This document shows, piece by piece, positions 1 to 64,000 of a stretch of 64,000 bases of DNA (positions are counted from its first letter, which is position 1; the number at the start of each line of letters is the position of its first letter). Source of the stretch: Acidobacteriota bacterium. GTDB lineage: Bacteria > Acidobacteriota > UBA6911. The notes under the pieces were generated by a model. The model made no database searches. It was given only the letters and a program-made list of their open reading frames with translations, and was not told the origin of the DNA. Made by a program: the position numbers and the translations under genes. The stretch spans positions 1-64,000 of the forward strand of contig JAFGIY010000082.1 in assembly GCA_016929335.1 (NCBI GenBank), in the 5' to 3' direction.

Positions 1-412
1 ACGTCGAAATTAAAACGACCGATTTTAATTTCGCGCTTGGGTAACGCAGCGGATGTGTGCATATTCCGTCTTTGATATCAATGAAAGGTTGTGCCATGGG
101 GAACTGCCGATCCATAAAATCCTTCATCAAGCCCGGGATGCTGAAAAAATAAAGCGGAGTCGCGTAAACCAGCGCATCCGCTTCGCGAAGCCGAAGCAAC
201 AGATCCGGCATGTCATCCTGATGCCTGCATACGCCTGGAGTTTTCATCATGCAATCCATGCATCCGACGCAATGCTCAATCCTTTTGTCCTTCAGAAACA
301 CTATCTCAGCTTCGGCGCCTGCCTCTTTTGCTCCCTCCAGGAATTCTTTGACCAGAACCTGCGTGTTGCCCAGTTCTCCGCGAGGGCTTCCGTTGATCGC
401 GAGTATTTTCAC
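1..412 (-). CDS. NADPH-dependent FMN reductase / flavodoxin-family protein (3' end outside window)
   Basis: The reverse strand reads as a flavodoxin-fold oxidoreductase. The start is a GTG at 410-412 with an AAGGAG ribosome binding site 6 nt upstream. The N-terminus is a beta strand followed by the FMN phosphate loop NGSPRGELGNT, typical of the iron-sulfur flavoprotein/FMN reductase family. A CVGCMDCM cysteine pair follows near residue 48, then the ATPLYFFSIPGLMK segment that lines the flavin. About 137 codons are visible and the frame runs off the window start. It overlaps the 3' end of the padR-like gene by about 107 bp, so the two are probably co-transcribed and the flavoprotein may be the regulator's target. 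The substrate is unknown. Confidence 0.85.
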   Translation of the reverse strand, partial: MKILAINGSPRGELGNTQVLVKEFLEGAKEAGAEAEIVFLKDKRIEHCVGCMDCMMKTPGVCRHQDDMPDLLLRLREADALVYATPLYFFSIPGLMKDFMDRQFPMAQPFIDIKDGICTHPLRYPSAKLKSVVLIST

Positions 413-980
413 TTTTGACTCCTTTCAGGTGGTCCCCACGCTTCAACCGGGCGATCACATCTTCTCCCCACTGCAGGCTCGTCTCAGCAAAACGGATGCC
501 ATATTCCCACGGTAGAGTTCGGAAGAAGAGATCCCTGGCCGGAAGAGGAGGGAGTTTCTTTCTATAGGGCAGGGTTTTTTCGGGCAATGCGCGCAGCTCG
601 GCAATCGAGCGCCGGTGGTAGTATACAAAACGCTCAAAGCATTGCAGCGCTTCATCATTGGACAGATTTGCCGCAAAAAAGATCTGAATCAGCTTTGGCA
701 GCCGCAGGGCTTTGGGAGACAGTGGCGTGGACAGCCATCGCAGCAGTTCTTCATTCCCCTTTGGGGTAATGTGGTAGATTTTTTGATCCAGCCGGCGGTC
801 CTGCTTGATGACCTCCGTTTCAGCCCACTCCTTCTGCACAAGCCGTGTCAGCGTTCGGTAAATCTGGCTCTGGTCTGCCGGCCAAAAATGCCGCACAGTC
901 AAGTCAAACGCTGTTTTCAGATCATACCCGGTTCGGGGACGATCCTTTAAAAAACCAAGAATTGCATGGTCGAGTGACAT
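306..980 (-). CDS. PadR-family transcriptional regulator
   Basis: A winged-helix repressor of the PadR family, which typically controls detoxification or efflux genes in response to small aromatic ligands. The N-terminal MSLDHAILGFLKDRPRTGYDL is the PadR wing-helix signature, followed by the QIYRTLTRL recognition helix and a C-terminal helical dimerisation part (Vir_C-like). I choose the ATG at 978-980, which has a GGGAG box 7-9 nt upstream, over a Met ten codons earlier. The protein is longer than the usual roughly 180 residues: its Arg-rich last 35 or so codons overlap the start of the flavoprotein gene in another frame. A 3' frameshift that removed the normal stop is possible. Confidence 0.88.
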   Translation of the reverse strand: MSLDHAILGFLKDRPRTGYDLKTAFDLTVRHFWPADQSQIYRTLTRLVQKEWAETEVIKQDRRLDQKIYHITPKGNEELLRWLSTPLSPKALRLPKLIQIFFAANLSNDEALQCFERFVYYHRRSIAELRALPEKTLPYRKKLPPLPARDLFFRTLPWEYGIRFAETSLQWGEDVIARLKRGDHLKGVKSENTRDQRKPSRRTGQHAGSGQRIPGGSKRGRRRS

Positions 981-1009
981 CACGAACTCCCTGCTACATG
1001 ATTCCACCT

Positions 1010-1025
1010 ATAGGACATATCCTAT
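1010..1025. promoter_or_regulatory. Inverted repeat, probable PadR operator
   Basis: ATAGGA and TCCTAT form 6-bp arms around a 4-bp centre (CATA), about 30 bp upstream of the PadR-family start codon. An inverted repeat directly before a PadR gene is typical of its autoregulatory operator. Function is inferred from position only. Confidence 0.5.
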
Positions 1026-1239
1026 ATGATGGGCCATATAAAACCACGCTTGCTGCCCTATGTCGATGAATGATTGGTTTATTCAAAGATACGCATGCTT
1101 GAACGGATAATATGGGATTCTCCGATGGACGGTATGAACGTCTGGATTTGAGGGTAACAAATCCGAAGCACTTGTTATGATGCGTGTTTTTGCGCTAACT
1201 GGTAGACAATGCAGAACATATTTCGGTTCGATCCCGTTT

Positions 1240-2679
1240 TCAGCGTCTGAATCTTATGAATACGCAGAGTAATAGTCCGAAGATTTCGAGCCTGCCCAGC
1301 AACATGACGATGGTTAAAATCCACTTTGCTCCTCCGGGCAAATGGCCATAATTGGCCAGGGAGCTTACTGAACCAAATCCCGGGCCCACATTTCCCATGG
1401 CAGCGGCAGAGCCAGAGAATGCGGTAAGAACGTCTATGCCAAACGCGGTTAACAGGACGGACGACATAAAAACCACAGCCAAATAAATGCAGATAAACAA
1501 AAGTGCGGTCGCTAAAGCATTATCACTTAAAAAAGTTTCCTCAAACCTCAGCACTACAACTGCTTTGGGGTGCCGTAATTTGATGATTTTCGCTCGAATG
1601 GACTTGATCATGATGATGATTCTTTCAACCTTTATCCCTCCGGAAGTGGAGCCGGAACAGGCGCACTGAAGCGTAAAGTAAATCATTATCAGCATTGCAA
1701 ATGTCGGCCACCCCGAAGAATCCGCCGAAGCGAATCCTGTGCTCGTTCCTAACGAAATTATCTGAAATGAAGCATGCCGAAACGTCTCGATCCAACCTTT
1801 ATAAATGCCTCCGTGGAGGCTTATGGCGACGAGAATGGTGCCGATCCACAGAGCCCCAACATAATAGCGAACCACCGTTGAATTCCAGATAGCCCGGAGT
1901 TTTCCGCTGGCCGCCAGGAAAAGAAGTCCGAAATGTATTCCGGAGAGAATCATGAAAATGCTGATCACAGATTCAATCAGCGGGCTGTTGTAATGGGCAA
2001 TACTGGCGTTTTTAGTTGAAAAGCCTCCCGTGGCAATCGTGGCGAACGAATGTGCAACTGCATCAAACAGATTCATTCCGCTCGCCCATAGCGAAATGGT
2101 TTCCAATAAAGTCAAGCCTACGTAAACCGTAATCAGAATTCGGAGTGTAGTTTTGGTGCGATACCTGAAATTATTTTTTGCCAGCGGAGAAATCTCGCTC
2201 CGGGAGAGAACCATGGTCGCTTGGCTGATGGCCGGCATAACTGAAAGCACAAACACTATAATGCCGATGCCGCCAATCCAATGGCTGCAGGCACGCCAAA
2301 ACAGGATCCCGGAAGGCAACACTTCAATGTTTGTGAGAATTGAGGATCCTGTGGTAGTAAAACCGGACACGCTTTCAAACCAGGCGTTGGTAAAGCTGAA
2401 CTCCCCTCCATATAGAACATAGGGCAGCGTTCCGGCTAGACAGGATAGAAGCCAGCTGGATACAACAATCACTAATCCTTCATCGTTGCTGATATGTGTT
2501 GTTGAGGGCACGAAAATTAACGGAAATATGCCCAAAAGCAGTGGGACCAGAGATCCATATAACAGGGGAAGGACATCGGGCTCATGCTGCAACGCGGATA
2601 GCAGGGCGGAGAGAATCATGAAGGCAGCATTGACGATTAAAACGATGCCAATGTATCGCAGAATAACTTGAGGTCTCAT
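1240..2679 (-). CDS. trkH: Trk-type potassium transporter membrane subunit TrkH
   Basis: A K+ translocating subunit of the Trk/Ktr superfamily in the inner membrane, 479 residues, the usual TrkH length. Four P-loop selectivity-filter segments can be read in order: SGFTTTGSSIL (about residue 106), ATGGFSTKN (about 218), GTSTGFASADS (about 313) and GNVGPGFGSV (about 433), each followed by a transmembrane helix. A basic EEDG/ERxIxMIK segment lies between repeats. No TrkA (NAD-binding RCK) gene is visible beside it, so its regulatory partner must be elsewhere. It starts inside the stop codon of the upstream HAMP sensor gene (ATGA overlap), which indicates translational coupling. Confidence 0.95.
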   Translation of the reverse strand: MRPQVILRYIGIVLIVNAAFMILSALLSALQHEPDVLPLLYGSLVPLLLGIFPLIFVPSTTHISNDEGLVIVVSSWLLSCLAGTLPYVLYGGEFSFTNAWFESVSGFTTTGSSILTNIEVLPSGILFWRACSHWIGGIGIIVFVLSVMPAISQATMVLSRSEISPLAKNNFRYRTKTTLRILITVYVGLTLLETISLWASGMNLFDAVAHSFATIATGGFSTKNASIAHYNSPLIESVISIFMILSGIHFGLLFLAASGKLRAIWNSTVVRYYVGALWIGTILVAISLHGGIYKGWIETFRHASFQIISLGTSTGFASADSSGWPTFAMLIMIYFTLQCACSGSTSGGIKVERIIIMIKSIRAKIIKLRHPKAVVVLRFEETFLSDNALATALLFICIYLAVVFMSSVLLTAFGIDVLTAFSGSAAAMGNVGPGFGSVSSLANYGHLPGGAKWILTIVMLLGRLEIFGLLLCVFIRFRR

Positions 2680-3431
2680 AAAGATCGTTGCCGGGAGAGA
2701 GCAAGCTCCTTAATTGCAGCTGCAAGTTCATGAATCTCATCATTCGTTTCGATGTTGATGTCCAAAGCTTGTCGGGTTTTTGTTTTATTTCTCACTTCTC
2801 GAGTGAGTAGGTTTATCGGCTTGATGACATAGTAATTGATGAAGTAATTGAAAATGAGCACAAAAAGAAGAGAAGACACTATGGCGACGATTCCCGGCAT
2901 AATGGCTCGGCCGGCTCTGTTATGAAGACTCGACGCTGTCTGGTACATCGTTTCATCATTCAGCACAAGGAGTTCTTCTATTGATTTTTTTGCCGTCAGA
3001 AAAGCCGTATGAGGTCCGGCAAAATACCAGTCGAGATCCCGCTCCTTTTTCGCATCCGCTAGCGATCCCACCCATATTTGCTTATATGCCCTATAGCCTG
3101 CTTCAATCCTGTTAACGTATTGGCTCTCATTGGCTATGGTTACATTGTTCTGCGCAATTTCAAATCCCCGCCGGAAGGAAAGATCGGCGGACTCGATCAT
3201 GTCGCTCCCTTCCTGCCATTTTCCGGAGAGCAGCAGTAATATGCCGCTGTCCTCACTCTCAAGCGCCTCTGTCATGATTCTTGCGGCGTTAATGCTTTTA
3301 TAATTTTCGTCCAGCAGCCGGTTTACCGAAGACCCGATGGACAGCAATTCGTGAATGGAAAGAGCCCCGGCTGCCGCCAGCATGATGGCCAATATTATGA
3401 ATCCGGATAATATTTTTGTTCGCAATTTCAT
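2676..3431 (-). CDS. Membrane sensor protein with 4-helix-bundle and HAMP domains, no output domain
   Basis: The start is the ATG at 3429-3431, which has AGGAG 9 nt upstream; an in-frame Met 12 codons earlier lacks one. An N-terminal transmembrane helix (ILSGFIILAIMLAAAGAL) is followed by a periplasmic helical sensor of the chemoreceptor/NtrY type, a second transmembrane helix near residue 190-210, and a HAMP segment (INLLTREVRNKTKT...DEIHELAAAIKEL). The protein then stops: there is no kinase, cyclase or methyl-accepting domain. It overlaps trkH by 4 bp. It may modulate TrkH directly or be a truncated histidine kinase. The known family role is signal transmission across the membrane; any link to K+ is inference. 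Confidence 0.75.
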   Translation of the reverse strand: MKLRTKILSGFIILAIMLAAAGALSIHELLSIGSSVNRLLDENYKSINAARIMTEALESEDSGILLLLSGKWQEGSDMIESADLSFRRGFEIAQNNVTIANESQYVNRIEAGYRAYKQIWVGSLADAKKERDLDWYFAGPHTAFLTAKKSIEELLVLNDETMYQTASSLHNRAGRAIMPGIVAIVSSLLFVLIFNYFINYYVIKPINLLTREVRNKTKTRQALDINIETNDEIHELAAAIKELALSRQRSL

Positions 3432-3587
3432 CGCCCAACTCCTATCCTGCCCACTAAAAAAGCCCAATCGTCCCCCTCACTCCGCAAGACTATACGCCAA
3501 TATGGAGGGACAGTCACCCCTGTCACCTCAGGTTCAATGCCTGGTATAATCCTTTGGCGATTTCATACAAGATTTGGAGATAGGCAT

Positions 3588-3788
3588 ATGGCGGCAAATA
3601 TACTGCCGATGGTTCTTATTGCTATGTTTGCCATTCTCTCTCCCCTGTTTGCTGCGGACATTACCGGTGAATGGCATGCGGAAATAAAGCGATCAAATAC
3701 AGCGCCAATGCCAACCACATTTGATTTTGAGGTATAGGGAAGCAGTTTGACGGGTGTTTCGCTCTATTCTTCGGATATTTCAGTTTAG
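3588..3788 (+). pseudogene. Remnant of a short secreted protein gene, interrupted by an in-frame stop
   Basis: An ATG at 3588 with GGAG 9 nt upstream opens a frame encoding a signal peptide (MAANILPMVLIAMFAI...LFAADI), then ITGEWHAEI...TTFDFEV and a TAG at 3735-3737. Directly after the stop the same frame continues GSSLTG. This matches the continuation expected for secreted proteins with the pattern ITGxWxAE...FxFxVxGxxLTG, which I recall as common in acidobacteria. The frame ends for good at 3788. I read it as a decayed gene of which only the N-terminal third is left. A sequencing error or stop readthrough would not restore a full-length gene. Confidence 0.55.
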
Positions 3789-3830
3789 ACTCAGCGGATG
3801 CTATCCCTTAGGATAAGATTTTGGCGACCG

Positions 3831-5213
3831 TCAACGCCCATTCGAAATGGCAGTGTCTGTCAGGAGATGCGTGCCATCAATCAAGTCCCATTTCTCACTC
3901 GGTTTGTTGAACTGGACCGAATAGCCCGACCGCGCCCGCAGCATTTCGGGCAGATCGCGCAGGTATGATTTGGGCAAGCCCGGAGAAAGATATACGGCTC
4001 CGGTAAACAGCTCTTTGTCATCTTTCAAAAAGCCTGTGCGGCGGGCCTCGGCGACGATATCCTGATAATCGGTCCATAGATACACGCCTATCGTAATCCA
4101 CACACCAAGTGGAAGCCTATAATCATCCAGCACACACAAGGTTTCGGCTATTGTTTCCGGGGTCTCTCCCGGAGCTCCGAACATCAGGGAAGCGCCAAAG
4201 GAGATCTGTGATCGGCTTAGAGCTTCTAAAGAATCCCGCACCTGACGAACGGTGTAGCCGCGTTTCATAGATCGGAGCATACTTTCAGAAGCTGACTCGA
4301 TGGACAGATTAATGTAGAAGCAACCAGACTCTTCCATTAAACGGCAAAAGTCATTCGTGATGTCTATCGGTCGCAGATCCCCCGTTCCCCATTGAAAATC
4401 GGATCCTGTGGTGATGAATGTCCGGCAGATGGATTCCGCGTGTCGGCGTGGCACATTGAAATTGTTATCGCAAAACATGACCCTTCGGCTGTTGGTGAAG
4501 CGGACGATGTTGTCGGCTTCTGCAAGCACCCGCTGAGGACTTTTAAGCCGGTAACGTTTGCCTTCCAGCTTGCTGTAAGGGCAGTATGTGCAAGCAAAAG
4601 AGCAGCCGCGCTTGGTCAGAACAGCCGGAGTGACTTTTCTCTCAGCATACGGCTGCCAATTCAAGAGGTCATAGGCGGGCAGAGCCTGATTATCCAAATC
4701 CTGAACTGGTTCAGGAGGGACAGAATTAAAGGTTCCATCCTTCCTATAAACACAACCCGGTATCGAATAGATATCCTTATTGTCTGTGAGCCGCTGAAGG
4801 AACAGCGGAAAAGTTTCCTCCCCTTCGCCCCGGATGCCATAGTCCAGGTTCAGGTATTCCAACCAATCACGCGCGTAATAATTAAAACCGGGACCTCCCA
4901 GAACAATCCAAGCAGATGAAGCTTTTCGGATTATGTCGACGATCTCCTTGACACGCGGCCGTAAATCCGTGTGATGAGTTCCAAGGGGTGCGCCAAGATC
5001 CATTTCGTCGCTGAACACCAAGCGGATCGAAATACCAACGACATCGGGCTGGAATTTCGCAAGTTGCGCTTTCAATTCGCCAGCCAAGTCGACAGCGAAC
5101 AAGCGGTCATAGATCTGAACAGCGTGGCCGGCTTGGCGGATGGCTCCGGCCGCATAAATGGCACCGGATGGACAGGCCGGCAATGTGTTGGAGGAGATCA
5201 TCAGCACTTGCAT
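3831..5213 (-). CDS. Radical SAM protein with N-terminal B12-binding-like domain
   Basis: The start is the ATG at 5211-5213 with AGGGAGG 8 nt upstream; an earlier in-frame Met is not supported. The N-terminal roughly 130 residues form a Rossmann-like cobalamin-binding-type domain (MQVLMISSNT...AGAIRQAGH...GISIR). No DxHxxG cobalamin ligand is evident, so cofactor binding may be lost. The radical SAM core follows with the [4Fe-4S] motif CSFACTYCPYS (CxxxCxxC) near residue 209, the LSIESAS strand, and GAPGETPETI typical of the Elp3/MiaB-like fold. Family members act as methyltransferases, rearrangement enzymes or oxidative cyclases; the substrate is not deducible. It lies 69 bp downstream of a flavoprotein gene on the same strand, a plausible electron donor. 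Confidence 0.85.
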   Translation of the reverse strand: MQVLMISSNTLPACPSGAIYAAGAIRQAGHAVQIYDRLFAVDLAGELKAQLAKFQPDVVGISIRLVFSDEMDLGAPLGTHHTDLRPRVKEIVDIIRKASSAWIVLGGPGFNYYARDWLEYLNLDYGIRGEGEETFPLFLQRLTDNKDIYSIPGCVYRKDGTFNSVPPEPVQDLDNQALPAYDLLNWQPYAERKVTPAVLTKRGCSFACTYCPYSKLEGKRYRLKSPQRVLAEADNIVRFTNSRRVMFCDNNFNVPRRHAESICRTFITTGSDFQWGTGDLRPIDITNDFCRLMEESGCFYINLSIESASESMLRSMKRGYTVRQVRDSLEALSRSQISFGASLMFGAPGETPETIAETLCVLDDYRLPLGVWITIGVYLWTDYQDIVAEARRTGFLKDDKELFTGAVYLSPGLPKSYLRDLPEMLRARSGYSVQFNKPSEKWDLIDGTHLLTDTAISNGR

Positions 5214-5282
5214 CTCAAAAGCCTCCCTATCTTGCCAGACATCCCCGTCTCCGGGACAGCATTCCAAAATTAGTGTCCGATG

Positions 5283-5852
5283 CTATGCGACCAGTTTCCT
5301 GCCCAGTTCTTCCGCGGCAGCCATGACTTGTTTATTACTTTTGATATCTCCGGGATTCAAGGCGCTGCCATATACGACGCCGGTAATGTCGATGCCCGCA
5401 TATCGATATGAATCTTGAAAACAGCGCAAGACATTCACAGCGCCGGAAGTGAAAGGATCCGTGTCGCCATAGGCAATGGCGATTCCGACTCTTTGCTTAT
5501 GCCGTTTTCCCTTATATCCCATCAGCGCAAAACACCGGTCCATCCAGAGTTTGGTTTGAGTCGACATATTAAAGCAATGCACCGGGGTTGCGACCACTAC
5601 AGCATCTGCTTCAATCAGTTTGGGGTAGACCAGCTGCATTTCGTCCTCAATCACACAGCCGTGGGAGTCCGGTTTCTGGCATCCCCAACAAGCCTTACAA
5701 GGCTTAATATCCATACCCTGAATGTACAGCGATTCAACATGGGCTCCCGCCGCTTCGGCAGCCGAGCCGATTCGCTCGGCCAGGGCGGCACTATTACCGT
5801 TTTTCCTCGGACTTCCAAGGAGTATTAATACCTTTTTCTTTTTGTCAGCCAT
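5283..5852 (-). CDS. NADPH-dependent FMN reductase / iron-sulfur flavoprotein family
   Basis: The start is the ATG at 5850-5852 with GGAG 8 nt upstream; an alternative Met lies two codons earlier. The flavodoxin-like fold shows the FMN phosphate loop LGSPRKNGNSAAL near residue 12, the CKACWGCQ cysteine cluster near residue 51, and VVATPVHCFNMSTQTKLWMDR around the isoalloxazine. Length (about 189 aa) is standard. It is paralogous to the partial flavoprotein at the left window edge. It probably forms an operon with the radical SAM gene 69 bp downstream and may supply its electrons (inference). Confidence 0.88.
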   Translation of the reverse strand: MADKKKKVLILLGSPRKNGNSAALAERIGSAAEAAGAHVESLYIQGMDIKPCKACWGCQKPDSHGCVIEDEMQLVYPKLIEADAVVVATPVHCFNMSTQTKLWMDRCFALMGYKGKRHKQRVGIAIAYGDTDPFTSGAVNVLRCFQDSYRYAGIDITGVVYGSALNPGDIKSNKQVMAAAEELGRKLVA

Positions 5853-6204
5853 GAGCACTGCTCCGTTGTAATTTGGGAAATAACTCGTTCACCAGTCGGG
5901 CGGCTCTGACATAGAGGCCGCATTGCCGGATGATCGGAGAAAATGGACCAAAGCACGGACGATCATAATCAATCATTCAGCTTAGCAACAATGAAAATCA
6001 CGTTTGAATAAATATTGGCAATAGACATCCATATGTTTTGAATGGAGATAAAGATTCTTCCTTTTAATTGACATTCCGCGTGTTCATGCATTGAAAAAGC
6101 ATGATTGTGATTAAACGAAATTCCTAGTAGCAAAAAATGCATTTTTATAAAAAAGTCGGTAAGTTTTTTGGCGTTTCGTAACACTTCTAATTGGATAAGA
6201 AAAA
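5853..6204. other. AT-rich noncoding stretch between host genes and older integrated element
   Basis: About 350 bp without a credible gene. Composition becomes markedly AT-rich from about 5990. I looked for a third copy of the tRNA-Thr att core here, which would mark the far end of the older element, and did not find one. Confidence 0.5.
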
Positions 6205-6501
6205 ATGGAAAAAACCGGGAAAGGTTGGAAACCGTTTATGAACAGCCGGAAAATGAATACAACAATAATAGTGCAACCTTTGTGGAAGATCTCGGACGTC
6301 GCCCAGTACTTGGGTATTCCTCTTAAAAGCGTTTATAGCATGACCGGCCCAAAAGCCGTGATCCGTATTCCCCATATCCGGATCGCGGGCAAAGTAAGGT
6401 TTAGAAAGGCGGATATTGACCTGTGGTTGGATCAATGCATGGTTGCAGCCAGCAAGTTTTTAAAAAAAGCCCTTCCGAAATCGGTGGGAGATTTAATCTG
6501 A
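6205..6501 (+). CDS. Small helix-turn-helix protein (excisionase/MerR-like)
   Basis: A 98-residue protein containing a HTH_17-type DNA-binding segment: LWKISDVAQYLGIPLKSVYSM, then an IAGKVRFRKADIDLWLDQ wing, the common pattern of excisionases and small phage regulators. The start is uncertain; Met codons at 6205, 6238 and 6253 are possible and none has a strong ribosome binding site. It sits upstream of a second HTH gene and the integrase, as in integrative element control regions. A role in excision or in regulating the integrase is inferred. Confidence 0.65.
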   Translation: MEKTGKGWKPFMNSRKMNTTIIVQPLWKISDVAQYLGIPLKSVYSMTGPKAVIRIPHIRIAGKVRFRKADIDLWLDQCMVAASKFLKKALPKSVGDLI

Positions 6502-6590
6502 ATTGATTTGACTCTATGGCGCTGAGCAAATTGATGGCGGCAATTATCTAGACATTTTTCAGCCCGATCCCAATTTGGAAAGGAACATTC

Positions 6591-6839
6591 ATGAACGATT
6601 ATGTTACTTTAAAGATACTTTCCCAAAAGTCCAGTTTGTCAGAGCGGACCTTGCGGAAGTTTATCCGATGCAGAGAGCTTCCGCATTATCGTCCCGATCC
6701 CAAAGGAAAGATCCTTATCCGTTTATCCGATTTTTATGCCTGGATCGAGTCACGTCGAATACAGGTTGAAAAAGATGTGGATGCAAAGGAAATGCTCGAG
6801 CTTTTGTTTGCCTCAGCGCCTGAAAGACAAAGCGCATGA
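6591..6839 (+). CDS. Excisionase-like HTH protein of the older element
   Basis: An 82-residue protein starting with ATG after AAGGAA. The HTH_17-like fold is visible as VTLKILSQKSSLSERTLRKF, a turn, then KGKILIRLSDFYAWIESRR. Its stop overlaps the integrase start (ATGA, 6836-6839), so the two are translationally coupled. The same size, position and 4-bp overlap occur in the excisionase-integrase pair at 53.75-55.18 kb, which supports the assignment. Family members bend attachment-site DNA and direct integrase toward excision. Confidence 0.7.
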   Translation: MNDYVTLKILSQKSSLSERTLRKFIRCRELPHYRPDPKGKILIRLSDFYAWIESRRIQVEKDVDAKEMLELLFASAPERQSA

Positions 6840-8140
6840 CAGTCAAAGTGCGAGAAATGCCGCCGAAGAGCGGCAAATGGTATGTCAAAATTGATTTTCA
6901 TCAGCATCGGATTGCCCGGCTTTTCAGTTCGAAGGAAAGAGCACAGGAAGTCGCCAAGAAGATCGGTGATGCGCTTGAGCTTTATGGGGTGGAAGCACTG
7001 AAAATGTTTAAAAAGCCGGATCCGCCGCCCCCACCGCCACCGGAAATAGTAATTCCAACTGTCGCTGAGTATGCAGCGAAATGGGAACTTGAGCTCGAAA
7101 AGAAGGACCTCAAACATTCAACACGCATCAGCTATAAGTCAAACCTGAAGCATCACATCATTCCCGCATTAGGGAAAGTGCTCATTACTAAAGTGGATTA
7201 TCCACTTTTGAAGAGGTTTGTATGCGCCAAAGCTGAAGCGACATACAGCTCTGCAAGGTTTCGCAAGCCGGCGGACAACTCAAAAGACGAAAAGGATACT
7301 GCAAGCTCGAAGGTCCCTGGGCACAAAAAAACCTATAGCCGTGATTCTGTTCGAATCATGGTGATGACCTTGCGTGCGATGCTGGCAGAAGCGACACGGG
7401 AAAATCTCATACCAAACAATCCTGTAAACGACCTCGCGCCATTCTATCGCAGGCAAAAACGAGAGAGGATTGTGCGAAGAAGCGATGTTTACACGCCGGA
7501 GGAGCTTTATGCGATTGAAGATGTGCTGAGCACCAAGCGTTCGCTCTTTCAGCAGAATGCATACGAATTCAGCTTATGTATGTCACGTACAGGGATGAGA
7601 ATGGGAGAAGCGCGCGGTCTGAAGCCATCGGATCTCGACTTTAACGCTCATACGATAGAGATCCAACGAAATATCCCATCGGGGCACAATCGACTGGAAG
7701 AAAGCACAAAAGGCAAAATCGGGCATCGAACGGTGGATATGGGAAAGGATCTCCACCTTGCAGTGAAAGCGATAGAGCTTCAGAGAAAGGTAGAGAAGCT
7801 GAAAACCGGAACGGAAGATTCCTCCGCCTGGCTTTTCCATGGCGCTGAAGGTGGGCCAATGGATTACAACAAATTTTACGATGACTGGATGCGTGCGCAG
7901 AAGATTGCGGGAATCCGGCCTCGGACGCCCCATTCGCTGAGGCATACCTATGCTTCAATCAACCTGGCAAATGGGGAGGATTTGGCTTATGTCCAGAAGC
8001 AACTCGGGCATGCCAATCCTGCCATCACCCTGGCGATCTATACGCACTTCATGCCACGCAAGCGGAGGAGAATATCGAATGCCCTGGACAGACCAACCGG
8101 GGTTGCTAAGCGGAAAAATCCGCAAGTAATCCGCAAGTAA
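6836..8140 (+). CDS. int: Tyrosine recombinase / phage integrase (older element)
   Basis: A 434-residue site-specific recombinase. The N-terminal MTVKVREMPPKSGKWYVKID is an AP2-like arm-binding domain, then a Pro-rich linker (PPPPPPP at about residue 62), a SAM-like core-binding domain (PTVAEYAAKWELEL...) and the catalytic domain. The Arg box is GMRMGEARGL, the HxxR box HSLRHTYAS, followed by QLGHANPAITLAIYTHF with the nucleophilic Tyr. All catalytic residues are present. It resembles the integrase at 53980-55176 in N-terminus, layout and tRNA-proximal position. It may still act on the shared att core. Confidence 0.93.
   Translation: MTVKVREMPPKSGKWYVKIDFHQHRIARLFSSKERAQEVAKKIGDALELYGVEALKMFKKPDPPPPPPPEIVIPTVAEYAAKWELELEKKDLKHSTRISYKSNLKHHIIPALGKVLITKVDYPLLKRFVCAKAEATYSSARFRKPADNSKDEKDTASSKVPGHKKTYSRDSVRIMVMTLRAMLAEATRENLIPNNPVNDLAPFYRRQKRERIVRRSDVYTPEELYAIEDVLSTKRSLFQQNAYEFSLCMSRTGMRMGEARGLKPSDLDFNAHTIEIQRNIPSGHNRLEESTKGKIGHRTVDMGKDLHLAVKAIELQRKVEKLKTGTEDSSAWLFHGAEGGPMDYNKFYDDWMRAQKIAGIRPRTPHSLRHTYASINLANGEDLAYVQKQLGHANPAITLAIYTHFMPRKRRRISNALDRPTGVAKRKNPQVIRK
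8118..8139 (+). repeat. Two 11-bp direct repeats at integrase 3' end (possible arm sites)
   Basis: ATCCGCAAGTA occurs twice head-to-tail, overlapping the last codons of the older integrase. Short direct repeats near an att core are typical integrase arm-type sites. The assignment is inferred from position. Confidence 0.4.
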
Positions 8141-8195
8141 GGGGTGTTTTAGATGAAAGTGGATTTCGGTGATTTTGCTAAGTTGTTGATTCTAA

Positions 8196-8241
8196 TGGAG
8201 CCAGCGCCCGGACTTGAACCGGGGACCTACTGATTACGAAT
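8196..8241. repeat. Left attachment-site copy (3' part of tRNA-Thr)
   Basis: 46 bp identical to 55178-55223, comprising the CCA end, T-arm and 3' half of the anticodon arm of tRNA-Thr. Sequence diverges immediately outside on both sides. The 5' half of a tRNA is absent here, so this is an att core and not a tRNA gene. Confidence 0.93.
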
Positions 8242-8324
8242 TGCTTGCGCCCTCTCGTTACCCTCTATAATCAAAGAATTTAGCATTTTGCATCTCACAT
8301 TAAGCCTCTTTATGAGGTTTTAGG

Positions 8325-8341
8325 CGGCAACAGACGGCAAC
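8325..8341 (+). repeat. Paired CGGCAAC repeats, candidate left arm-type integrase sites
   Basis: CGGCAAC occurs twice with a 10-bp period about 85 bp inside the left att core. The same heptamer occurs twice (plus a TGGCAAC) about 25-50 bp inside the right core at 55126-55154. Matching short repeats at both prophage ends are what arm-type integrase sites look like; binding is inferred. Confidence 0.5.
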
Positions 8342-8360
8342 GCAAAAAGGAGGATAAAGC

Positions 8361-8645
8361 ATGAAAAGCAACCTGATCGATTTCGATCTGTTAGGCAAAG
8401 AGGCCGAAGATAAAGTGACGGGATTTACGGGAATCGTGACGTCCATTTCCTACGATCTCTACGGCTGTGTGCAGGCGGTTCTTACTCCCAAATATAAAGA
8501 AAACGAAAAAGCGGAGCTCCAAAGGGGAACCTGGTTTGATACCAAGCGTCTCAAAGTACTGGATGAAAATCCCGTCATAGAAATCCCGGATTTCAATAGG
8601 CCTCCCGGAGGATACGAAAAGCCTGATTTTGCGCAGTTGCCTTAA
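8361..8645 (+). CDS. Conserved small phage protein, function unknown
   Basis: A 94-residue protein with a good ribosome binding site (AGGAGG 8-10 nt before ATG). The sequence reads like a small beta-barrel: KVTGFTGIVTSISYDLYGCVQAVL, then a basic strand region and a Pro-rich tail ending in GGYEKPDFAQLP. I recall similar 'DKVTGF.GIVT....YGCVQ' proteins in many prophages of unrelated hosts, without an assigned role. It is the first prophage gene inside the left att site. Confidence 0.65.
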   Translation: MKSNLIDFDLLGKEAEDKVTGFTGIVTSISYDLYGCVQAVLTPKYKENEKAELQRGTWFDTKRLKVLDENPVIEIPDFNRPPGGYEKPDFAQLP

Positions 8646-8688
8646 AACGAATCGGAAATGAATCAACCTAATTCATGTCGGATTGCTA

Positions 8689-9528
8689 ATGGAACGTGGG
8701 TACATAAAGCTTTGGAGGAAGATTCAGGACTGCAAAGCCCTACAGGAACGCGGGAAGGTTTTATCAAAATTTGAGGCTTGGATAGACATCGTCATGGTTC
8801 GTGCCAGGGGAAAGGATGATGGTGGATTAAAGCGCGGAGAATTTGAAGCGAGCTATCGCTTCCTGGCCAGAGCCTGGCGGTGGGACGTTCACAAAGTTTT
8901 CCGGTTCATGTCCCAACTGGAAGCCGAAGGGATGCTATTTCGAAATCCAATTTCAGTGCAACACCCAGCGCAACACCAACGACAACACTTAGCGCAACAC
9001 TTTATTGTTTGCAATTACGATACTTATAACCCGATCAACAACGGCAATGACAACACCTTTGACAACACCCAGCGCAACAAAGTAAAAGAATGTATTAATA
9101 AAAGAAAAATAAAGGAAACATCGCAAGCGGCTGGCGCCGCTGCCATGGATCCGCTTCCCTCTACCGAGTCACTTCAACTGTCCGAAAGACTTCGCCAGGC
9201 GATACAAGTTAGAGATCCGAAGGCGAGGGCCTGCCGGCTACCTGATCTGACTCATTGGGCGCGCGACATCGAAAAGATCATTCGAATCGATGGTCGCCGG
9301 GTAGAGGACGTCGAGGCGGTCATAGCATGGTGCCAGAACGACAGCTTTTGGGGCCCCAATATCCTGAGCGGTCGCAAGTTGCGAGATAAATTCGACACAA
9401 TGTGGGGGCAGATGCGGCGCAAATGCATCCCTGATTTGGTCGGTGAAACAGATATTCCGGATAACGGCGAGCGCGATCCCGCCTATGCGGAATTAGTTCG
9501 TCAAAGAGCGAGGGCGCTAGATTTGTAA
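8689..9528 (+). CDS. Phage replication initiator-like protein (lambda O-like arrangement)
   Basis: The start is the ATG at 8689; a TTG two codons earlier is less likely. The N-terminal 85 residues (YIKLWRKIQD...GEFEASYRFLARAWRWDVHKVFRFMSQLEAEGML) form a winged-helix domain like those of phage replisome organisers and initiators. A low-complexity middle (QHPAQHQRQHLAQH) follows, encoded by 12-bp DNA repeats, then a Lys-rich AT-rich segment and a C-terminal domain (LPDLTHWARDIEKIIRIDGR...VIAWCQNDSFWGPNILSGRKLRDKFD) typical of DnaD/O-type initiators that recruit the helicase. An initiator gene with iterons inside it is the lambda O design. No helicase or loader gene was recognised next to it. 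Confidence 0.75.
   Translation: MERGYIKLWRKIQDCKALQERGKVLSKFEAWIDIVMVRARGKDDGGLKRGEFEASYRFLARAWRWDVHKVFRFMSQLEAEGMLFRNPISVQHPAQHQRQHLAQHFIVCNYDTYNPINNGNDNTFDNTQRNKVKECINKRKIKETSQAAGAAAMDPLPSTESLQLSERLRQAIQVRDPKARACRLPDLTHWARDIEKIIRIDGRRVEDVEAVIAWCQNDSFWGPNILSGRKLRDKFDTMWGQMRRKCIPDLVGETDIPDNGERDPAYAELVRQRARALDL
8959..9120 (+). repeat. Iteron cluster plus AT-rich stretch: candidate prophage replication origin
   Basis: CAACAC starts at 8959, 8971, 8983 and 8995 (exact 12-bp period), then at 9051 and 9063 with a CAACAA at 9075 (again 12 bp apart). The units share the wider pattern CAACACYYAGCG. Directly downstream, about 9081-9120 is A-rich with few C or G bases, as expected of a DNA unwinding element. 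The repeats lie inside the putative initiator gene, as in lambda. Origin function is inferred. Confidence 0.6.
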
Positions 9529-9568
9529 TATTCAGTAAGGCTTGGCGGTGCATGGCTTAGGCAAGGCA

Positions 9569-9784
9569 ATGAGCGCGATAGATGCTTCAATTTTGATTTG
9601 GACTCCAGGCATTCCACCAAAGCCGGGAAATTATCTTTTCCGCTGGCGCAATTGCCCCAAACTATCTCCGTTTGTCATGACGATCGAAAAGCCCGATCCC
9701 GATGGCAATTGGGAAGAGTATGAATGGATCTATCTCTCCACACAGGAAGAAAAAAATGGAAGAGCGGCAGTATTATCGGCCTGA
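9569..9784 (+). CDS. Small hypothetical protein
   Basis: About 71 residues from an ATG at 9569; an upstream in-frame TTG at 9542 is possible but poorly supported. It contains the pattern GIPPKPGNYLFRW...EEYEWIYLS, resembling small one-domain phage proteins that start with a Pro-rich loop. It overlaps the next gene by about 28 bp on the same strand. No function recognised. Confidence 0.45.
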   Translation: MSAIDASILIWTPGIPPKPGNYLFRWRNCPKLSPFVMTIEKPDPDGNWEEYEWIYLSTQEEKNGRAAVLSA

Positions 9785-9950
9785 TGAGATTGCGGAACAC
9801 TTCCAGGTGAGTGTGAGTTATGTATATTTTCTTATCCGCAAGAAAAAAATCAGAGCAGTGAAGATTGGGCGATTACATCGAATCCCAAGAGAGGAGTATT
9901 GCCGGCTTTGTCAAGGAAGTAATGGATGTACTTCTTGCACATATCAATAG
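9756..9950 (+). CDS. Small excisionase-family HTH protein with C-terminal Cys cluster
   Basis: An ATG at 9756 follows AGGA. The 64-residue product begins MEERQYYRPDEIAEHFQVSV, a HTH_17 (excisionase/MerR-like) DNA-binding fold, with the wing KIRAVKIGRLHRIPREEY. It ends with four cysteines in CRLCQGSNGCTSC, which could bind zinc; that tail is unusual for the family. It closes the leftmost early gene group before the cargo block. Likely a small regulator; the target is unknown. Confidence 0.65.
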   Translation: MEERQYYRPDEIAEHFQVSVSYVYFLIRKKKIRAVKIGRLHRIPREEYCRLCQGSNGCTSCTYQ

Positions 9951-10305
9951 GCTTGACAGCCGCCCATTGCATCATATTTTGCCATTTTTGCATGCTCTAG
10001 ATTAGCCTCGGTCCAATGAACTATAGATATAGTATATATCGTTCCTCATATTATGCAATTTCATAAATCGAAAGAATTAGTTGTGGATTTATTTTTTTGA
10101 ATAGGATACTTGAATTATTTAAGCCTGATAGCTAAAATCGGTCGAATTCTCTCAGATATTCCAGGAGCCAAATAAATATTTTCTTTGGCATAATTACATA
10201 AGTGCGGTGGATTGTCATTCCCAAATGAATACAATGCTAACAGAGTATCGCCCAACCGGTTTCAACAGATGGTCCGCTGCTGAAATGGGGTGTTAGAACG
10301 TAAAT
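9951..10305. other. AT-rich noncoding gap with an integron attC-like fold
   Basis: No gene seen. At 10250-10298 a GCCCAAC box, inverted arms TTTCAaCAG / CTGcTGAAA and a GTTAGAA box are arranged like R''-L''-L'-R' of an attC site, 8 bp before the ATG of the HEPN gene. R' departs from the GTTRRRY consensus at its last base. This is suggestive only. Confidence 0.35.
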
Positions 10306-10842
10306 ATGAAAGACATAGAGGGAATTGAAAGAGTCTTAGCATATCTTGAGCCACATATGGCTGATATAGAGGCACGATTTAACACTGAGAATGCTAAATT
10401 CATTGCACTGATGAGCAAACCGCACGATGTTGTTGGACGGCTTCTTAAATGTCACTTGGTGGTTGAGCATTACTTAAACCGCTTTTTATCAGAGCATTTT
10501 AGCATCGAAGATGTTGAAAGCGCAAAGCTGGGATTCTTCAGCAAAGTAATGCTTTTACCCAGCAAGGCAACCAGCGCGGCTTTCGTAAAGCCGGGCATAT
10601 TGAAATTGAACACCTTGCGCAATCGCTTGGGACACAATTTGGATTCTGTTATCGCTTTTAGCGATTTGGGACCAATAAGCGAGGTCTTGGCTATCGCCCG
10701 TAAAGGCGTGATTTTCAAGGAGCCTATTGATGCTATCGAGGCATTTACCGCAATCGCATGTACTTGGCTTATTGTTCCGCCAAAAGAGCACCGGCAGCTT
10801 TTCATTGATGCATTCTCTGAGGTAAAGGTAAATGCACTCTAA
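10306..10842 (+). CDS. HEPN-like protein, candidate RNase effector
   Basis: A 178-residue all-helical protein. The motif RNRLGH (residues 105-110) fits the Rx4-6H catalytic signature of HEPN ribonucleases, here in the common RNxxxH form, placed at the end of a helix as in the family. The preceding helix HDVVGRLLKCHLVVEHYLNRFLSEHF (read in parts) resembles the first HEPN helix. HEPN proteins act in toxin-antitoxin, abortive infection and CRISPR effectors. It is the first gene of a prophage cargo block and is preceded by an attC-like gap. An antiphage or toxin role is inference; no obvious antitoxin (MNT-type) neighbour is present. Confidence 0.6.
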   Translation: MKDIEGIERVLAYLEPHMADIEARFNTENAKFIALMSKPHDVVGRLLKCHLVVEHYLNRFLSEHFSIEDVESAKLGFFSKVMLLPSKATSAAFVKPGILKLNTLRNRLGHNLDSVIAFSDLGPISEVLAIARKGVIFKEPIDAIEAFTAIACTWLIVPPKEHRQLFIDAFSEVKVNAL

Positions 10843-10919
10843 ATATTTACTTCGTAAGCCGGCGCAAAAAAACGCGTTATTGTTGGGTGAGAAGTAAGAC
10901 GAATGCGGAGGATTAACTG

Positions 10920-11909
10920 ATGACAGATAAGACAATGCAGCGCGCCGCTAACAATCCCGGCACAGAGAGACAAAAACGCGGTTCCTGGGATAGTCGGCAT
11001 GTGCTGCTCTACTCCCTGATAGGCATATTTTTCTTGATAGCCTTAAATCTATCGATCTTCATTGAGAAGCCACAAGAACTGAAAAGCCTCTTGCGAGACA
11101 TAGCGATTGCGATCGGGCCCGTCTGGATGCTCGGTATTCTTTACCAGCATTTCCTCTTTAAAGAGATCCGAGAAGCCTCCACAGAAGCATCAACTGAAGC
11201 ATTACTCGCGCAAGCTCGGCCGCTCCTGGAGGGCATCCGTATGTCCGCAAGAGAGGTGCAAAACGAGGTCGAGAACATGATGCACCTCCGTGACCTTGGT
11301 GTCGAGAGAGCCTTTAAGCGGCGAAAAGATGCCTTGCTGCTAGTATGTGAGTGGCTGCGTAGCGAAGAGAGCGAAGTCGCCTTTGTAGGAACATCTCTTC
11401 GCGGTCTATTTTGGGAAGAAGTTGGGAGCAAGGAGGTTGCCGGCATTCTCGCGAGTAGATTGAAGGAGCCCAACCGCACTTGCCGCTTCAAGTTTCTTCT
11501 CACTCATCCGGCCTTTGCGGATCTTCGGCAGGGGCTTGAAAGGATACATCGACCGGAAGACTTCCAGATCAGTACGGAGATCCGTGAGTCCGCTCGTCGA
11601 CTACTAGAGATGGGCGCTCATCCAAAGGAAATCCGATTCGTCAAAGCCACGCCAACCTGTTTCGCCATCAAGACATCAACTCATATGTTAATAAATCCTT
11701 ATCCGTTGGAGAATCAATCGCTCGCATCTTTTTGTCTGATAGTGGGTAATCAAGAAGGACGGAATCGCATATATACTTCCTTCGAGGAGAACCATTTCAT
11801 ATTCGAGAGTGCGAACAGCGTTCCTCTTGGCGGCGAAACGAAAGATGACTTGGACAAGATTTTCAGCCAGACCCTAACGTCTCTTGGTCTGGTGCCCGAA
11901 GCCGGATAA
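10920..11909 (+). CDS. Membrane-anchored protein with PLD-like C-terminal domain
   Basis: The start follows GCGGAGG. The 329-residue product has two transmembrane helices (about residues 28-47 and 61-80), a coiled-coil/linker segment (to about 130), and a C-terminal alpha/beta domain with SEVAFVGTSLRGLF, CRFKFLLTHPAF, MLINPYPLE and a final YTSFEENHFIFESA. The strand order and the closing 'F..hF..lwe.a' helix recall phospholipase-D-like regulatory domains that lack the HKD motif; I see no HxKxxxxD. It could be a membrane effector or sensor in a defence locus. It sits between the HEPN gene and another membrane protein. Confidence 0.5.
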   Translation: MTDKTMQRAANNPGTERQKRGSWDSRHVLLYSLIGIFFLIALNLSIFIEKPQELKSLLRDIAIAIGPVWMLGILYQHFLFKEIREASTEASTEALLAQARPLLEGIRMSAREVQNEVENMMHLRDLGVERAFKRRKDALLLVCEWLRSEESEVAFVGTSLRGLFWEEVGSKEVAGILASRLKEPNRTCRFKFLLTHPAFADLRQGLERIHRPEDFQISTEIRESARRLLEMGAHPKEIRFVKATPTCFAIKTSTHMLINPYPLENQSLASFCLIVGNQEGRNRIYTSFEENHFIFESANSVPLGGETKDDLDKIFSQTLTSLGLVPEAG

Positions 11910-12058
11910 TAAATGCTTCCGGCGAGGTGTAATCCGCACCATCTGATATCCACATAGAGCGGACGCGGTAAAGACGCCGCGACGCCAGAAAAGGTATAAA
12001 ACCGAGATGTATGCTATGCGCCGCGATTGATGCCAATCGTTAAGAGGAGCAAATCATC

Positions 12059-12592
12059 ATGAATCAATCCATAAACTATCCAGCCTTGATCATCAGTATC
12101 CTCGCCTTACTTTTTACTGTTTTCAGTTTCTGGTGGATGAACTGGCGTACGGGAAAACTCATAATCGCTCCGCCGCGTTCCTTCGCAGCTATTGGTTCAC
12201 GTGAACACATGATTATTGAGATTCCACTTGTTTTTTTTAATACAGGCCCCATGCCCATTGTGATCCAGAACATGCGACTATTCCTTCCCGATTACAAACT
12301 TCATTTGAGCTTTATGGCAACTGTAGCAAAACTCTCCCAAGAGGAAGGTCGAGTGTTTGCTACTCAATTTCCCGTTCGTGGCAGAGAATCGGTGCTGATG
12401 ATTTGCGAATTTCATGCCTCCGGCAATAGGATATCATTTGAGGCAAAGAAATATCGGATTGAACTTCAGGGATTCTACCACAAAAAGAAGGAATGGGATA
12501 CTCTGCTTTGCTTCCAGCTAAATGTTCCTATAAATGCTCTACCGACTATTAATCAGCAATTCATAGCATATGATAATATGCTTGATGAATAA
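12059..12592 (+). CDS. Single-pass membrane protein with C-terminal beta domain, unknown function
   Basis: The start is preceded by AGAGGAG. The N-terminal helix (YPALIISILALLFTVFSFWWM) anchors the protein. The rest starts with a NWRTGKLIIAPPRSFA segment and appears to be an all-beta, immunoglobulin-like cytoplasmic domain (IPLVFFNTGPMPIVIQNMRLFL...). I recall 'W..GkL....PRsf' membrane proteins as a widespread uncharacterised group. It is placed in the cargo block and is not part of virion genes. Confidence 0.5.
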   Translation: MNQSINYPALIISILALLFTVFSFWWMNWRTGKLIIAPPRSFAAIGSREHMIIEIPLVFFNTGPMPIVIQNMRLFLPDYKLHLSFMATVAKLSQEEGRVFATQFPVRGRESVLMICEFHASGNRISFEAKKYRIELQGFYHKKKEWDTLLCFQLNVPINALPTINQQFIAYDNMLDE

Positions 12593-12919
12593 CCGCCGAA
12601 CAATTCTTTCTCGCAAACCAATCTTCGGTCTTTCGCCTAAATTGAGCCCTATGGTTGGATGATCACCTCAAACGCAGGCCATGCATTTTCCATAATTCTA
12701 AATGCAATTTCGCTTGGCTGAGTAATACGCTAACTGGAAAAGTGGGATCGTCCTAATCTATATAGGCTCTGCCAACAGGGGGAGAGAATGCATCATATTA
12801 TTGCGACACTTGTCACTACTTGCGATGCCTGCACTGTTTTTTCCCCAAAAGCTTGACTTTATTGAAGACCTGCCTCATACATCCACATGGTAGACTCATC
12901 TACACTGAACCCGTAAACA
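12593..12919. other. Noncoding gap in the first cargo block
   Basis: About 330 bp without a convincing gene. A GTTGGAT (GTTRRRY-type) box lies at about 12653, about 60 bp after the stop, with short inverted CAATT/AATTG arms between. This is weak, attC-like spacing. Confidence 0.3.
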
Positions 12920-13432
12920 ATGGGCCGGTTATTACTTGGTAATCGGCCCGAGACAAACGAGTGTTTGGTTAAGCTAGAAGGTACCCCGATGATGGATGCC
13001 CCTAAAACCCTACCAGCAGAAGTAGAAGGTGATCGGTCCTGGGTATTAAGGGATGACTTTAAATCTCCGCAAAGAAGAGTCAAAAGAAGCGGTATTAAAC
13101 AAACAATTGATCGTAAATTCTTCCGATCCGGCCTTTACCTTTTAATTGGATCAAATGGATTATGCAAAATAGGCCGTTCGGAGAATTTATACAATAGGAT
13201 CGCGAATCTTTGGACAACGATACCCGATGAATTCGAGGTATTTGCTCTATTTGCGACAGAAGCTCATATTCATTGCGAGCGTGTCATCCACGAGAAATTT
13301 AAGGATCGCAGGATTAAGGGTGAATGGTTCGCATTGCAAGAGGGGAATATTGAAGAATTAATAGAGAAGTATGGATTCTGCTTAATAAACAAAAAAGCAA
13401 GCGAATTTCTGGACGTATATTCAAATCAGTAA
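12920..13432 (+). CDS. GIY-YIG-superfamily protein of the T5orf172/MUG113 type
   Basis: A 170-residue protein. The C-terminal roughly 95 residues read GLYLLIGSNGLCKIGRSENLYNRI...LFATEAHIHCERVIHEKF...GEWFAL, the pattern of the T5orf172/MUG113 branch of GIY-YIG nucleases (strands GLYLLIG and CKIGRS, catalytic Arg in the helix, Glu of CERVIHEKF, closing GEWF). The N-terminal roughly 60 residues are basic and not recognised. The start is uncertain: Met codons at 12920 and 12989 are possible. Such proteins occur in phages and mobile elements as nicking or DNA-tailoring enzymes; the role here is unknown. Confidence 0.7.
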   Translation: MGRLLLGNRPETNECLVKLEGTPMMDAPKTLPAEVEGDRSWVLRDDFKSPQRRVKRSGIKQTIDRKFFRSGLYLLIGSNGLCKIGRSENLYNRIANLWTTIPDEFEVFALFATEAHIHCERVIHEKFKDRRIKGEWFALQEGNIEELIEKYGFCLINKKASEFLDVYSNQ

Positions 13433-13466
13433 CGGGCAACCCGCCGCTTCCGTGGGTTCGTTAGAT
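13428..13466. other. attC-like fold downstream of the GIY-YIG gene
   Basis: TAAC at the stop codon, an AACCC / GGGTT inverted pair around an 11-nt loop, and GTTAGAT (a perfect GTTRRRY box) at 13460-13466 repeat the attC-like layout seen before the HEPN gene. A second GTTRRRY box, GTTAAGC, follows at about 13470. Tentative. Confidence 0.3.
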
Positions 13467-13493
13467 AGCGTTAAGCCACTGCTTTAAAATCCG

Positions 13494-13796
13494 ATGCCAA
13501 AACCAGTCGTTGTCATAAACCCGGTCACGGGGCAAAAGAGCTATACCAAACACCCAGAAAGGCTATCGTCCCGCTCCAGAGTTGAAATGATAAATGGTGT
13601 TTTATTTGGATTTGTAAAGGGACCAACTGGATATGCCTTAATGGTGACCGACCGCTGGAAAATGCCACATACGCAATTGATCCACGGATCTTTATATGAG
13701 CCCGATAAAATTCGCCGGATAAAGGAAAAGCCACAAAAGAATGCATGTCAAAGAATACAGCTTTTGCATGGTCCGGAAACGCAACCGGTAAGATGA
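13494..13796 (+). CDS. Hypothetical basic protein
   Basis: A 100-residue protein rich in Lys and Arg (VTGQKSYTKHPERLSSRSRVEM...) with a central beta-rich stretch (INGVLFGFVKGPTGYALMVTD). No known domain recognised and no clear ribosome binding site. It lies between the cargo block and the terminase genes on the same strand as both. Confidence 0.4.
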   Translation: MPKPVVVINPVTGQKSYTKHPERLSSRSRVEMINGVLFGFVKGPTGYALMVTDRWKMPHTQLIHGSLYEPDKIRRIKEKPQKNACQRIQLLHGPETQPVR

Positions 13797-13811
13797 ATCC
13801 AATGATGTCAA

Positions 13812-13964
13812 ATGCTACAGCGCAACATCAGCGATCTTCTGACAGATGCATGCTCCCGCTGCCCGGGGCCACCAGGAGAGCCGATCGAGATGAGGCCAGG
13901 CTTGGGTCCTTCCTGCGGGAAAACGCGGGCGGGTAAGTTGATGGCACAATTTGGTCAGCCATGA
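13812..13964 (+). CDS. Possible 50-residue Cys-containing protein
   Basis: The frame from ATG 13812 encodes about 50 residues with CSRC and a later PSCGKTRAGK, a weak zinc-ribbon look, and ends 28 bp before the terminase small subunit. A competing frame (13745-13936) is equally open. The ribosome binding site is poor. Listed because the gap is otherwise empty. Confidence 0.25.
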   Translation: MLQRNISDLLTDACSRCPGPPGEPIEMRPGLGPSCGKTRAGKLMAQFGQP

Positions 13965-13991
13965 AATTTAAAACCGAGTTGTCGGGTGGTC

Positions 13992-14519
13992 ATGACAGGT
14001 AGTCAGCGTGCATACGCCAAACATCGGAGAGCGGTCGGTCTTGCCGGCGGAACGCTTTCCGCTGTACAGAAAGCAATCGCTTCAGGCCGCATAACCAAAG
14101 GGTCCGATGGGAAAATAGATTTCGAACGGGCGGATCGAGAATGGGAAGAAAATCTCAATCACCGAAAGCGCCCAATTCAGCGGTTTGATCAAGCCGAGCA
14201 GGTGGTCACCGATGCTCATTCTGATGGAATCCCAACAGATAGTTTTTTTGAGGCCCAGCGGCAACATGAATGGATTAAAGTACAAAAAGAGGAATTGGAG
14301 CTTCGAAAACGGCGCGGTGAATTATGGGAGAAATCTGAGGTTGAAGAAGAATGGGGGAAACTTCTCACGACGTTTTGTAACCGAATTATGGGGATGGTTG
14401 ACAAATTGGCTCCACGCGTCGCTGCCAATTCGGATGTTCACGAATGTCGTTCAATTATAGAACGCGAAGTAAAGGAAGCGTTATTAGCATTGAATGGATA
14501 TCGATCTAATGCGGCATGA
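13992..14519 (+). CDS. terS: Terminase small subunit (Nu1-like)
   Basis: About 175 residues from the ATG at 13992; an in-frame GTG is two codons earlier. The N-terminus SQRAYAKHRRAVGLAGGTLSAVQKAI is a HTH of the lambda Nu1/DUF1441 kind, followed by KIDFERADREW, which closes the winged helix. A long charged helix (VQKEELELRKRRGELWEKSEVEEEW) gives oligomerisation. It ends overlapping the large subunit start (ATGA, 14516-14519), the normal terS-terL order. It recognises packaging sites on phage DNA. Confidence 0.88.
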   Translation: MTGSQRAYAKHRRAVGLAGGTLSAVQKAIASGRITKGSDGKIDFERADREWEENLNHRKRPIQRFDQAEQVVTDAHSDGIPTDSFFEAQRQHEWIKVQKEELELRKRRGELWEKSEVEEEWGKLLTTFCNRIMGMVDKLAPRVAANSDVHECRSIIEREVKEALLALNGYRSNAA

Positions 14520-16492
14520 GCCAGATTGCAAAATCATTAGAATTGTTGTGTCGTTCTTGCGTATCACCACCACCGGATTTGACAGTCTCTCAGTGGGCAG
14601 ACCAATACAGATATCTGAGCTCGGAATCGGCAGCGGAGCACGGCAAATGGTCAACGCTTCCCTTTCAACGAGAACCGCTGGATTCCGTTTCGGATCCGTG
14701 TGTTTATCGGACCGTTATTCGGGCAGCAACGCAGATGCTCAAAACGGTGACAATCGAAAACGGGATCGGCTACTTTGCCCATCAGGATCCCGGTCCGATC
14801 TTGGTACTGCAGCCCCGGGATGCGGACGCCAAGGCCTTTTCCAAAGAGCGGATCGCGCCGATGATCCGCGATACGCCGGTTTTGAAAAACATATTCGCGG
14901 AGAGCAAGGGCCGAACTTCCAACAGCACGATCGAAGAGAAGCTGTTTCGCGGGGGAATGCTGGCAATCACGTCAGCCGGATCCCCGGGCAACCTGGCCAG
15001 GCGGGCAATTCGGTTTTTATTCGCGGACGAAGTGGACAAATATCCTCCAACGGCTGGCTCCGAAGGAAATCCGATTTCCCTAGCCCGGAAGAGGCTCGCG
15101 ACATTCCGACATCGGAAAAAGGAAATCCTGACATGTTCGCCGACCCTTCCGGGATCGGAGATCGACCGGGCTTACGAAGCTTCCGACAAGCGGGAGTATT
15201 ACGTTCCCTGTCCTGCATGCGGACATATGCAGAGCATGATGCTCAAGTTTTATACCCAGGTGCGCTGGGATTCGAAGCTTTCCTCTCGAGAGGAGCAGGC
15301 GCGGTCCGCGAGGTATCACTGTGAGAATCCGGATTGCAGTGCGGCCTGGGATGACGCGGCGCGATGGAAAGCGGTGGAACTGGGCGAGTGGCGGGCAAGC
15401 CGGCCATTTAACGGTATAGCAGGATTCTGGATCAGCGAGCTTTACAGCCCATGGAAACAGCTATCGGAAATTGTATTGGATTATCTGAGCAAGAAGGACA
15501 GCGCCGAAGATCTCAAGACATTCGTCAACACCAGCATGGCGGAGAACTGGATCGAGAAGGGCGAGGCGCCCGAATGGGAGATGCTACTTTCGCGCAGGGA
15601 GGATTATCAACCCGGGACCGTTCCTCGAGGGGGACTATTTCTGACGTCAGGCGTCGACGTCCATCCGGATCGCCTCGAGGCGGAGGTAGTTGCCTGGGGA
15701 CGCGGCCGGGAGTCCTGGTCTGTCGACTACCAGATTTTCGAGGGCAAGACATCAGAACCGGAAGTCTGGAAGAAGTTGGAAGCATTGAGGTCGCAGACAT
15801 ACAGGACGGAGAGCGGAGCCGAGATCCCTATTTCCCGTATGTTTGTGGATTCCGGAGATCAGACACAGGATGTCTATAACTGGGTGCGCACTCAGCCCTC
15901 AAGCCAGGTCCAGGCGATTAAGGGATCCGATAAAGGGATCCTGCCAGTTGGACAGCCGACTCCCGTGGAGGTTACGGTTGGAGGCCGGAAGATTAAAGCC
16001 GGTGTCAAAATCAAGATCATCAATGTCTCGTTTTTCAAATCCGATCTGTATGCCAATCTTAAATCCCGCCGGCCAACGGAGGAAGAGCTTGAGCAGGGCT
16101 ATACGTTTCCTCCGGGTTATTGTCACTTTCCTACGGGAAAAAACTATGGTGACGAGCATTTTAAGCAGCTATGCGCCGAGCAGCTCGTCAGCCATAGAAA
16201 CCGGAGATCCGGCCGGACCAAACAGGAATGGCAGCAGACCAGGCCCCGCAATGAAGCACTCGACTGCAGGATCTATGCTCGAGCAGCAGCCTGGGATAAA
16301 GGATTAGACAGGATGCAGGAAAGGCATTTCCGATCAATGGAAGACCAATTAAAAATAGCTCATCCTGCAGCTGCGCAATCTGAACAGCAGTCACAAGCCC
16401 AGCCGGAGAATGCTCAGCCTGGTTTACGGATGGATGAAATTCGGAATCAGGGCTACTTCAGGGGCAGAAACAAAAACTGGTTTAATCGATAA
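14516..16492 (+). CDS. terL: Terminase large subunit, lambda GpA family
   Basis: A 658-residue packaging motor ATPase/nuclease. Visible parts: DLTVSQWADQYRYL opening typical of GpA; Walker A-like RAATQMLKT (69-77); Walker B FLFADEVD (167-174) with catalytic Glu; coupling segment LTCSPTLPGSEI; a zinc-binding set CPAC (232-235) and CENPDC (269-274); and the nuclease domain from about residue 370 starting with TSGVDVHPD, with a second acidic cluster at FVDSGDQ. Length matches GpA (about 640). A GpA terminase implies concatemer cutting at cos-like sites. It overlaps both neighbours. Confidence 0.96.
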   Translation: MSQIAKSLELLCRSCVSPPPDLTVSQWADQYRYLSSESAAEHGKWSTLPFQREPLDSVSDPCVYRTVIRAATQMLKTVTIENGIGYFAHQDPGPILVLQPRDADAKAFSKERIAPMIRDTPVLKNIFAESKGRTSNSTIEEKLFRGGMLAITSAGSPGNLARRAIRFLFADEVDKYPPTAGSEGNPISLARKRLATFRHRKKEILTCSPTLPGSEIDRAYEASDKREYYVPCPACGHMQSMMLKFYTQVRWDSKLSSREEQARSARYHCENPDCSAAWDDAARWKAVELGEWRASRPFNGIAGFWISELYSPWKQLSEIVLDYLSKKDSAEDLKTFVNTSMAENWIEKGEAPEWEMLLSRREDYQPGTVPRGGLFLTSGVDVHPDRLEAEVVAWGRGRESWSVDYQIFEGKTSEPEVWKKLEALRSQTYRTESGAEIPISRMFVDSGDQTQDVYNWVRTQPSSQVQAIKGSDKGILPVGQPTPVEVTVGGRKIKAGVKIKIINVSFFKSDLYANLKSRRPTEEELEQGYTFPPGYCHFPTGKNYGDEHFKQLCAEQLVSHRNRRSGRTKQEWQQTRPRNEALDCRIYARAAAWDKGLDRMQERHFRSMEDQLKIAHPAAAQSEQQSQAQPENAQPGLRMDEIRNQGYFRGRNKNWFNR

Positions 16493-16692
16493 TGTCCTGG
16501 ACAACCACAGATCTGACAGCGATCGAAAGCGCGATCGCGAGCGGTGAGTTGCGCGTTAAATTCGCGGACCGCGAAGTGCAATATCGATCTATTGAAGAGT
16601 TGCTCAAGGCCCGCGATGTAATAAAAGCTGCCATTGATCCCACTATTTCGGCTTCCACCCGCTGTACATATGCGAGTTTTAGCAAGGACTAA
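16492..16692 (+). CDS. Head-tail joining protein, gpW-like
   Basis: A 66-residue protein starting in the terL stop region. DLTAIESAIASGELRVKFADREVQYRSIEELLKARD is the gpW/short head-joining pattern: a helix, a beta hairpin (VKFADREVQYRS), and a second helix. In lambda-type phages gpW sits between terminase and portal genes and adds to the head before tail attachment, as the gene order here shows. Confidence 0.85.
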   Translation: MSWTTTDLTAIESAIASGELRVKFADREVQYRSIEELLKARDVIKAAIDPTISASTRCTYASFSKD

Positions 16693-18180
16693 ATGAACTG
16701 GCTCGATAAAGCGATCGACTGGATTTCTCCCCAGTTAGGCCTGAAGCGTACTCGAGCACGTGCCATTGCCAAAGCCATATTGGCCTACGATGGCGTGCGC
16801 TCTGATCGCAGGATGGGCAGCTGGAATACCACGGGCGCCTCCGGGAACTCCGAAATAGGATCCGCGAATTCCAAACTGCGTTATAACGCTCGCGATCTCT
16901 GCCGGAATAATGCCTACGCAAGAAAGGCAAAGCGGGAATGGGCAAAACGCGTGGTCGGGACCGGAATCACACCAAGGCCCAGCACGGGAAATGAGACCCT
17001 CGATAAAACCATTCTGGAATACTGGAATAAATGGACGCGCCAGTGCTGCTCCGATAGCCGGATCAATTTCTATGCTGCCGAGAAGATGATTGTTCAGAGC
17101 TGCTACGAATCCGGCGAAGTGCTGGTCCGCTTGTGGAATCGCCGACCGGATGATGACCTCGCTGTGCCGTTTCAGATCCAGGTGCTGGAATCGGATTACC
17201 TGGATATGGATAAAACCAAGACTATGGATAACGGATATATCATCCATGGAATTGAGTTTGATCCCATTGGGCGGATCCGCGGATATTGGCTCTACGGCCA
17301 GCATCCTGGAGAAGTGACGCAGACATCCTGGCGGCGATCGCTTGCAAGTAAATTCATCCCGGCATCAGATGTACTGCACCATGCTGAGCTCGACCGGCCC
17401 GGAGACGTGAGAGCCGTAACACGATTTGCCGCGGTGATCGCAAAGCTCCGGGATTTGGATGAATATGCAGATGCGGAAATAGTCCGGAAGAAAATTGAGG
17501 CTTGCCTGACGGCAATGGTCACCCAACCGGAAGGGGCGGAGGGCCCAACTCTTGGCAGCGCCGCAGTGGACTCTACGGGAGCAAAGGTCGAAGAATTCCG
17601 TCCCGGCATGATTATGTATGGAGCCGCAGGAGCGGGCGTCGAATTTTTCAGCCCAACATCATCCGGAGATTACGCTGCTCATAAAAAATCAGAGCTCCGG
17701 GAAGTGGCCGTTGGCCTTGATATCCCCTATGTTGTCCTGGATGACAACCTGGAAGCGGTTAATTATTCAAGTTACCGCGGAGGCCTGCTGTCCTTCCGCG
17801 ATGCCATTGAGGAATACCGCTGGAACTGGCTTATCCCTCAAGTCCTGGATCCGATTTATTGCCGATTCATCGAGACTCTGTTTTTGATGGATGTCATCCC
17901 TGAAGCCAATTACACGGTGCAATGGGATCCGCCACAGTTTGATCTGCTGGACCGCGAAGCAGAAGCAGAAGCGGATGAAATTGAGCTCCGCATTGGGAAA
18001 ACCACATATCCGCAGCTGGTAGCCAGGTCGGGTTATGACGCTGACGAACAGATCGCAGAGATTGAGAAGTACAAGCCAATGCTGGATGCCGCCGGCATAA
18101 GCTTTTCCGGCACTTCTAAAAAAGCAGCTGCAGAAAAACAAGGAGAAAACAGCGATGCCAACGCAACGCCAGAGCAATAA
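16693..18180 (+). CDS. Portal protein, lambda (GpB) family
   Basis: A 495-residue portal. It starts MNWLDKAIDWISPQLGLKR and has the clip/wing sequence ARDLCRNNAYARKAKREWAKRVVGTGITPRP, characteristic of lambda-family portals. The middle has QIQVLESDYLD and HGIEFDPIGRIRGYWLY, and the stem/crown part NYSSYRGGLLSFRDAIEEYR. The ring of 12 at one capsid vertex lets DNA pass and binds terminase and neck proteins. The last 26 bp overlap the protease-capsid gene. Confidence 0.95.
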   Translation: MNWLDKAIDWISPQLGLKRTRARAIAKAILAYDGVRSDRRMGSWNTTGASGNSEIGSANSKLRYNARDLCRNNAYARKAKREWAKRVVGTGITPRPSTGNETLDKTILEYWNKWTRQCCSDSRINFYAAEKMIVQSCYESGEVLVRLWNRRPDDDLAVPFQIQVLESDYLDMDKTKTMDNGYIIHGIEFDPIGRIRGYWLYGQHPGEVTQTSWRRSLASKFIPASDVLHHAELDRPGDVRAVTRFAAVIAKLRDLDEYADAEIVRKKIEACLTAMVTQPEGAEGPTLGSAAVDSTGAKVEEFRPGMIMYGAAGAGVEFFSPTSSGDYAAHKKSELREVAVGLDIPYVVLDDNLEAVNYSSYRGGLLSFRDAIEEYRWNWLIPQVLDPIYCRFIETLFLMDVIPEANYTVQWDPPQFDLLDREAEAEADEIELRIGKTTYPQLVARSGYDADEQIAEIEKYKPMLDAAGISFSGTSKKAAAEKQGENSDANATPEQ

Positions 18181-20092
18181 AGAACTGCGCCCGATGATGA
18201 AGGGGCGCGAGTATCTCGCAGGACAGGAGATCACATCCGTCGATTCCGAAAATAGGACCGTAGATATCATATTCTTTAGTGGCATCGATGTGCCGCGCAC
18301 CGACTGGTGGACCGGGCAAAAATATGTACTGAGATTTGATTCCAAAGGCGGCGACTTTTCTCTCCTGAATGCCGGAGCTCCGGTACTCGATAATCATCCG
18401 TGGAACGCCAACAGCTCGGCGCAAAAGGGAAAAGTTGAGAAGGCCTGGCAAGAAGGCAAGCTGTCAAAAGCTACCTTGCGATTTTCAAAGCGTCCCAGTG
18501 TGGATGAAATCTGGCAGGACATCGAAGACAAGATCATCACCAAATTTTCAATGGGCGTCTCGATTCTTGCTGAGGAAAAATTCGTCGAGAACAACATGGA
18601 GATCCGACTCGCTAAAAAGTGGCAGCCGTTTGAGCTGAGCATCGCGCCCATACCGGCTGATTTTGGAACAACAACACTGGCCGCAGAACAAAGCGACCTT
18701 AACCAAATGGGCACATGCCCAGAGGAGAATAAAATGCCTGACAACGTACCGGGCACTGGTGCCCAGACATTATCAGCTATTCCTTCCACCCCTCCCGTTG
18801 ATGAAGAGGCGCTCCGGCGCCAGGCGATCGAGACCGAGCGCAAACGCATCGCCGACATACGGGAAATCGCGCTCAAGCATGGCATGGAGGAATCCATGGT
18901 CAAACTGCATATCGAAAAAGGCACATCTGTAGCCGATTTCAAATCCGAAGTGCTGAATGCTCTTGCTGTTCGACACGATGCACAGCCGGCCACAAAAACA
19001 CAGCATATCGATCTGGTTGCGGACGAGTGCGCAAAACGGCGCGACGCGATGGAGCTTGCCTTGGATGGAATGTTTGATCCGAAGCAGAAGAAAGAGGACA
19101 ACGGCAATCCCTTCCTGGGACTGAGCCTGCTGCGATTTGCCGAGGAATCCGTTCGGCTGCAGCATGGCCTGGTGCGGATCCCGAACAAAGATGAGGTGGT
19201 CAAGTTGGCGATGCAAAACACCTCTGACTTCGCCAACGTTCTTGAAAACAGCGCGCGCAAGCAGCTGCTCCGACAGTATGAGCTTGCGCCTACGACTTAT
19301 AAGGTCTGGACGAAGCCCAGCACCACGCCGGATTTCAAAACCATGAGCCGGTCTCGCCTCTCTGAAGCTCCAAGACTTATTGCTGTCGGCGAAGGTGCGC
19401 AGATCACCATCGCAGCAATGAGCGACAGCAAGGAGCAGTATGCTGTCATTACGGCAGGTCGAGGGGTATCCTTCACGCGGCAAATGCTCATCAACGATGA
19501 TCTTGGTGCTTTCAACAACCTGATCAGTCAGATGGGACTCCAGGCCGGCATTTATGAAAACAAGACTGTTTACGCCATTTTGGCCGCCAACGCCAACATG
19601 GCCGACGGCAATCCCCTGTTTGATGATACGCATCATCACAATGCGGGCGCCGGAGCTCTCGGCAACACAGGCTTCGACACCATGTATACCAAGATGCGCG
19701 GGCAGAAGGGCCTTGATGGAGTGACGGTTCTCAACATTATCCCCAAGTACATCATTGTCCCGGCAGCCAAGGAAACAACCGCGCGAATGGCTCTCGTGAC
19801 TACTGGCGATAATGTGAAGGCTTCTGATCGTAACTACTTCGCCGGCCGACTGGAACCTGTTTCTGATGCCGAGCTGGATAATAACGGCAGCGGCACAACC
19901 AAATGGTACGGCGCCGCCGATCCCGACATCTACCCCGGCATTGAATACGCGCACCTGGAGGGCTCTGAAGGGCCGCAGTTTATCCGCAAGGAAAATGAAA
20001 GCGGAGTCCTCGGGATTCAGTTCTACGTATACACCGACTTTGGGGCAAAAGCCGTCGATTGGAGACCGCTGTATTATTCAACCGGCTCCTAA
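18155..20092 (+). CDS. Prohead protease-major capsid protein fusion
   Basis: A single 645-residue frame with AGGAG 10 nt before its ATG. Residues about 1-170 are a U35/S78-type prohead protease (EYLAGQEITSVDSENRTVDIIFFSG..., APVLDNHPW with the candidate catalytic His, ITKFSMGVSI with the candidate Ser). A low-complexity linker follows (about 180-215), then a helical delta-like segment and an HK97-fold capsid from about residue 350 (FKTMSRSRLSEAPRLI...GRGVSFTRQMLINDDLGAFNNL...GNPLFDDTHHHN). The protease probably cuts itself free during maturation. Fusion genes of this type are known in some prophages; most phages keep them separate. Confidence 0.9.
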   Translation: MPTQRQSNKELRPMMKGREYLAGQEITSVDSENRTVDIIFFSGIDVPRTDWWTGQKYVLRFDSKGGDFSLLNAGAPVLDNHPWNANSSAQKGKVEKAWQEGKLSKATLRFSKRPSVDEIWQDIEDKIITKFSMGVSILAEEKFVENNMEIRLAKKWQPFELSIAPIPADFGTTTLAAEQSDLNQMGTCPEENKMPDNVPGTGAQTLSAIPSTPPVDEEALRRQAIETERKRIADIREIALKHGMEESMVKLHIEKGTSVADFKSEVLNALAVRHDAQPATKTQHIDLVADECAKRRDAMELALDGMFDPKQKKEDNGNPFLGLSLLRFAEESVRLQHGLVRIPNKDEVVKLAMQNTSDFANVLENSARKQLLRQYELAPTTYKVWTKPSTTPDFKTMSRSRLSEAPRLIAVGEGAQITIAAMSDSKEQYAVITAGRGVSFTRQMLINDDLGAFNNLISQMGLQAGIYENKTVYAILAANANMADGNPLFDDTHHHNAGAGALGNTGFDTMYTKMRGQKGLDGVTVLNIIPKYIIVPAAKETTARMALVTTGDNVKASDRNYFAGRLEPVSDAELDNNGSGTTKWYGAADPDIYPGIEYAHLEGSEGPQFIRKENESGVLGIQFYVYTDFGAKAVDWRPLYYSTGS

Positions 20093-20133
20093 TCCCTGGT
20101 AGCCACCGACACTTTAACTTTTGACTTTAACCG

Positions 20134-20159
20134 AAGGCCTCGGGAAACCGGGGCCTTTT
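20134..20159 (+). terminator. Rho-independent terminator after the capsid gene
   Basis: AAGGCCTCGG, GAAA loop, CCGGGGCCTT: a 10-bp stem with one G-T pair, followed by TTTT. A partial stop here would make capsid transcripts more abundant than downstream tail transcripts. Confidence 0.85.
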
Positions 20160-20175
20160 CATTTGGGAGAATATC

Positions 20176-20553
20176 ATGAGTACAGGATTAATTATCCCGA
20201 CTCCACCTAGCGTATCACCCAAGGCATCTGTTACTGCTCTGGCGACAGCAACCACTCTGACGTCTGCCCATTTTGGCGTGAATCTGACTAATACCGGAGC
20301 ATCCGCTACTCTGGAACACCAGTTGCCGGCAGCCGCGGATATTGCGGGAAAGGTTTTGAGGTTCTCTGCCACAGCCGCACAGATTACGCGCTTCCAGCCT
20401 GCCAGCGGAGAGAAGGTCTACTACGGCGGCGACGGCGTGGCGGACAAATATGTCCAATTGGCTGGAGTGATCGGCAACTTCATCGAGCTTTATAGCGATG
20501 GAGTGGACATTCTCGTCATGCATGCCAACGGGGTTGTAACCAAGGAAGGATAA
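20176..20553 (+). CDS. Small beta-rich virion protein, probable head decoration
   Basis: A 125-residue protein directly after the capsid gene, with GGGAG before the ATG. The sequence is rich in Ala, Thr and Val and alternates short strands (ALATATTLTSAHFGVNLTNTG..., KYVQLAGVIGNFIELY). Position and composition fit a capsid-stabilising decoration protein. No family was firmly recognised. Confidence 0.55.
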   Translation: MSTGLIIPTPPSVSPKASVTALATATTLTSAHFGVNLTNTGASATLEHQLPAAADIAGKVLRFSATAAQITRFQPASGEKVYYGGDGVADKYVQLAGVIGNFIELYSDGVDILVMHANGVVTKEG

Positions 20554-20556
20554 GCC

Positions 20557-20874
20557 TTGACGGTCGATTTTAGCCGAATCAACGCAGCTGACTTGAGGAA
20601 GTTTGGGGGAAGCTATGCCCTCACCCGAATCAATTCCGGAACGGGATCTCTGGCATTTACCGGGATCCCGGATTCCGGCCCCGAAGAGGAAGATGTTGCG
20701 CCAGGCGATGGCAGCACCTACTTATATCTCTGGGCTAATGCTTCCGATTTCTCGCCACGCCCGGCGCGCGGTGATGAAATTTCAACGGCCACGACGGTCT
20801 ATAAGATTGTCGACCTGCAGGAGGACCCGGCGGGAGGCTTATTGCTGAAGCTCCGCTATGATCGGGATGTCTGA
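20557..20874 (+). CDS. Head closure / head-tail connector protein
   Basis: A 105-residue protein with a TTG start and AAGGA 8 nt upstream. The C-terminal RGDEISTATTVYKIVDLQEDPAGGLLLKLR is the small beta-barrel pattern of gpFII/HK97-gp7-like connectors. It lies between decoration and neck genes, ending 1 bp into the next start. It probably plugs the portal after packaging and offers the tail-docking surface. Confidence 0.65.
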   Translation: MTVDFSRINAADLRKFGGSYALTRINSGTGSLAFTGIPDSGPEEEDVAPGDGSTYLYLWANASDFSPRPARGDEISTATTVYKIVDLQEDPAGGLLLKLRYDRDV

Positions 20875-21368
20875 TGGCCAGAGCGGTCAATATCTACGTC
20901 AAAAAGCAGCTCCGGCTGGATCTGCTCAATGTGCCGCAGCGCGCGATGTACGACATAGGCAATGCGGCGCTCGGCGCGATTCGGAGGCGCGTAGCTCGCG
21001 CTTATGATGCCGATGACCGGCCGGCGGAACCCCTGAAATCACGCAGCTGGAAGCATATCAAGAAACACAAGGGTTTGAAGCCCGTCCGCGACCTGCACGG
21101 CACTGGAATGATGTGGCCGGAAAACTACAAAGGCGGGAAGCGCAAACCGCGGCTCAAATTCGTCGGCCACCTGATGGACCAGATCGCTGTGCGCAGGGTC
21201 AGCGACAACCAGGCATTTATTACTGAACCATCGACGCGCGCTGGGCGGCTCAAGGCGCGCCGGCATAAAGCCATGCTGCTATTTTCGCCCAGCGATCGCG
21301 CAATCATCATGCGTTACGCGAAGGTAATCCTTAGCCGAATCACAGCAAAACTGATCCGGGCAGCATAA
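20874..21368 (+). CDS. Neck / tail-completion-like protein
   Basis: A 164-residue, very basic protein (GAIRRRVARAYDADDRPAEPLKSRSWKHIKKHKGLK...). It sits where HK97-gp10/lambda-gpZ-type tail completion proteins lie, after head closure and before the tail terminator. No signature is decisive. It overlaps the upstream gene by one base (ATG after TCTG). Confidence 0.5.
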   Translation: MARAVNIYVKKQLRLDLLNVPQRAMYDIGNAALGAIRRRVARAYDADDRPAEPLKSRSWKHIKKHKGLKPVRDLHGTGMMWPENYKGGKRKPRLKFVGHLMDQIAVRRVSDNQAFITEPSTRAGRLKARRHKAMLLFSPSDRAIIMRYAKVILSRITAKLIRAA

Positions 21369-21373
21369 CAATA

Positions 21374-21847
21374 ATGATCAATCCATCCGAAATCGTCGAC
21401 AACCTGGTCGATCTGCTGAGGGATATCCCGGACCTTGTGCAGCTCATGGATGGGGATCCGGACCGTATCTATGCCTATCATGACTGCTATCCTGAGAAAA
21501 CCAGTCTCGAGGAAGCAAAAGAGAGAATGAAATCTCCCGGAATTATGGTCGCCTGGACAGGAACCTATCCAGGCAGCTTTGGCGGCGAGGCATGGAAGCA
21601 TCAGATATCCATCACGCTTCGGGCCCAGGTGGAATCCAGCTATGAGCCGGTCTCGAGCTACTACGCAATATTCCGTCAAATCGTAAAAGGAATGCCCAGT
21701 AGTCTGAATGGTGTGCCGTTAATCATCGCCACTGTTCACCCGTCCTGCAACCTGATGGACACGCCAACCATTGAGCGCCAGGCTGACGCGGCCGGCGTGG
21801 ACTATTTTGAAATAACAACAGCTTTTACAGAAATCGGAGACGACTAA
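21374..21847 (+). CDS. Tail terminator-like protein
   Basis: A 157-residue protein with an N-terminal helix (PSEIVDNLVDLLRDI) and strands HQISITLRAQVES and AAGVDYFEITTAFTE, the usual alpha-beta layout of gpU-type tail terminators. It precedes the tube protein by 1 bp. Terminators cap the tube at the required length and dock it to the head. Position is the main support. Confidence 0.6.
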   Translation: MINPSEIVDNLVDLLRDIPDLVQLMDGDPDRIYAYHDCYPEKTSLEEAKERMKSPGIMVAWTGTYPGSFGGEAWKHQISITLRAQVESSYEPVSSYYAIFRQIVKGMPSSLNGVPLIIATVHPSCNLMDTPTIERQADAAGVDYFEITTAFTEIGDD

Positions 21848-21848
21848 A

Positions 21849-22889
21849 ATGCCAGCCAATATAAGAGAATTGCTTATCGGCTTTGGAAAATGCAAGCAGA
21901 CCAATCTTGCCACAGCCAACACGCTGGCCGGCATTTGGCGCTTGGGCAAGCTTAATACCAGCATTACAGGACCAAAACTGAATACGGAAAACGATGCCCC
22001 GGAACTCGGCAAAGGACATGAGTTTGCGACTCAGGTGTTCAAAACATCCTGGGATGTGCAAGGACAGATTGAGAAATATCTCAGCTCGGATTTCGCCGCG
22101 TGGGCAATGGCCTTTGGTCTGGGCAAGGTGGTGAAAACGGGAACCTCTCCAAATTTCACCTATACCTGCACCCCGCTCCCGGCAACTGACGGGATTGAAC
22201 TTCCGTCATTCAGCTATATCGAAGCGATGCGCCAGGGCGCCAGCGATATTTTCGACAGGATGGCTGTTGGATGCGTGGTCGATGGATGGACGCTGAATGT
22301 CAGCAGCGGCCCGGGTCGGGCGAACAGCAAACTGGTGGTGGATATTGTGGGATCCGGGAAAATGACCGAGCCCTCCGGAATCACACTTCCTGCAGCTACA
22401 GCCGAGAAACTGCTTCCCGGAGCTTCAGTGACTGCCACGATTAACGGTATAGATTATGTCACCGCAAAAAATCTGGTGTCTCTGGAGGCGAGATGGAGAA
22501 ACAATCACCGCCTCGATTCTGGATTTTACCCGGGATCCGGATTTCAGTCGGTCGGCGATGCTACTTCCGGCGCCATCCGCGGCCGGATGGAAATCGGCGA
22601 TCGGGAATGCGCGCTAAGTTTTATCGCCCGCTTTGAGAACGGCTCGACAGAATTGACCAAGCTGCAAGCGCTCACCGAGGGAACGGGTGTTATCACTCTC
22701 ACCTATGACACCAATAACAGCCTGTCTCTGACATTCCAGCGCATTATTTTTGCGGTTGCAGAGCTGGGCGAAACGGATGGGATCGTAACGGTTCAGGTCA
22801 CCTGCCAGCCTCTATGGCATAACACCAATGGCATTCTGACGGCGGTTTGCGAATGCAACACCGACGGGATCGCCCAGGCGGAATCCTAA
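21849..22889 (+). CDS. Major tail tube protein
   Basis: A 346-residue beta-rich protein between the terminator and the tail chaperones. Features include FATQVFKTSWDVQGQIEKYLSSDFAAWAMAFGLG and GWTLNVSSGPGRANSKLVVDIVGSGK, typical of phage tube proteins that alternate strands with loops. The C-terminus (TVQVTCQPLWHNTNGILTAVCE) is a final strand pair. It would form stacked hexamers around the tape measure. Confidence 0.75.
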   Translation: MPANIRELLIGFGKCKQTNLATANTLAGIWRLGKLNTSITGPKLNTENDAPELGKGHEFATQVFKTSWDVQGQIEKYLSSDFAAWAMAFGLGKVVKTGTSPNFTYTCTPLPATDGIELPSFSYIEAMRQGASDIFDRMAVGCVVDGWTLNVSSGPGRANSKLVVDIVGSGKMTEPSGITLPAATAEKLLPGASVTATINGIDYVTAKNLVSLEARWRNNHRLDSGFYPGSGFQSVGDATSGAIRGRMEIGDRECALSFIARFENGSTELTKLQALTEGTGVITLTYDTNNSLSLTFQRIIFAVAELGETDGIVTVQVTCQPLWHNTNGILTAVCECNTDGIAQAES

Positions 22890-22894
22890 CTTAT

Positions 22895-22969
22895 CGCGGC
22901 GTAGAGCAGCGGCAGCTCGTTGGGCCCATAACCCAAAGGTCCCAGGTTCGAGTCCTGGCGCCGCTACCA
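22895..22969 (+). tRNA. tRNA-fMet(CAT), initiator type, inside the tail operon
   Basis: A full cloverleaf of 75 nt with encoded CCA: acceptor CGCGGCG / CGCCGCT, D-arm GAGC/GCTC with a 7-nt loop, anticodon arm TTGGG CCCATAA CCCAA, variable AGGTC, T-arm CCAGG TTCGAGT CCTGG. Three initiator hallmarks are present: no pair at 1-72 (C1, U72), A11-U24, and three G-C pairs at 29-31/39-41. The D-loop is 2 nt shorter than in E. coli initiator tRNA. It lies between tube and tail chaperone genes, so it is transcribed with virion genes. Confidence 0.9.
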
Positions 22970-22979
22970 AATATTCAAA

Positions 22980-23006
22980 GGCTCGGATTCCTCTCCGGGC
23001 CTTTTT
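22980..23006 (+). terminator. Rho-independent terminator after the tRNA
   Basis: GGCTCGGA, loop TTCCTC, TCCGGGCC with one G-T pair, then TTTTT. It starts 10 nt after the CCA end and could both end the tube-tRNA transcript and set the tRNA 3' processing end. Confidence 0.85.
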
Positions 23007-23024
23007 CATTTTGAAAGGATCTAT

Positions 23025-23657
23025 ATGGATGAAACAACAAAGGAGGCCCCAGTTTTATTTGATGCAAATAAGCCGATCACTTTAAAGACATTTGGGCTTT
23101 CAGGAATAAAGCCCATCACGCTTCGCTTTCCTTCCGATGATGAATGGCTTGAGCGCGCCAGCCGGCGCAAGACCATTATCGAATTCACTCCAACCGGAGA
23201 CAGCATTTCAACCGTATTAGAACCGGATGAGGAGGAAATCGAGCTGCTAAAAAATCTCGCGATAGATGCCCTTCCCGAAGAAATTGATGCACATGAAGCC
23301 GGCAGGCTGATTGATCAGCTGGAATTCACACTGCATGAAAATCCCGGCGAGGTAATACAGGGGGATCAGCTGCATATTATCCTCCGGGTTCCCGGAGCTG
23401 TTACAACCCATAAATTCCGCATGCCTTCATCGAAAGAACTCAATAACTATGACAGGAAGCTCCATGATCAGCAGCCCTATGGGAAGAAAAAAATTTCATC
23501 TGTTCGTAATCTGCCCTTTTTACGCGATCTTTACGGCAAAATGATCCTGGAGTCTTCTGGCTATTCGGGAGGGACGCCTATCATCCACCAGGCGGATGCA
23601 TTGTTTCTGGCATTCATCAATCTCAAGCAGGAAATCGATTCGACAAAAAACTTCTAG
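23025..23657 (+). CDS. Tail assembly chaperone (gpG-like), upstream frame
   Basis: A 210-residue protein preceding the tape measure. The start has GAAAGGA 8 nt before ATG. It contains FGLSGIKPITLRFPSDDEWLERA and a C-terminal helix HQADALFLAFINLKQEI. The gene ends ACA AAA AAC TTC TAG, so the slippery heptamer A AAA AAC lies just before the stop. In siphoviruses this gene and the next make a short product (G) and a frameshifted G-T fusion that coats the tape measure during assembly. Confidence 0.8.
   Translation: MDETTKEAPVLFDANKPITLKTFGLSGIKPITLRFPSDDEWLERASRRKTIIEFTPTGDSISTVLEPDEEEIELLKNLAIDALPEEIDAHEAGRLIDQLEFTLHENPGEVIQGDQLHIILRVPGAVTTHKFRMPSSKELNNYDRKLHDQQPYGKKKISSVRNLPFLRDLYGKMILESSGYSGGTPIIHQADALFLAFINLKQEIDSTKNF
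23645..23651 (+). promoter_or_regulatory. Programmed -1 frameshift site (A AAA AAC)
   Basis: The zero-frame codons are AAA AAC, preceded by A, the standard X XXY YYZ pattern. A -1 slip carries ribosomes past the TAG at 23655 into a frame that stays open to 23992. Just downstream, CCGGGGTGGCCGG and further CCGG copies could form a stimulatory hairpin. Confidence 0.85.
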
Positions 23658-23992
23658 AGCCGGGGTGGCCGGAAAAACCGTCGCTCCGGTTTCTCGTGCA
23701 ACAGGAACTCCGACGGGATGAGCTTTGCGATATTGCCCTTTGTCATGATTCGCCAGGCCCCGGGATCCGCTGCCGGCATTGCCCTCTGACAAAGCTCGAC
23801 CTGGCTCATCATTCGGCTGTCGGTCGGATCCTCCAGCGCGCGTTGAATAAACGCGCATTAATGAATGCCGGAATAGCGTTGAGCATCGAGGATATAGGGG
23901 CTGATGAAATGTACGCACTGCTGATTATCGAGGAAGAGCAGAAGCTTTTCGAAGAAGAAAGATCAAAACACAATGGGCAGCAGCAAATTTGA
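23651..23992 (+). CDS. Tail assembly chaperone, -1 frame extension (gpT-like)
   Basis: The frame reached by the -1 slip: it opens LLEPGWPEKPSLRFLVQQEL and runs to 23992, about 113 residues, with a His/Cys-rich part (CHDSPGPGIRCRHCPL). The only independent start is a GTG at 23696 without a convincing ribosome binding site, so translation as a fusion with the upstream protein is more likely. The extension in lambda-like phages recruits tube protein to the chaperone-coated tape measure. Its end overlaps the tape measure gene by 20 bp. Confidence 0.8.
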   Translation, partial: LLEPGWPEKPSLRFLVQQELRRDELCDIALCHDSPGPGIRCRHCPLTKLDLAHHSAVGRILQRALNKRALMNAGIALSIEDIGADEMYALLIIEEEQKLFEEERSKHNGQQQI

Positions 23993-26480
23993 ACTCGTAA
24001 TTCTGGTTGATCCCACCAAGGCCAACCAGTCCATAAAGAGCGTCAATACCAGTATTCTCGGACTGGAACGTCAGGCAGCAGCCTCCTCTGGCGGGATGGC
24101 AAAGGTATGGGAGAAATCTGCCGCGGATGCCGCGAGAGCTACGCATGGCACCAGACGGGCAATGAGGGAAGCCGCGGATGCTGCAGAATTGCTCGGGGCC
24201 CAAATAGGCCTCCGCCTTCCAAGAGAAGTGAGAAAGTTTATCGGCGAGACCAAATTGCTGGGCGCAGCCCTATCCACGGCTTTTAAATTCTCAATTTATA
24301 TTGCTGCTGCGATGACTCTTATAGATTGGATCAAAAATATCGGCGAAAAGCTGGGCTGGTGGGGAGACAAAGCGGAGGAGACGGCCAGGAAAAATGATGA
24401 GCTGACGAGATCAGTGCAGGAACAAAACAGGACGCTTGATGATTACTACACCAATCTGGAGCGCATGCAGCGTGAGCGCGCACTGATCGGCTTATCCGGA
24501 TCTGCAAAAGGCGCGATCGAAGTCAGATATTCTGCTGAGGATGTCAGGAAAGCGAGAGCTGACGTCGAAACATTTCAAGCCAGGGTAAATAAATTAACCC
24601 TGGAGCTGGGAAGAACACAAAAGAGTCGCGTGAAAGGTGGAGCTCCAGAGCTTACCCCGGAATACATTGCAAAAAGCCAGGAGGTAGCCAAAGCAGAAGA
24701 GGCGTTGCTTTCCGCCAGTATGGCGTACGGTGTGACCAGAGAGGCTTATTTATCCAAACAAGCCGAACTCCGGCAGATCCAAAAGGAAGAAGCGGAAAAA
24801 AGCGCGAAAGAAGAAAAGGCGCGTCAAAAAAAGGCGGATGAAGAGTGGCTGCAAGCTCAGGTTGATTTATTCCGGCGCAGATCCGAAACAGAAGCAGCGG
24901 AGCGGGATTTCGCGATCAAGCTTGAGCGAGACGTAAATAAGACCCTGGCCGAAATGAATCAGGCGCAGATGTCCGAGGATGAGCGTCGGTGGAAGGAATA
25001 CTGGGAAAAAAGAAAAGAGGCCGTCCGGGACCTGGCGCGTGAAAATGAAAACATGGTTCTTTCCCAGAGGAGAGCTGCGAAGGACTATCTGGGAGTTCAG
25101 TCGATCGAGTTGCAGCGGCTCGATGAAATGAAAAAGCTGTATGAAGACAACGCCGAAGCAATCGCGCTGATCGAGGAACGAAAAAAGCTGGTTATTATGG
25201 ATACGAACCAGCAGATTGCCCGGGATGCCCAGGATAAATTCGAAAAATCCGCAAACAGAATCGAACACTTCTTTAATCGGGTTTTCCTGCAGGCGAAATC
25301 TTTCAGTGATGTTTGGAAACAGCTGCTGAGTGAACTGGCCAATTATACCGTCAGCTCCGTAGCCAAAATGGTGGCTGCCTGGACCACGGGAATGGGACGC
25401 ATGAGCCCCGCCGGCGCGGCGCCAGGATATGCCGGCGCCGGTGGAATGCTTGGATCCTTTTTCACAGGCAGCGGTGGCGGAGGGAGCACGGCCGCCGGCG
25501 TGACACCTTCGTTTCTCCCAACATCCTCGGGCGGAGGAGGATTGGGCGGCCTGGTAAACGTCGGCGGGATTAAGGACTTTCTGGGCCTCGGCGGAAAAAT
25601 GGTTACAGCGCCAGGTGGAGCGCTCAATATCCCCTTTGGACAATTGGGCCTCGGCGGCAAGCTCTCCGCCATCGGCAAATCCAATGCAGCTCTGGCAGGC
25701 GGCGCAATGCTGGCCATGATGGGGCTGAAACGTGGTGGTCTCTCTGGATTGGGGATGACTACTGCCGGCGGAGCCATGATAGGCTTCAAATTCGGCGGTG
25801 GCCTTGGTGCCGCGATCGGCGCTGGAATCGGAGCGGTAGCGGGCACGATCCGATTGTTTATGAAGAGCGCTGAAGATAAAGCTAAAGCAAAAGTGAAAGC
25901 CACCTATGGAGTCAATATCCCCGACAAGGGTGTGTTGAGTCAGATTGTTGAAATAGCCCGCCAGGGCTTTGGGGGCAATCTCGATATGGCGGTCCGGAGC
26001 GTCCAGGTGGAGGATCTGGTCCGCCTGTATGCAATGACTACCGGTCAGAGCACTCAGGGGATGAGGGCTCAGATGACCGCCGGAATGCTGATGCAATCCG
26101 GCGGCAGTCTGTATCAGCAAAGGCAGTATGTGAATGGCCTGGCGATCGGATCATCCGGCCGGATCCCGATCTTTCATGCCGGTATTGATTTTGTTCCGCG
26201 CGACATGCTGGCCTATCTGGGTCGCGGAGAACGCGTGACGCCGGCGCACGAAAACGCTCTTCCGGGAGCAGGGCTGGATAGCATCGGCAAGGCCGGCGAA
26301 CTGACTACCATAAATATCACCATTCCCGGCGCCAAAAAATTCTTCCAGGATGAAACCGTGAGCGTGGTGGTCAGAAATCCACAAGCCGTACAGAAGGCGT
26401 CGACACTGGCAAACAGAATCAGCTACAACCGGCGGCAATTGACCGCCCTTCAACTCAGCCCAGGAACGATAACAAGCTAA
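23973..26480 (+). CDS. Tape measure protein
   Basis: An 835-residue protein. A helical N-terminus (LVILVDPTKANQSIKSVNTSILGLERQ) is followed by a membrane-like helix near residue 105-120 (AALSTAFKFSIYIAAAMTLIDWI), a long charged coiled coil (about 140-460), and a Gly/Ala-rich hydrophobic region (about 490-640) with repeated GG and LGG, ending in a globular tail. This is the tape measure pattern; residues span the tail lumen and set its length. At roughly 1.5 Angstrom per residue a tail near 120 nm is expected. Confidence 0.92.
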   Translation: MGSSKFELVILVDPTKANQSIKSVNTSILGLERQAAASSGGMAKVWEKSAADAARATHGTRRAMREAADAAELLGAQIGLRLPREVRKFIGETKLLGAALSTAFKFSIYIAAAMTLIDWIKNIGEKLGWWGDKAEETARKNDELTRSVQEQNRTLDDYYTNLERMQRERALIGLSGSAKGAIEVRYSAEDVRKARADVETFQARVNKLTLELGRTQKSRVKGGAPELTPEYIAKSQEVAKAEEALLSASMAYGVTREAYLSKQAELRQIQKEEAEKSAKEEKARQKKADEEWLQAQVDLFRRRSETEAAERDFAIKLERDVNKTLAEMNQAQMSEDERRWKEYWEKRKEAVRDLARENENMVLSQRRAAKDYLGVQSIELQRLDEMKKLYEDNAEAIALIEERKKLVIMDTNQQIARDAQDKFEKSANRIEHFFNRVFLQAKSFSDVWKQLLSELANYTVSSVAKMVAAWTTGMGRMSPAGAAPGYAGAGGMLGSFFTGSGGGGSTAAGVTPSFLPTSSGGGGLGGLVNVGGIKDFLGLGGKMVTAPGGALNIPFGQLGLGGKLSAIGKSNAALAGGAMLAMMGLKRGGLSGLGMTTAGGAMIGFKFGGGLGAAIGAGIGAVAGTIRLFMKSAEDKAKAKVKATYGVNIPDKGVLSQIVEIARQGFGGNLDMAVRSVQVEDLVRLYAMTTGQSTQGMRAQMTAGMLMQSGGSLYQQRQYVNGLAIGSSGRIPIFHAGIDFVPRDMLAYLGRGERVTPAHENALPGAGLDSIGKAGELTTINITIPGAKKFFQDETVSVVVRNPQAVQKASTLANRISYNRRQLTALQLSPGTITS

Positions 26481-26875
26481 TGCCCGGATCAGTTCAAAAT
26501 GCCGCGCCAACAACGGTGCTGCCCTGGAGTCTGTCCAAAGCCTTCACGCATTCCCGGGAATATATCGTGAAGGAAAACGAATATCCCGATGGAACCAGTC
26601 AGCGCGGCCTATTGGTCAGCACAAGTCGAAAACGATGGAATACCTCCAGGAGACTGACAGCGTCCATCCTGGCAAGCTTCCGGACGTTCTACCTGGCGCG
26701 CAAGAGCTGGCTCGAACCGTTCTATTTCTATGATCCATGGGATGCAAATTTTGCCTACGATCCCACAGGGGCATCCTCGACAGGCCGTTATACCGTGCGC
26801 TTTGCGGGCAGCTGGGACCAGATGGTCGGCATGAGACGCGCGGATTGTGAAATCGCGTTAATCGAAATCGCATAA
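26480..26875 (+). CDS. Minor tail protein (distal tail type)
   Basis: A 131-residue protein starting at the tape measure stop. The segment RRLTASILASFRTFYLARKS followed by EPFYFYDPWDANFAYDPTGAS...GRYTVRF is a pattern I recall from gpM/distal tail-like proteins in many prophages. It likely sits between the tube and the tip hub. Confidence 0.7.
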   Translation: MPGSVQNAAPTTVLPWSLSKAFTHSREYIVKENEYPDGTSQRGLLVSTSRKRWNTSRRLTASILASFRTFYLARKSWLEPFYFYDPWDANFAYDPTGASSTGRYTVRFAGSWDQMVGMRRADCEIALIEIA

Positions 26876-26887
26876 GGAGACAAGACA

Positions 26888-27343
26888 ATGGCTGGCATCA
26901 CCAACAGAGGCAAATACAAGTTTCTGGACTGGCTGTTCCGCGGGACTTCGCTGCCGACGAACTTCTACATAGCCCTTGTCACGAGCGCAACCGCGCCCGT
27001 GGCTGACACGAATACCAAGTCGGAGCTGACCGAAATCGTCAACGGAAACGGTTATACAACCGGCGGCATCTCACTCACTAAAAACAGCACGGACTTCGAC
27101 GTACTGACTGAAGACGATGCAAACGATTATTCGCTGGTTCAGCTTAAGGACATCGTCTGGACGGCGTCCGGAGGATCCTTGCCGGCGTCTGGTGGCGGTG
27201 CTCGCTACGCCGTCCTGACCGATGACAATGCTACCCAGGGCAGCCGGCTGATACTGGTTTATTGGGATCTTTCGTCTGATCGGTCCGTAAGCAGCGGGCA
27301 AACGCTGACACTTCAGAATTGCGAAGTCAGGCTCACTGAATAA
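26888..27343 (+). CDS. Virion-associated beta-structured tail protein
   Basis: A 151-residue protein with GGAG before its ATG. It starts ITNRGKYKFLDWLFRGTSLPTNFYIALVT, a motif found in small tail-fibre/tip proteins of siphoviruses, followed by Ser/Thr/Gly-rich strands ending QTLTLQNCEVRLTE. It probably decorates the tip. The exact role is not clear. Confidence 0.55.
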   Translation: MAGITNRGKYKFLDWLFRGTSLPTNFYIALVTSATAPVADTNTKSELTEIVNGNGYTTGGISLTKNSTDFDVLTEDDANDYSLVQLKDIVWTASGGSLPASGGGARYAVLTDDNATQGSRLILVYWDLSSDRSVSSGQTLTLQNCEVRLTE

Positions 27344-27355
27344 AAAGGGGGAATC

Positions 27356-27757
27356 ATGTCGAATGTAATTTCGATCGCCAAAAGGAAAGATGACATCAAT
27401 GGAGTAGCCGATTTTGAGGTCGCCGGATCCGATCTGTACCCAACAATGATCAAAGAGATCAAGGAAGCCCTGGCCAGTGGCAAAGCGCCGGCGAAGTTCC
27501 TCGATACAGACGGCACTCCAAATCCGCTCCGCACATATTGGGGCGAAGCACAGGCAATTGGCGCAAGCAATTTAGACCTGGCTCTCGTTCCATTCAAGGA
27601 AGCCGTAAGCCTGCAGACTGCACAGAAGCAATCGCGCAATACTGCTCTGGAGTGCGCCCGGAAGTGGTTCACGGAGCTGTTGCATCAATCGGTTAAATTT
27701 CAACCGATGCGCCTGCATATCACCACGGATGAAAACCGGACTTTCAGATTGACTTAA
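27356..27757 (+). CDS. Hypothetical tail-region protein
   Basis: A 133-residue mainly helical protein (DLYPTMIKEIKEALASGKAPAKFLD..., EAVSLQTAQKQSRNTALECARKWF). A good ribosome binding site (GGGGG) precedes it. No family recognised; it is co-directional with tail genes and may be an assembly factor. Confidence 0.5.
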   Translation: MSNVISIAKRKDDINGVADFEVAGSDLYPTMIKEIKEALASGKAPAKFLDTDGTPNPLRTYWGEAQAIGASNLDLALVPFKEAVSLQTAQKQSRNTALECARKWFTELLHQSVKFQPMRLHITTDENRTFRLT

Positions 27758-27792
27758 CAAGCCCTGATCCAGGGCAAACAAGAGGGGAATCC

Positions 27793-28128
27793 ATGAAAAG
27801 GATAATATTGGCAGTTTGCCTGTTCTTGTGTATGGCTGGGGCATCCCTTGCTGCTGACATCAAGATAGGATGGAGCCTCCCGGAATTCACATGGGATGAA
27901 TCCACGGTTGTGAGGGTATGGGAAATCATGCCAGACGAGTCCAGGGTTTTTAAAGGAGAAGCCCCGGCACTCAGTCAGGAGATTGTCCTTCATGACTTAA
28001 TCCCCGGCATTCACAGTTTTGTCGCGCGGGCGATTAATGACTGGGAGTCTGATGATAGCAACATTTTGACTACATCTCCTGTCCCAGTTCCTCCAGAAAT
28101 TTTTTTTCAGGTGGTGGTGCCGGACTGA
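27793..28128 (+). CDS. Small exported protein with fibronectin-III-like domain
   Basis: 111 residues with a clear signal peptide (MKRIILAVCLFLCMAGASLAAD, cleavage after the AxA) and GAGGGG 7 nt upstream. The mature part (IGWSLPEF...HDLIPGIHSFVARAINDWESDDSN) resembles one fibronectin type III domain. A secreted protein in the middle of tail genes is unusual: it may alter the lysogen surface, or block receptors against superinfection (inference). It ends in the start of the next gene (TGATG). Confidence 0.6.
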   Translation: MKRIILAVCLFLCMAGASLAADIKIGWSLPEFTWDESTVVRVWEIMPDESRVFKGEAPALSQEIVLHDLIPGIHSFVARAINDWESDDSNILTTSPVPVPPEIFFQVVVPD

Positions 28129-29753
28129 TGGCAAACGACTTCTCCTCAGATTCCAACTGCGTCGCTCTCTGGAGATTTGAGAACGGTGCGCTGATAACGG
28201 ACAGCAAGGGAAATAATGATCTGGGAAGCTCCGGCACTCCTGTCGCCGACACCACCAACTATAAAGAGGGAGCGGCCTCAATAGACATCGAGTCTGGAGA
28301 TAATGATTTTTTATACACCTTGGATTCAAGTCTTGATGCCGGCTTTCCTCTGAAGAACGGCGATACAACCAAGATCATCAGCGGAGCATTTTGGGTGAGG
28401 CTTGAAAGTGCCCCCTCACCGGGATTTTGGAGGTCTGTTTTCGCAAAGTATGAATCCAGCAAAGCAAGCCTGCAAGTTGGATTCAGCTATGCCGGGGCAG
28501 GGCAAGTATATCTGATGTTTCGCCTGGGATATAACAACGGAGCGTCTGAGGAGATTATTACGCATGCCACTGCACTTACTGCTAATGGCTCCACATGGTA
28601 TCACGTTGGCTTCGCTATTCATGGAGTCAACAAAACGATCTTTGCCAGGGTATCAGATTCAATCGGAGCAAAGGTAGGAACCAATATTGAGACGACCTTC
28701 TCGAATGAACTGAATGTGGAAGATGGACGCCTTTGTATTGGCAGGTATTGGGGTTCCACCAGCGGGCAATACGACGGCCTGATTGATGAAGTAGCAATCT
28801 TCAAAGACCTGCTTTCTGAGTCTGAAATCGCCCAGATCGCCGCCGGAACTTATGGAGCATCCGGCGGGGTGCTCGTCACGCCAAGCCCGGCGTCGGCTTC
28901 CGGATCAGGCATCGCTCCGGCAATCATCCTCGGTTCTCTTTCGATTGGACCAAATCCGGCAATAGGCGGCATGGAGGGCATTGCACCTGGTGTTTTGTTG
29001 GGATCACTATCCATTGCACCAGGCGCTGCCCTGGCAGCAGGATCCGCAATCTCGCCATCGGTCATATTGGGATCTTTATTACTTTTGCCCTCTCCTGCAA
29101 TTGCCGCCGCAGCGGTCATTCAGCCTACCGTTGAAGCCGGCGGAAATATTACAGTTTCGCCAGGCCAGGCCTCCGGTGCGGCCACCGGGATTGATCCCGC
29201 GGTATTATTGGGTTCAGTAAGCGTGAGTCCTTCCTGTGCGGCTGGAGCAGCTTCGAGCATAGATCCTGCAATCATCCTGGGCTCTTTGCTTCTCTCCCCT
29301 TCAGCAGCTATTGCGGCCGCGACAGGTATCGACCCGACAGTCCACGCCGGCGAGAATATTGTAGTAATGCCATCGGCAGCTCATGCATCGGCAGCCGGGA
29401 TCAATCCGGATATTGTTCTGGGCTCAATGATCGTCGGGCCCGGAGAGGCAGCAGCCGGAATTTCAGCTATAGATCCGGCAATCATCCTTGGATCCATGCT
29501 TTTTGCTCCCGATGAAGCTTCAATTTCTGTTCTGGCAGTCGATCCAACGATTGTGATGGAATCCTGCCAGGTGGAGCCGGCCGCAGCGATCGCCGCAGCG
29601 TTGGGGATAAATCCGTTTGTAATAGGCGGGTTTATTTATATGGTACCGGAAGATCAGGAATACCGGGTCAAGTTCGATGACCGCATTTTCCAGGTGCCGG
29701 CGGACAACCGCATCTATCAAGTCAGATTCGACAACAGAATTGCTAAAGCATAA
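28128..29753 (+). CDS. LamG-domain protein with about ten hydrophobic repeats (tail fibre)
   Basis: 541 residues. Residues 1-240 are a concanavalin/LamG-like fold (NCVALWRFENGALITDSKGNND, GAFWVRLE, GLIDEVAIFKDLLSESEIAQI), a carbohydrate-binding module type. From about 245 to 500 run about ten imperfect 22-26-residue repeats of the form IDPAIILGSLLLSPSAAIAAA, rich in Ala, Ile, Gly and Pro, which may fold as a beta solenoid shaft. The end has short repeats YRVKFDDRIFQVPADNR. Likely a side fibre or adhesin, though an order with the binding domain first is unusual. Confidence 0.7.
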   Translation: MANDFSSDSNCVALWRFENGALITDSKGNNDLGSSGTPVADTTNYKEGAASIDIESGDNDFLYTLDSSLDAGFPLKNGDTTKIISGAFWVRLESAPSPGFWRSVFAKYESSKASLQVGFSYAGAGQVYLMFRLGYNNGASEEIITHATALTANGSTWYHVGFAIHGVNKTIFARVSDSIGAKVGTNIETTFSNELNVEDGRLCIGRYWGSTSGQYDGLIDEVAIFKDLLSESEIAQIAAGTYGASGGVLVTPSPASASGSGIAPAIILGSLSIGPNPAIGGMEGIAPGVLLGSLSIAPGAALAAGSAISPSVILGSLLLLPSPAIAAAAVIQPTVEAGGNITVSPGQASGAATGIDPAVLLGSVSVSPSCAAGAASSIDPAIILGSLLLSPSAAIAAATGIDPTVHAGENIVVMPSAAHASAAGINPDIVLGSMIVGPGEAAAGISAIDPAIILGSMLFAPDEASISVLAVDPTIVMESCQVEPAAAIAAALGINPFVIGGFIYMVPEDQEYRVKFDDRIFQVPADNRIYQVRFDNRIAKA

Positions 29754-29770
29754 GCCTACAGAGGTGCATC

Positions 29771-30046
29771 GTGCTGACCAAACCTCACGACCCTGATGCA
29801 AAGCTATGGTATGGCGTTAATTGGGAAGATTGGCTGGATGATGGCGTTACGATCGTCACGTCGACCTGGTCCGTCCCAACGGGCGTCACAAAGATATCAG
29901 AGGGGAATACTGATACGCAGTCTGCCGTTAAAGTCTACATTCCTGCCGGCGTAGAAGGCGAGGAATACATCATCACAAACCACATTGTTGCATCTGATGG
30001 CCAGGAAGAAGACCGCTCAATCAAACTGAAAATCCGAGAGAGATGA
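29771..30046 (+). CDS. Small structural tail protein
   Basis: A 91-residue protein with a GTG start and AGAGGTG upstream. The pattern KPHDPDAKLWYGVNWEDWL...STWSVPTGVT...NHIVASDGQEEDRSIKLKI is one I recall in many prophages next to tail-tip genes; the family folds as a single beta sandwich. It overlaps the tip gene start (ATGA). Confidence 0.6.
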   Translation: MLTKPHDPDAKLWYGVNWEDWLDDGVTIVTSTWSVPTGVTKISEGNTDTQSAVKVYIPAGVEGEEYIITNHIVASDGQEEDRSIKLKIRER

Positions 30047-33000
30047 CGGAATACATCGGAAATATTGTAATCCCCGAAATCGTTCCGTCGGGAACCTTCC
30101 CGATAGTCAGCGATTACGGCTATGGCATGTCCCAGAAGCCGCTTGTCGTTGTGCACCGCTTTGGGAGCGCCAACGCCAAAATCGAGCAGCGCTTCTACCT
30201 GGGAAGCGGCGCCAAACGATTCACCGTCCGCCGGGCCGCGATGAATGAGACCCATCGCAAGGCCCTGCGCGACTTCTGGGAAAGCAAATACGGTCCCTAT
30301 GGAGCATTTACATATAACGCTCCGAACGATGACGGGAATGGCACCACCGCATACACCTGCCGTTTTGCCAATGAGCCTCTTTCCTGGGAATACCTGTCTG
30401 ACCAGATTTCCTCTGTCGGGATAACACTGATTGAGATCCCGTCTTCGAACCCCAGCTATACAATCAACTCAACTGTCACGCGCTTCCCTTCCTCGGCTCT
30501 CGAGACAGCCCTTCTCTCGCAGGTCCAGGAAATCTTCCCCCTTATTAAGATTCAGCCAAGGGAATCCGGATATCCGGCCATCTATGTCAGCGATCGCCGG
30601 TGCACGGTCGGAGGCCAGCTATATCAGCCAAGGATCGTTTCCTGGGACGGGATATCTCAGGGAATTTCCGGTGAAGCGGACCAGGCGCAATTCACATTCG
30701 GAAATGCGGACCGGGTCATGCGAGAGCTGGCCAACGATACCGATTTATTCCGCGCCTCGCTCGAGTTCAGTCTGTTCCATGTCGGCACCGGGATAAAGCT
30801 GGATCTATGGAAAGGAGAGATTGTTGAGTGGAGCTTTGACACAGGGCCTGAATTCAGTATCACGGCCGCCGATGGCATCTATGAACTGACACTTCCCTAT
30901 CCTACGCGCAAAATCTCCCGCGCCTGCTGGAAATGCTATAACGACAGCAATGGCTGCCCCTTTTCAACTCAGGGATCCATGGATTACACCCACTTCCCGG
31001 CCGCGAGTCCGGCCTCCTGCGATAAAGGCTATGATACCGGCAACGGTTGTCTGGCACATGGGATGAAGCGGTATTTCGGAGGGATGATTGTCGAACCGCA
31101 GCGGGTACGCATCAAGGACAATTCGACCGGCGTCTGGGGATACGGCCGCTCCAGGATCACAAGCACGTCGATCGTTTCCGATTCTATCTATGACCAGGCC
31201 GTCCCGGAGATCTACACCGACAACGACGCCTGGGTTGACGAGAAGGGCAAAACCCAGGTCGGCATGCCTGTCAACTGCAAGATTGCCGCCGGCCGGGAGG
31301 AGGGCGATTTCTATGCCGCTCTGGGAATTGTCGGAGAGGGTCCCATTGAATACACCATCGGGAATGAAGTCAAAACGATCAAGCTCTTTGGTACAACATA
31401 CCAGTTGCAGCTCCCCAACACGCCGATGCAGCTGCTTGACGGACAGCATAACCACGGCTGGCCAGGCGTCAGCGGTCTGCGGTATGCAACCGGGGTGGAT
31501 CCGGCAAATCCAGGAGATTATTTCTCGATTGGAGCTGTAGGTAAACAGGCCTCCAGCTGGCGCGAGGTGAGTGACGGAACGAGTGTCTGGAAGGACAATT
31601 ACGCCGCCGGCACCGCATTCCTCGAGATAAAGCGCAAGGATGAAAAGGGCGTCCAGCTCAGCTATCCCGTCGATCATCAGATGGTTGCCAACGTCCTGAA
31701 CGGCTTGCAGGGCTGGGTATGGACGGCGCCGGGCTCGCGATCTATGCAGGTTCTGACTAATCCGGTATGGATATGCATCAATATGATGCTGCGCGCTCGA
31801 GGCCTCCGCTTCGCCAGTGCAAGCACAGCTGAGCAATATTTTGACCTCACCGCGGCGATTGCCGCCGCCGCAATTTGTGATGATGAGGTAGAGCCTCTGA
31901 TCGGGACTGAGGACGAAACCCAATTCAAATTCCGGGGCATCCTGCAGGAAGAGAAGCCGCTGCGCGATTGGATCCAGGAAGTCCTGATGAATTGCCTGGG
32001 CTATTTTACAAATGCCTTCGGAAAGATGAAGTTTGGAATCCGCTGCAATTCCTCAGTCATGGAGGCCTTCACCGAAGGAAACATCGTTTTTGAAAGTCTC
32101 AGGCTGTCGTCTCCGAAGCCGTCCTTCAATCATCTGACGGCGAATTTTGCAGACCGGGAGTTTAATTTCTCCGCAAACTCCGTGACCGTTTACGATATGG
32201 ATCACGCGAAGCTGATCGGCGGAGCGACTGCTCCACAGTTTCTCAAATCCAACGTCAACCTGGCCGGCACATGTACCAAGTCCCAGGCAGCGCGCGTCAT
32301 CACCACCAGGCTCCGGGAGGAGCTCGGCGGCATCACGGCCGCCCAGTGGAAAGCAGCTCGTCAGATATCTTTCAAAACAACAGCCCTTGCCTTGAAATCT
32401 GAAGCTGGAATGATCTGTTCAATGACTCACCCGGACATGCCGGATGGAGAAATAAACGGAGAGCCTGAAGAGAATTACGGTGAATTCCGGATCACCGGCT
32501 GGAAGCTGAACGGAGATTATTCGATCGATATTGAAGGCAGGACAACCGTCAATGAGATGTATGACCTGGTCGAAGGTCCGAAGCCGGCCGACGTGGCGGC
32601 CAGCGCCGTCCCTGTAGAGCTTTCGCAGCTGCCCTTCGGCCTGGTATGGCACCCGGACCAGGAGGGCCCGATATCTGGCGATCCTCTTTACGGATCGGAT
32701 GAGAAGACATTCAGCCTCGCCATCTATTACGAGCCGATGTCGGATGAAATGACGCAGCTGAAGCTGATAGCCACAGGAAAGCTCCCGGTCAATGAATTCA
32801 TCGCCAGCACCCCTTCCCCGAGGATCGGCAGCTGCACAAGCCAGGCAACCGGGGGAACGATCGAGGGAAGCCGCGATTACTACTTTGTTGTGTGCGCCCG
32901 GGATGCAAACGGCAAATACACGCTCCCCTCTAATGTCGTTGCCGTGCGCCCGGCTGCCGGCAGCACAAACAAAATTACCCTTACAGATATCGTCTGGCCA

Positions 33001-35136
33001 ACCGGTACTTTTGCCGGTTATGACGTATTCGCCGCTGCGGACGATGACCAGATGATCTGCCACCAGATTACCGGCACCGGATCCCTGCCCTCGAGCATAG
33101 AACTGACCACGCCGCCCGACCGCTCTACCTGGAGCCTGCCAAGCCCGAATTTCCGCAATCTGCGCATTAAGGCAAAGAAAATCCGTTATGTGGGCGTTGC
33201 GCGCATCACGGTTGGATCTGTGTCCACCAACACGATCGTATGCGCCGAGACGATCGGCAGCGACGACTGGACCGGCCGGGATCTGACGGTATTGCTTCTG
33301 CAGCAGACGCTCAGCGCGCCGGTGCTCAACTATCATGTCACGAATTTTAACGGCAGCACGGGGGCATTCACCGTCACCCCGGATCCGGCGGCAGCCGGCC
33401 TGGCCAAGGGAGATATTCTGGCAATCCGCGCCATGCCTCCCGATGAATGCGGATCAACATCCATCAGCGATGCCAAGTTCCAGAACGTGATGAATCCTGC
33501 CGGGCTGCTCGCGGATGCCGAAATCGGCAAGCTGGTTCGGATCATTGCGGGCGCCGGCCGCGGCCAGGTGCGGCGCATATCGGACAACACCGCAACCGGG
33601 CTGACGATCGACACCCCCTGGGAGGTTCTGCCGGACGAAACCTCCCGCTTCATTATCGAGGATCCAACCTGGGAATATTTCGCGGAATCCAATCCCAGTT
33701 TGAACAGTGACCGCAACCTCGAAACATCGCTTGCCGCTACCGTCTCAAACCAGCTTGACTGCGATTTCCTGGTGCAGGTAGTAGCCGTTGACAACCACGG
33801 CATTGAATCCCCGGATGACCTGTCGCCTATCCGGAGCATTTATGCCAATCCCTATTGCGGGAATCCTTCCGGGGGTTCGGGTCTCAGCATTATTACATCG
33901 CAGGAGGATCCCACTATTCCTCCGTTCGGTATGGCTTTTGAATTCTTTCCCGATAACGACAACGGCTCGCCGATATTCGGTGTTATGGCGGTGCTCAGTC
34001 AGAATCTTCCTGCGCATGGGCCCTATGCCATAGAGCGTGGCGCAGGCTATGAATCAGGAACGTGCCGGCTGACCAAAGGTCAGCGCGACGTCATCGTAAC
34101 GCGCTCCTCGAATCCCGATGTGTTGGGTAAGGTCTTCTTGTATTATTCAAACGACATCAGCCCTGACAGCGATCTGGATGGTCATATTATCGGCGCCGAT
34201 GCGGAATCCGAGGGCGTCAACAAGCTGCGCCTGACCTCAGCGCCTCCGCGGACAGGCTACTTCAATTACGTCATTATTGAGCCCTGGTGGCCACCATGCG
34301 AAACGACCAATAGACTTGTGCCATGGTTTCCGATTGAGGATATGGTTGCCCTCGGCGCCAATGGGAATAAGCTGGCAATAAATTCCTGGGCTGAATCGGG
34401 GGCTAAATGGCGCACTCCGCCGATCCTGGCGCCTGTCGGCCGGCACAAGCTGACGCTATACAGCAAGAATGCCTATGGACTTGGGACCAGGCTGACATAT
34501 AGCTCTCCCATTACCGTCACCTATGACGGCAAGGTGACTACCGATGTTGATAATCCCTCTGGAGCCAGTGATTTGGAAATCCTCACAAATGCCACCGATT
34601 CGAAAATCCCCAAAGGCTGTATGGCATTTCGCTTCAAGAAAGATACAGCCAATTACCAAAGCATCTATTGCGTCGACATTTCACTCGGCACCTCAAATCC
34701 CCTGCATGGCCCCTATCAATCGCAATTAACCGCCCACCCAAGCGATATCCTGGCAAGTGGCGAAGATGTCGAGATTCGCACGGGAGAGGCCATTATACAG
34801 CTGGCTATCGGCAGCCCGGCGCCGCCTGCATTGGACGGCAAGATTCTGGTGATCATTCAGGAGGATAATAGTCTTGAGGGAATGCCCATAGTAACTCATG
34901 GTGAAACATCACTCACCCTGTCACAGGGCTTTTACCAGGATGGGACATTCGACTGGATGGTAATCGAGCCCTGGACTGCGCTTAATCTCTGGGGAAAGCA
35001 ATTCTATACGCCGAATGATTTTGTGAATTTCAACGTCCACAATTACATGTGGCAAACGATAGCTGTACCGCTTATTAAGGGCAATAATCTTTATGGCCAG
35101 GCCTTCTCCCGTAATATCTGGGGATTCAGCAAATGA
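30043..35136 (+). CDS. Very large tail tip protein (DUF2460/DUF2163-like plus hub and C-terminal repeats)
   Basis: 1697 residues, the largest gene here. Residues 1-140 (GYGMSQKPLVVVHRFGSANAKIEQRF...LRDFWESKYGPYGAFTY) match DUF2460-type tail proteins. About 150-360 resembles DUF2163/BR0599 with the Cys set CWKCYNDSNGC...CDKGYDTGNGC, like the metal site of lambda gpL. The central 500-900 region resembles the gpJ-like hub. The last 600 residues hold fibronectin-like domains and two diverged copies of a unit containing HGPY and VIEPW (about 1310-1450 and 1520-1660). Several lambda tip genes (M, L, J equivalents) seem merged in one frame. Confidence 0.8.
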   Translation: MTEYIGNIVIPEIVPSGTFPIVSDYGYGMSQKPLVVVHRFGSANAKIEQRFYLGSGAKRFTVRRAAMNETHRKALRDFWESKYGPYGAFTYNAPNDDGNGTTAYTCRFANEPLSWEYLSDQISSVGITLIEIPSSNPSYTINSTVTRFPSSALETALLSQVQEIFPLIKIQPRESGYPAIYVSDRRCTVGGQLYQPRIVSWDGISQGISGEADQAQFTFGNADRVMRELANDTDLFRASLEFSLFHVGTGIKLDLWKGEIVEWSFDTGPEFSITAADGIYELTLPYPTRKISRACWKCYNDSNGCPFSTQGSMDYTHFPAASPASCDKGYDTGNGCLAHGMKRYFGGMIVEPQRVRIKDNSTGVWGYGRSRITSTSIVSDSIYDQAVPEIYTDNDAWVDEKGKTQVGMPVNCKIAAGREEGDFYAALGIVGEGPIEYTIGNEVKTIKLFGTTYQLQLPNTPMQLLDGQHNHGWPGVSGLRYATGVDPANPGDYFSIGAVGKQASSWREVSDGTSVWKDNYAAGTAFLEIKRKDEKGVQLSYPVDHQMVANVLNGLQGWVWTAPGSRSMQVLTNPVWICINMMLRARGLRFASASTAEQYFDLTAAIAAAAICDDEVEPLIGTEDETQFKFRGILQEEKPLRDWIQEVLMNCLGYFTNAFGKMKFGIRCNSSVMEAFTEGNIVFESLRLSSPKPSFNHLTANFADREFNFSANSVTVYDMDHAKLIGGATAPQFLKSNVNLAGTCTKSQAARVITTRLREELGGITAAQWKAARQISFKTTALALKSEAGMICSMTHPDMPDGEINGEPEENYGEFRITGWKLNGDYSIDIEGRTTVNEMYDLVEGPKPADVAASAVPVELSQLPFGLVWHPDQEGPISGDPLYGSDEKTFSLAIYYEPMSDEMTQLKLIATGKLPVNEFIASTPSPRIGSCTSQATGGTIEGSRDYYFVVCARDANGKYTLPSNVVAVRPAAGSTNKITLTDIVWPTGTFAGYDVFAAADDDQMICHQITGTGSLPSSIELTTPPDRSTWSLPSPNFRNLRIKAKKIRYVGVARITVGSVSTNTIVCAETIGSDDWTGRDLTVLLLQQTLSAPVLNYHVTNFNGSTGAFTVTPDPAAAGLAKGDILAIRAMPPDECGSTSISDAKFQNVMNPAGLLADAEIGKLVRIIAGAGRGQVRRISDNTATGLTIDTPWEVLPDETSRFIIEDPTWEYFAESNPSLNSDRNLETSLAATVSNQLDCDFLVQVVAVDNHGIESPDDLSPIRSIYANPYCGNPSGGSGLSIITSQEDPTIPPFGMAFEFFPDNDNGSPIFGVMAVLSQNLPAHGPYAIERGAGYESGTCRLTKGQRDVIVTRSSNPDVLGKVFLYYSNDISPDSDLDGHIIGADAESEGVNKLRLTSAPPRTGYFNYVIIEPWWPPCETTNRLVPWFPIEDMVALGANGNKLAINSWAESGAKWRTPPILAPVGRHKLTLYSKNAYGLGTRLTYSSPITVTYDGKVTTDVDNPSGASDLEILTNATDSKIPKGCMAFRFKKDTANYQSIYCVDISLGTSNPLHGPYQSQLTAHPSDILASGEDVEIRTGEAIIQLAIGSPAPPALDGKILVIIQEDNSLEGMPIVTHGETSLTLSQGFYQDGTFDWMVIEPWTALNLWGKQFYTPNDFVNFNVHNYMWQTIAVPLIKGNNLYGQAFSRNIWGFSK

Positions 35137-36755
35137 GCCCGCTTATTACAGCTGGTCCGGTGAATCTGGAAGCCGGCTGGGAGAATTATGCCGACGGCGC
35201 AACGCCCACCAATAATCCCTCCAATTTCAATCGTCGCGTTTACGCCGGCTATCCGGATGCGGGAAGCTCCAATGTTGAGCTGTACTGGGACTATGTTCAA
35301 GGGGCAAACAAGGCTACCCAGTTCTGCCTGAATATATCCGACGGCACCATGACGCAAGCCTATCGCGTGCCTGCGGTGCCAACTGCCGGCACACAAAAGC
35401 ATCGCGTTGACATTAAAGGGCTGGCTATCAATACCTCTGTCACAATCACGATCGCAGCTGAATTCGTGGCGGCCAGTGGAACCGTTCAGAAAACGGCCGT
35501 GTCAGGATGGTCCTTCACGCCCAATTACAGTACAGGCTCTACCCTTTCGGCTACGCTGGTTGGATCCCTGGACTGGGCCGGCGGAAACACCTTCGAGAAT
35601 ACCTCTCAGTATCGGACGGATACAGCGCCCAATGGGAGCTTCAGCAATTTCTCATCACCGTCGATTATCACTAATCCGAATGGATCCGTGGACCTGGTGC
35701 TGCAATTTCAGTTTACCCAAAACTCGATGCCAGCCACGAATTTCCTGGTTTTCTACAACGCAACGGGGGCGGCATCCCAGATTACTGACGCAGCTCATTC
35801 CATCGATGCTCGATCAGGGACAGCCACCTACACTGTCAGAATTCTGGGAATAAATCCAACAACTTATTATAGCTATGCCGTTGCCGGCTATTCTGTAACA
35901 AAGAATGGCCGGTCATTGACGGGTCTTCAGGCGCCGGGATCCTGGCAGAACTTCCGGCCGGCAGCGGCCGCAAACTACACCGGAAATATTGATTCGGTCG
36001 CAGCCTCGACAGTGAAGGCAAATGCTGCGAATGGGCAGACAGCGTTCTCGGAAACGGTGCAATTTCGCGGAGACCTGCCGCCCACCAATGCTCCAACGAC
36101 GACGGGAAGCGATATCAGCGCCCAGCAGCTATCGAACGGATCTCATCAGGTAACCCTCAACTGGAATTACACGCAGGGTGCAAACATCGCGACGCATTTC
36201 GCGGTATTTGTAAAATATGGCGGGGGTTCAATCTCAGTAAGCGATCCGCATTTTCTGGTCGGCGCGAACCTGCGGACAATCAAGTTGCCGACTCAGCTGG
36301 CGCCACACACGTCGTATTCGTTTGCAATCGCTGCCCTGGCTGTGACCAAAAGTGGAAGCACCTTTAATGCAACCCTCCTTGGCATGCTCAACAGCACGCT
36401 GCTCAATACGGATACGGTGATTGGAGGCAAAGGACTGCATATTGATGTGCAGCCTCCCTATAAATTCACGATTGAGGCAGATACCGATCTACTCCAGCCC
36501 ATGGTGGTTAAAGGCAGCTATGACGGAGGGGTGGATTTCTATACCGATAATGGTGTTTTCAAACCTCGCATCGTGGTCACGGCAGCCTATCCGCCAGGCG
36601 CTCCAAGCATGGACGCGCGCGAATGGATCATCTTTATCTGCACGCATGCCACCGTCAGTGGCATTTTCTTTGTGTACTATGATGGAACGGACCGCTACTA
36701 CCTGGGCGGCAATTACGTTACGAACTACTTTGCCTGCGGGAAAAACATCTTTTAG
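35133..36755 (+). CDS. Fibronectin-III-rich tail fibre protein
   Basis: 540 residues, overlapping the tip gene by 4 bp (ATGA). Three diverged fibronectin type III-like domains share WDYVQGANKATQF / WNYTQGANIATHF and strands ending in SYAVAGYSVTK or SFAIAALAVTK. The C-terminal roughly 110 residues (IDVQPPYKFTIEAD...YYDGTDRYYLGGNYV) form a separate beta domain that may be the receptor-binding tip. Confidence 0.7.
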   Translation: MSPLITAGPVNLEAGWENYADGATPTNNPSNFNRRVYAGYPDAGSSNVELYWDYVQGANKATQFCLNISDGTMTQAYRVPAVPTAGTQKHRVDIKGLAINTSVTITIAAEFVAASGTVQKTAVSGWSFTPNYSTGSTLSATLVGSLDWAGGNTFENTSQYRTDTAPNGSFSNFSSPSIITNPNGSVDLVLQFQFTQNSMPATNFLVFYNATGAASQITDAAHSIDARSGTATYTVRILGINPTTYYSYAVAGYSVTKNGRSLTGLQAPGSWQNFRPAAAANYTGNIDSVAASTVKANAANGQTAFSETVQFRGDLPPTNAPTTTGSDISAQQLSNGSHQVTLNWNYTQGANIATHFAVFVKYGGGSISVSDPHFLVGANLRTIKLPTQLAPHTSYSFAIAALAVTKSGSTFNATLLGMLNSTLLNTDTVIGGKGLHIDVQPPYKFTIEADTDLLQPMVVKGSYDGGVDFYTDNGVFKPRIVVTAAYPPGAPSMDAREWIIFICTHATVSGIFFVYYDGTDRYYLGGNYVTNYFACGKNIF

Positions 36756-36763
36756 GAGCAGCC

Positions 36764-37126
36764 ATGATTAAACTCGATAAACCAATCTGCAGCCACTGGA
36801 CGGGAGACGGAGACGGAGATCCCATCAAGGTCACAGTGGATCATTTCAAGATTTTGCGGCGAGACGTCGACGAGCTGGCCAAAACGATCACCATCACCGG
36901 CGTGTATGGCTATCTCGAGAACGGAGAATTTAAACGATACGACCAGGGCGGATCCACCCAGATTGTGTCGAAAACTATTCTGAATGCGGAAAAATTCGAT
37001 GCTTTCCTTGGAAAGATCAAACACGCCGGAGCTCCGGAGGGAGACTTCAGAGTCTCGGACCTCGAGGACGAAATCATCGCTCAAGAACTTGTGATCGGGC
37101 AGAGGCTTCAGGAGCTTATCAGGTAG
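36764..37126 (+). CDS. Hypothetical protein downstream of fibre genes
   Basis: 120 residues with AGGAG before the ATG. A beta-rich start (SHWTGDGDGDPIKVTVDHFKILRRDVDELAKTITITGVYGYL) precedes an acidic helical end. The DGDGD stretch could bind a metal. It may be a fibre chaperone because of its position; no family recognised. Confidence 0.45.
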   Translation: MIKLDKPICSHWTGDGDGDPIKVTVDHFKILRRDVDELAKTITITGVYGYLENGEFKRYDQGGSTQIVSKTILNAEKFDAFLGKIKHAGAPEGDFRVSDLEDEIIAQELVIGQRLQELIR

Positions 37127-37194
37127 ACCTTGGCAACCTTGAATAATGCAACTTTTTCTATATCCTATTTCGTATAGAAATAGGGGCTAAAATT

Positions 37195-37662
37195 ATGAAA
37201 CTTCTAATAAAAATTGCGGTTGGGATACTAATCCTTTCGGCTTTGGCGTATCCGGCCCGCCGGATGCGATCCGACAGCAGGGACATCAATGTCAGCGGCA
37301 TGGCCAAAGTATGGCTTTCCGATGGACGCATAATCTATGGCGCTGCTCAGGTTGCGATGCTATTGACTCAATCCAATAGCCCTGAAATGGTCAAAATCCT
37401 TGTGGTCGCCGAGCCGGGCATGATCGACTTCCAGAGAGAAACTGCCTTTAATTTCAAAAGTTCATCCGAGGTTGAAATCGGAATCAGTGGATCGGAACAG
37501 TCGCTGACGGATCGAAGCATTCTTAACATCATAATCCCTGGCTGGGGATCCCTGGCGTTTCTTACTCCGGAAAACCTGCGCGCTACGCCATGGAGCATAA
37601 CGGACAGAACAGTGCAGGTTGAGGGCACAGAGACCGGATTTGTCATGAAGCTATCGCCATAA
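37195..37662 (+). CDS. Membrane-anchored or exported hypothetical protein
   Basis: 155 residues. An N-terminal hydrophobic helix (LLIKIAVGILILSALAYPA) is an anchor or signal, followed by a beta-rich domain (MAKVWLSDGRIIYGAAQVAMLL...). It sits just upstream of the lysis genes and is followed by a strong terminator. It could belong to lysis control or to superinfection exclusion; neither is shown. Confidence 0.45.
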   Translation: MKLLIKIAVGILILSALAYPARRMRSDSRDINVSGMAKVWLSDGRIIYGAAQVAMLLTQSNSPEMVKILVVAEPGMIDFQRETAFNFKSSSEVEIGISGSEQSLTDRSILNIIIPGWGSLAFLTPENLRATPWSITDRTVQVEGTETGFVMKLSP

Positions 37663-37686
37663 TCGGGAACCATTACTGATCGTTTT

Positions 37687-37716
37687 AAAGGCCGCAGAGT
37701 ATCGCGGCCTTTTTTA
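37687..37716 (+). terminator. Rho-independent terminator before the lysis genes
   Basis: AAAGGCCGC, 8-nt loop, GCGGCCTTT then further T residues: a 9-bp perfect stem and T-run. It separates the tail transcript from the lysis group. Confidence 0.88.
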
Positions 37717-37750
37717 TTTCCAGAACATTCCAAAATCGGAGGCATCCCCC

Positions 37751-38080
37751 GTGCTCATCGAGGCTACAGCGGCTCTATCAGGACTCGCTATGCTCGGATC
37801 CGGCATTAATCTCCTGGTCAACTATCGTGCAAAACGGGATATGGCATTAATCCAGCGAGACATGGCCCAGCTGGAAAACAAGATCCTGGCCGGCATTAAC
37901 GGCAAGTATATCTCCCGGCGCGAAGCCGAGATCATATCCAGAGAACGCGATCGGCGCGAAGCTGAAATCAAAAAGCAGATCGGTGAGCTGGATAGCAGGA
38001 TCGGTGAGGCACGCAAATACCATCATGAACTCCACGAGGAATTCATTGAATGCCGGGCTGAACACGGAGGCAAATCATGA
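37751..38080 (+). CDS. Coiled-coil membrane protein in lysis module (spanin- or holin-like)
   Basis: 109 residues from a GTG with GGAGG 8 nt upstream. A short hydrophobic N-terminal helix (ATAALSGLAMLGSGINLLV) is followed by a long charged coiled coil (RDMAQLENKILAGI...REAEIKKQIGELDSRIGEARK). This topology fits an inner-membrane spanin (Rz-like). It overlaps the lysozyme gene by 4 bp. No outer-membrane spanin gene was found. Confidence 0.5.
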   Translation: MLIEATAALSGLAMLGSGINLLVNYRAKRDMALIQRDMAQLENKILAGINGKYISRREAEIISRERDRREAEIKKQIGELDSRIGEARKYHHELHEEFIECRAEHGGKS

Positions 38081-38529
38081 ATATCCGCGAATTCATAAAA
38101 CAGGAAGAAGGCTTGCGGCTAAAACCCTATCGATGCCCGACTGGCCATTGGACTGTCGGCTATGGGCATAATCTCGAGGCGCACGGCGAATCGATACCAG
38201 AACGGATCACATTGGATCAGGCAGAAGAATATCTGACGGCTGATATTATCCGGGCATCCGCCGATTGCTATAGCCATATAGAAAACTTCTCCAACCTGTC
38301 CGATGCTCGTCAGGCAGTGCTTGTCAGCATGTGCTTTCAAATGGGAATTTCCGGATTAATGAAATTCCGAAGAATGCTTGCAGCCATAAAACGTGAAGAC
38401 TGGAGCGATGCGGCTGCCCAAATGATGGATTCGAAATGGGCCAGGCAGACACCGGCCCGCGCAATGCGCCAGGCGCAAATGATGATCTCAGAGGAGTGGG
38501 CATCCGCAGAAAGGAACAATCATGTTTAG
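38077..38529 (+). CDS. Endolysin: phage lysozyme, glycoside hydrolase 24
   Basis: 150 residues of the T4/P22 lysozyme family that cleaves peptidoglycan. The catalytic segment reads EEGLRLKPYRCPTGHWTVGYGH: Glu at about residue 11, Cys in place of the T4 Asp, and Thr, the E-C-T triad seen in P1/21-type lysozymes. Later, SMCFQMGISGLMKFRRMLAAIK and SKWARQTPARAMRQ are conserved. No signal peptide or anchor-release helix is present, so export relies on a holin. Confidence 0.92.
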   Translation: MNIREFIKQEEGLRLKPYRCPTGHWTVGYGHNLEAHGESIPERITLDQAEEYLTADIIRASADCYSHIENFSNLSDARQAVLVSMCFQMGISGLMKFRRMLAAIKREDWSDAAAQMMDSKWARQTPARAMRQAQMMISEEWASAERNNHV

Positions 38530-39280
38530 GGAAATCCGCATGTATTTCAAGCTTCGGCCTTATATCAAAAATCTAAAGGAGATTATGAAAATGAGACTCT
38601 CAGTGAACATGGTTATCCAGATTCTTATGACTTTGCTGCAGGCTTATAACGCTGTCAGTGACATGCTGCCAGACGATTGGAAAGGTGGAGCTGCGGCTAT
38701 CATGGCAATCATTCAGGCCGTGGTGGCGGCGATTGCGCATTTCAAAAACCCCGATGGCTCATCTGCCAAGGTGGCATACATTCCGCCGCCGAAAACCCCG
38801 AGGGTGAATACGCTTCTCTTTTCAATCTTTTTTCTTGCTGCTCTGGTGCCTCTGGCCGGAGCTCAGGATTCTTCTCAGGGATTCAGCCTCGGAGTAGCAT
38901 ACAACCAAAACGGCGATCCTCAATTTGCCGGCTGGGGCACTTACGATAAACACCTCGGGGCCGGCCTTTATTCCTATAGCGGATATGATGTGCTCCCGTT
39001 GAAGCAGGATGGCAGCAAATTCCCTCAGCTTAAATTCACGCCTTTCACGGGTTTCGCCTATCGAGCTGCAAAACTCGACCGCTTAAGTCTCTTTGCATTC
39101 GGAGCCGGCGGGATATCGACAACCGGCGAAGTCGTTACTGGCGCCGGCAAATATGGAGGCTTCGGTCATTATGATCTTGGCAAAGGATGGGGATTAGTTG
39201 CCGGCGCCGAGGGCAGTTACAGCCCAATAAACGGCACTGATGCAATTATCAGGTTTGGGTTCAGGTATGGGGTGAAATAG
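38522..39280 (+). CDS. Holin-like N-terminus fused to an outer-membrane beta-barrel
   Basis: 252 residues. Residues 1-90 contain two hydrophobic helices (VNMVIQILMTLLQAY and GGAAAIMAIIQAVVAAIAHF) of the small-holin type. From residue 95 a signal-peptide-like stretch appears (VNTLLFSIFFLAALVPLAGAQ), then aromatic-alternating strands ending RFGFRYGVK, an outer-membrane barrel. A GTG at 38804 could start the barrel on its own but has no proper ribosome binding site. It may encode two products or be a real fusion. Its last 128 bp are duplicated at 43827. Confidence 0.6.
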   Translation: MFREIRMYFKLRPYIKNLKEIMKMRLSVNMVIQILMTLLQAYNAVSDMLPDDWKGGAAAIMAIIQAVVAAIAHFKNPDGSSAKVAYIPPPKTPRVNTLLFSIFFLAALVPLAGAQDSSQGFSLGVAYNQNGDPQFAGWGTYDKHLGAGLYSYSGYDVLPLKQDGSKFPQLKFTPFTGFAYRAAKLDRLSLFAFGAGGISTTGEVVTGAGKYGGFGHYDLGKGWGLVAGAEGSYSPINGTDAIIRFGFRYGVK

Positions 39281-39330
39281 AACCAATGAGAACAGAATGC
39301 ATCTGCCCTGCTTTACTGCCGGACCTCAAA
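39153..39330 (+). repeat. Direct repeat copy 1: 3' end of barrel gene and following sequence
   Basis: About 150 bp from ATGGAGGCTTCGG through the stop codon to the CCCTGCTT stretch are repeated, roughly 85-90 percent identical by eye, at 43827-44000. The repeats enclose the signalling cassette. Confidence 0.85.
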
Positions 39331-39544
39331 TCGGCAGCTTCTTTTCTAATGCTTTGAAGCTCGGAGCCGATTTTATAAGCCGCATTTATCTCTGTTTTTT
39401 TATTCCATATGGAGAAGGTTTCGGCCAAGGATCTCGGCATCCGCGATGACATCTAAATAGTTGATCTCGTTGATCGACCGGCAGTGCGCTCCGCTTCTGA
39501 AGAATTTCTTTATCAATTCCACGAGCTATCCATCTGACGATTAT

Positions 39545-39961
39545 CTATTCACCAATCCGCTCAACAAGCCATTTTAAAATATCTTTCCAGGTAACAATGC
39601 CCTCAACGGTTCTATCGGTGCGAACAATCGGCAGACAGGAAATTTCATTTCCCAGCATTAAAGCGGCCGCTTCTCTGATAGTTTGATCTCTGGATGCTGT
39701 TATCGGTCTGTAGCTCATGAGCTGATGTATCCGTTTCTTGAGCGTTCGCAAGTCTACGGGACGTTCGACAAGGGTAGAGATAAATGGGCTGAGCGTTTTC
39801 AGGAGATCGCGATCCGAAACCACACCAACCAATACATTTTCCTCTCCAATAACCAGAAGATGATGGAAGTGATACTGCTCAAACAGTGTCTGGGCAGCCT
39901 CAACCGTGTCGTCCATTCCGATGGTAATGACCTTGGCGGTCATTATTTGCTCAAGCTTCAT
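39545..39961 (-). CDS. Two-CBS-domain protein
   Basis: 138 residues with two CBS motifs: MKLEQIMTAKVITIGMDDTV...LVGVVSDRDLL and HQLMSYRPITASRDQT...VEGIVTWKDIL. CBS pairs bind adenosyl ligands such as AMP or ATP and act as energy sensors or regulators. It lies 3 bp after the hybrid kinase stop on the same strand, so the two are an operon. CBS proteins are not standard phage genes; this is host-type cargo. Confidence 0.92.
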   Translation of the reverse strand: MKLEQIMTAKVITIGMDDTVEAAQTLFEQYHFHHLLVIGEENVLVGVVSDRDLLKTLSPFISTLVERPVDLRTLKKRIHQLMSYRPITASRDQTIREAAALMLGNEISCLPIVRTDRTVEGIVTWKDILKWLVERIGE

Positions 39962-39964
39962 CGT

Positions 39965-41983
39965 TTACACCTTTTTCATTATTTGTGAATCGATCGTTTC
40001 TCGAACCTTGCGGGCAAAACCGTCAATTGTGAATGGCTTCTGGAGAAAAGCAACGCCCGGATCCAAAACGCCATGGCGAACAATTGCATTATCCGTATAG
40101 CCGGAAATATAAAGAGCTTTGACGCCGGGACGCGTCTTTTTAATTTTGGAAACGAGCTCTTTCCCGCTCATTCCAGGCATGATGACATCCGTTAACACCA
40201 GATGGATGTCTCCCGCATACTCCTGAGCCATGCACAGGGCTTCTATGCCATCTGCAGCTTCGATTGCATGATAGCCTCGATCCTGGAGGATACGGAGCGC
40301 CAGAGCCCGCACTGCCACCTCGTCCTCAGCTACAAGAATAGTTTCGGATCCCCGGAATTCTTGATCCAAATCCTCTTCGATGCCTGTCGGCATTATCTCT
40401 CCCTCCACGCGCGGGAGGTATATTTTAAATGTCGTTCCTTTTCCGAGTTCGCTATATACCCAAATGAAGCCATTGCTCTGCTTGACGATTCCGTAAACCA
40501 TGGACAGACCCAGGCCGGTGCCCTTGCCTTTGGCTTTGGTTGTGAAAAATGGCTCAAATATGCGGGATTGCGTGGTGGCATCCATCCCTATCCCGGTATC
40601 GCTGATCGCCAGCATTACATACTCTCCAACCTTGGCCAGAGGATGTGTCCGGACATATTCTTCATCAAAATCAGCATTCGCAATTTCAATGGTGAGCCGG
40701 CCCCCATCGGGCATGGCATCCCTGGCATTTACGGCGAGATTCATGATGATTTGCTGAATCTGTCCGCGATCGACATTCACAAGTCCTAAGTCGCTTTTGG
40801 CAATGCAGGCGATTTCGATGTCCTCGCCGATAAGCCGCTGCAGCATTTTATTAGTTTCATATATAATGTCGCTTAGATTCAAAATCACCGGTTGAATTAT
40901 CTGTTTTCGGCCAAAAGCCAGCAATTGCGATGTAAGGTTTTCTGCCCGCTCAGCGGCCTTATCAATTTGCTCCAGATCCCTTTGATTAGGATCATCAGGT
41001 CCGCTTTTCTTTAGAAGCAACTCGGTGTAACCCTTGATGACAGTCAACAAATTGTTGAAATCATGAGCAACGCCGCCGGCCAACACTCCTATGGCTTCCA
41101 TCTTCTGAGCTTGCAGGAGCTGAGCTTCAAGGCGTTTGTGATCGGTTATATCCCGTATCAAACCCACAATCTGCTTATTGCCCTTCCTGTCTCTTAACAA
41201 GGTCTTTCTCGTCATTACCCTATGAGCCTCGCCTTTTCCGTCGGTAAGAGTGTCCTCCGTTACGCTTTCAAGGCCAGTATTGAAAACTTCTTCCTCCTGT
41301 TGCCAGAAGACGGCTGCCTCCTCTTTGGTCAGATGCTCACTATCTGTCTTCCCCAGCAATTCCTCCCGCGATTTTCCTGCGAAAGCACACAAAGCATCAT
41401 TCACAACTACTAATCTATGCTGGCGATCCTTGACAAAGATGGGATCTCCTATGCCGTTGATAATATGGCTCAAGTACTCCATGGATTCCTTGAGCCTTTC
41501 CTCCTCCATTTTTCGCTCGGTTATATCAACGGTTATGCCAAGCACGCATGGTTCGTTATTGACAATGATTGGATCCAGCGAAAGCAGCACCGCGAGCATT
41601 CCTCCGCCCTTTGTGCGCATTTCCACTTCCAAATTATGGATTTCGCCGCCTTCCTGCAGCCTATGGATAATCTCATCTCTTTTTTGCAGATTCCTCCAGA
41701 TTCCGAACTCCAGGGTAGTTTTGCCGATAATCTCTTCCCGTTCATAGCCGGTCATATGGCTGAATGCTTTGTTAACATCAACAAATTGCCCTTCCTTGAT
41801 TGTGGTGATTGTCATCGGATTGGCGGCTGCCTGGAAGATTTTTTCAAAGGCTCCATCATTATTCCGCAGTTCGCACTGAAGACCACCAGCTCCCAAGTTT
41901 AAGAACGTTAGTTCATTCAGATATCTTTTCGCTTCTGTCTCCTTGTCAAGGATCTCCGCTTGTGGATTAACATCGGGTGCCAC
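39965..41983 (-). CDS. Hybrid sensor histidine kinase (PAS-PAS-HisKA-HATPase-REC)
   Basis: 672 residues, no membrane helix, so cytosolic. PAS 1 at about 45-155 (FEKIFQAAANPMTITTIKEGQFVDVNKAF), PAS 2 at about 165-285 (DPIFVKDRQHRLVVVN). The HisKA H-box GGVAHDFNNLL has the phosphorylated His near 310; the N-box NLAVNARDAM and G-boxes DTGIGM and GTGLGLS follow. The C-terminal receiver has VLTDVIMPGMSG with the phospho-Asp and a Lys in LQKPF. It is an ordinary bacterial kinase inside the prophage, flanked by repeats. The signal is unknown. Confidence 0.95.
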   Translation of the reverse strand: MAPDVNPQAEILDKETEAKRYLNELTFLNLGAGGLQCELRNNDGAFEKIFQAAANPMTITTIKEGQFVDVNKAFSHMTGYEREEIIGKTTLEFGIWRNLQKRDEIIHRLQEGGEIHNLEVEMRTKGGGMLAVLLSLDPIIVNNEPCVLGITVDITERKMEEERLKESMEYLSHIINGIGDPIFVKDRQHRLVVVNDALCAFAGKSREELLGKTDSEHLTKEEAAVFWQQEEEVFNTGLESVTEDTLTDGKGEAHRVMTRKTLLRDRKGNKQIVGLIRDITDHKRLEAQLLQAQKMEAIGVLAGGVAHDFNNLLTVIKGYTELLLKKSGPDDPNQRDLEQIDKAAERAENLTSQLLAFGRKQIIQPVILNLSDIIYETNKMLQRLIGEDIEIACIAKSDLGLVNVDRGQIQQIIMNLAVNARDAMPDGGRLTIEIANADFDEEYVRTHPLAKVGEYVMLAISDTGIGMDATTQSRIFEPFFTTKAKGKGTGLGLSMVYGIVKQSNGFIWVYSELGKGTTFKIYLPRVEGEIMPTGIEEDLDQEFRGSETILVAEDEVAVRALALRILQDRGYHAIEAADGIEALCMAQEYAGDIHLVLTDVIMPGMSGKELVSKIKKTRPGVKALYISGYTDNAIVRHGVLDPGVAFLQKPFTIDGFARKVRETIDSQIMKKV

Positions 41984-42352
41984 GTGTTCTTCTCCAATCG
42001 ATTGTGCGATGCAAAGGATATAAACCTCTATTCCTTATCGGGACTTAGGGGAAAAATGATTAATAATCAGCCGGATTAACTGATCTATAAGTGGATTTTT
42101 GTCAAGCATTTCCGGATATTGTGATCTTTTAGCTCCCGACCCTGCGCAATTGGATTTCACAATAATTTGCATTTAAAGTAGGCGAACGGCTTTCTTTTGC
42201 GTTTCTTATATATGAAGGGGGGAGAATGCGTGTCTGCATTTTTGCGCGAATGCCGGCTTTTTTCGGCAGCTGAGAAAGAATTTCCATCGCCCTTCAAAAC
42301 TAAGCATTGGATGGCCTCCATGCTTGAATGACTTTCATGAGTGAGGAGCAAT

Positions 42353-42736
42353 ATGGATGAACGGAAGATCTTGATTATCGATGATGACAAGGATGTCTGC
42401 GGGATGGTAAAAGATGGTTTGGAAAGGCTGGGCTTCTTCAAAGTCATTGCCGCCAATAATGGCAAAGACGGCCTCCATATGGCAAAGCAAACCAAACCCG
42501 ACTTGGTGCTTTTGGATATTAATATGCCATCCATGAATGGATTTAAGGTTTTGCAGATGCTGAAAGAGGATCAAAATACCTACCACCTGCCGGTGGTTAT
42601 GCTTACCGGCCAAGGCGATGATATGTCCAAAATTTCGGCTGCCAGACTGTATAGTGAGGAATATATTACCAAGCCGATCCGCGTGACAGATCTGAAGACC
42701 AGGATAGATGCAATTCTGGAGAAATTCGGCATATAA
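42353..42736 (+). CDS. Single-domain response regulator (CheY-like)
   Basis: 127 residues from ATG 42353 (GAGGAG 5 nt upstream; a GTG four codons earlier is less likely). REC fold: acidic pocket IIDDDKD, phospho-acceptor Asp in LVLLDINMP, Thr in VVMLTGQ, and Lys in YITKPI. There is no output domain. It is divergent from the hybrid kinase, with about 370 bp between starts, and probably receives its phosphate. Output would be by protein-protein contact. Confidence 0.93.
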   Translation: MDERKILIIDDDKDVCGMVKDGLERLGFFKVIAANNGKDGLHMAKQTKPDLVLLDINMPSMNGFKVLQMLKEDQNTYHLPVVMLTGQGDDMSKISAARLYSEEYITKPIRVTDLKTRIDAILEKFGI

Positions 42737-43014
42737 GAATTCCGTGTGGTGGGAATAAATAATTAGCAAAGCGGTGGGCGATGGATGTGGGGCTCATGAT
42801 GGAATAAATTATTTCTTCAGAACAGCCTTGCAGCGATCCCTAACCATATCAACCACGTTCCGGGCTTCAAAGGAGGGGCAACGACTGTCTTACTACCCCT
42901 CCCGGGTTGCTGGTGAGGGTTTGCTATCAATTACCAATTTTATAGAATTGTGTTCGATTAGATCTTTGTAAAAAATTCTTCAAATCGCAAAGCTCAATGG
43001 AAAGAAAGCCCTTT

Positions 43015-43323
43015 TTACTTGCCATCAGCACTCTTTTTGCTGGACCCCGCAGGATCACGCCGACCGATTAAGCGAACTATTCCAGATCCCGGATCCATAC
43101 ACTCTATCGCATCCCATCTTACCAGCAAATTGGAGCAAAATGCGCAGGCCTCCGGATTGAAGTAATAAAAACAGCAGTTATTGGTTAAATCGATTCGGCC
43201 AAAAACCGCGGCTTCCTTTGGATATCCCGCATTCATAAAGACTTTGTCTATCTCATCCAGTAATTGATCATCGGCGCCTTTTTCAACCTGCCGGAATGTC
43301 AATGTCACCTTTCGCCAAGACAT
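43015..43323 (-). CDS. Hypothetical cytosolic protein with cysteine cluster
   Basis: About 102 residues from ATG at 43321-43323, with GGAG 8-11 nt upstream. It has NNCCFYYFNPEACAFCSNLLVRW, four Cys that could hold a metal. The C-terminus ends in a short Lys-rich tail. No family recognised. Last credible gene of the signalling cassette. Confidence 0.5.
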   Translation of the reverse strand: MSWRKVTLTFRQVEKGADDQLLDEIDKVFMNAGYPKEAAVFGRIDLTNNCCFYYFNPEACAFCSNLLVRWDAIECMDPGSGIVRLIGRRDPAGSSKKSADGK

Positions 43324-43491
43324 AGCTTCACTCCACAAAGAGGCTTTATCTAGGGAAAGGGTGATCGTCCAAGATCCTCCCTTCCCCAATTTATTGATTT
43401 TTGGAAATACTTAAAACAATACGCGGAAAAAACTGGCAAGTTTCACAGTTCAAGGCCGATTCTGGCAGGCAATTAAAATGGAATATAAATG

Positions 43492-43529
43492 AAAAGAGGC
43501 TGAATACCTCCCTGCATTCAGCCTCTTTT
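43492..43529. terminator. Bidirectional terminator
   Basis: AAAAGAGGCTGAAT and its exact reverse complement are separated by a 10-nt loop: a 14-bp perfect stem with A-run on one side and T-run on the other, able to stop transcription from either direction. Confidence 0.88.
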
Positions 43530-43826
43530 CGTTGGCTCTTGGGCATTGCCAAGACACCTAGTTGGACATGCTGATCATATATCTTATGTCTTATCGACAT
43601 ATTGTGTTTTCATATACATTTATTTTGGGCGGAGCACAGATGGAGCACCATATTTAAGAGAAGAAGCTGGACAGGTCCCAGTAGACAATCGATTTTCTCT
43701 GGCAAGGGGGATTTGTGGGGGCTGCGTGTTGGGGAGTTGCATGAGATTGGACGCCCCCACAATCCTTATCGAATGAAACGCCTTTAATATATCGGCATTT
43801 GGCTCATTGCTATTCGAAAAATTTTA

Positions 43827-44000
43827 ATGGAGGCTTCGGTCATTATGATCTCGGCAAAGGATGGGGATTAGTTGCGGGCGCCGAGGGCAGCTACACCCCA
43901 ATAAATGGCACCGACGCGATTGTCAGGTTCGGATTTCGATATGGGATAAGATAAGAATCAATGAGGACACCCTGCTTGTATACCGCTGGGCCTCATAGGC
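43827..44000 (+). pseudogene. Truncated second copy of the barrel-gene 3' end
   Basis: In the frame of the intact gene at 38522-39280 this encodes GGFGHYDLGKGWGLVAGAEG and the closing strand RFGFRYGIR before TAA at 43951-43953; the 5' part of the gene is missing. Substitutions are mostly silent, so it came from a functional homologue and not from a simple recent copy. It marks the right edge of the inserted signalling cassette. Confidence 0.8.
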
Positions 44001-44245
44001 TTATAAAATAGGGATTAATATTTTCCTACTTGCTGGTCAGCGCCAATGCATCGCCTATTATTGCCATCGCCGAGCCGATGATCAGACCGTCCCCACCGAA
44101 TATGCCCATGCAGCATATTTCCTTCAAGCATTTGTTACATCAGCCACAGGAAACCAGAAATATTTTTCTCCAGATTGTGGAGTTCATTTCGGAAAACTTC
44201 GAGATAAGCTTGTTCGCTGAATTACGATTAAGAATCGTTTATCTT

Positions 44246-44662
44246 TCATTTTGAAGATGAAAGATTTTGCATGGAGGCCATCACCGTATTGAAAGGAGTT
44301 AAAAAAAATGAGTCGTTAAACTGCTCATATTTAATGTCGGTAATATGACACATTTCTTTGAAAAGTATGATAAGTTTATTACTTGCGGCAGCAGCTCCCT
44401 GCTTTGATACTATCGCTTCATGAAACTCCGATAAAGATTTCATAACCACTGGGTAATCATTAAAAACGATAAAAATCTCATTCAATGCGCGAGAAAATTC
44501 ATTACCAGTAAGATCATAGCGATTTGCCGCGAACCGCTTTACAGTATCTATCCGAAATCTTCGCTCTTCTCGATGATTGACTGCAAACTGAGTTATTAGA
44601 GCTCCTATGAGCCCAGATATAAGAGCAATCATCACCGAGATCCAAAGAGAATTTCCAGTCAT
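44246..44662 (-). CDS. Small membrane protein, probable partner of the TIR protein
   Basis: 138 residues, AGGGGGG 8 nt before ATG. One N-terminal transmembrane helix (LWISVMIALISGLIGALITQFAV) is followed by a helical cytosolic domain (REERRFRIDTVKRFAANRYDLTGNEFSRALNEIFIVF...). The layout resembles DUF6680-like membrane proteins (my recollection, not verified). It starts 28 bp after the TIR gene stop on the same strand, so both are probably one operon. A role as sensor or effector partner is inferred. Confidence 0.55.
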   Translation of the reverse strand: MTGNSLWISVMIALISGLIGALITQFAVNHREERRFRIDTVKRFAANRYDLTGNEFSRALNEIFIVFNDYPVVMKSLSEFHEAIVSKQGAAAASNKLIILFKEMCHITDIKYEQFNDSFFLTPFNTVMASMQNLSSSK

Positions 44663-44690
44663 TTCAGCCCCCCTAGAAAGTAATAGAATG

Positions 44691-45761
44691 TTAGTTATTG
44701 TGTTTTGCCTCTGCCTTCAAATCTCGCAGCAGGCGATCGAACGCTTTCTGATATGAGTCAATATCCTTCCAGTGTGAAAAATCCGGAATGTAGTATTCTC
44801 TGATTTCCCGTGCCGAATCTTTGCCAGTATCGGCATCGAATGCCTTCCATTCTCGGATTCGCTCATATGGAACCAGCGCCACTGGGAATAGCATCTGCTT
44901 TTTTTCACGAGTTTCACGTTGCCGGGCATTTGCTATTTCAGTTTTTACCCATTCGCTGTTCATGCTACTTTCTGAAAGAATCAGCAGCAGCTTATCGTAA
45001 ACCCGGATGGCCTGGTCAATCTGTTCGTGGAGCTTTTGGCCGCCTTGAACATCGTGCGGCGCAAACCAGCACCGGACTCCCTTTGCCTGGAGATCAGCAT
45101 ACAAACGTTCGGCGAATTCCTGGTCCTTTGAGGAATAGCTGATGAAGCAGGAATAGAACTGGATTGCGCCCGCTATCGAGTGAATGTAGCCTATCATGTC
45201 ATCGGGAACGCCAGCGCCTCTGAGGAATTCATCCGGGATCCTACCTTTTGATCGATAGATCGTATCGATACCGATTGTTGAAGGTCCCTGATGATCTAAT
45301 TTGTCTAATCCCCTGGTCATGCTCAAATCGAGATTGGAAAATATGGTATAGGCCAGTTTCGCGCTCACAATATTGGCTTGATCCAGTCTGGTTTGAGAGA
45401 ATCCGACTCCGAAAAGGATCGTTTCGCTCATATTTGCATTGCAAAAGTTTGCATATGAAAGATCCGCCCAACTGAGATTTGCGCGTGGTAGGTACGCACC
45501 ATAAAATGTGGATTTAAACAGATTTGCATGATGGAGGATTGCTGCAGTGAGATCAGATCTAAGAAATATTGCCTGAGCGAGGTCTGATTCGATAAGATCC
45601 GCGTGACTAAGGTTTGCTTCAGCAAAATTCACCAGAGCAAGGTTCGTTGCTCTAAGATCAGCATAGCTTAGATCTGGCGAAATCCCTGGATTATCCTCTC
45701 TCCACTTATTCCAGGCGGCAACTCCCTTTTTCAGGATGGCAAGATGCTTATCATTGGCCAT
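44691..45761 (-). CDS. Pentapeptide-repeat / TIR-domain protein, candidate antiphage NADase
   Basis: 356 residues, AGGGA before ATG. Residues about 30-150 are pentapeptide repeats of the A(D/N)Lxx type (LSYADLRATN, ANLSHADL, LSWADLSYANF), a right-handed beta helix. A linker GLDKLDHQGPSTIGIDTIYRS leads to a TIR domain at about 204-350: FYSCFISYSSKDQEFAERL, WFAPHDV, and SSMNSEWVKTEI with Glu275 as the likely catalytic residue. Bacterial TIR domains degrade NAD+ or make signal nucleotides in abortive infection (Thoeris, Pycsar-like, CBASS). Here it sits in a prophage cargo block with a membrane partner. Confidence 0.85.
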   Translation of the reverse strand: MANDKHLAILKKGVAAWNKWREDNPGISPDLSYADLRATNLALVNFAEANLSHADLIESDLAQAIFLRSDLTAAILHHANLFKSTFYGAYLPRANLSWADLSYANFCNANMSETILFGVGFSQTRLDQANIVSAKLAYTIFSNLDLSMTRGLDKLDHQGPSTIGIDTIYRSKGRIPDEFLRGAGVPDDMIGYIHSIAGAIQFYSCFISYSSKDQEFAERLYADLQAKGVRCWFAPHDVQGGQKLHEQIDQAIRVYDKLLLILSESSMNSEWVKTEIANARQRETREKKQMLFPVALVPYERIREWKAFDADTGKDSAREIREYYIPDFSHWKDIDSYQKAFDRLLRDLKAEAKHNN

Positions 45762-45886
45762 ATGCTATCCCTGCAGATATTTGCGCGAACAATGCAAGAT
45801 CTAATGCGGTTATTAAAGCATAAAAAGGCTATCGATGGGAAAGCAAAAGAGTATTAGGTAGTGATCGGCAATTGTGTTGCTGGTTT

Positions 45887-46549
45887 TCAGACAAGCCTAT
45901 TTCCAGTAAAAATAAGTCCTGGACATATAACAGTTACACATATTTCAAGAAATACATCATGAATTTTATTACAGGAGGTTTGCGGAGATAACAGGCGATC
46001 TGTTGTTATGGATACTTTGGTAATCAGACTATCGTCTTCGAGCAAACAATAAAATGGATTCTCATCGGGATCTATGGACAAACCTCCAAGTTCCCTGGTA
46101 GTGTTAGGCATTCTTAAACCGTCAAAAAGGACTTTTATCCGATTATCAATATCACCTCCAGAGGCAATGATATTCCCAGGATTATCCCGCCGTAAAAATA
46201 GAATTTCTAATGAGCAAGTAAATCCTCCACTTTTAGTAACAAGTGGCACAAATCGGCCGCCGCATCTTTGATGATCATCCGCAATATGTTCCACCCAAGT
46301 CTTGACTTGCGGATTAGTTGCGCTGCTATTCACATACGGGAAAATCTGTTTTACTCCAGACTCGTTTGCTCCAACAAAATACTTGGATTCAGTTTGCCGC
46401 CTTAAATCGGGATGCTGGCTCCATAATTCTTTCAATTGAGGATGAAAGCACTTTCGCAGTTCGTGTTTATCCCTTGCCCTGCCAGTGAGTCCACCATAAT
46501 TTTGACGTTCGGCTCGTAAGGGACCCTCATATAGCAAGCGAAATTCCAT
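45887..46549 (-). CDS. RusA-fold-like protein, unknown function
   Basis: 220 residues, AAGGTG 8 nt before ATG. The core GGDIDNRIKVLFDGLRMPN and LLEDDSLITKVSI reproduces the RusA acidic pattern DxDNxxK...D and DD. The N-terminal EFRLLYEGPL opening and the intervening segment are longer than in RusA (about 120 aa). I recall this long form as a scattered hypothetical family in bacteria and prophages. It may be a structure-specific nuclease. It lies 125 bp upstream of the TIR gene on the same strand, so a link with that locus is possible. Confidence 0.6.
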   Translation of the reverse strand: MEFRLLYEGPLRAERQNYGGLTGRARDKHELRKCFHPQLKELWSQHPDLRRQTESKYFVGANESGVKQIFPYVNSSATNPQVKTWVEHIADDHQRCGGRFVPLVTKSGGFTCSLEILFLRRDNPGNIIASGGDIDNRIKVLFDGLRMPNTTRELGGLSIDPDENPFYCLLEDDSLITKVSITTDRLLSPQTSCNKIHDVFLEICVTVICPGLIFTGNRLV

Positions 46550-46906
46550 AATTTCACCTTCATCTGGTTCTTGAATTTTTTATATGTGAATACAAGGCAG
46601 TTGATCTATAAATTCGTAAACCACTGTAATGAGTGCAAACTTTCACTCTCTTAGGTTTCTATACAATAAACAAGTAATTCGACCGACATCGAATTATTTT
46701 AAAAAGATTAATACTATTCTCTATAAGCCGCAATCAATCATAGCCATTTAAGCTTCGAATTCCCCTAGCTGCAGTTCTTACGTTCCCACTTTTCCTTAAT
46801 CAGGGGATGAATCCGAAGATTTACCTATTGATGGATATGGCTGCTGTTTTTTGACTTCGTTTCTGGCTTTTGAACTGCGCTTCCTTTTTGTTAGATCCAT
46901 CGAGAA
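46550..46906. other. AT-rich noncoding gap
   Basis: About 350 bp with no supported gene; probably holds promoters for the minus-strand cargo genes. Nothing more specific seen. Confidence 0.45.
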
Positions 46907-47281
46907 TTACAGCGAATGCAATCGCGATCTTCCATATATTATTTTAGGAGTGAATTGCCTAAAAGTGGTCTCCTCCCTATATTCCGGCAAATCTTTCCCA
47001 CAATGCTTACAGACTTTAGCTTGTGCTAAAACCATCTCCGCGCAATATGGGCATTTCCGGAGTTGTCTGTTATGTCTATCCAGCTGAAGCAGCGTGCCGC
47101 CTCTTAGTGTTGTCCGCATTTCTTCCGCAGGAAGAATGAATTCAACGATCAATCCAATAATATCGAAGAAGAAACCGAGCAGGAATCCTTCCATGGAACG
47201 CCGGCCTTTTCGCTCGGCGATTAAAATTCCCAGATACCCGCAAACTATTCCAAGAATAAAAAGCCAGAAAAAAGTGCTCAT
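46907..47281 (-). CDS. Membrane protein with C-terminal zinc ribbon
   Basis: 124 residues. Two hydrophobic segments (FFWLFILGIVCGYLGILIA and GFLLGFFFDIIGLIVEFIL) are followed by a zinc ribbon KCPYCAE...CKHCGKDLPEY. Small membrane-plus-ribbon proteins occur in many bacteria and prophages without known function. It is on the same strand as the TIR block, about 360 bp upstream of it. Confidence 0.6.
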   Translation of the reverse strand: MSTFFWLFILGIVCGYLGILIAERKGRRSMEGFLLGFFFDIIGLIVEFILPAEEMRTTLRGGTLLQLDRHNRQLRKCPYCAEMVLAQAKVCKHCGKDLPEYREETTFRQFTPKIIYGRSRLHSL

Positions 47282-47501
47282 TTTTTATGTAATTCCAGGT
47301 TCTTTGTGATCTGCATCACTGCACGAAGCTTATAGTAAATAGTTGAATAGATAAACCCTGTTCCCCAATTTCATGCTTCCTATATTTTAAATGGAACCTG
47401 CAGTTCTTGAATCCGATAGCCATCACTTTGAGAAGCCTTTCCCGAATAAGAATCTGGAAAAGTGCACTCATTGCGGTATCTGGCGCATTAATAGTGCGGA
47501 T

Positions 47502-47825
47502 CTAGTCGTTTATCTTCCCCCGCCCGAGGATCTTTCCGGGGCGCGCCTTATCAAGAAATCCTCTCCCAGCATGGGAAGGCTTCTCCATTTCCGGCAAGGT
47601 ATCGCGTAGGCCATACAAGAATTCTCTATCTTCTGGGAATGTGACCGGCGAAACTCCGGGATCTGGCCTAAATCCCATAAGCTCTTTGATCACTTCACTG
47701 TAATTTGTACGGCCATCCATTCGTTTTGCACGCTCAAAAATAGCTGAGAATTTCTCTGCCTGTTCTTTCGATAACCATAAGGCATATTTACGCTTAAGCT
47801 CTTCCATATCTGCATTGTATGTCAT
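47502..47825 (-). CDS. Hypothetical protein divergent from the repressor gene
   Basis: Up to 107 residues; the ATG at 47823-47825 overlaps an operator palindrome and a second ATG lies at 47807. Helical start (MEELKRKYALWLSKEQAEKFSAIFERAKRMDGRTNYSEVIKELMGF) with a look of ribbon-helix-helix or anti-repressor proteins; the rest is Pro/Gly-rich. Its position opposite an XRE gene across shared operators suggests a regulator of the lysogenic switch. Confidence 0.5.
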   Translation of the reverse strand: MTYNADMEELKRKYALWLSKEQAEKFSAIFERAKRMDGRTNYSEVIKELMGFRPDPGVSPVTFPEDREFLYGLRDTLPEMEKPSHAGRGFLDKARPGKILGRGKIND

Positions 47826-47893
47826 ATCGGATAGCCATCAATGAAAAAAGATGAAAAATAATGTTGACAAGATTATTCACTATATCCGATAAT
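47825..47893. promoter_or_regulatory. Immunity region: operator pair and repressor promoter
   Basis: Two TATC[GC]GATA palindromes (47825-47833 and 47883-47891) lie 58 bp apart between divergent genes. TTGACA at 47864-47869 and GATAAT at 47888-47893, 18 bp apart, form a near-consensus promoter reading rightwards; the right operator overlaps its -10 box, as expected of autorepression. The predicted transcript starts at about 47900, the A of the repressor ATG. Confidence 0.65.
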
Positions 47894-47899
47894 GCGGCT

Positions 47900-48100
47900 A
47901 TGTGCGATAAAGTGGCATTAGCAGATAAGCTTAAGCAGTACCGAATAAAACGATGTTGGACCCAGAAACAAATGGCCAATAGGCTTGGATTGGATGCTTC
48001 GGCGATATGCAAAATGGAACGCGGAAAGTATCGGTGGACCGATCTCATGGTTGCAAAAATTCTCCGATCTCTCCCAGATCTTTTAGATTCAGCAGCATAA
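47900..48100 (+). CDS. XRE-family repressor, probably leaderless
   Basis: 66 residues from ATG 47900. The Cro/CI-type HTH reads LADKLKQYRIKRCWTQKQMANRLGLDASAICKMERGK. I prefer this start over an in-frame one at 47861, because that lies inside the promoter -35 region. The ATG coincides with the expected transcription start, so the mRNA would be leaderless as for lambda cI. The protein lacks a C-terminal cleavage domain, so induction by self-cleavage is unlikely. Confidence 0.75.
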   Translation: MCDKVALADKLKQYRIKRCWTQKQMANRLGLDASAICKMERGKYRWTDLMVAKILRSLPDLLDSAA

Positions 48101-48140
48101 CCATTTTCCCTCCGCCTTCCCCTCGGAGACTGGAGGACAT

Positions 48141-48506
48141 ATGAATCAAATTACAGATGTTCCTAAAATAGAAGAATCCCGCATGATTTCCGTGACAGCC
48201 AAAGTCACCCCCTCGCGCAAGCAGTACGTCCGCCTGCGCGCAAAGCAAGAAAACTGCCTTTCTGAATCCGAATTTATTAATAGGCTAATAGAAGCAGATG
48301 AGCTCCGCCAAGGTTGCCGTGGTCAACATGAACCGGATCCAGCAATCATGATTCTCCGCCGTCTCAATCGAGAGATACCGAAAGTCCTGCTCGACCGGGC
48401 AATCGATAAGCTCGAGAGATCAAATCTGACCAGGCTGACAGTCAGCGCAGCCAATAGCCTGGTCAATCATACGGTTGCCATCTGCCGCAAAACGAGGACA
48501 GCATGA
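48141..48506 (+). CDS. Hypothetical early phage protein
   Basis: 121 residues, GGAGGAC before ATG. The N-terminal ISVTAKVTPSRKQYVRLRAKQENCLSESEFINRLI resembles a ribbon-helix-helix DNA-binding start (strand then two helices). The remainder is basic and helical. First gene of the rightward early operon; the ATGA overlap with the next gene indicates coupling. Probably an early regulator. Confidence 0.5.
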   Translation: MNQITDVPKIEESRMISVTAKVTPSRKQYVRLRAKQENCLSESEFINRLIEADELRQGCRGQHEPDPAIMILRRLNREIPKVLLDRAIDKLERSNLTRLTVSAANSLVNHTVAICRKTRTA

Positions 48507-48694
48507 CTGCAAAGCATAGGATCCTCCAGGGCAACGAGAGCGAGCGAATAACGGGGTGGCTTTACGGGCGGGATGTCAGAAACCAATATGCGATTGATTC
48601 GCTGAAGCGCAAATGGCTCCGCATTCTCGTATGGCCGCTATTTCTTATATTCGCAATCGTATTCCTGGCCGCCCTGGGTGAAATGATTCGATGA
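48503..48694 (+). CDS. Small membrane protein
   Basis: 63 residues with one transmembrane helix near the C-terminus (LRILVWPLFLIFAIVFLAALGE), preceded by a basic segment. It overlaps both neighbours by 4 bp (ATGA). Function unknown. Confidence 0.5.
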   Translation: MTAKHRILQGNESERITGWLYGRDVRNQYAIDSLKRKWLRILVWPLFLIFAIVFLAALGEMIR

Positions 48695-48873
48695 TAGACG
48701 AAAAAGGTTATTTGATCCTCTGCTTACTCGATGGCAATCCGTATCTTACGGGCGCCCAGGCGGAAGACTATGCCATCAGAATCATTCAAGCGGAACAAAA
48801 CGAAGATTATCAGCTGTTCCACGGCCTGATCCAGGAGGCCATCTACGGCCAGGCGGTTAAGCCGGCAGCATGA
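48691..48873 (+). CDS. Small acidic hypothetical protein
   Basis: 60 residues, acidic and helical (LTGAQAEDYAIRIIQAEQNEDYQLFHGLIQEA). Coupled to the preceding gene by ATGA overlap. No family recognised. Confidence 0.45.
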   Translation: MIDEKGYLILCLLDGNPYLTGAQAEDYAIRIIQAEQNEDYQLFHGLIQEAIYGQAVKPAA

Positions 48874-48992
48874 AAAGACTTTTGCTCCTGATCTGCAGGA
48901 GCTCGCGGGATTCGGTGCGCACATGCCGAATAGGAAGCCAACAAGCGTTGGTGATTATCAACAGTGAGAACCTGACTTACGGATGTCTTTAA
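48870..48992 (+). CDS. Possible 40-residue peptide
   Basis: An ATG overlapping the previous stop (ATGA) opens a short frame MKRLLLLICRSSRDSVR... ending at TAA 48992. The chain of ATGA overlaps in this operon makes it plausible, but there is no other support. Confidence 0.25.
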   Translation: MKRLLLLICRSSRDSVRTCRIGSQQALVIINSENLTYGCL

Positions 48993-49095
48993 GCAACGTT
49001 CCATTTGCAAGGGGAGGGCCTTGTGCGCGGAGGCCTGAAATTCACAGCACTCATGATCCCAGTGGAATGCCCCGGGTTGAGGAGATAAACAGCAT

Positions 49096-50094
49096 ATGAG
49101 CACGCAAGAGCTTGCATTATACACACCTGGCGTTGGGACTGAGCTGCAACTCGCCCGAAAGCCGGATGAAGTGATCGCGGAATCGATTGAGGTAGCCAAG
49201 AGCTTGAAGGAGATTGTCACCAAGACGAATGCGATTCAGAAAATTGGTGAGTCGGAGCATCTGAAGCTCGAGGCCTGGCAGACGCTCGGGAATTTTTACG
49301 GACTCGTTGGCAAAATCAACCGCACGGAATTTGTGGAATTTGGATGCGTGTCCGGATTTAAAGCCTATGCGGACCTGGTTCACGTTGCATCGGGGAAAAT
49401 CGTCTCGAGCGCGGAAGCCATGTGCCTCAATGATGAAGAAAAGTGGAGCGACCGGCCCAAATACGAATATCACTATATTTTAAAGGATGGCTCCACGGCG
49501 AAGGACGATCCCGGCTGGAACAACATGCAGACCGAACCAAATCCGAAAAAGCTGGGGAAAATGAGGCCCAAAAGGAAAAGGGTCCAGATAGGAGTTGAGA
49601 AGGTTCCAATGTATCAACTCCTGAGCATGGCGGAGACCCGGGCGAATTCAAAGGTGCATTCCATGGCCCTCCGCTGGATTGTGGTGCTTGCAGGCTATGC
49701 ACCAACTCCGGCAGAGGAAGCAGATCCGGCCGGAATCGGGGACGACGATGAAAATTTCGGGGCGCCGGAGGAACGCGGGCTAAATCAACAGCCCAGAAAA
49801 TCAGCCACCGCAAAGTCCGTGAACGGCAATGCAGCGCCGGTTGACCAGTCCGGCCAAGGTGCCAGTAAATATATCACCCAGGAACAGATCAACAAAATCT
49901 GGGGCGCCGGCTACGCGGCAAATCAGTATCACAAATCACTTGAGAAAAATCAGATTGAGGAATTGATCCATCAATGCGGCTTTCCCCGATCGGATAAGAT
50001 CCCGGCCGATCAATTCGAGCGAGTTTACAGATCCGTTTATCGGGGAGAAGTGATGGAGGATGAACCCGGACCGGAAGTCGGTGCTCCTGTCTGA
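49096..50094 (+). CDS. Conserved phage protein, possible single-strand annealing/recombination factor
   Basis: 332 residues, GAGGAG upstream of ATG. Features: LKLEAWQTLGNFYGLV, FKAYADLVHVASGKIVSSAEAMC, MYQLLSMAETRANSKVHSMALRWIVVLAGYAPTPAEE, then a disordered Gly/Asn/Gln-rich linker and a small C-terminal domain (YITQEQINKIWGAGYA...). I recall this family upstream of RusA and HNH genes in other phages. The core resembles single-strand annealing proteins, but that is tentative. Being in the recombination-gene cluster supports a DNA role. Confidence 0.5.
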   Translation: MSTQELALYTPGVGTELQLARKPDEVIAESIEVAKSLKEIVTKTNAIQKIGESEHLKLEAWQTLGNFYGLVGKINRTEFVEFGCVSGFKAYADLVHVASGKIVSSAEAMCLNDEEKWSDRPKYEYHYILKDGSTAKDDPGWNNMQTEPNPKKLGKMRPKRKRVQIGVEKVPMYQLLSMAETRANSKVHSMALRWIVVLAGYAPTPAEEADPAGIGDDDENFGAPEERGLNQQPRKSATAKSVNGNAAPVDQSGQGASKYITQEQINKIWGAGYAANQYHKSLEKNQIEELIHQCGFPRSDKIPADQFERVYRSVYRGEVMEDEPGPEVGAPV

Positions 50095-50108
50095 CAGGGA
50101 GATCTTTT

Positions 50109-50276
50109 ATGAAACTGAGCTGGCAAAAAGTGATGGAGCGGGAGCAGGAATTATACGCCATTAAGCAGCTGGCCATGGATCCGGATGGGAGCGTTGTTAT
50201 TGTGTTCATATCGAAGGAAACAGGCCACCAGGTTGAAGCCGTCGACGCTGAAACATTCAAAGAGGACCAGGCATGA
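50109..50276 (+). CDS. Small hypothetical protein coupled to RusA
   Basis: 55 residues, AGGGAG 8 nt before ATG; ends overlapping the rusA start (ATGA). Sequence MKLSWQKVMEREQELYAIKQ then a strand pair (GSVVIVFISKETGHQVEAVDA). Good start signal and coupling make it real. Function unknown. Confidence 0.65.
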   Translation: MKLSWQKVMEREQELYAIKQLAMDPDGSVVIVFISKETGHQVEAVDAETFKEDQA

Positions 50277-50620
50277 GGCTGGTAATCCCGGATATTCCGC
50301 GATCTCCGAACGGTACGAACGGGCTTCTGCGCATGGGACAAAGGGCGCGGACAAAATATAACCAGTACTGGCGCGAGCTGGTCCGCTCACAGATCGACAA
50401 TTCCCATAAGCCTCGGCATCGCAGGTGCGCCGTTTTTATCAGCCAGATGCGTCGCAAATCCCTCGACAGGGACAATCTCTATAGCAGCTGTAAACCGATC
50501 CTTGATGCCTTGGTTCATTGGAAGCTTATCCGGGACGACTCAGAGAAATGGATCGATTTTCAGCCCGTGCAGGTTATAGGAAAAGAAAGAATCACTATCA
50601 TTCAAATTGTAGAAATCTAA
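50273..50620 (+). CDS. rusA: RusA-family Holliday junction resolvase
   Basis: 115 residues, the usual RusA length. The catalytic pattern is SLDRDNLYSSCKPILDALVHW and LIRDDSEKW: Asp residues of DRDN, Lys, DAL and DD. RusA dimers cut Holliday junctions and branched DNA, resolving recombination intermediates before packaging. Coupled to the preceding small gene. Confidence 0.9.
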   Translation: MRLVIPDIPRSPNGTNGLLRMGQRARTKYNQYWRELVRSQIDNSHKPRHRRCAVFISQMRRKSLDRDNLYSSCKPILDALVHWKLIRDDSEKWIDFQPVQVIGKERITIIQIVEI

Positions 50621-50636
50621 AACATAAAGGAACATC

Positions 50637-50996
50637 ATGGAGCAACCAGTAACGATATTTACCATCGGCAATGGCGTCCTGGGCGAATTATTCGATCGGG
50701 AACTGGAAAGAGTGGTCTCCGATATTCTGGATCTGAATACCAAGGCGGACGCAATTCGCACCATTTCCATCAAAATAGCCATCAAACCGGACGAAAACCG
50801 CAATTTCGGCATGGTGGGAATATCCGTTTCGTCCTCTCTCGGCCAACCAAAGCCTGTCGGCACCCAGATATTTTTCGGTAAGAAGAACGGGAAAGTTATC
50901 GCAGTTGAGAGTATCCCGCAACAGGGCGAGATGTTCGATAAGCTTGGCCCTCGCTCTATTGTGGACTTCAAGACAGGAGAAGTGACGAATGAATGA
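50637..50996 (+). CDS. Conserved phage protein of replication region
   Basis: 119 residues, AAAGGAA before ATG. NKAD-type strand pattern TISIKIAIKPDENRNFGMVGISVSSSLGQPKPVGTQIFFG then KVIAVESIPQQGEMFDKL. I recall this pattern as frequent in prophages beside the next gene; it may be DNA- or ssDNA-associated. It overlaps the following gene by 8 bp. Confidence 0.6.
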   Translation: MEQPVTIFTIGNGVLGELFDRELERVVSDILDLNTKADAIRTISIKIAIKPDENRNFGMVGISVSSSLGQPKPVGTQIFFGKKNGKVIAVESIPQQGEMFDKLGPRSIVDFKTGEVTNE

Positions 50997-51726
50997 ATTG
51001 AGCGACAGACTAATCACGGAAATTCAAAATGCCGTCCAGACTGCAATTATGTTCGACAAACAGGGCAACGAATATTCCACCAGGCCACTGTACCCGGTCC
51101 TTCCCATATCTTTTCCTGAGCCTGAGCGGCTGGACATCGCAACCCTGACCGGACTTGTGGATTTTATCCTTGCTCACAAGGACGGGAATATGTCACCGGC
51201 GCCTGCAATTGTGCATGTTAAGGACCATCGGGTAGTGGAAGTGCTATCAGACATATATGGCCCATCAAAACAGCGCACCTGTTTCGTGCAAGCAAGCTTC
51301 GAAGAGCTCCTCGGGAAATCGTTTGTGTTCGGCCAGTTTTACGAAAAAGAGGCTTTTATTGTCGGGCTCCAGTCTCTGTTTGAGCCCACGCCTCAGCGCG
51401 CGGACATTTTAAAGCTGATTGGCACAATTAAGGACAACCAGGTACGCGAGTTTGCCGATGACGGTGTAACGCAATCCGTATCCGCAAAAGCCGGGGTGGC
51501 ACTCGTGTCTGAAATTGCCGTTCCAAATCCCGTCATTCTTAAACCATACAGGACCTTCCGGGAGCTTGATCAACCTGAAAGCCCATTCATCATCCGCGTG
51601 CACACCGGGAAAGAAATGCCGGCATGTGCCCTATTCGAAGCGGACGGCGGGCGCTGGAAGCTCTCGGCAATACAACGGATCAAAGAATATCTCGAGGATA
51701 AAATCGGGCTTCCTATTTTCGCTTAA
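50989..51726 (+). CDS. Conserved phage protein (paired with upstream gene)
   Basis: 245 residues. Contains EEAFIVGLQSLF-type segment (EAFIVGLQSLFEPTPQRADILKLIG), VREFADDGVTQSVSAKAGVAL and NPVILKPYRTFRELDQPESPFIIRV, a pattern I recall from many temperate phages, possibly DUF2303-like. Members are found in early/replication operons; biochemical role unknown. Confidence 0.6.
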   Translation: MNELSDRLITEIQNAVQTAIMFDKQGNEYSTRPLYPVLPISFPEPERLDIATLTGLVDFILAHKDGNMSPAPAIVHVKDHRVVEVLSDIYGPSKQRTCFVQASFEELLGKSFVFGQFYEKEAFIVGLQSLFEPTPQRADILKLIGTIKDNQVREFADDGVTQSVSAKAGVALVSEIAVPNPVILKPYRTFRELDQPESPFIIRVHTGKEMPACALFEADGGRWKLSAIQRIKEYLEDKIGLPIFA

Positions 51727-51734
51727 TTCAAACC

Positions 51735-51820
51735 GGAGGGTTCGCCTAATGAGCATGGCACCCGGCCTGAATCCGGGCGCCGGAAACGGCATGGGGGTTC
51801 GAATCCCTCACCCTCCGCCA
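51735..51820 (+). tRNA. tRNA-Ser(TGA), prophage-encoded
   Basis: 86-nt class II tRNA with encoded CCA: acceptor GGAGGGT/ACCCTCC, discriminator G, D-stem GCC/GGC, anticodon stem CCCGG/CCGGG, anticodon TGA, long variable arm GCCG GAAA CGGC, T-arm GGGGG TTCGAAT CCCTC. Position 33 is C instead of the near-universal U, and the D-loop lacks the GG pair. Either may reduce function. It lies 8 bp after a phage gene stop. Confidence 0.8.
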
Positions 51821-51837
51821 GAATGCAGAGAAACAAA

Positions 51838-52113
51838 ATGAAGAATAAAATTGCCGACTTGAACAATCATCTTTTTACGCAGCTCGAGCGGCTTAATGAT
51901 GAAGACATTTCATCTGACGATCTGGATAAGGAAATAAAGCGTGCGGATGCAATTGTGAAGGTCGCAACGCAGATCATCGATTCGTCCAACCTTTCACTCC
52001 GCGCGGCCAGCCTGGTTGCTGAGTATGGTGGCAACTCAGACCAGCTGGTTTCCATAATCTTGGGAGATGTGAATGGTAACGGGAAAAAGCAGATCGTGAG
52101 CAAAACCAAATGA
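51838..52113 (+). CDS. Conserved small phage protein upstream of HNH gene
   Basis: 91 residues from ATG 51838 (the tRNA CCA ends 18 bp before). KIADLNNHLFTQLERLNDEDISSDDLDKEIKRADAIVKVATQII is a helical pattern I recall directly before HNH endonuclease genes in numerous prophages. Coupled to the HNH gene by a 4-bp overlap. Function unknown. Confidence 0.6.
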   Translation: MKNKIADLNNHLFTQLERLNDEDISSDDLDKEIKRADAIVKVATQIIDSSNLSLRAASLVAEYGGNSDQLVSIILGDVNGNGKKQIVSKTK

Positions 52114-52754
52114 GCGGAAAAGCAAGAGATATTCCCTACAGCGCGGCCGAGCTCAAATGGATAAAGAATAACCGCACAATGTCCAGGCGAGCAGCTCATG
52201 CCGCCTTCTGCAGAAAGTTCGGACGGTCGGACGTGTCTGTCGACAATTACAAGTCGCTTTGCACGCGCAAAGGCTGGAAGACAGGTCGGGACGGCCGGAT
52301 GCAGCCCGGGAATGCGCCTTGGAATAAGGGAAAGACGCTGCCCTATAACGCCGGCTCCGCACGGACTCAGTTTAAAAAGGGCAACCTCCCGCACAACACG
52401 AAATATCTTGGTCACGAGCGCATATCCAAGGATGGCTACATTGAAATCAGCATCGCGCAGAGAAACCCGCATACCGGATTCGAGCGACGCTATGTCCTAA
52501 AACACAAATACCTCTGGGAACAGGAGAACGGACCTGTGCCCGCCGGTATGTGCCTGAAAAGCAAAGATGGCAACCGCCTCAATACCGACCCTTCTAATTG
52601 GGTGCCCATTCCCCGCGGCGTGCTCCCTCTGATGAACGGGTTTCGCGGTCCGAATTATCAAACAGCCGAGCCTAAGGTTAGGCCGGTAATTCTGACACTA
52701 GCCAGATTGCGGCTCAAAAGCCATATGCTGAAAGTGCTCGGGAAGGTGCTATGA
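52110..52754 (+). CDS. HNH endonuclease family protein, possibly degenerate
   Basis: 214 residues. An N-terminal HTH-like region (YSAAELKWIKNNRTMSRRAAHAAFC...VDNYKSLCTRKGW) and NUMOD-like GNAPWNKGKTLPYN segment precede a HNH_3 core: LKHKYLWEQENGPVPAGMCLKSKDGNRLNTDPSNW. The His after 'P.G' that I expect from the family is Met here, so activity may be lost. Homing or packaging-related nicking are the known roles. Confidence 0.75.
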   Translation: MSGKARDIPYSAAELKWIKNNRTMSRRAAHAAFCRKFGRSDVSVDNYKSLCTRKGWKTGRDGRMQPGNAPWNKGKTLPYNAGSARTQFKKGNLPHNTKYLGHERISKDGYIEISIAQRNPHTGFERRYVLKHKYLWEQENGPVPAGMCLKSKDGNRLNTDPSNWVPIPRGVLPLMNGFRGPNYQTAEPKVRPVILTLARLRLKSHMLKVLGKVL

Positions 52755-52972
52755 CAAAAACCTGCCCCACCTGTCATCAGACAATTCGAGATCCGCGTGA
52801 TCCGCGGCGAGTTTGCTCATTATGTGGGCAGCCAATAAAGCGGTGTCATAAATGGCAGGTCGGCCTTGACGGTCGGCTACAGCATCGGGATTGTGCGGAT
52901 CCTGAAAACAAACAAATAGAATCGTCATACACGCTATCGTCCCAGGGGAAGCTTCTGGAAAAAGCATCATGA
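52751..52972 (+). CDS. Small zinc-ribbon protein
   Basis: 73 residues: CPTCHQTI, then VCSLCGQPIKRCHKW, a four-Cys zinc ribbon with an additional Cys-His pair. Coupled on both sides by 4-bp overlaps. A DNA- or RNA-binding early phage protein is likely; target unknown. Confidence 0.6.
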   Translation: MTKTCPTCHQTIRDPRDPRRVCSLCGQPIKRCHKWQVGLDGRLQHRDCADPENKQIESSYTLSSQGKLLEKAS

Positions 52973-53211
52973 GTCGCATCGAAACGGAAAAGGACCTTGC
53001 TCGCCAGGGCTGGCGCCAAGTAACAAAGGCAGCGAAATGCTGCGGTTGCAAGATGGAGTTTGAATGGTGGAGGACCTCCAGGGGCAAACTGGTACCGCTT
53101 AACGCCATCAACCTTGAGCCGCATTGGGTGATTTGCAGCAAGGCGTTCAGAAACCTTAAACCGAAGCCAGGACCAGAGCCTCACTTTCGATGGCCATATG
53201 GATGTAGATAG
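52969..53211 (+). CDS. Small Cys/His-rich phage protein
   Basis: 80 residues with KCCGCKMEFEWWRTSRGKLVPLN...HWVIC and a closing HFRWPYGC. The CCxC...C and His positions suggest one metal site. No further similarity noted. Confidence 0.5.
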   Translation: MSRIETEKDLARQGWRQVTKAAKCCGCKMEFEWWRTSRGKLVPLNAINLEPHWVICSKAFRNLKPKPGPEPHFRWPYGCR

Positions 53212-53223
53212 AGGGTAATCGGT

Positions 53224-53430
53224 ATGCAGATTGACCTAACAAGGGAAGAAATCAGCGCCATCGCCGAAGATTGCGAGGCTTATCTGGAAAGTATTCATGT
53301 CCCGCCAGTTTCGGAATGCGAAGATCTCACGCAATGCCCGGAAGATCACTTTGACAACGACGGATTTCCCAATGAAGTTCCAATGAGACAGGCATTGCTT
53401 AAAAAGCTGGATAAGGCACTGAGAAGATAA
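53224..53430 (+). CDS. Small acidic hypothetical protein
   Basis: 68 residues, strongly acidic with several Cys (CEAYLESIHVPPVSECEDLTQCPEDHFDNDGF, read in parts). Its stop is directly followed by the next start. Acidic early phage proteins are often inhibitors of host DNA-binding proteins; here this is only a possibility. Confidence 0.45.
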   Translation: MQIDLTREEISAIAEDCEAYLESIHVPPVSECEDLTQCPEDHFDNDGFPNEVPMRQALLKKLDKALRR

Positions 53431-53697
53431 ATGACCGGCCAGGAAGCAGCTCAGGCATTGAGACGGATCGCCAATGGAATTGAGCGATTTGAGCATATCC
53501 CCTGGATCAAGCGCGAAGTTCTTGACGAGGACTGCCAGGCCGGAGCCGCGGCCATGCTGATGTTTCTTAGGGATCTCATGACTGTTGCCGGCAAAGAGCT
53601 TTTCACCAGGGATGAGATTCTTGTTCTTCTCAACAATCTGCAGAACGACAAGGAAATATTTTCCGTGGATTTGATTACGCTGATGGGAATGGAGTAA
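53431..53697 (+). CDS. Hypothetical helical protein
   Basis: 88 residues, all-helical (AAQALRRIANGIERFEHIPWI, AAMLMFLRDLMTVAGKELF). ATG directly abuts the previous stop. Last gene before the excision-integration module. Function unknown. Confidence 0.45.
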   Translation: MTGQEAAQALRRIANGIERFEHIPWIKREVLDEDCQAGAAAMLMFLRDLMTVAGKELFTRDEILVLLNNLQNDKEIFSVDLITLMGME

Positions 53698-53752
53698 TGG
53701 CAACTCAAGACGTGGAACCCAACCATCGGCTGCAGTTCCCGGAGGAGAAAGA

Positions 53753-53983
53753 ATGAGCAAAGAATATTTAACACTTAAGGATTTGGCTGATTATAGTTCT
53801 CTTTCTATCTCCAGTCTTACGAAGCTCATCAAGTCCGGTGAGATTCCGCATGTCCGCCTCGAGCGCAAGATCCTGGTAAAGCGAACAGATTTTGATTACT
53901 GGGCCAGACGCCGACAAAGGTACCATAATAAAGTCAATCCGATTGTAAAGAAGTTGGTCGATCAAATCCTGGGTGTCGCATGA
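53753..53983 (+). CDS. xis: Excisionase-like HTH protein of the prophage
   Basis: 76 residues, GGAGGAG 8 nt before ATG. HTH_17 pattern: YLTLKDLADYSSLSISSLTKLI, wing HVRLERKILVKRTDFDYWARRR. Overlaps the integrase start by 4 bp, as in the older element at 6.6 kb. Predicted to bind DNA by the arm sites and control direction of recombination. Confidence 0.75.
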   Translation: MSKEYLTLKDLADYSSLSISSLTKLIKSGEIPHVRLERKILVKRTDFDYWARRRQRYHNKVNPIVKKLVDQILGVA

Positions 53984-55176
53984 CGATCAAGGTGAAGCAG
54001 CTCCGAAAAGGATCATGGTATTTGGTAGTTCGCTGGAAAGGAAAGAAGTTTGTTAAGCGTGTGGCGGATACCAAAAAACAAGCTGAAGAGATACAGAAAG
54101 ACCTGGAACGGGAGCTGCAATTCCGCGGCTACGGCGCACTGGAAGCATTTAAACCAAAAGGCAAGGGGCATGGGCTTACCGTTTCGAGCTATTCCGATCG
54201 CTGGATTGATGAATTGAAGCGATCCGGATTGAAGCCCTCCACAATTGATAGCTACGAGCTCCAGCTCACCAGACATATAAAGCCGTTTTTTGAGAATCTG
54301 CCCCTGGCCGATATCACCTATAGCCGGGTAAAGGATTTCATAAACGAAAAGCTCCACAGCACTTATACCAAATCGCAAAAGGAAGGCGCGAAGCAGTATC
54401 CTTACACAAAGGATTCCATCCGGATCATGGTCGCAACACTGCGGGCTATGGTCGAGGAAGCGGTCCGGGATGAGCTGTTAGAATCCAATCCGGTGCATGG
54501 TCTGGGGAAGTTTTATGGCGCCGCCAAGAAACTCCGCGATAATCCAGATCCATTCAGTCTCGAGGAGCTTCATGCGGTGGAGGCGGTCGCCGGCGAATGG
54601 CTTCCCTTCCTTCTCATGCAATCCAGGACAGGAGCGCGCGTAGGCGAAGCGATCGCGCTGCAGTGGCCTGATATTGATTTCCGAACAGCCCAGGCGTTCA
54701 TCAGGCGGACAATGCCTATAAACCGCAAAGTCGGGACGCCCAAGTCCATATCATCGACCAGGAGCATAGACTTATCACCGGAACTCATTGATGCATTGCA
54801 AAGCCTTCAAAAGACACAGCGCGAATACTGGTTCAAGGAAGGCAAGGAGCTGCCCGCCTGGGTGTTCTGTAAGCGGAGCGAGCAGGCACCCGATTATTCG
54901 GTTTGGCGCCGGGCATTCGGCTTGCTCTGCCGGAAAGCTAAAGTCCGGGAGCGCCGGCCGCATGATTTGAGACACAGCTATGCGTGTCTCAACCTGGCGG
55001 CCGGGAAACCGATTACCTATGTGTCGGCTCAATTGGGTCACAAGAACCCACAAATAACACTGTCAATTTATGCCAGGTGGGTGCCCGGAGGAGATTCTGG
55101 CGACAAAGATGTGATGGATAAGCAGCGGCAACAAAAACGGCAACAGATGGCAACTGGGGAGGAGCAAGAGCTGTAA
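53980..55176 (+). CDS. int: Tyrosine recombinase / prophage integrase
   Basis: 398 residues. N-terminal arm-binding domain (MTIKVKQLRKGSWYLVVRWKG), core-binding SAM-like domain (TVSSYSDRWIDELKRSGL...), and catalytic domain with Arg in SRTGARVGEAIAL, HDLRHSYAC, and QLGHKNPQITLSIYARW with the nucleophile Tyr. The stop lies 1 bp before the tRNA-Thr CCA end, so the gene's 3' end and att are adjacent. Paralogous to the integrase at 6836-8140. The last codons contain the CGGCAAC repeats. Confidence 0.95.
   Translation: MTIKVKQLRKGSWYLVVRWKGKKFVKRVADTKKQAEEIQKDLERELQFRGYGALEAFKPKGKGHGLTVSSYSDRWIDELKRSGLKPSTIDSYELQLTRHIKPFFENLPLADITYSRVKDFINEKLHSTYTKSQKEGAKQYPYTKDSIRIMVATLRAMVEEAVRDELLESNPVHGLGKFYGAAKKLRDNPDPFSLEELHAVEAVAGEWLPFLLMQSRTGARVGEAIALQWPDIDFRTAQAFIRRTMPINRKVGTPKSISSTRSIDLSPELIDALQSLQKTQREYWFKEGKELPAWVFCKRSEQAPDYSVWRRAFGLLCRKAKVRERRPHDLRHSYACLNLAAGKPITYVSAQLGHKNPQITLSIYARWVPGGDSGDKDVMDKQRQQKRQQMATGEEQEL
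55126..55154 (+). repeat. CGGCAAC repeats at integrase 3' end, candidate right arm sites
   Basis: CGGCAAC at 55126 and 55138, TGGCAAC at 55148, 23 bp from the right att core; they match the left pair at 8325-8341. Confidence 0.5.
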
Positions 55177-55177
55177 G

Positions 55178-55253
<76 letters not shown>

Positions 55254-55360
55254 CTGGTTTGGCGTGCGCCTGCAACCGCTATTTCGGGCTTGCTCCGGTG
55301 CAGAACAGTCGGAGAGATTATCATGGTTGAGGGCTTCCGTAAAGTGCCGATCCGGGCCGC

Positions 55361-56104
55361 CTAAAGATCTATGACCAGTCCATCTTGAGCCATCTCCAGA
55401 GCGACCTCTTCCTGACGATCCAGTACCTCCTGCCCAAGGTGCGTCAGTATGATCCTCTTGGCGCCAAACCGCCCGGCGTTTTCTGCGATGCGCGGATAGT
55501 CCAAATGGGTTTCATATCGCGTTTCAAAGAAACTGCATTCGCACAGGAATAAATCCGCCCCTTGTGTGTGTTTAATAAGGTCTTCGGACCAGCCGCTATC
55601 CCCGACATAGATAATCTTCCGATCACCGGCTCTGATCTTGAACCCCAGCGAAGGAGGATCTTCCTGATGCACCGTGCGGAAGGCATCAATTTCTGCGCCG
55701 CCGAAAATCCTCCGCTCCCCCGGCTTCATTTCCACGAATTCGAGCGCGAAAGGCAGAGGCTCCGCGGCGGTGTCCGCATACATGGCGCGAAAAATCTCCA
55801 TCACCCTCCTCTCCACCTCCGGAGGGCCGACGATCTTCAGAAGCCGGCTTCGCGGTTCGATATTGATGTAATGCAGAAAAAGGAAAGGCAGTCCCGCAAT
55901 GTGATCCCCATGGAAATGAGTAAGAAGGATTGCGTCTATCGCCTCCGCCGACAATCCATGCCGGTTTAACGATGCCAATATCGTCGGCCCGCAATCGAGC
56001 AGCAACTCGCCCTCAGGGTGCTGCAGCAGATAAGACGAAAGATGCCGGCCGCCGGATGCGAATGCATCGCCGGTGCCCAGGAAAATGAGGCGCGTGCGTT
56101 TCAT
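55361..56104 (-). CDS. Metallo-beta-lactamase-fold hydrolase (RNase Z-like)
   Basis: 247 residues. Starts RLIFLGTGDAFASGGRHLSSYLL as RNase Z-type proteins do. Zinc ligands are HFHGDH (motif II), a His/Asp set at VGDSGWSEDL and CECSF, and the final THLG. No exosite arm, so tRNase Z itself is less likely; a phosphodiesterase or other hydrolase in this superfamily fits. First host gene after the prophage. Confidence 0.85.
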   Translation of the reverse strand: MKRTRLIFLGTGDAFASGGRHLSSYLLQHPEGELLLDCGPTILASLNRHGLSAEAIDAILLTHFHGDHIAGLPFLFLHYINIEPRSRLLKIVGPPEVERRVMEIFRAMYADTAAEPLPFALEFVEMKPGERRIFGGAEIDAFRTVHQEDPPSLGFKIRAGDRKIIYVGDSGWSEDLIKHTQGADLFLCECSFFETRYETHLDYPRIAENAGRFGAKRIILTHLGQEVLDRQEEVALEMAQDGLVIDL

Positions 56105-56119
56105 AGGGCAAGTATAGCA

Positions 56120-56147
56120 TTGACGATTGACGATTGACGTTTGACGT
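56120..56147 (+). repeat. Four tandem heptamers TTGACG(A/T)
   Basis: TTGACGA twice then TTGACGT twice, followed by TTGC, between divergent genes. The copies resemble -35 boxes; they may be a small variable tandem repeat in the promoter region. Confidence 0.75.
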
Positions 56148-56180
56148 TTGCAGGCCCCGGATGGTGAAGCGGTTCGGGTG

Positions 56181-56189
56181 TGCTACAAT
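56181..56189 (+). promoter_or_regulatory. Extended -10 promoter before ttcA-like gene
   Basis: TGCTACAAT is an extended -10 element ending 10 bp before the ATG at 56200; no good -35 at 17 bp. It would give a very short leader. Confidence 0.5.
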
Positions 56190-56199
56190 TCTGGCCGGT

Positions 56200-56976
56200 A
56201 TGAAAAACGCGGGTCAGATGCTTAAACGGAAGCTGTTGCGCGGAGTGGGGCAGGCGATTGCGGACTTTAATATGATCGTCGAGGGCGATCGCATCATGGT
56301 CTGCCTGAGCGGCGGCAAAGACAGCTATACCCTTCTGACTCTCCTGATGGACCTTCAGAAGCGAGCCCCCGTTCACTTCGAACTGCTGGCCTTCAGCCTT
56401 AATCAGAAACAGCCCGGGTTTCCCGAACAGGTCCTTTCGCAATACCTCTCCTCTCTCAAAATTCCGTTCCGCATCGTTCAGAAGGACACGCTTTCGATTG
56501 TCAGAAAAAAGCTGAAAGAAGGAGAAACCACCTGCTCACTCTGCTCCCGGCTGCGCCGCGGAATTCTTTATAACGCCGCCATCGAGGAAGGCTGCACCAA
56601 AATAGCGCTGGGACATCATGCGGACGATATTATTCAGACCTTCCTGCTCAACACTTTCTTTGAGGGCAAGCTGCGGAGCATGCCCCCGCTTCTCCGCAGC
56701 GAGGACGGCCGCAATACCGTGATCCGGCCCCTGGCCTATTGCTGGGAATCCGACATTGCAGCCTTCGCCGCCACCCGGCAGTATCCGATTTTTCCCTGCA
56801 AAATATGCGGACTGCAGGAAAACCTTCAGCGCAAGCGCATGCAGCGCCTGATAGACGATCTGGAAAAAGATATTCCCAATATCCGCTTCTCCTTATTATC
56901 CGCATTGGGAAAACTGCACAGGGCCGACCATCCGGAGGACAAAGTTGGCAAAAACTCTTCAATGCATATTCTTTGA
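56200..56976 (+). CDS. ttcA: TtcA-family tRNA 2-thiocytidine synthetase-like protein
   Basis: 258 residues from ATG 56200; an earlier in-frame Met lies in the promoter area. PP-loop [10 protein letters not shown] near residue 40 binds ATP; CSLCSR supplies two of the iron-sulfur Cys and CKICGLQ the third set; [16 protein letters not shown] is conserved in TtcA/Ctu1. The family thiolates C32 of tRNA (TtcA) in the cytosol. Shorter than E. coli TtcA (311 aa), so a related PP-loop thiolase cannot be excluded. Its end overlaps the HAD gene. Confidence 0.85.
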
Positions 56977-57586
56977 TCTCGACAACACTGTCTATCCGCG
57001 ATCCTCGGGCCTGATGCGGACCATCGGCGAGCGCATCAATCTCTATATGGTCGAGCGCCTCCATATTAAACCCGCGGACGTTAGCAGAATGCGCGACGAT
57101 TTCCTCCGGTCATTCGGTACAACACTCAACGCGCTTCGCCGCTTTTACGACGTCGATCCGGACGAATATCTCGACTTCGTTCACGACATCCCGATAGACC
57201 GGTATCTGCAACCCCATCCGGAACTCGATCGCATGCTGGAACGCATGGAGATGAGGAAAATCATCTTTACAAATGCCGATGCAAAACACGCCCGGCGCGT
57301 TCTTGCGCGCCTCGGCATTCTCCGCCATTTTGAATCCATCATCGACATTCATCTGCTGGATTTTGTCAACAAGCCCGCCCGGCGCGCCTATCGGACAGCT
57401 CTTAATTTCGCCTCGGCCGGGCCGGAGGAATGCCTGCTTGCCGAGGATTATCCGGTCAATATTATTCCGGCAAAAGAACTCGGCATGACGACGGTTCTGG
57501 TTGGAGAAGGCTTAAGAATAGACGGCGCCCACTATCACATCAACCGCATAACGGATCTGGAAAATCTGATCATTTCCTTCAGATAG
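56945..57586 (+). CDS. HAD-superfamily pyrimidine 5'-nucleotidase-like hydrolase
   Basis: 213 residues, TTG start, overlapping the ttcA-like gene by 32 bp. HAD motifs: [11 protein letters not shown] (nucleophile Asp), II IIFTNAD, III Lys in [20 protein letters not shown]. The sequence FDLDNTLYP is typical of the pyrimidine 5'-nucleotidase/SDT1 branch that dephosphorylates UMP and CMP. Co-directional and probably co-expressed with ttcA. Confidence 0.88.
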
Positions 57587-57595
57587 CCAGGAATT

Positions 57596-58471
57596 TCACG
57601 AATTTTTTTTGTGGGCTTGGATGTAGCGGCCGAATTCAGGGGGCGGCTCAGTTTGAAATTCGAGCGGAGTGCCTCGAGTCGGATGTGTGAAGGCGAGATA
57701 GAACGCATGCAGGCCGAGCCTGCCGAGCGGATTCCGAGTGCTGCCATAAGCACGGTCTCCAACGATCGGATGCCCCATTTCCGACAGATGAACGCGAATC
57801 TGGTTTTTTCGCCCTGTTTCCAGAGTCACTTCAAGCACGGTGAGATCACGGATGCGGCGCAAAACGCGAAAATGAGTGACGGCGCTCTTCCCCCGCTTTT
57901 TGTTCTCCGTCGAATGCACCCGGAGCATCCTGTCCTCTGCCAGATGGCTTTGTATCGTTCCATGATTCCCGGCAACGACACCCTCTACAACAGCCCAATA
58001 CTTCCGCCGGATGTCGTGTCTGCTGAACACGCCCTGCAGCAATGACTTCACCCTCTCCGACTTGGCAAAAACCAGAATCCCGCTCGCGAGCTTATCAAGC
58101 CGGTGAACTACAAAGAGCTTCTGCCGGGTTTTATTTCTCCTCAGATATTCGCGCAGAAATGCAAAAGCTGTCCGTTCCTTCTCATCCGGTGTCGCCACTG
58201 TTAAAAGTCCTGCAGGCTTATGGATAAGGATAATATCTCCGTCCTCATACACGATCTCCACACCGCCCTCAATTCCGGCAGATGACATGCGAGGACCGAT
58301 TTCAATAACATCGCCCTCTTGAATGAGTCGATTTGCGATTGCGCAGGCTTCGCCGTTTACGCTAATCCTGCCTTGCGAAAGCATCTGGCGGAGAGTTCTC
58401 TTTGCAGCACCCGGGACAAGGAGCCGGAGGGAATCCAGGAGAGAGCCGGATTTTGAAGCTGCCGTTTTCAC
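57596..58471 (-). CDS. RluA-family pseudouridine synthase with S4 domain
   Basis: 291 residues. N-terminal S4 RNA-binding domain (LRQMLSQGRISVNGEACAIANRLIQEGDVIEI), then the catalytic domain: HKPAGLLTVA, VHRLDKLASGILVFAK with catalytic Asp, and ETGRKNQIRVHLSEMGHPIVGD. It converts uridines to pseudouridine in rRNA or tRNA; the target site is not predictable. It abuts the CarD-like gene upstream with no gap, an operon. Confidence 0.93.
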   Translation of the reverse strand: MKTAASKSGSLLDSLRLLVPGAAKRTLRQMLSQGRISVNGEACAIANRLIQEGDVIEIGPRMSSAGIEGGVEIVYEDGDIILIHKPAGLLTVATPDEKERTAFAFLREYLRRNKTRQKLFVVHRLDKLASGILVFAKSERVKSLLQGVFSRHDIRRKYWAVVEGVVAGNHGTIQSHLAEDRMLRVHSTENKKRGKSAVTHFRVLRRIRDLTVLEVTLETGRKNQIRVHLSEMGHPIVGDRAYGSTRNPLGRLGLHAFYLAFTHPTRGTPLEFQTEPPPEFGRYIQAHKKNS

Positions 58472-58894
58472 TTAGCTTCGATTGCAGACCAGCAATCGTG
58501 TCGTGTCAGCAAAGCGCACCGTGATTTTATTGGGGGCGATGAAAGCCTGGACACAGCCCAAACCGAAAGTCGCATGCTCGATCCAGTCGCCTTCCCCAAA
58601 GCTGCCCGACATGCTGTATTTCTTATGAGGTTTTGCAGCAGCTTCCTGCATCACCTCTTCCCACGATTGCCGGGTCTTCTTGGTAGTGGTTTTTTTGGTC
58701 GTCTTCGCGGCCGCTTTTTTAGACGCAACTTTTGGTACAGGCTTGGTAGCGCGAAAGTTGTGCTCGCCGTTGCATGTATTGCAGCGGACACGACGCGGTT
58801 TTGTCCCCTGCATCGCTACAATTGAATGAGCCAACACCATTTTGCATTTTGTGCAATATGCCTCAACATCAGAACCAACAGCGGTTTTACTCAT
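58472..58894 (-). CDS. Zinc-ribbon protein with Lys-rich linker and CarD-like SH3 domain
   Basis: 140 residues. YCTKCKM...RCNTCNGEH is a four-Cys zinc ribbon; a run rich in Lys, Thr and Ala (about 55-75) resembles histone H1-like tails; the C-terminal FGEGDWIEHATFGLGCVQAF...NKITVRFADTTRLL matches CarD/DUF3553-type Tudor-like domains. It may be a nucleoid or RNA-polymerase-associated factor. Common in several environmental phyla. Confidence 0.75.
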   Translation of the reverse strand: MSKTAVGSDVEAYCTKCKMVLAHSIVAMQGTKPRRVRCNTCNGEHNFRATKPVPKVASKKAAAKTTKKTTTKKTRQSWEEVMQEAAAKPHKKYSMSGSFGEGDWIEHATFGLGCVQAFIAPNKITVRFADTTRLLVCNRS

Positions 58895-59040
58895 GCGCCA
58901 TATACTACCATATTGAAAGCAAATAACTAGCCGGTTTTTTCGGCTTGCGCACCTCCGGAATGCCGGGGCCGGCGCCTTACGGGTGGAGATCCGTCATGCA
59001 TTTGCCATCTCGATTTGCTTAATTCGTGCGGATTCTTGGC

Positions 59041-59946
59041 TTAGGATTCCGCAGGTTTATGCAGAAATGCCCGCAGCTCGTCGAGGTTCTTGCGGATAAT
59101 GTGGACATCCTCTTCCAGAGGGGTTCTGGGCTCTATCTCATTTTGAGCCTGGATAATGGCTTCAAGCTGCCCCCTGATCTTTTCGAGATCCTCGCGAACG
59201 GTCGTGATCTGCTGCTTTAAATCGCTTATTTCCCGCAGGTTAAACTCATTCTTCTCGTTGAATTCAACCATATACTGACTCGCAGAGTCGATGTCCCCCA
59301 GTTTTGCTTCCGCCTGCGCCAGCCTTTCGCTGATCTCAGGCAGGCGCGGATCATGCGTTTCCTGCGGGACTTCGGGAACCGGCGGATTCTCCAGCCGCCG
59401 GCTCATGCTTTCGAGATTTTCCGAAAGCTGCTGCTCCAGATTCTTCATGTCCGCCTTGAGCTTATTCCTCTCAGTCTTTTCAATTTCTACTTCGGCGAAC
59501 CTGCCTGTGAGCGATTTGACCTGCATTTCCAGTTCCGAAAGCTTTGCCTGCGGAACTTCGGGAACCGGCATGCTTTCAAGCCGTCGGCCCATGCTTTCGA
59601 GATTTTCCGAAAGCAGCTGCTCCAGATTCTTCATGTCCGCCTTAAGCTTATTCCTCTCAATCTTTTCAAACTCGACTTCGGCGAACCTGCCTGTGAGCGA
59701 TTTGACCTGCATTTCCAGTTCCGAAAGCTTCACGTAGATATCATTCCCGGATACATCTCGAGAGTTTGACGCTTCCGCTCGGTTGGTATTGGCGGACTTG
59801 CCGTCCGAAAAGAGCGCGAAATATTTGTTGAATACCACGCCGCATTTTATGCAATCCAGCCTCTTCTCCTGAGCATAGCCACACTTTGGGCAATTAATTG
59901 TCTCAATTACAGATCCAGAATTATGCACTGCAGATTCCCTCCCCAC
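59041..59946 (-). CDS. Zinc-ribbon coiled-coil protein with tandem internal duplication
   Basis: 301 residues. N-terminal CPKCGYAQEKRLDCIKCG zinc ribbon, then a disordered part and long coiled coil. Two 62-residue copies beginning KLSELEMQVKSLTGRFAEVE (residues 73 and 135) end in PVPEVPQ and are nearly identical. A later coiled coil (DLKQQITTVREDLEKIRGQL) follows. No enzymatic motif. Likely a structural or scaffolding protein. Confidence 0.75.
   Translation of the reverse strand: MGRESAVHNSGSVIETINCPKCGYAQEKRLDCIKCGVVFNKYFALFSDGKSANTNRAEASNSRDVSGNDIYVKLSELEMQVKSLTGRFAEVEFEKIERNKLKADMKNLEQLLSENLESMGRRLESMPVPEVPQAKLSELEMQVKSLTGRFAEVEIEKTERNKLKADMKNLEQQLSENLESMSRRLENPPVPEVPQETHDPRLPEISERLAQAEAKLGDIDSASQYMVEFNEKNEFNLREISDLKQQITTVREDLEKIRGQLEAIIQAQNEIEPRTPLEEDVHIIRKNLDELRAFLHKPAES
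59359..59730 (-). repeat. Tandem 186-bp duplication inside the coiled-coil gene
   Basis: Two in-frame 186-bp units (59545-59730 and 59359-59544) encode almost identical 62-residue segments. DNA identity is very high by eye, which implies recent duplication. Confidence 0.85.
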
Positions 59947-60028
59947 GCCTAATCCTCCGGATTACGAGTTGACGAGATCTACCTTGATTTAAATTTGCTT
60001 GTCCCTATTATTTATCGGCCGGAAAAGG

Positions 60029-60583
60029 TTAAGCCTTAACAACTTGATTCATATGATGATGCCAGAGGATGCCCAGGATGGTCTTGCCGTCGTTGATTTC
60101 GCCGGTCCGGATCTTGTCCAGACACTCTTCGAGCGAGTAGGCTTCGACGGTAATATGTTCGCCCTCTTCCAGCCGCTGGGTTTTCAGAGTCAGATCCTTT
60201 GCAAGGAACAGATGAATGGCTTCGTCGCTGATTCCGGGAGTTGTATAGAAGGTGCATTCATGGGTCAGGCTTCCGGCGATATAACCGGTCTCTTCTTCAA
60301 TTTCCCGCGCGATTGTTTCCAGAGGAGGTTGGCCGCTATCCAGCTTACCGGCAGGGATTTCGAGAATGAATCTGCCGATGGGATACCGGAACTGGCGGAT
60401 CAGAAGAAGCCGGCCGTCCTTGAGAACCGGGATTGCCGCAACGCCGCCCGGATGAAGGACCACTTCCCGAATTGTGGTCCTGCCCGATGCCTGCCGGATC
60501 GTGTCTACATGAAGCTTCACAATTTTGCCGCTGTAGATTTCCTGATGCTTCACAATGGCGCTTTCCGGATTCTCCTGACTCAT
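60029..60583 (-). CDS. nudF: Nudix hydrolase (ADP-ribose pyrophosphatase type)
   Basis: 184 residues, GGAGG before ATG. HPGGVAAIPV and IRQFRYPIGRFILEIPAGKL precede the Nudix box GKLDSGQPPLETIAREIEEETGY. The box Glu/Gly spacing is right, but the first conserved Glu is Gln (GQ), while REIEEETG is intact. Family members hydrolyse ADP-ribose to AMP and ribose phosphate. The Gln may tune activity. Confidence 0.87.
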   Translation of the reverse strand: MSQENPESAIVKHQEIYSGKIVKLHVDTIRQASGRTTIREVVLHPGGVAAIPVLKDGRLLLIRQFRYPIGRFILEIPAGKLDSGQPPLETIAREIEEETGYIAGSLTHECTFYTTPGISDEAIHLFLAKDLTLKTQRLEEGEHITVEAYSLEECLDKIRTGEINDGKTILGILWHHHMNQVVKA

Positions 60584-60606
60584 ATTTCCTCCATTTTGCC
60601 TAAAGA

Positions 60607-60638
60607 ATACAGGATGTGCGGCTCAGGATACAGGATGT
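60607..60638 (+). repeat. Short direct repeat ATACAGGATGT
   Basis: Two copies (60607-60617, 60628-60638) in the gap between divergent nudix and dinG-like genes. No function known. Confidence 0.6.
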
Positions 60639-60680
60639 CTTCCATTTGGCTCTGAGTTAAACTGAAGCCGGGGAGAAATT

Positions 60681-62633
60681 ATGCAGATGATGTCGCATGA
60701 CGAGCTGAATCAGATCCTGGGCCCAGGCGGAGCCGTTGCAGCGAACCATCCTTATTATGAGCACAGGCCCGGGCAGATACAAATGGCACAGGCCGTCGCG
60801 GATGCAATGGAACAGAATCAGCACCTCTGTGTCGAAGCCGGCACCGGTACAGGCAAAACGCTGGCCTATCTCCTTCCCGTTATTTTTTCCAATAAGCGGG
60901 TCATCATTTCCACGGCAACAAAGAATCTTCAGGAACAGCTCTTTTTCAGGGACCTGCCATTCCTGGAAAAAGCACTCGGGCGCAAACTCTCCGTCTGCTA
61001 CATGAAAGGCCGCAGCAATTATCTTTGCTGGAATAAGCTCGAAGATATCGAGGGTGAAGCTTATCTCTTCTCTCCCCACGATCCCGAATACCTGAGATTG
61101 ATCAAAAAATGGGCGCAAAAGACATCCACAGGGGACCGTGCCGAGTTAACGGAACTGCCCGACGATCTACTGCTCTGGCACCGGCTGGACGCGCGACGCG
61201 AAACCTGCTCCGGCCAGAAATGCCGTAATTTTGATGCCTGCTTTGTCACCCGTGTCCGGCAGCAGGCATTGGAATCCGACATCATCATCGTCAATCATCA
61301 TCTGTTCTTCGCCGACCTGGCCCTGCGTCAGGGGGATTTTGCTTCCGTTCTTCCGGATTATTCGATCCTCGTTTTCGATGAGGCGCATGAACTTGAAGAC
61401 GTCGCAACCCAGTATTTCGGCGTCAGCATCAGTAACTACCGGGTTGAAGAGCTCGTCCGCGATACCGATCGCGCATTGCTGGAAACGGGCGCCGCCTCGG
61501 CATACATCGCCGAACAGCTGGAAAAGCTGGCGGAGCGGTCAAAGGAATTCTTCACGCAATTCCAGAATAAGGAAGGACGCTTCGTGCTGCAACCGCTCGG
61601 TTCAGGGCTGGGTGTCCGGCGAGGATTAAACGGCACGGACCGATTCAGCGACTCTTACCGGGGATTGCGCATGCAACTGAGCGTGCTCCGAAACGCGCTG
61701 GAAAATGTCACAGTCCAGAGCGATGCCATCGAAGCGCTGGCGCGCCGCTGCCTTGAAATGGAAGATGAACTGGGAACAATCATGGAATCCGAATCCTCAG
61801 AACATGTGTTCTGGTGCGAAATACGCGGCCGCGGCGTCTTTCTCTGGGCTTCGCCAATCAATATCTCATCCATTCTCAGAAAGCGCCTTTTTTCCTCCGT
61901 AGACTCGGCAATCCTCACCTCTGCGACTCTCTCGACGGGAGGAAATTTTCTATTCGTCAAATCACGCCTGGGCCTCGATCAGGCGCAGGAGCTGATTGTC
62001 CCCTCTCACTTCGATTTTGCCGGTCAGGCTATATTTTATGTGCCGCGGAATATACCGGAGCCGAGGGAAGAAGGCTGGGTGCGGCATGCCTGCAAGGAGC
62101 TGGAGATGCTGCTGGGAGCAAGCAACGGCCGCGCCTTCATTCTTTTCACCAGCTACAGCCAGATGGAACAGGTTTACCAGTCGCTGAAAAACCATCTGCG
62201 CTTCCCCATGCTTATCCAGGGAGAAAAGAGCAAATCCGGACTACTGGAATCCTTCCGCAATACGCCTAAAGCGGTCTTGTTTGCCACCAGCAGTTTCTGG
62301 CAGGGTGTCGATGTGCAGGGAGAACAACTGAGCTGTGTGGTTATCGACAAGCTTCCTTTCTCGGTACCGAGCGATCCGGTTGTTGCCGCGCGCATCGCGC
62401 AAATCAATGGATCGGGCGGCAATGCTTTCTACGACTATCAGATTCCGACCGCCACCATTCTGTTAAAACAGGGGATGGGCAGGCTGATTCGCAGCAAAAC
62501 CGACCGCGGAATTCTCGCTCTGTTGGATAAGCGCATTCTGACTAAGAGTTACGGTAGAATGTTTCTGAAGAGCCTTCCTCCGGCGCCGCTTACACATAAC
62601 TCCGACCAGGTCCGAAACTTCCTGTGTAATTAG
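60681..62633 (+). CDS. dinG: DinG-family ATP-dependent helicase (XPD-like)
   Basis: 650 residues, GGGGAG before ATG. Q-motif HRPGQIQMAQAV, Walker A EAGTGTGKT (52-60), DEAH box VFDEAHEL, and the HD2 motifs SFWQGVDVQGEQL and QGMGRLIRSKTDRG. Cys residues at YLCW and CSGQKCRNFDAC supply the 4Fe-4S cluster. DinG/XPD helicases unwind 5'-3', R-loops included, in DNA repair. Well within family length (about 650-710). Confidence 0.95.
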   Translation: MQMMSHDELNQILGPGGAVAANHPYYEHRPGQIQMAQAVADAMEQNQHLCVEAGTGTGKTLAYLLPVIFSNKRVIISTATKNLQEQLFFRDLPFLEKALGRKLSVCYMKGRSNYLCWNKLEDIEGEAYLFSPHDPEYLRLIKKWAQKTSTGDRAELTELPDDLLLWHRLDARRETCSGQKCRNFDACFVTRVRQQALESDIIIVNHHLFFADLALRQGDFASVLPDYSILVFDEAHELEDVATQYFGVSISNYRVEELVRDTDRALLETGAASAYIAEQLEKLAERSKEFFTQFQNKEGRFVLQPLGSGLGVRRGLNGTDRFSDSYRGLRMQLSVLRNALENVTVQSDAIEALARRCLEMEDELGTIMESESSEHVFWCEIRGRGVFLWASPINISSILRKRLFSSVDSAILTSATLSTGGNFLFVKSRLGLDQAQELIVPSHFDFAGQAIFYVPRNIPEPREEGWVRHACKELEMLLGASNGRAFILFTSYSQMEQVYQSLKNHLRFPMLIQGEKSKSGLLESFRNTPKAVLFATSSFWQGVDVQGEQLSCVVIDKLPFSVPSDPVVAARIAQINGSGGNAFYDYQIPTATILLKQGMGRLIRSKTDRGILALLDKRILTKSYGRMFLKSLPPAPLTHNSDQVRNFLCN

Positions 62634-62801
62634 GAATCTGTGTCATAGGGATGCAAAGATGAGTTCAGCCGGATGCTCATGTGCCTGAACTCAATCCCGC
62701 CCGGAGCTGTTGTGATGGAAAAGATTGTAGTATTCTATCGCTATCTTTCGATATCGGGCTTTTTGACAAAGACTAACTGAGGAGAACTGCAAGGAGGTTC
62801 C

Positions 62802-63818
62802 ATGCATATCTCATCGAATAAGCTGGGTTTCATCGGCGTTTGCTTTATCGCTCTGATGCTGGAACTGCCGGCTGCGGCGCAGACCCGGATTTTCAGAGGA
62901 AAAGTAACGGATGAGAAAAACCAGCCTATAAAGGGCGCAACGGTCATAATTCAAGGGATTGACGTTAAGTCACGGACATATAACGCAAAGACCGACAAAA
63001 AGGGGACCTGGGTCTATATGGGACTTCCGGAGGGTTTCTATCACGTTGCCGCACGCGCCCCGGGCTTCGTCCCTGCCTATCAAACTCAGATTCGAGCCGC
63101 TATCGATGAAACCGAAATCAATCTCCAGCTTAAGCCGGGCGAGGATCAGAAACTCCCTTTTGAAATGACCGCAGAAGAATTGCGAAGGCTGGAACAGGAA
63201 GCGGAAAGAGCGAAAAAACGGCAGGAAGCATCCGCTGAAGTTCAGGCTTTGTTCGATGAAGGAACCAGGCTCGCCGAGGCGGGAAGCCACGCGGAGGCGA
63301 TTGAGAAGTTCAAGCAGGCACTCGAGAAGGATCCGGATCAGCCCAATATCCTCGGAAATATGGCAGAGTCCTACAGAAAGATTGATAAAAACAACGAAGC
63401 GCTGGAAGCGTATCAGAAAGCGATTGCGCTGGAACCCGACAATGCCGTTTTTTATACGAACCTGGGTGTCGTGCTCGATAAACTGGGGAAAAGCACAGAA
63501 TCGCAGGAGGCTTTCACAAAAGCCGCCTCTTTGAATCCCGGAGGATCGGCGCAAAGCTACTTCAATCTGGGAGCTACTCTGGTTAACAGCGGTCGCTCGG
63601 AAGAAGCCATCGAACCGTTCCGGAAAGCTATCGCGGCGGATCCGAATTTCGGAGATGCCTATTTTGAGCTTGGCATGTGCCTCTCCGCGAAGCCGGAAAC
63701 CATGGAGGAGGCCATCAGGCATCTGAAAAAATATATCGAGATCGGGAATAAGCCCGAGCAGAAAGAAACCGCGAAGGCGATCATCGACGCCCTGGAACAA
63801 TCGCTGAAAAAGAAATAG
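62802..63818 (+). CDS. Exported TPR protein with carboxypeptidase-regulatory-like domain
   Basis: 338 residues, AAGGAGG 5 nt before ATG. Signal peptide (LGFIGVCFIALMLELPAAAQT). Residues 30-110 form a carboxypeptidase regulatory-like beta sandwich (FRGKVTDEKNQPIKGATVII...). A charged helix (about 120-145) and five TPR units follow (ALFDEGTRLAEAGSHAEAIEKF..., NLGATLVNSGRSEEAIEPF). This pairing is very common in acidobacterial secretomes. Likely a periplasmic protein-interaction scaffold. Confidence 0.88.
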   Translation: MHISSNKLGFIGVCFIALMLELPAAAQTRIFRGKVTDEKNQPIKGATVIIQGIDVKSRTYNAKTDKKGTWVYMGLPEGFYHVAARAPGFVPAYQTQIRAAIDETEINLQLKPGEDQKLPFEMTAEELRRLEQEAERAKKRQEASAEVQALFDEGTRLAEAGSHAEAIEKFKQALEKDPDQPNILGNMAESYRKIDKNNEALEAYQKAIALEPDNAVFYTNLGVVLDKLGKSTESQEAFTKAASLNPGGSAQSYFNLGATLVNSGRSEEAIEPFRKAIAADPNFGDAYFELGMCLSAKPETMEEAIRHLKKYIEIGNKPEQKETAKAIIDALEQSLKKK

Positions 63819-63896
63819 CAAAAGCGGCCGCGAATCTGCACGAATTAAACGAAGTGATGCACCCAATGCAGGACATATATTCGTGAGAAGCGGGGA

Positions 63897-64000
63897 TTAT
63901 TCCTCGTCCTCTTCAGAGGCGGCAAAACAGGCTTCGGCCCGGAGGCATCCGACGTCGGCAAGGTTTTGCAGAGCCGCCAGAGCAGACTCCGCCACAATAG
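63897..64000 (-). CDS. C-terminal end of an unidentified protein (rest outside window)
   Basis: The reverse frame ends LADVGCLRAEACFAASEEDEE with TAA at 63897-63899; 34 codons visible. The acidic end gives no family identity. Listed because it is open across the window edge. Confidence 0.4.
   Translation of the reverse strand, partial: IVAESALAALQNLADVGCLRAEACFAASEEDEE

Follow-up and report, generated by a model that had tools for sequence, protein, structure and literature searches.

Bacterial initiator tRNAs are distinguished by a mismatch at position 1:72, an A11-U24 pair, three G-C pairs in the anticodon stem, A73 and the CCA end. Genes for such tRNAs have been described in phages. The phiLM21-like prophages of Sinorhizobium resemble the locus described below, because four of them have a single annotated tRNA-fMet, while a fifth has tRNA-fMet together with tRNA-Met (PMC12429752). 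A huge phage with fMet tRNAs has been reported (PMC10747093), Shigella phage Sf14 is noted to lack tRNA-fMet (PMC12482277), and a cyanophage is reported to have a tRNA-Ser and a tRNA-Met (PMC6293099), the term "initiator" being found only in the reference list of that paper, as in PMC7824862. Initiator tRNA is also a target of toxins: an enteric VapC is reported to cut it between A38 and C39 (PMC4105405), another VapC cutting it has been described (PMC8522696), and phages are stated to generally avoid tRNA-fMet where VapC targets tRNA-fMet (eLife 2023, PMC10264068). The base C33, which is central to the present analysis, is found in eukaryotic initiator tRNAs (PMC9023262); the likeness is in this base, and that case differs in being eukaryotic and having no phage context. 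In the open-licence papers searched, no report of phage initiator tRNAs with C33 was found.

The window analysed here is the whole stretch of 64,000 nucleotides, and the features used in the following are listed with the evidence for each in brackets.

8196 to 8248, no strand assigned: left attachment repeat, a partial tRNA-Thr copy (53-nt direct repeat)
14516 to 20092, forward strand: genes for terminase large subunit, portal and fused capsid/protease, upstream of the tRNA on the same strand (PHROGs)
21849 to 22889, forward strand: gene for the tail tube protein, its stop codon lying 5 nt upstream of the tRNA (PF18906, 36.4 bits with a cut-off of 27; PHROG 290)
22895 to 22969, forward strand: initiator-type tRNA gene, anticodon CAU, C33, encoded CCA (ARAGORN, RF00005, initiator covariance model, hallmark bases)
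22977 to 23004, forward strand: intrinsic-terminator-like hairpin, 11 pairs, T-rich tail (consensus scan)
23025 to 23657, forward strand: following late gene, its possible role as tail assembly chaperone judged by position only (homologues, 40% and 37% identical, directly after the tube gene in the related viral contigs L439 and L440)
53980 to 55176, forward strand: integrase at the right prophage end (PF00589)
55178 to 55230, no strand assigned: right attachment repeat inside tRNA-Thr(CGT) at 55178 to 55253, reverse strand (53-nt direct repeat, 94%; tRNA-Thr call)

The prophage is about 47 kb long and lies between the two 53-nt direct repeats, which are 94% identical. The contig is host DNA, as a flanking helicase gene (60681 to 62633) is present in nine of nine same-genus genomes at 68 to 77% identity. 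The initiator tRNA gene was considered as the attachment site and rejected, since the repeats belong to tRNA-Thr (8196 and 55178) and the initiator gene is located about 15 kb inside the element. A second integrase gene (6836 to 8140, forward strand) is found just outside the left repeat at 8196 to 8248 and suggests two tandem elements at tRNA-Thr.

The sequence at 22895 to 22969 on the forward strand is a real and intact initiator-type tRNA gene. ARAGORN detected it as tRNA-Met(cat) over exactly this interval and Rfam RF00005 matched positions 22895 to 22966 with 58.4 bits (E 4.9e-10). Reading of the sequence gives C1xU72, which is not a Watson-Crick pair, the purine-pyrimidine pair A11-U24, three consecutive G-C pairs in the anticodon stem (G29-C41, G30-C40 and G31-C39; GGG/CCC), and A73 followed by the encoded CCA. 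With an initiator covariance model for which 13 initiators from related genomes were used, it scored 82.0 bits and ranked second in its own genome after the host initiator (108.1 bits), followed among other host tRNAs by tRNA-Pro(CGG) with 76.6 and elongator Met with 74.5 bits; because the margin over tRNA-Pro is modest, the classification is based on the diagnostic bases. The original prediction of an initiator tRNA from C1xU72, A11-U24 and the three G-C pairs thus holds. An elongator Met or Ile2 tRNA, which the anticodon CAU alone would permit, can practically be dismissed: such tRNAs have a paired 1:72 and a pyrimidine 11 with a purine 24, as in the host elongator Met with C11-G24, while the phage tRNA has C1xU72, A11-U24 and all three G-C pairs and scores 82.0 against 74.5 bits in the initiator model. 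The anticodon loop is CCCAUAA, and base 33 is therefore C in place of the near-universal U that most bacterial initiators have; this base was absent from the features listed in the original prediction.

A comparison with the host gene, suggested together with the prediction, was carried out on the draft host genome, in which one further initiator gene was found both as a DNA match and as the one match to the U33 pattern (C143:28946-29022, reverse strand; 81% identical). The phage and host initiators have in common the anticodon CAU, the 1:72 mismatch, A11-U24 and three G-C pairs, and are identical in the D stem, base 26, the anticodon stem, the variable loop, base 73 and CCA. They differ in base 9, in the T loop and in the acceptor and T stems, the D loop of the phage tRNA is two bases shorter, and the mismatch at 1:72 is kept in both, as CxU in the phage and CxA in the host. 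C33 in the phage against U33 in the host is the only difference in the whole anticodon arm. Three double changes (6:67, 50:64 and 51:63) preserve pairing, and no stem pair of the phage tRNA is broken except for the initiator mismatch at 1:72; the pairing-preserving changes indicate that the gene kept the structure of a tRNA as it evolved and is neither a chance match nor a decaying copy.

A recent copy of a cellular gene was also considered and rejected, because identity is 81% with the host gene and reaches no more than 83%, in five genomes, when 40 relatives are searched for cellular matches (32 of the 40 had a match). Some initiators of the same genus (e.g., L033), slightly closer at 83%, have the pairs 50:64 and 51:63 as in the phage tRNA and differ from it on both sides of 49:65. 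All 19 related initiators fetched and examined have U33. Among the tRNAs then fetched, those nearest to the phage copy were two viral C33 tRNAs (L127 and L073); by another count, the nearest C33 and U33 neighbours were about equally close (8 and 9 differences).

The gene had been placed in a late tail operon, and the surroundings bear this out, with terminase, portal and capsid/protease genes upstream and the tube gene adjoining. The more precise placement between tube and tail-chaperone genes stands for the tube side by PF18906 (PHROG 290 names the same gene as a minor tail protein), whereas the chaperone side does not: the gene at 23025 to 23657 had no PHROG or Pfam family match, so its label is a guess from gene order. 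That the tRNA is followed by its own terminator is in accord with the hairpin of 11 pairs with its T-rich tail, which ends 20 nt before the next gene. Six terminator-like sites were found in 20800 to 24200, against 3.0 (sd 1.8) expected from shuffled sequences, and the one at 22977 to 23004 is the longest; this hairpin could lower expression of the downstream genes. No forward promoter-like site of the sigma-70 type was found in 20800 to 24200, all four sites detected there being on the opposite strand, and the tRNA would therefore depend on late transcription.

Five terminase relatives with 73 to 78% identity were found in viral contigs, and two of them (L439 and L440) extend into the tail region, with tube genes 74% and 73% identical. 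Between the matched stretches of the tube gene and the next gene there are 23 and 44 nt in these two, against 135 nt in the present prophage, which leaves no room for a tRNA with a hairpin, and no tRNA was found at this junction in either. Since both share these tail genes but have no tRNA among them, the insertion appears to be lineage-specific; judged from these sequences, the tRNA and terminator form a cassette that was gained in the prophage lineage or lost in the two relatives. ARAGORN found no initiator tRNA in 39 related viral loci, most of them distant or ending short of the tail, and one of them (L442) has a tRNA-His. Protein searches with the tube gene against viral contigs and named phages, and with the next gene against viral contigs, were unproductive. 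The tube gene had weak matches (27 to 30% identity) in two of 296 other genomes of the phylum, and the loci fetched around them contained no tRNA.

Initiator-type tRNAs were searched for in viral contigs, which can include host flanks, with patterns for the initiator anticodon arm, and at least 120 C33 matches and at least 120 U33 matches were obtained. When base 33 was left open in the pattern, it was C in 8, T in 71 and A in 1 of the 80 matches listed, out of at least 120. ARAGORN detected a tRNA at 114 of the 120 C33 sites among the matches listed. For the counts of distinct tRNAs with good pairing, again among the matches listed, 11 C33 and 24 U33 loci with a pairing score below 15 were left out, as were 4 C33 and 3 U33 loci that could not be parsed at contig ends. 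Position 1:72 is unpaired in 69 of 93 C33 and 61 of 83 U33 tRNAs, so that initiator character is common among the viral copies, and 11:24 is A-U in 68/93 and 72/83, respectively. The roughly one quarter of either set that is without the 1:72 mismatch may not be strict initiators or may have been parsed one base off.

Among named phages, the tRNA of the window matched 41 of 50,697 records, 36 of them over most of the tRNA length; two other initiator queries had 157 and 332 matches, of which 152 and 110, respectively, cover most of the query, and the matches need not all be initiators. Twelve of the 41 were fetched, and seven of the twelve have three G-C pairs around CATAA, with C33 in one of these seven, Janthinobacterium phage Donnerlittchen; in PaMx74, G-U takes the place of the third G-C pair. 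In four of the twelve (NTR1, PaMx74, QDWS359 and Donnerlittchen), a gene for a major tail protein or terminase is followed, 90 to 210 nt further on along the same strand, by the tRNA as the next gene annotated or detected. Nocardia phage NTR1 (MF477236) is similar to the present case in that its tRNA is the sole one in the fetched stretch, follows the major tail protein gene and has the three G-C pairs, and it differs in having U33, in being a different phage and in that the tRNA is unannotated in the record. Donnerlittchen (ON529854) likewise has a sole tRNA in the fetched stretch, with C33 and adjoining a late gene, and differs in that the tRNA comes after the terminase gene and has a longer D loop.

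The view that initiator tRNAs are rare in phages is not borne out by these numbers (at least 120 viral matches for each pattern, together with the named-phage copies) or by the prophage tRNA-fMet genes of PMC12429752. Phage initiator-type tRNAs are already known, and what is new here is the recurring C33 variant.

In the 127 proteins encoded next to viral C33 tRNAs, the best 25 of 106 PHROG matches include terminase, capsid and portal, and also integrases and a regulator. The contigs longer than about 20 kb among 67 loci with at most two tRNAs numbered 49, and 21 of them had a recognised terminase. The tRNA was within 5 kb of terminase in 11 of the 21, where 5.7 were expected (P about 0.01, with distance windows chosen after the data had been seen); the counts were 13 against 7.6 within 7 kb, and 3 against 3.7 within 3 kb. 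Proximity of viral C33 tRNAs to terminase is therefore weak and dependent on the window chosen.

Turning to cells, the 297 genomes of the host phylum include 2 with the C33 pattern and 249 with the U33 pattern. One of the two C33 matches is the prophage tRNA itself and the other (G038) was rejected as a tRNA because of a pairing score of 7.5 and no ARAGORN call, so that the same pattern revealed no intact C33 initiator in the 296 other genomes. The comparison of 8/80 viral with 0/296 cellular matches is an unmatched one, because the hosts of the viral contigs span many phyla. Across species genomes, C33 was found in at least 119 stretches, including Weissella, Leuconostoc, Erysipelotrichaceae, Planctomycetota, Patescibacteria, some archaea and others, and 113 of 120 match sites in cellular C33 loci were called tRNA-Met among the matches listed. 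C33 as a trait of phages only was accordingly rejected on the basis of Weissella, Leuconostoc, Planctomycetota and others. Ten C33-carrying genomes, hand-picked from these stretches and including two Phycisphaerales assemblies titled chromosome, were all without a U33 pattern match, though differently shaped initiators could escape the pattern. C33 is thus apparently the sole initiator type in all ten, and for this reason we have not taken U33 as defining for a bacterial initiator and consider C33 compatible with initiation. It is probably tolerated because an initiator need not work in the A site. Apparent sole use of C33 was observed in Phycisphaerales, Weissella and other cells (L342, L348, L312, L339 and others), and some viral C33 tRNAs may belong to phages whose hosts themselves have C33.

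A tree of 173 tRNAs was constructed from about 70 columns with base 33 removed. C33 and U33 are intermixed on it with 48 label changes, which is within the range of shuffled labels (mean 57.9, minimum 45). The tree weakly suggests repeated switching between C and U at base 33; so short a molecule carries little signal.

On balance, we consider it reasonably probable that the cassette provides an initiator tRNA made with the late operon, which adds to or replaces the host initiator during production of virion proteins. A temperate phage would have gained the tRNA with its terminator between the tube gene and the next late gene, and the tRNA would be transcribed by read-through from the late operon and cut out of the late transcript by the usual tRNA enzymes. 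It would then be charged with methionine and formylated, as the 1:72 mismatch and A11-U24 predict, and used in the ribosomal P site, where it may supplement or replace the host initiator while virion proteins are made, to the presumable benefit of the phage. That the close relatives L439 and L440 manage without the tRNA was counted against this reading.

A refinement of it would explain C33 as well: the phage tRNA may be a nuclease-resistant replacement, in which C33 escapes an RNase that cuts or binds the anticodon loop of the host U33 initiator. Replacement of a cleaved host initiator had been among the functions originally proposed, next to a boost of initiation, and C33 offers that proposal a definite point to work from. 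We regard this refinement as tentative and rather unlikely. A difference from the host anticodon loop is indeed present, C33 being the sole change in the arm while the 19 related initiators have U33; C33 recurs in viral initiators (8/80 among the matches listed, against no intact case in 296 other genomes of the phylum) and is intermixed with U33 on the tree; the host genome has 10 PIN-domain genes; and evasion of VapC and similar enzymes has been proposed for phage tRNAs with an altered anticodon loop (PMC10264068), tRNAs that resemble the present one in a loop change relative to the host tRNA. The change here is, however, at base 33 and away from the known cut, the A38/C39 site of the enteric VapC (PMC4105405) is the same in the phage tRNA, and no nuclease requiring U33 is known in this setting. 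PIN domains are common, being present in 10 of 14 control genomes, the 8/80 and 0/296 counts are unmatched with viral contigs spanning hosts of many phyla, and C33 is apparently the native sole type in some bacteria and need not mark escape. The wider proposal, that C33 initiators are a recurrent phage adaptation, namely a P-site-competent stand-in unseen by a host defence RNase requiring U33, appears unlikely to us; if true, it would imply yet-undescribed defence systems aimed at initiator tRNA. C33 could also be neutral drift.

Two further explanations were considered. The tRNA and terminator might act as RNA punctuation, where tRNA excision and the terminator trim the late transcript and set a high ratio of tube to downstream protein, with decoding incidental. 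The arrangement would suit this, as the tRNA begins 5 nt past the tube stop codon and the hairpin leaves 20 nt to the start of the gene that follows, and in NTR1 the major tail protein gene is likewise followed by a single tRNA, whose anticodon stem is of the initiator type; any hairpin or tRNA would do for such a role, yet this tRNA has retained the 1:72 mismatch and A11-U24 through the changes in its stems, and the cassette is missing in the two relatives, so that we consider it improbable. The same absence in close relatives is what would be expected of a neutral passenger, that is, a tRNA gene that recombination brought in and that is intact but of no benefit, and the presence of tRNA-Ser(TGA) in the same prophage points in this direction too. 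To this explanation we likewise give little credence, as the pairing-preserving changes and the stems unbroken except at 1:72 argue for selection at some time.

The supply of an initiator by the phage would matter because translation is started by one tRNA species, and the draft host genome shows a single chromosomal gene for it in the searches made here; a phage that brings this tRNA along could continue virion production even if the host copy has run low or been cleaved. The recurring C33 variant may show how viruses protect protein synthesis. Since the whole anticodon arm is common to both except for base 33, the phage and host pair provides a clean natural test, which can distinguish nuclease resistance from supply as the selected trait and can show to what extent a bacterial initiator can do without U33.

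Several other features of the window were recorded. The tRNA-Ser(TGA) gene of the prophage (51735 to 51820, forward strand) was detected by ARAGORN, is missing from the Rfam scan of the window, and scored 46.4 bits, above the family cut-off, in the search of its own genome. A reverse-strand gene at 44691 to 45761 in the prophage encodes pentapeptide repeats and a TIR domain, also matched by the ThsB TIR model, and is possibly defence cargo, and another reverse-strand gene within the prophage bounds (39965 to 41983) encodes a sensor kinase with PAS domains and a response-regulator domain. A 127-nt direct repeat, 87% identical (39153 to 39279 and 43827 to 43953), flanks a segment of about 4.5 kb where the structural genes end, and two units of 186 nt, 91% identical and arranged in tandem, are located outside the prophage at 59355 to 59726.
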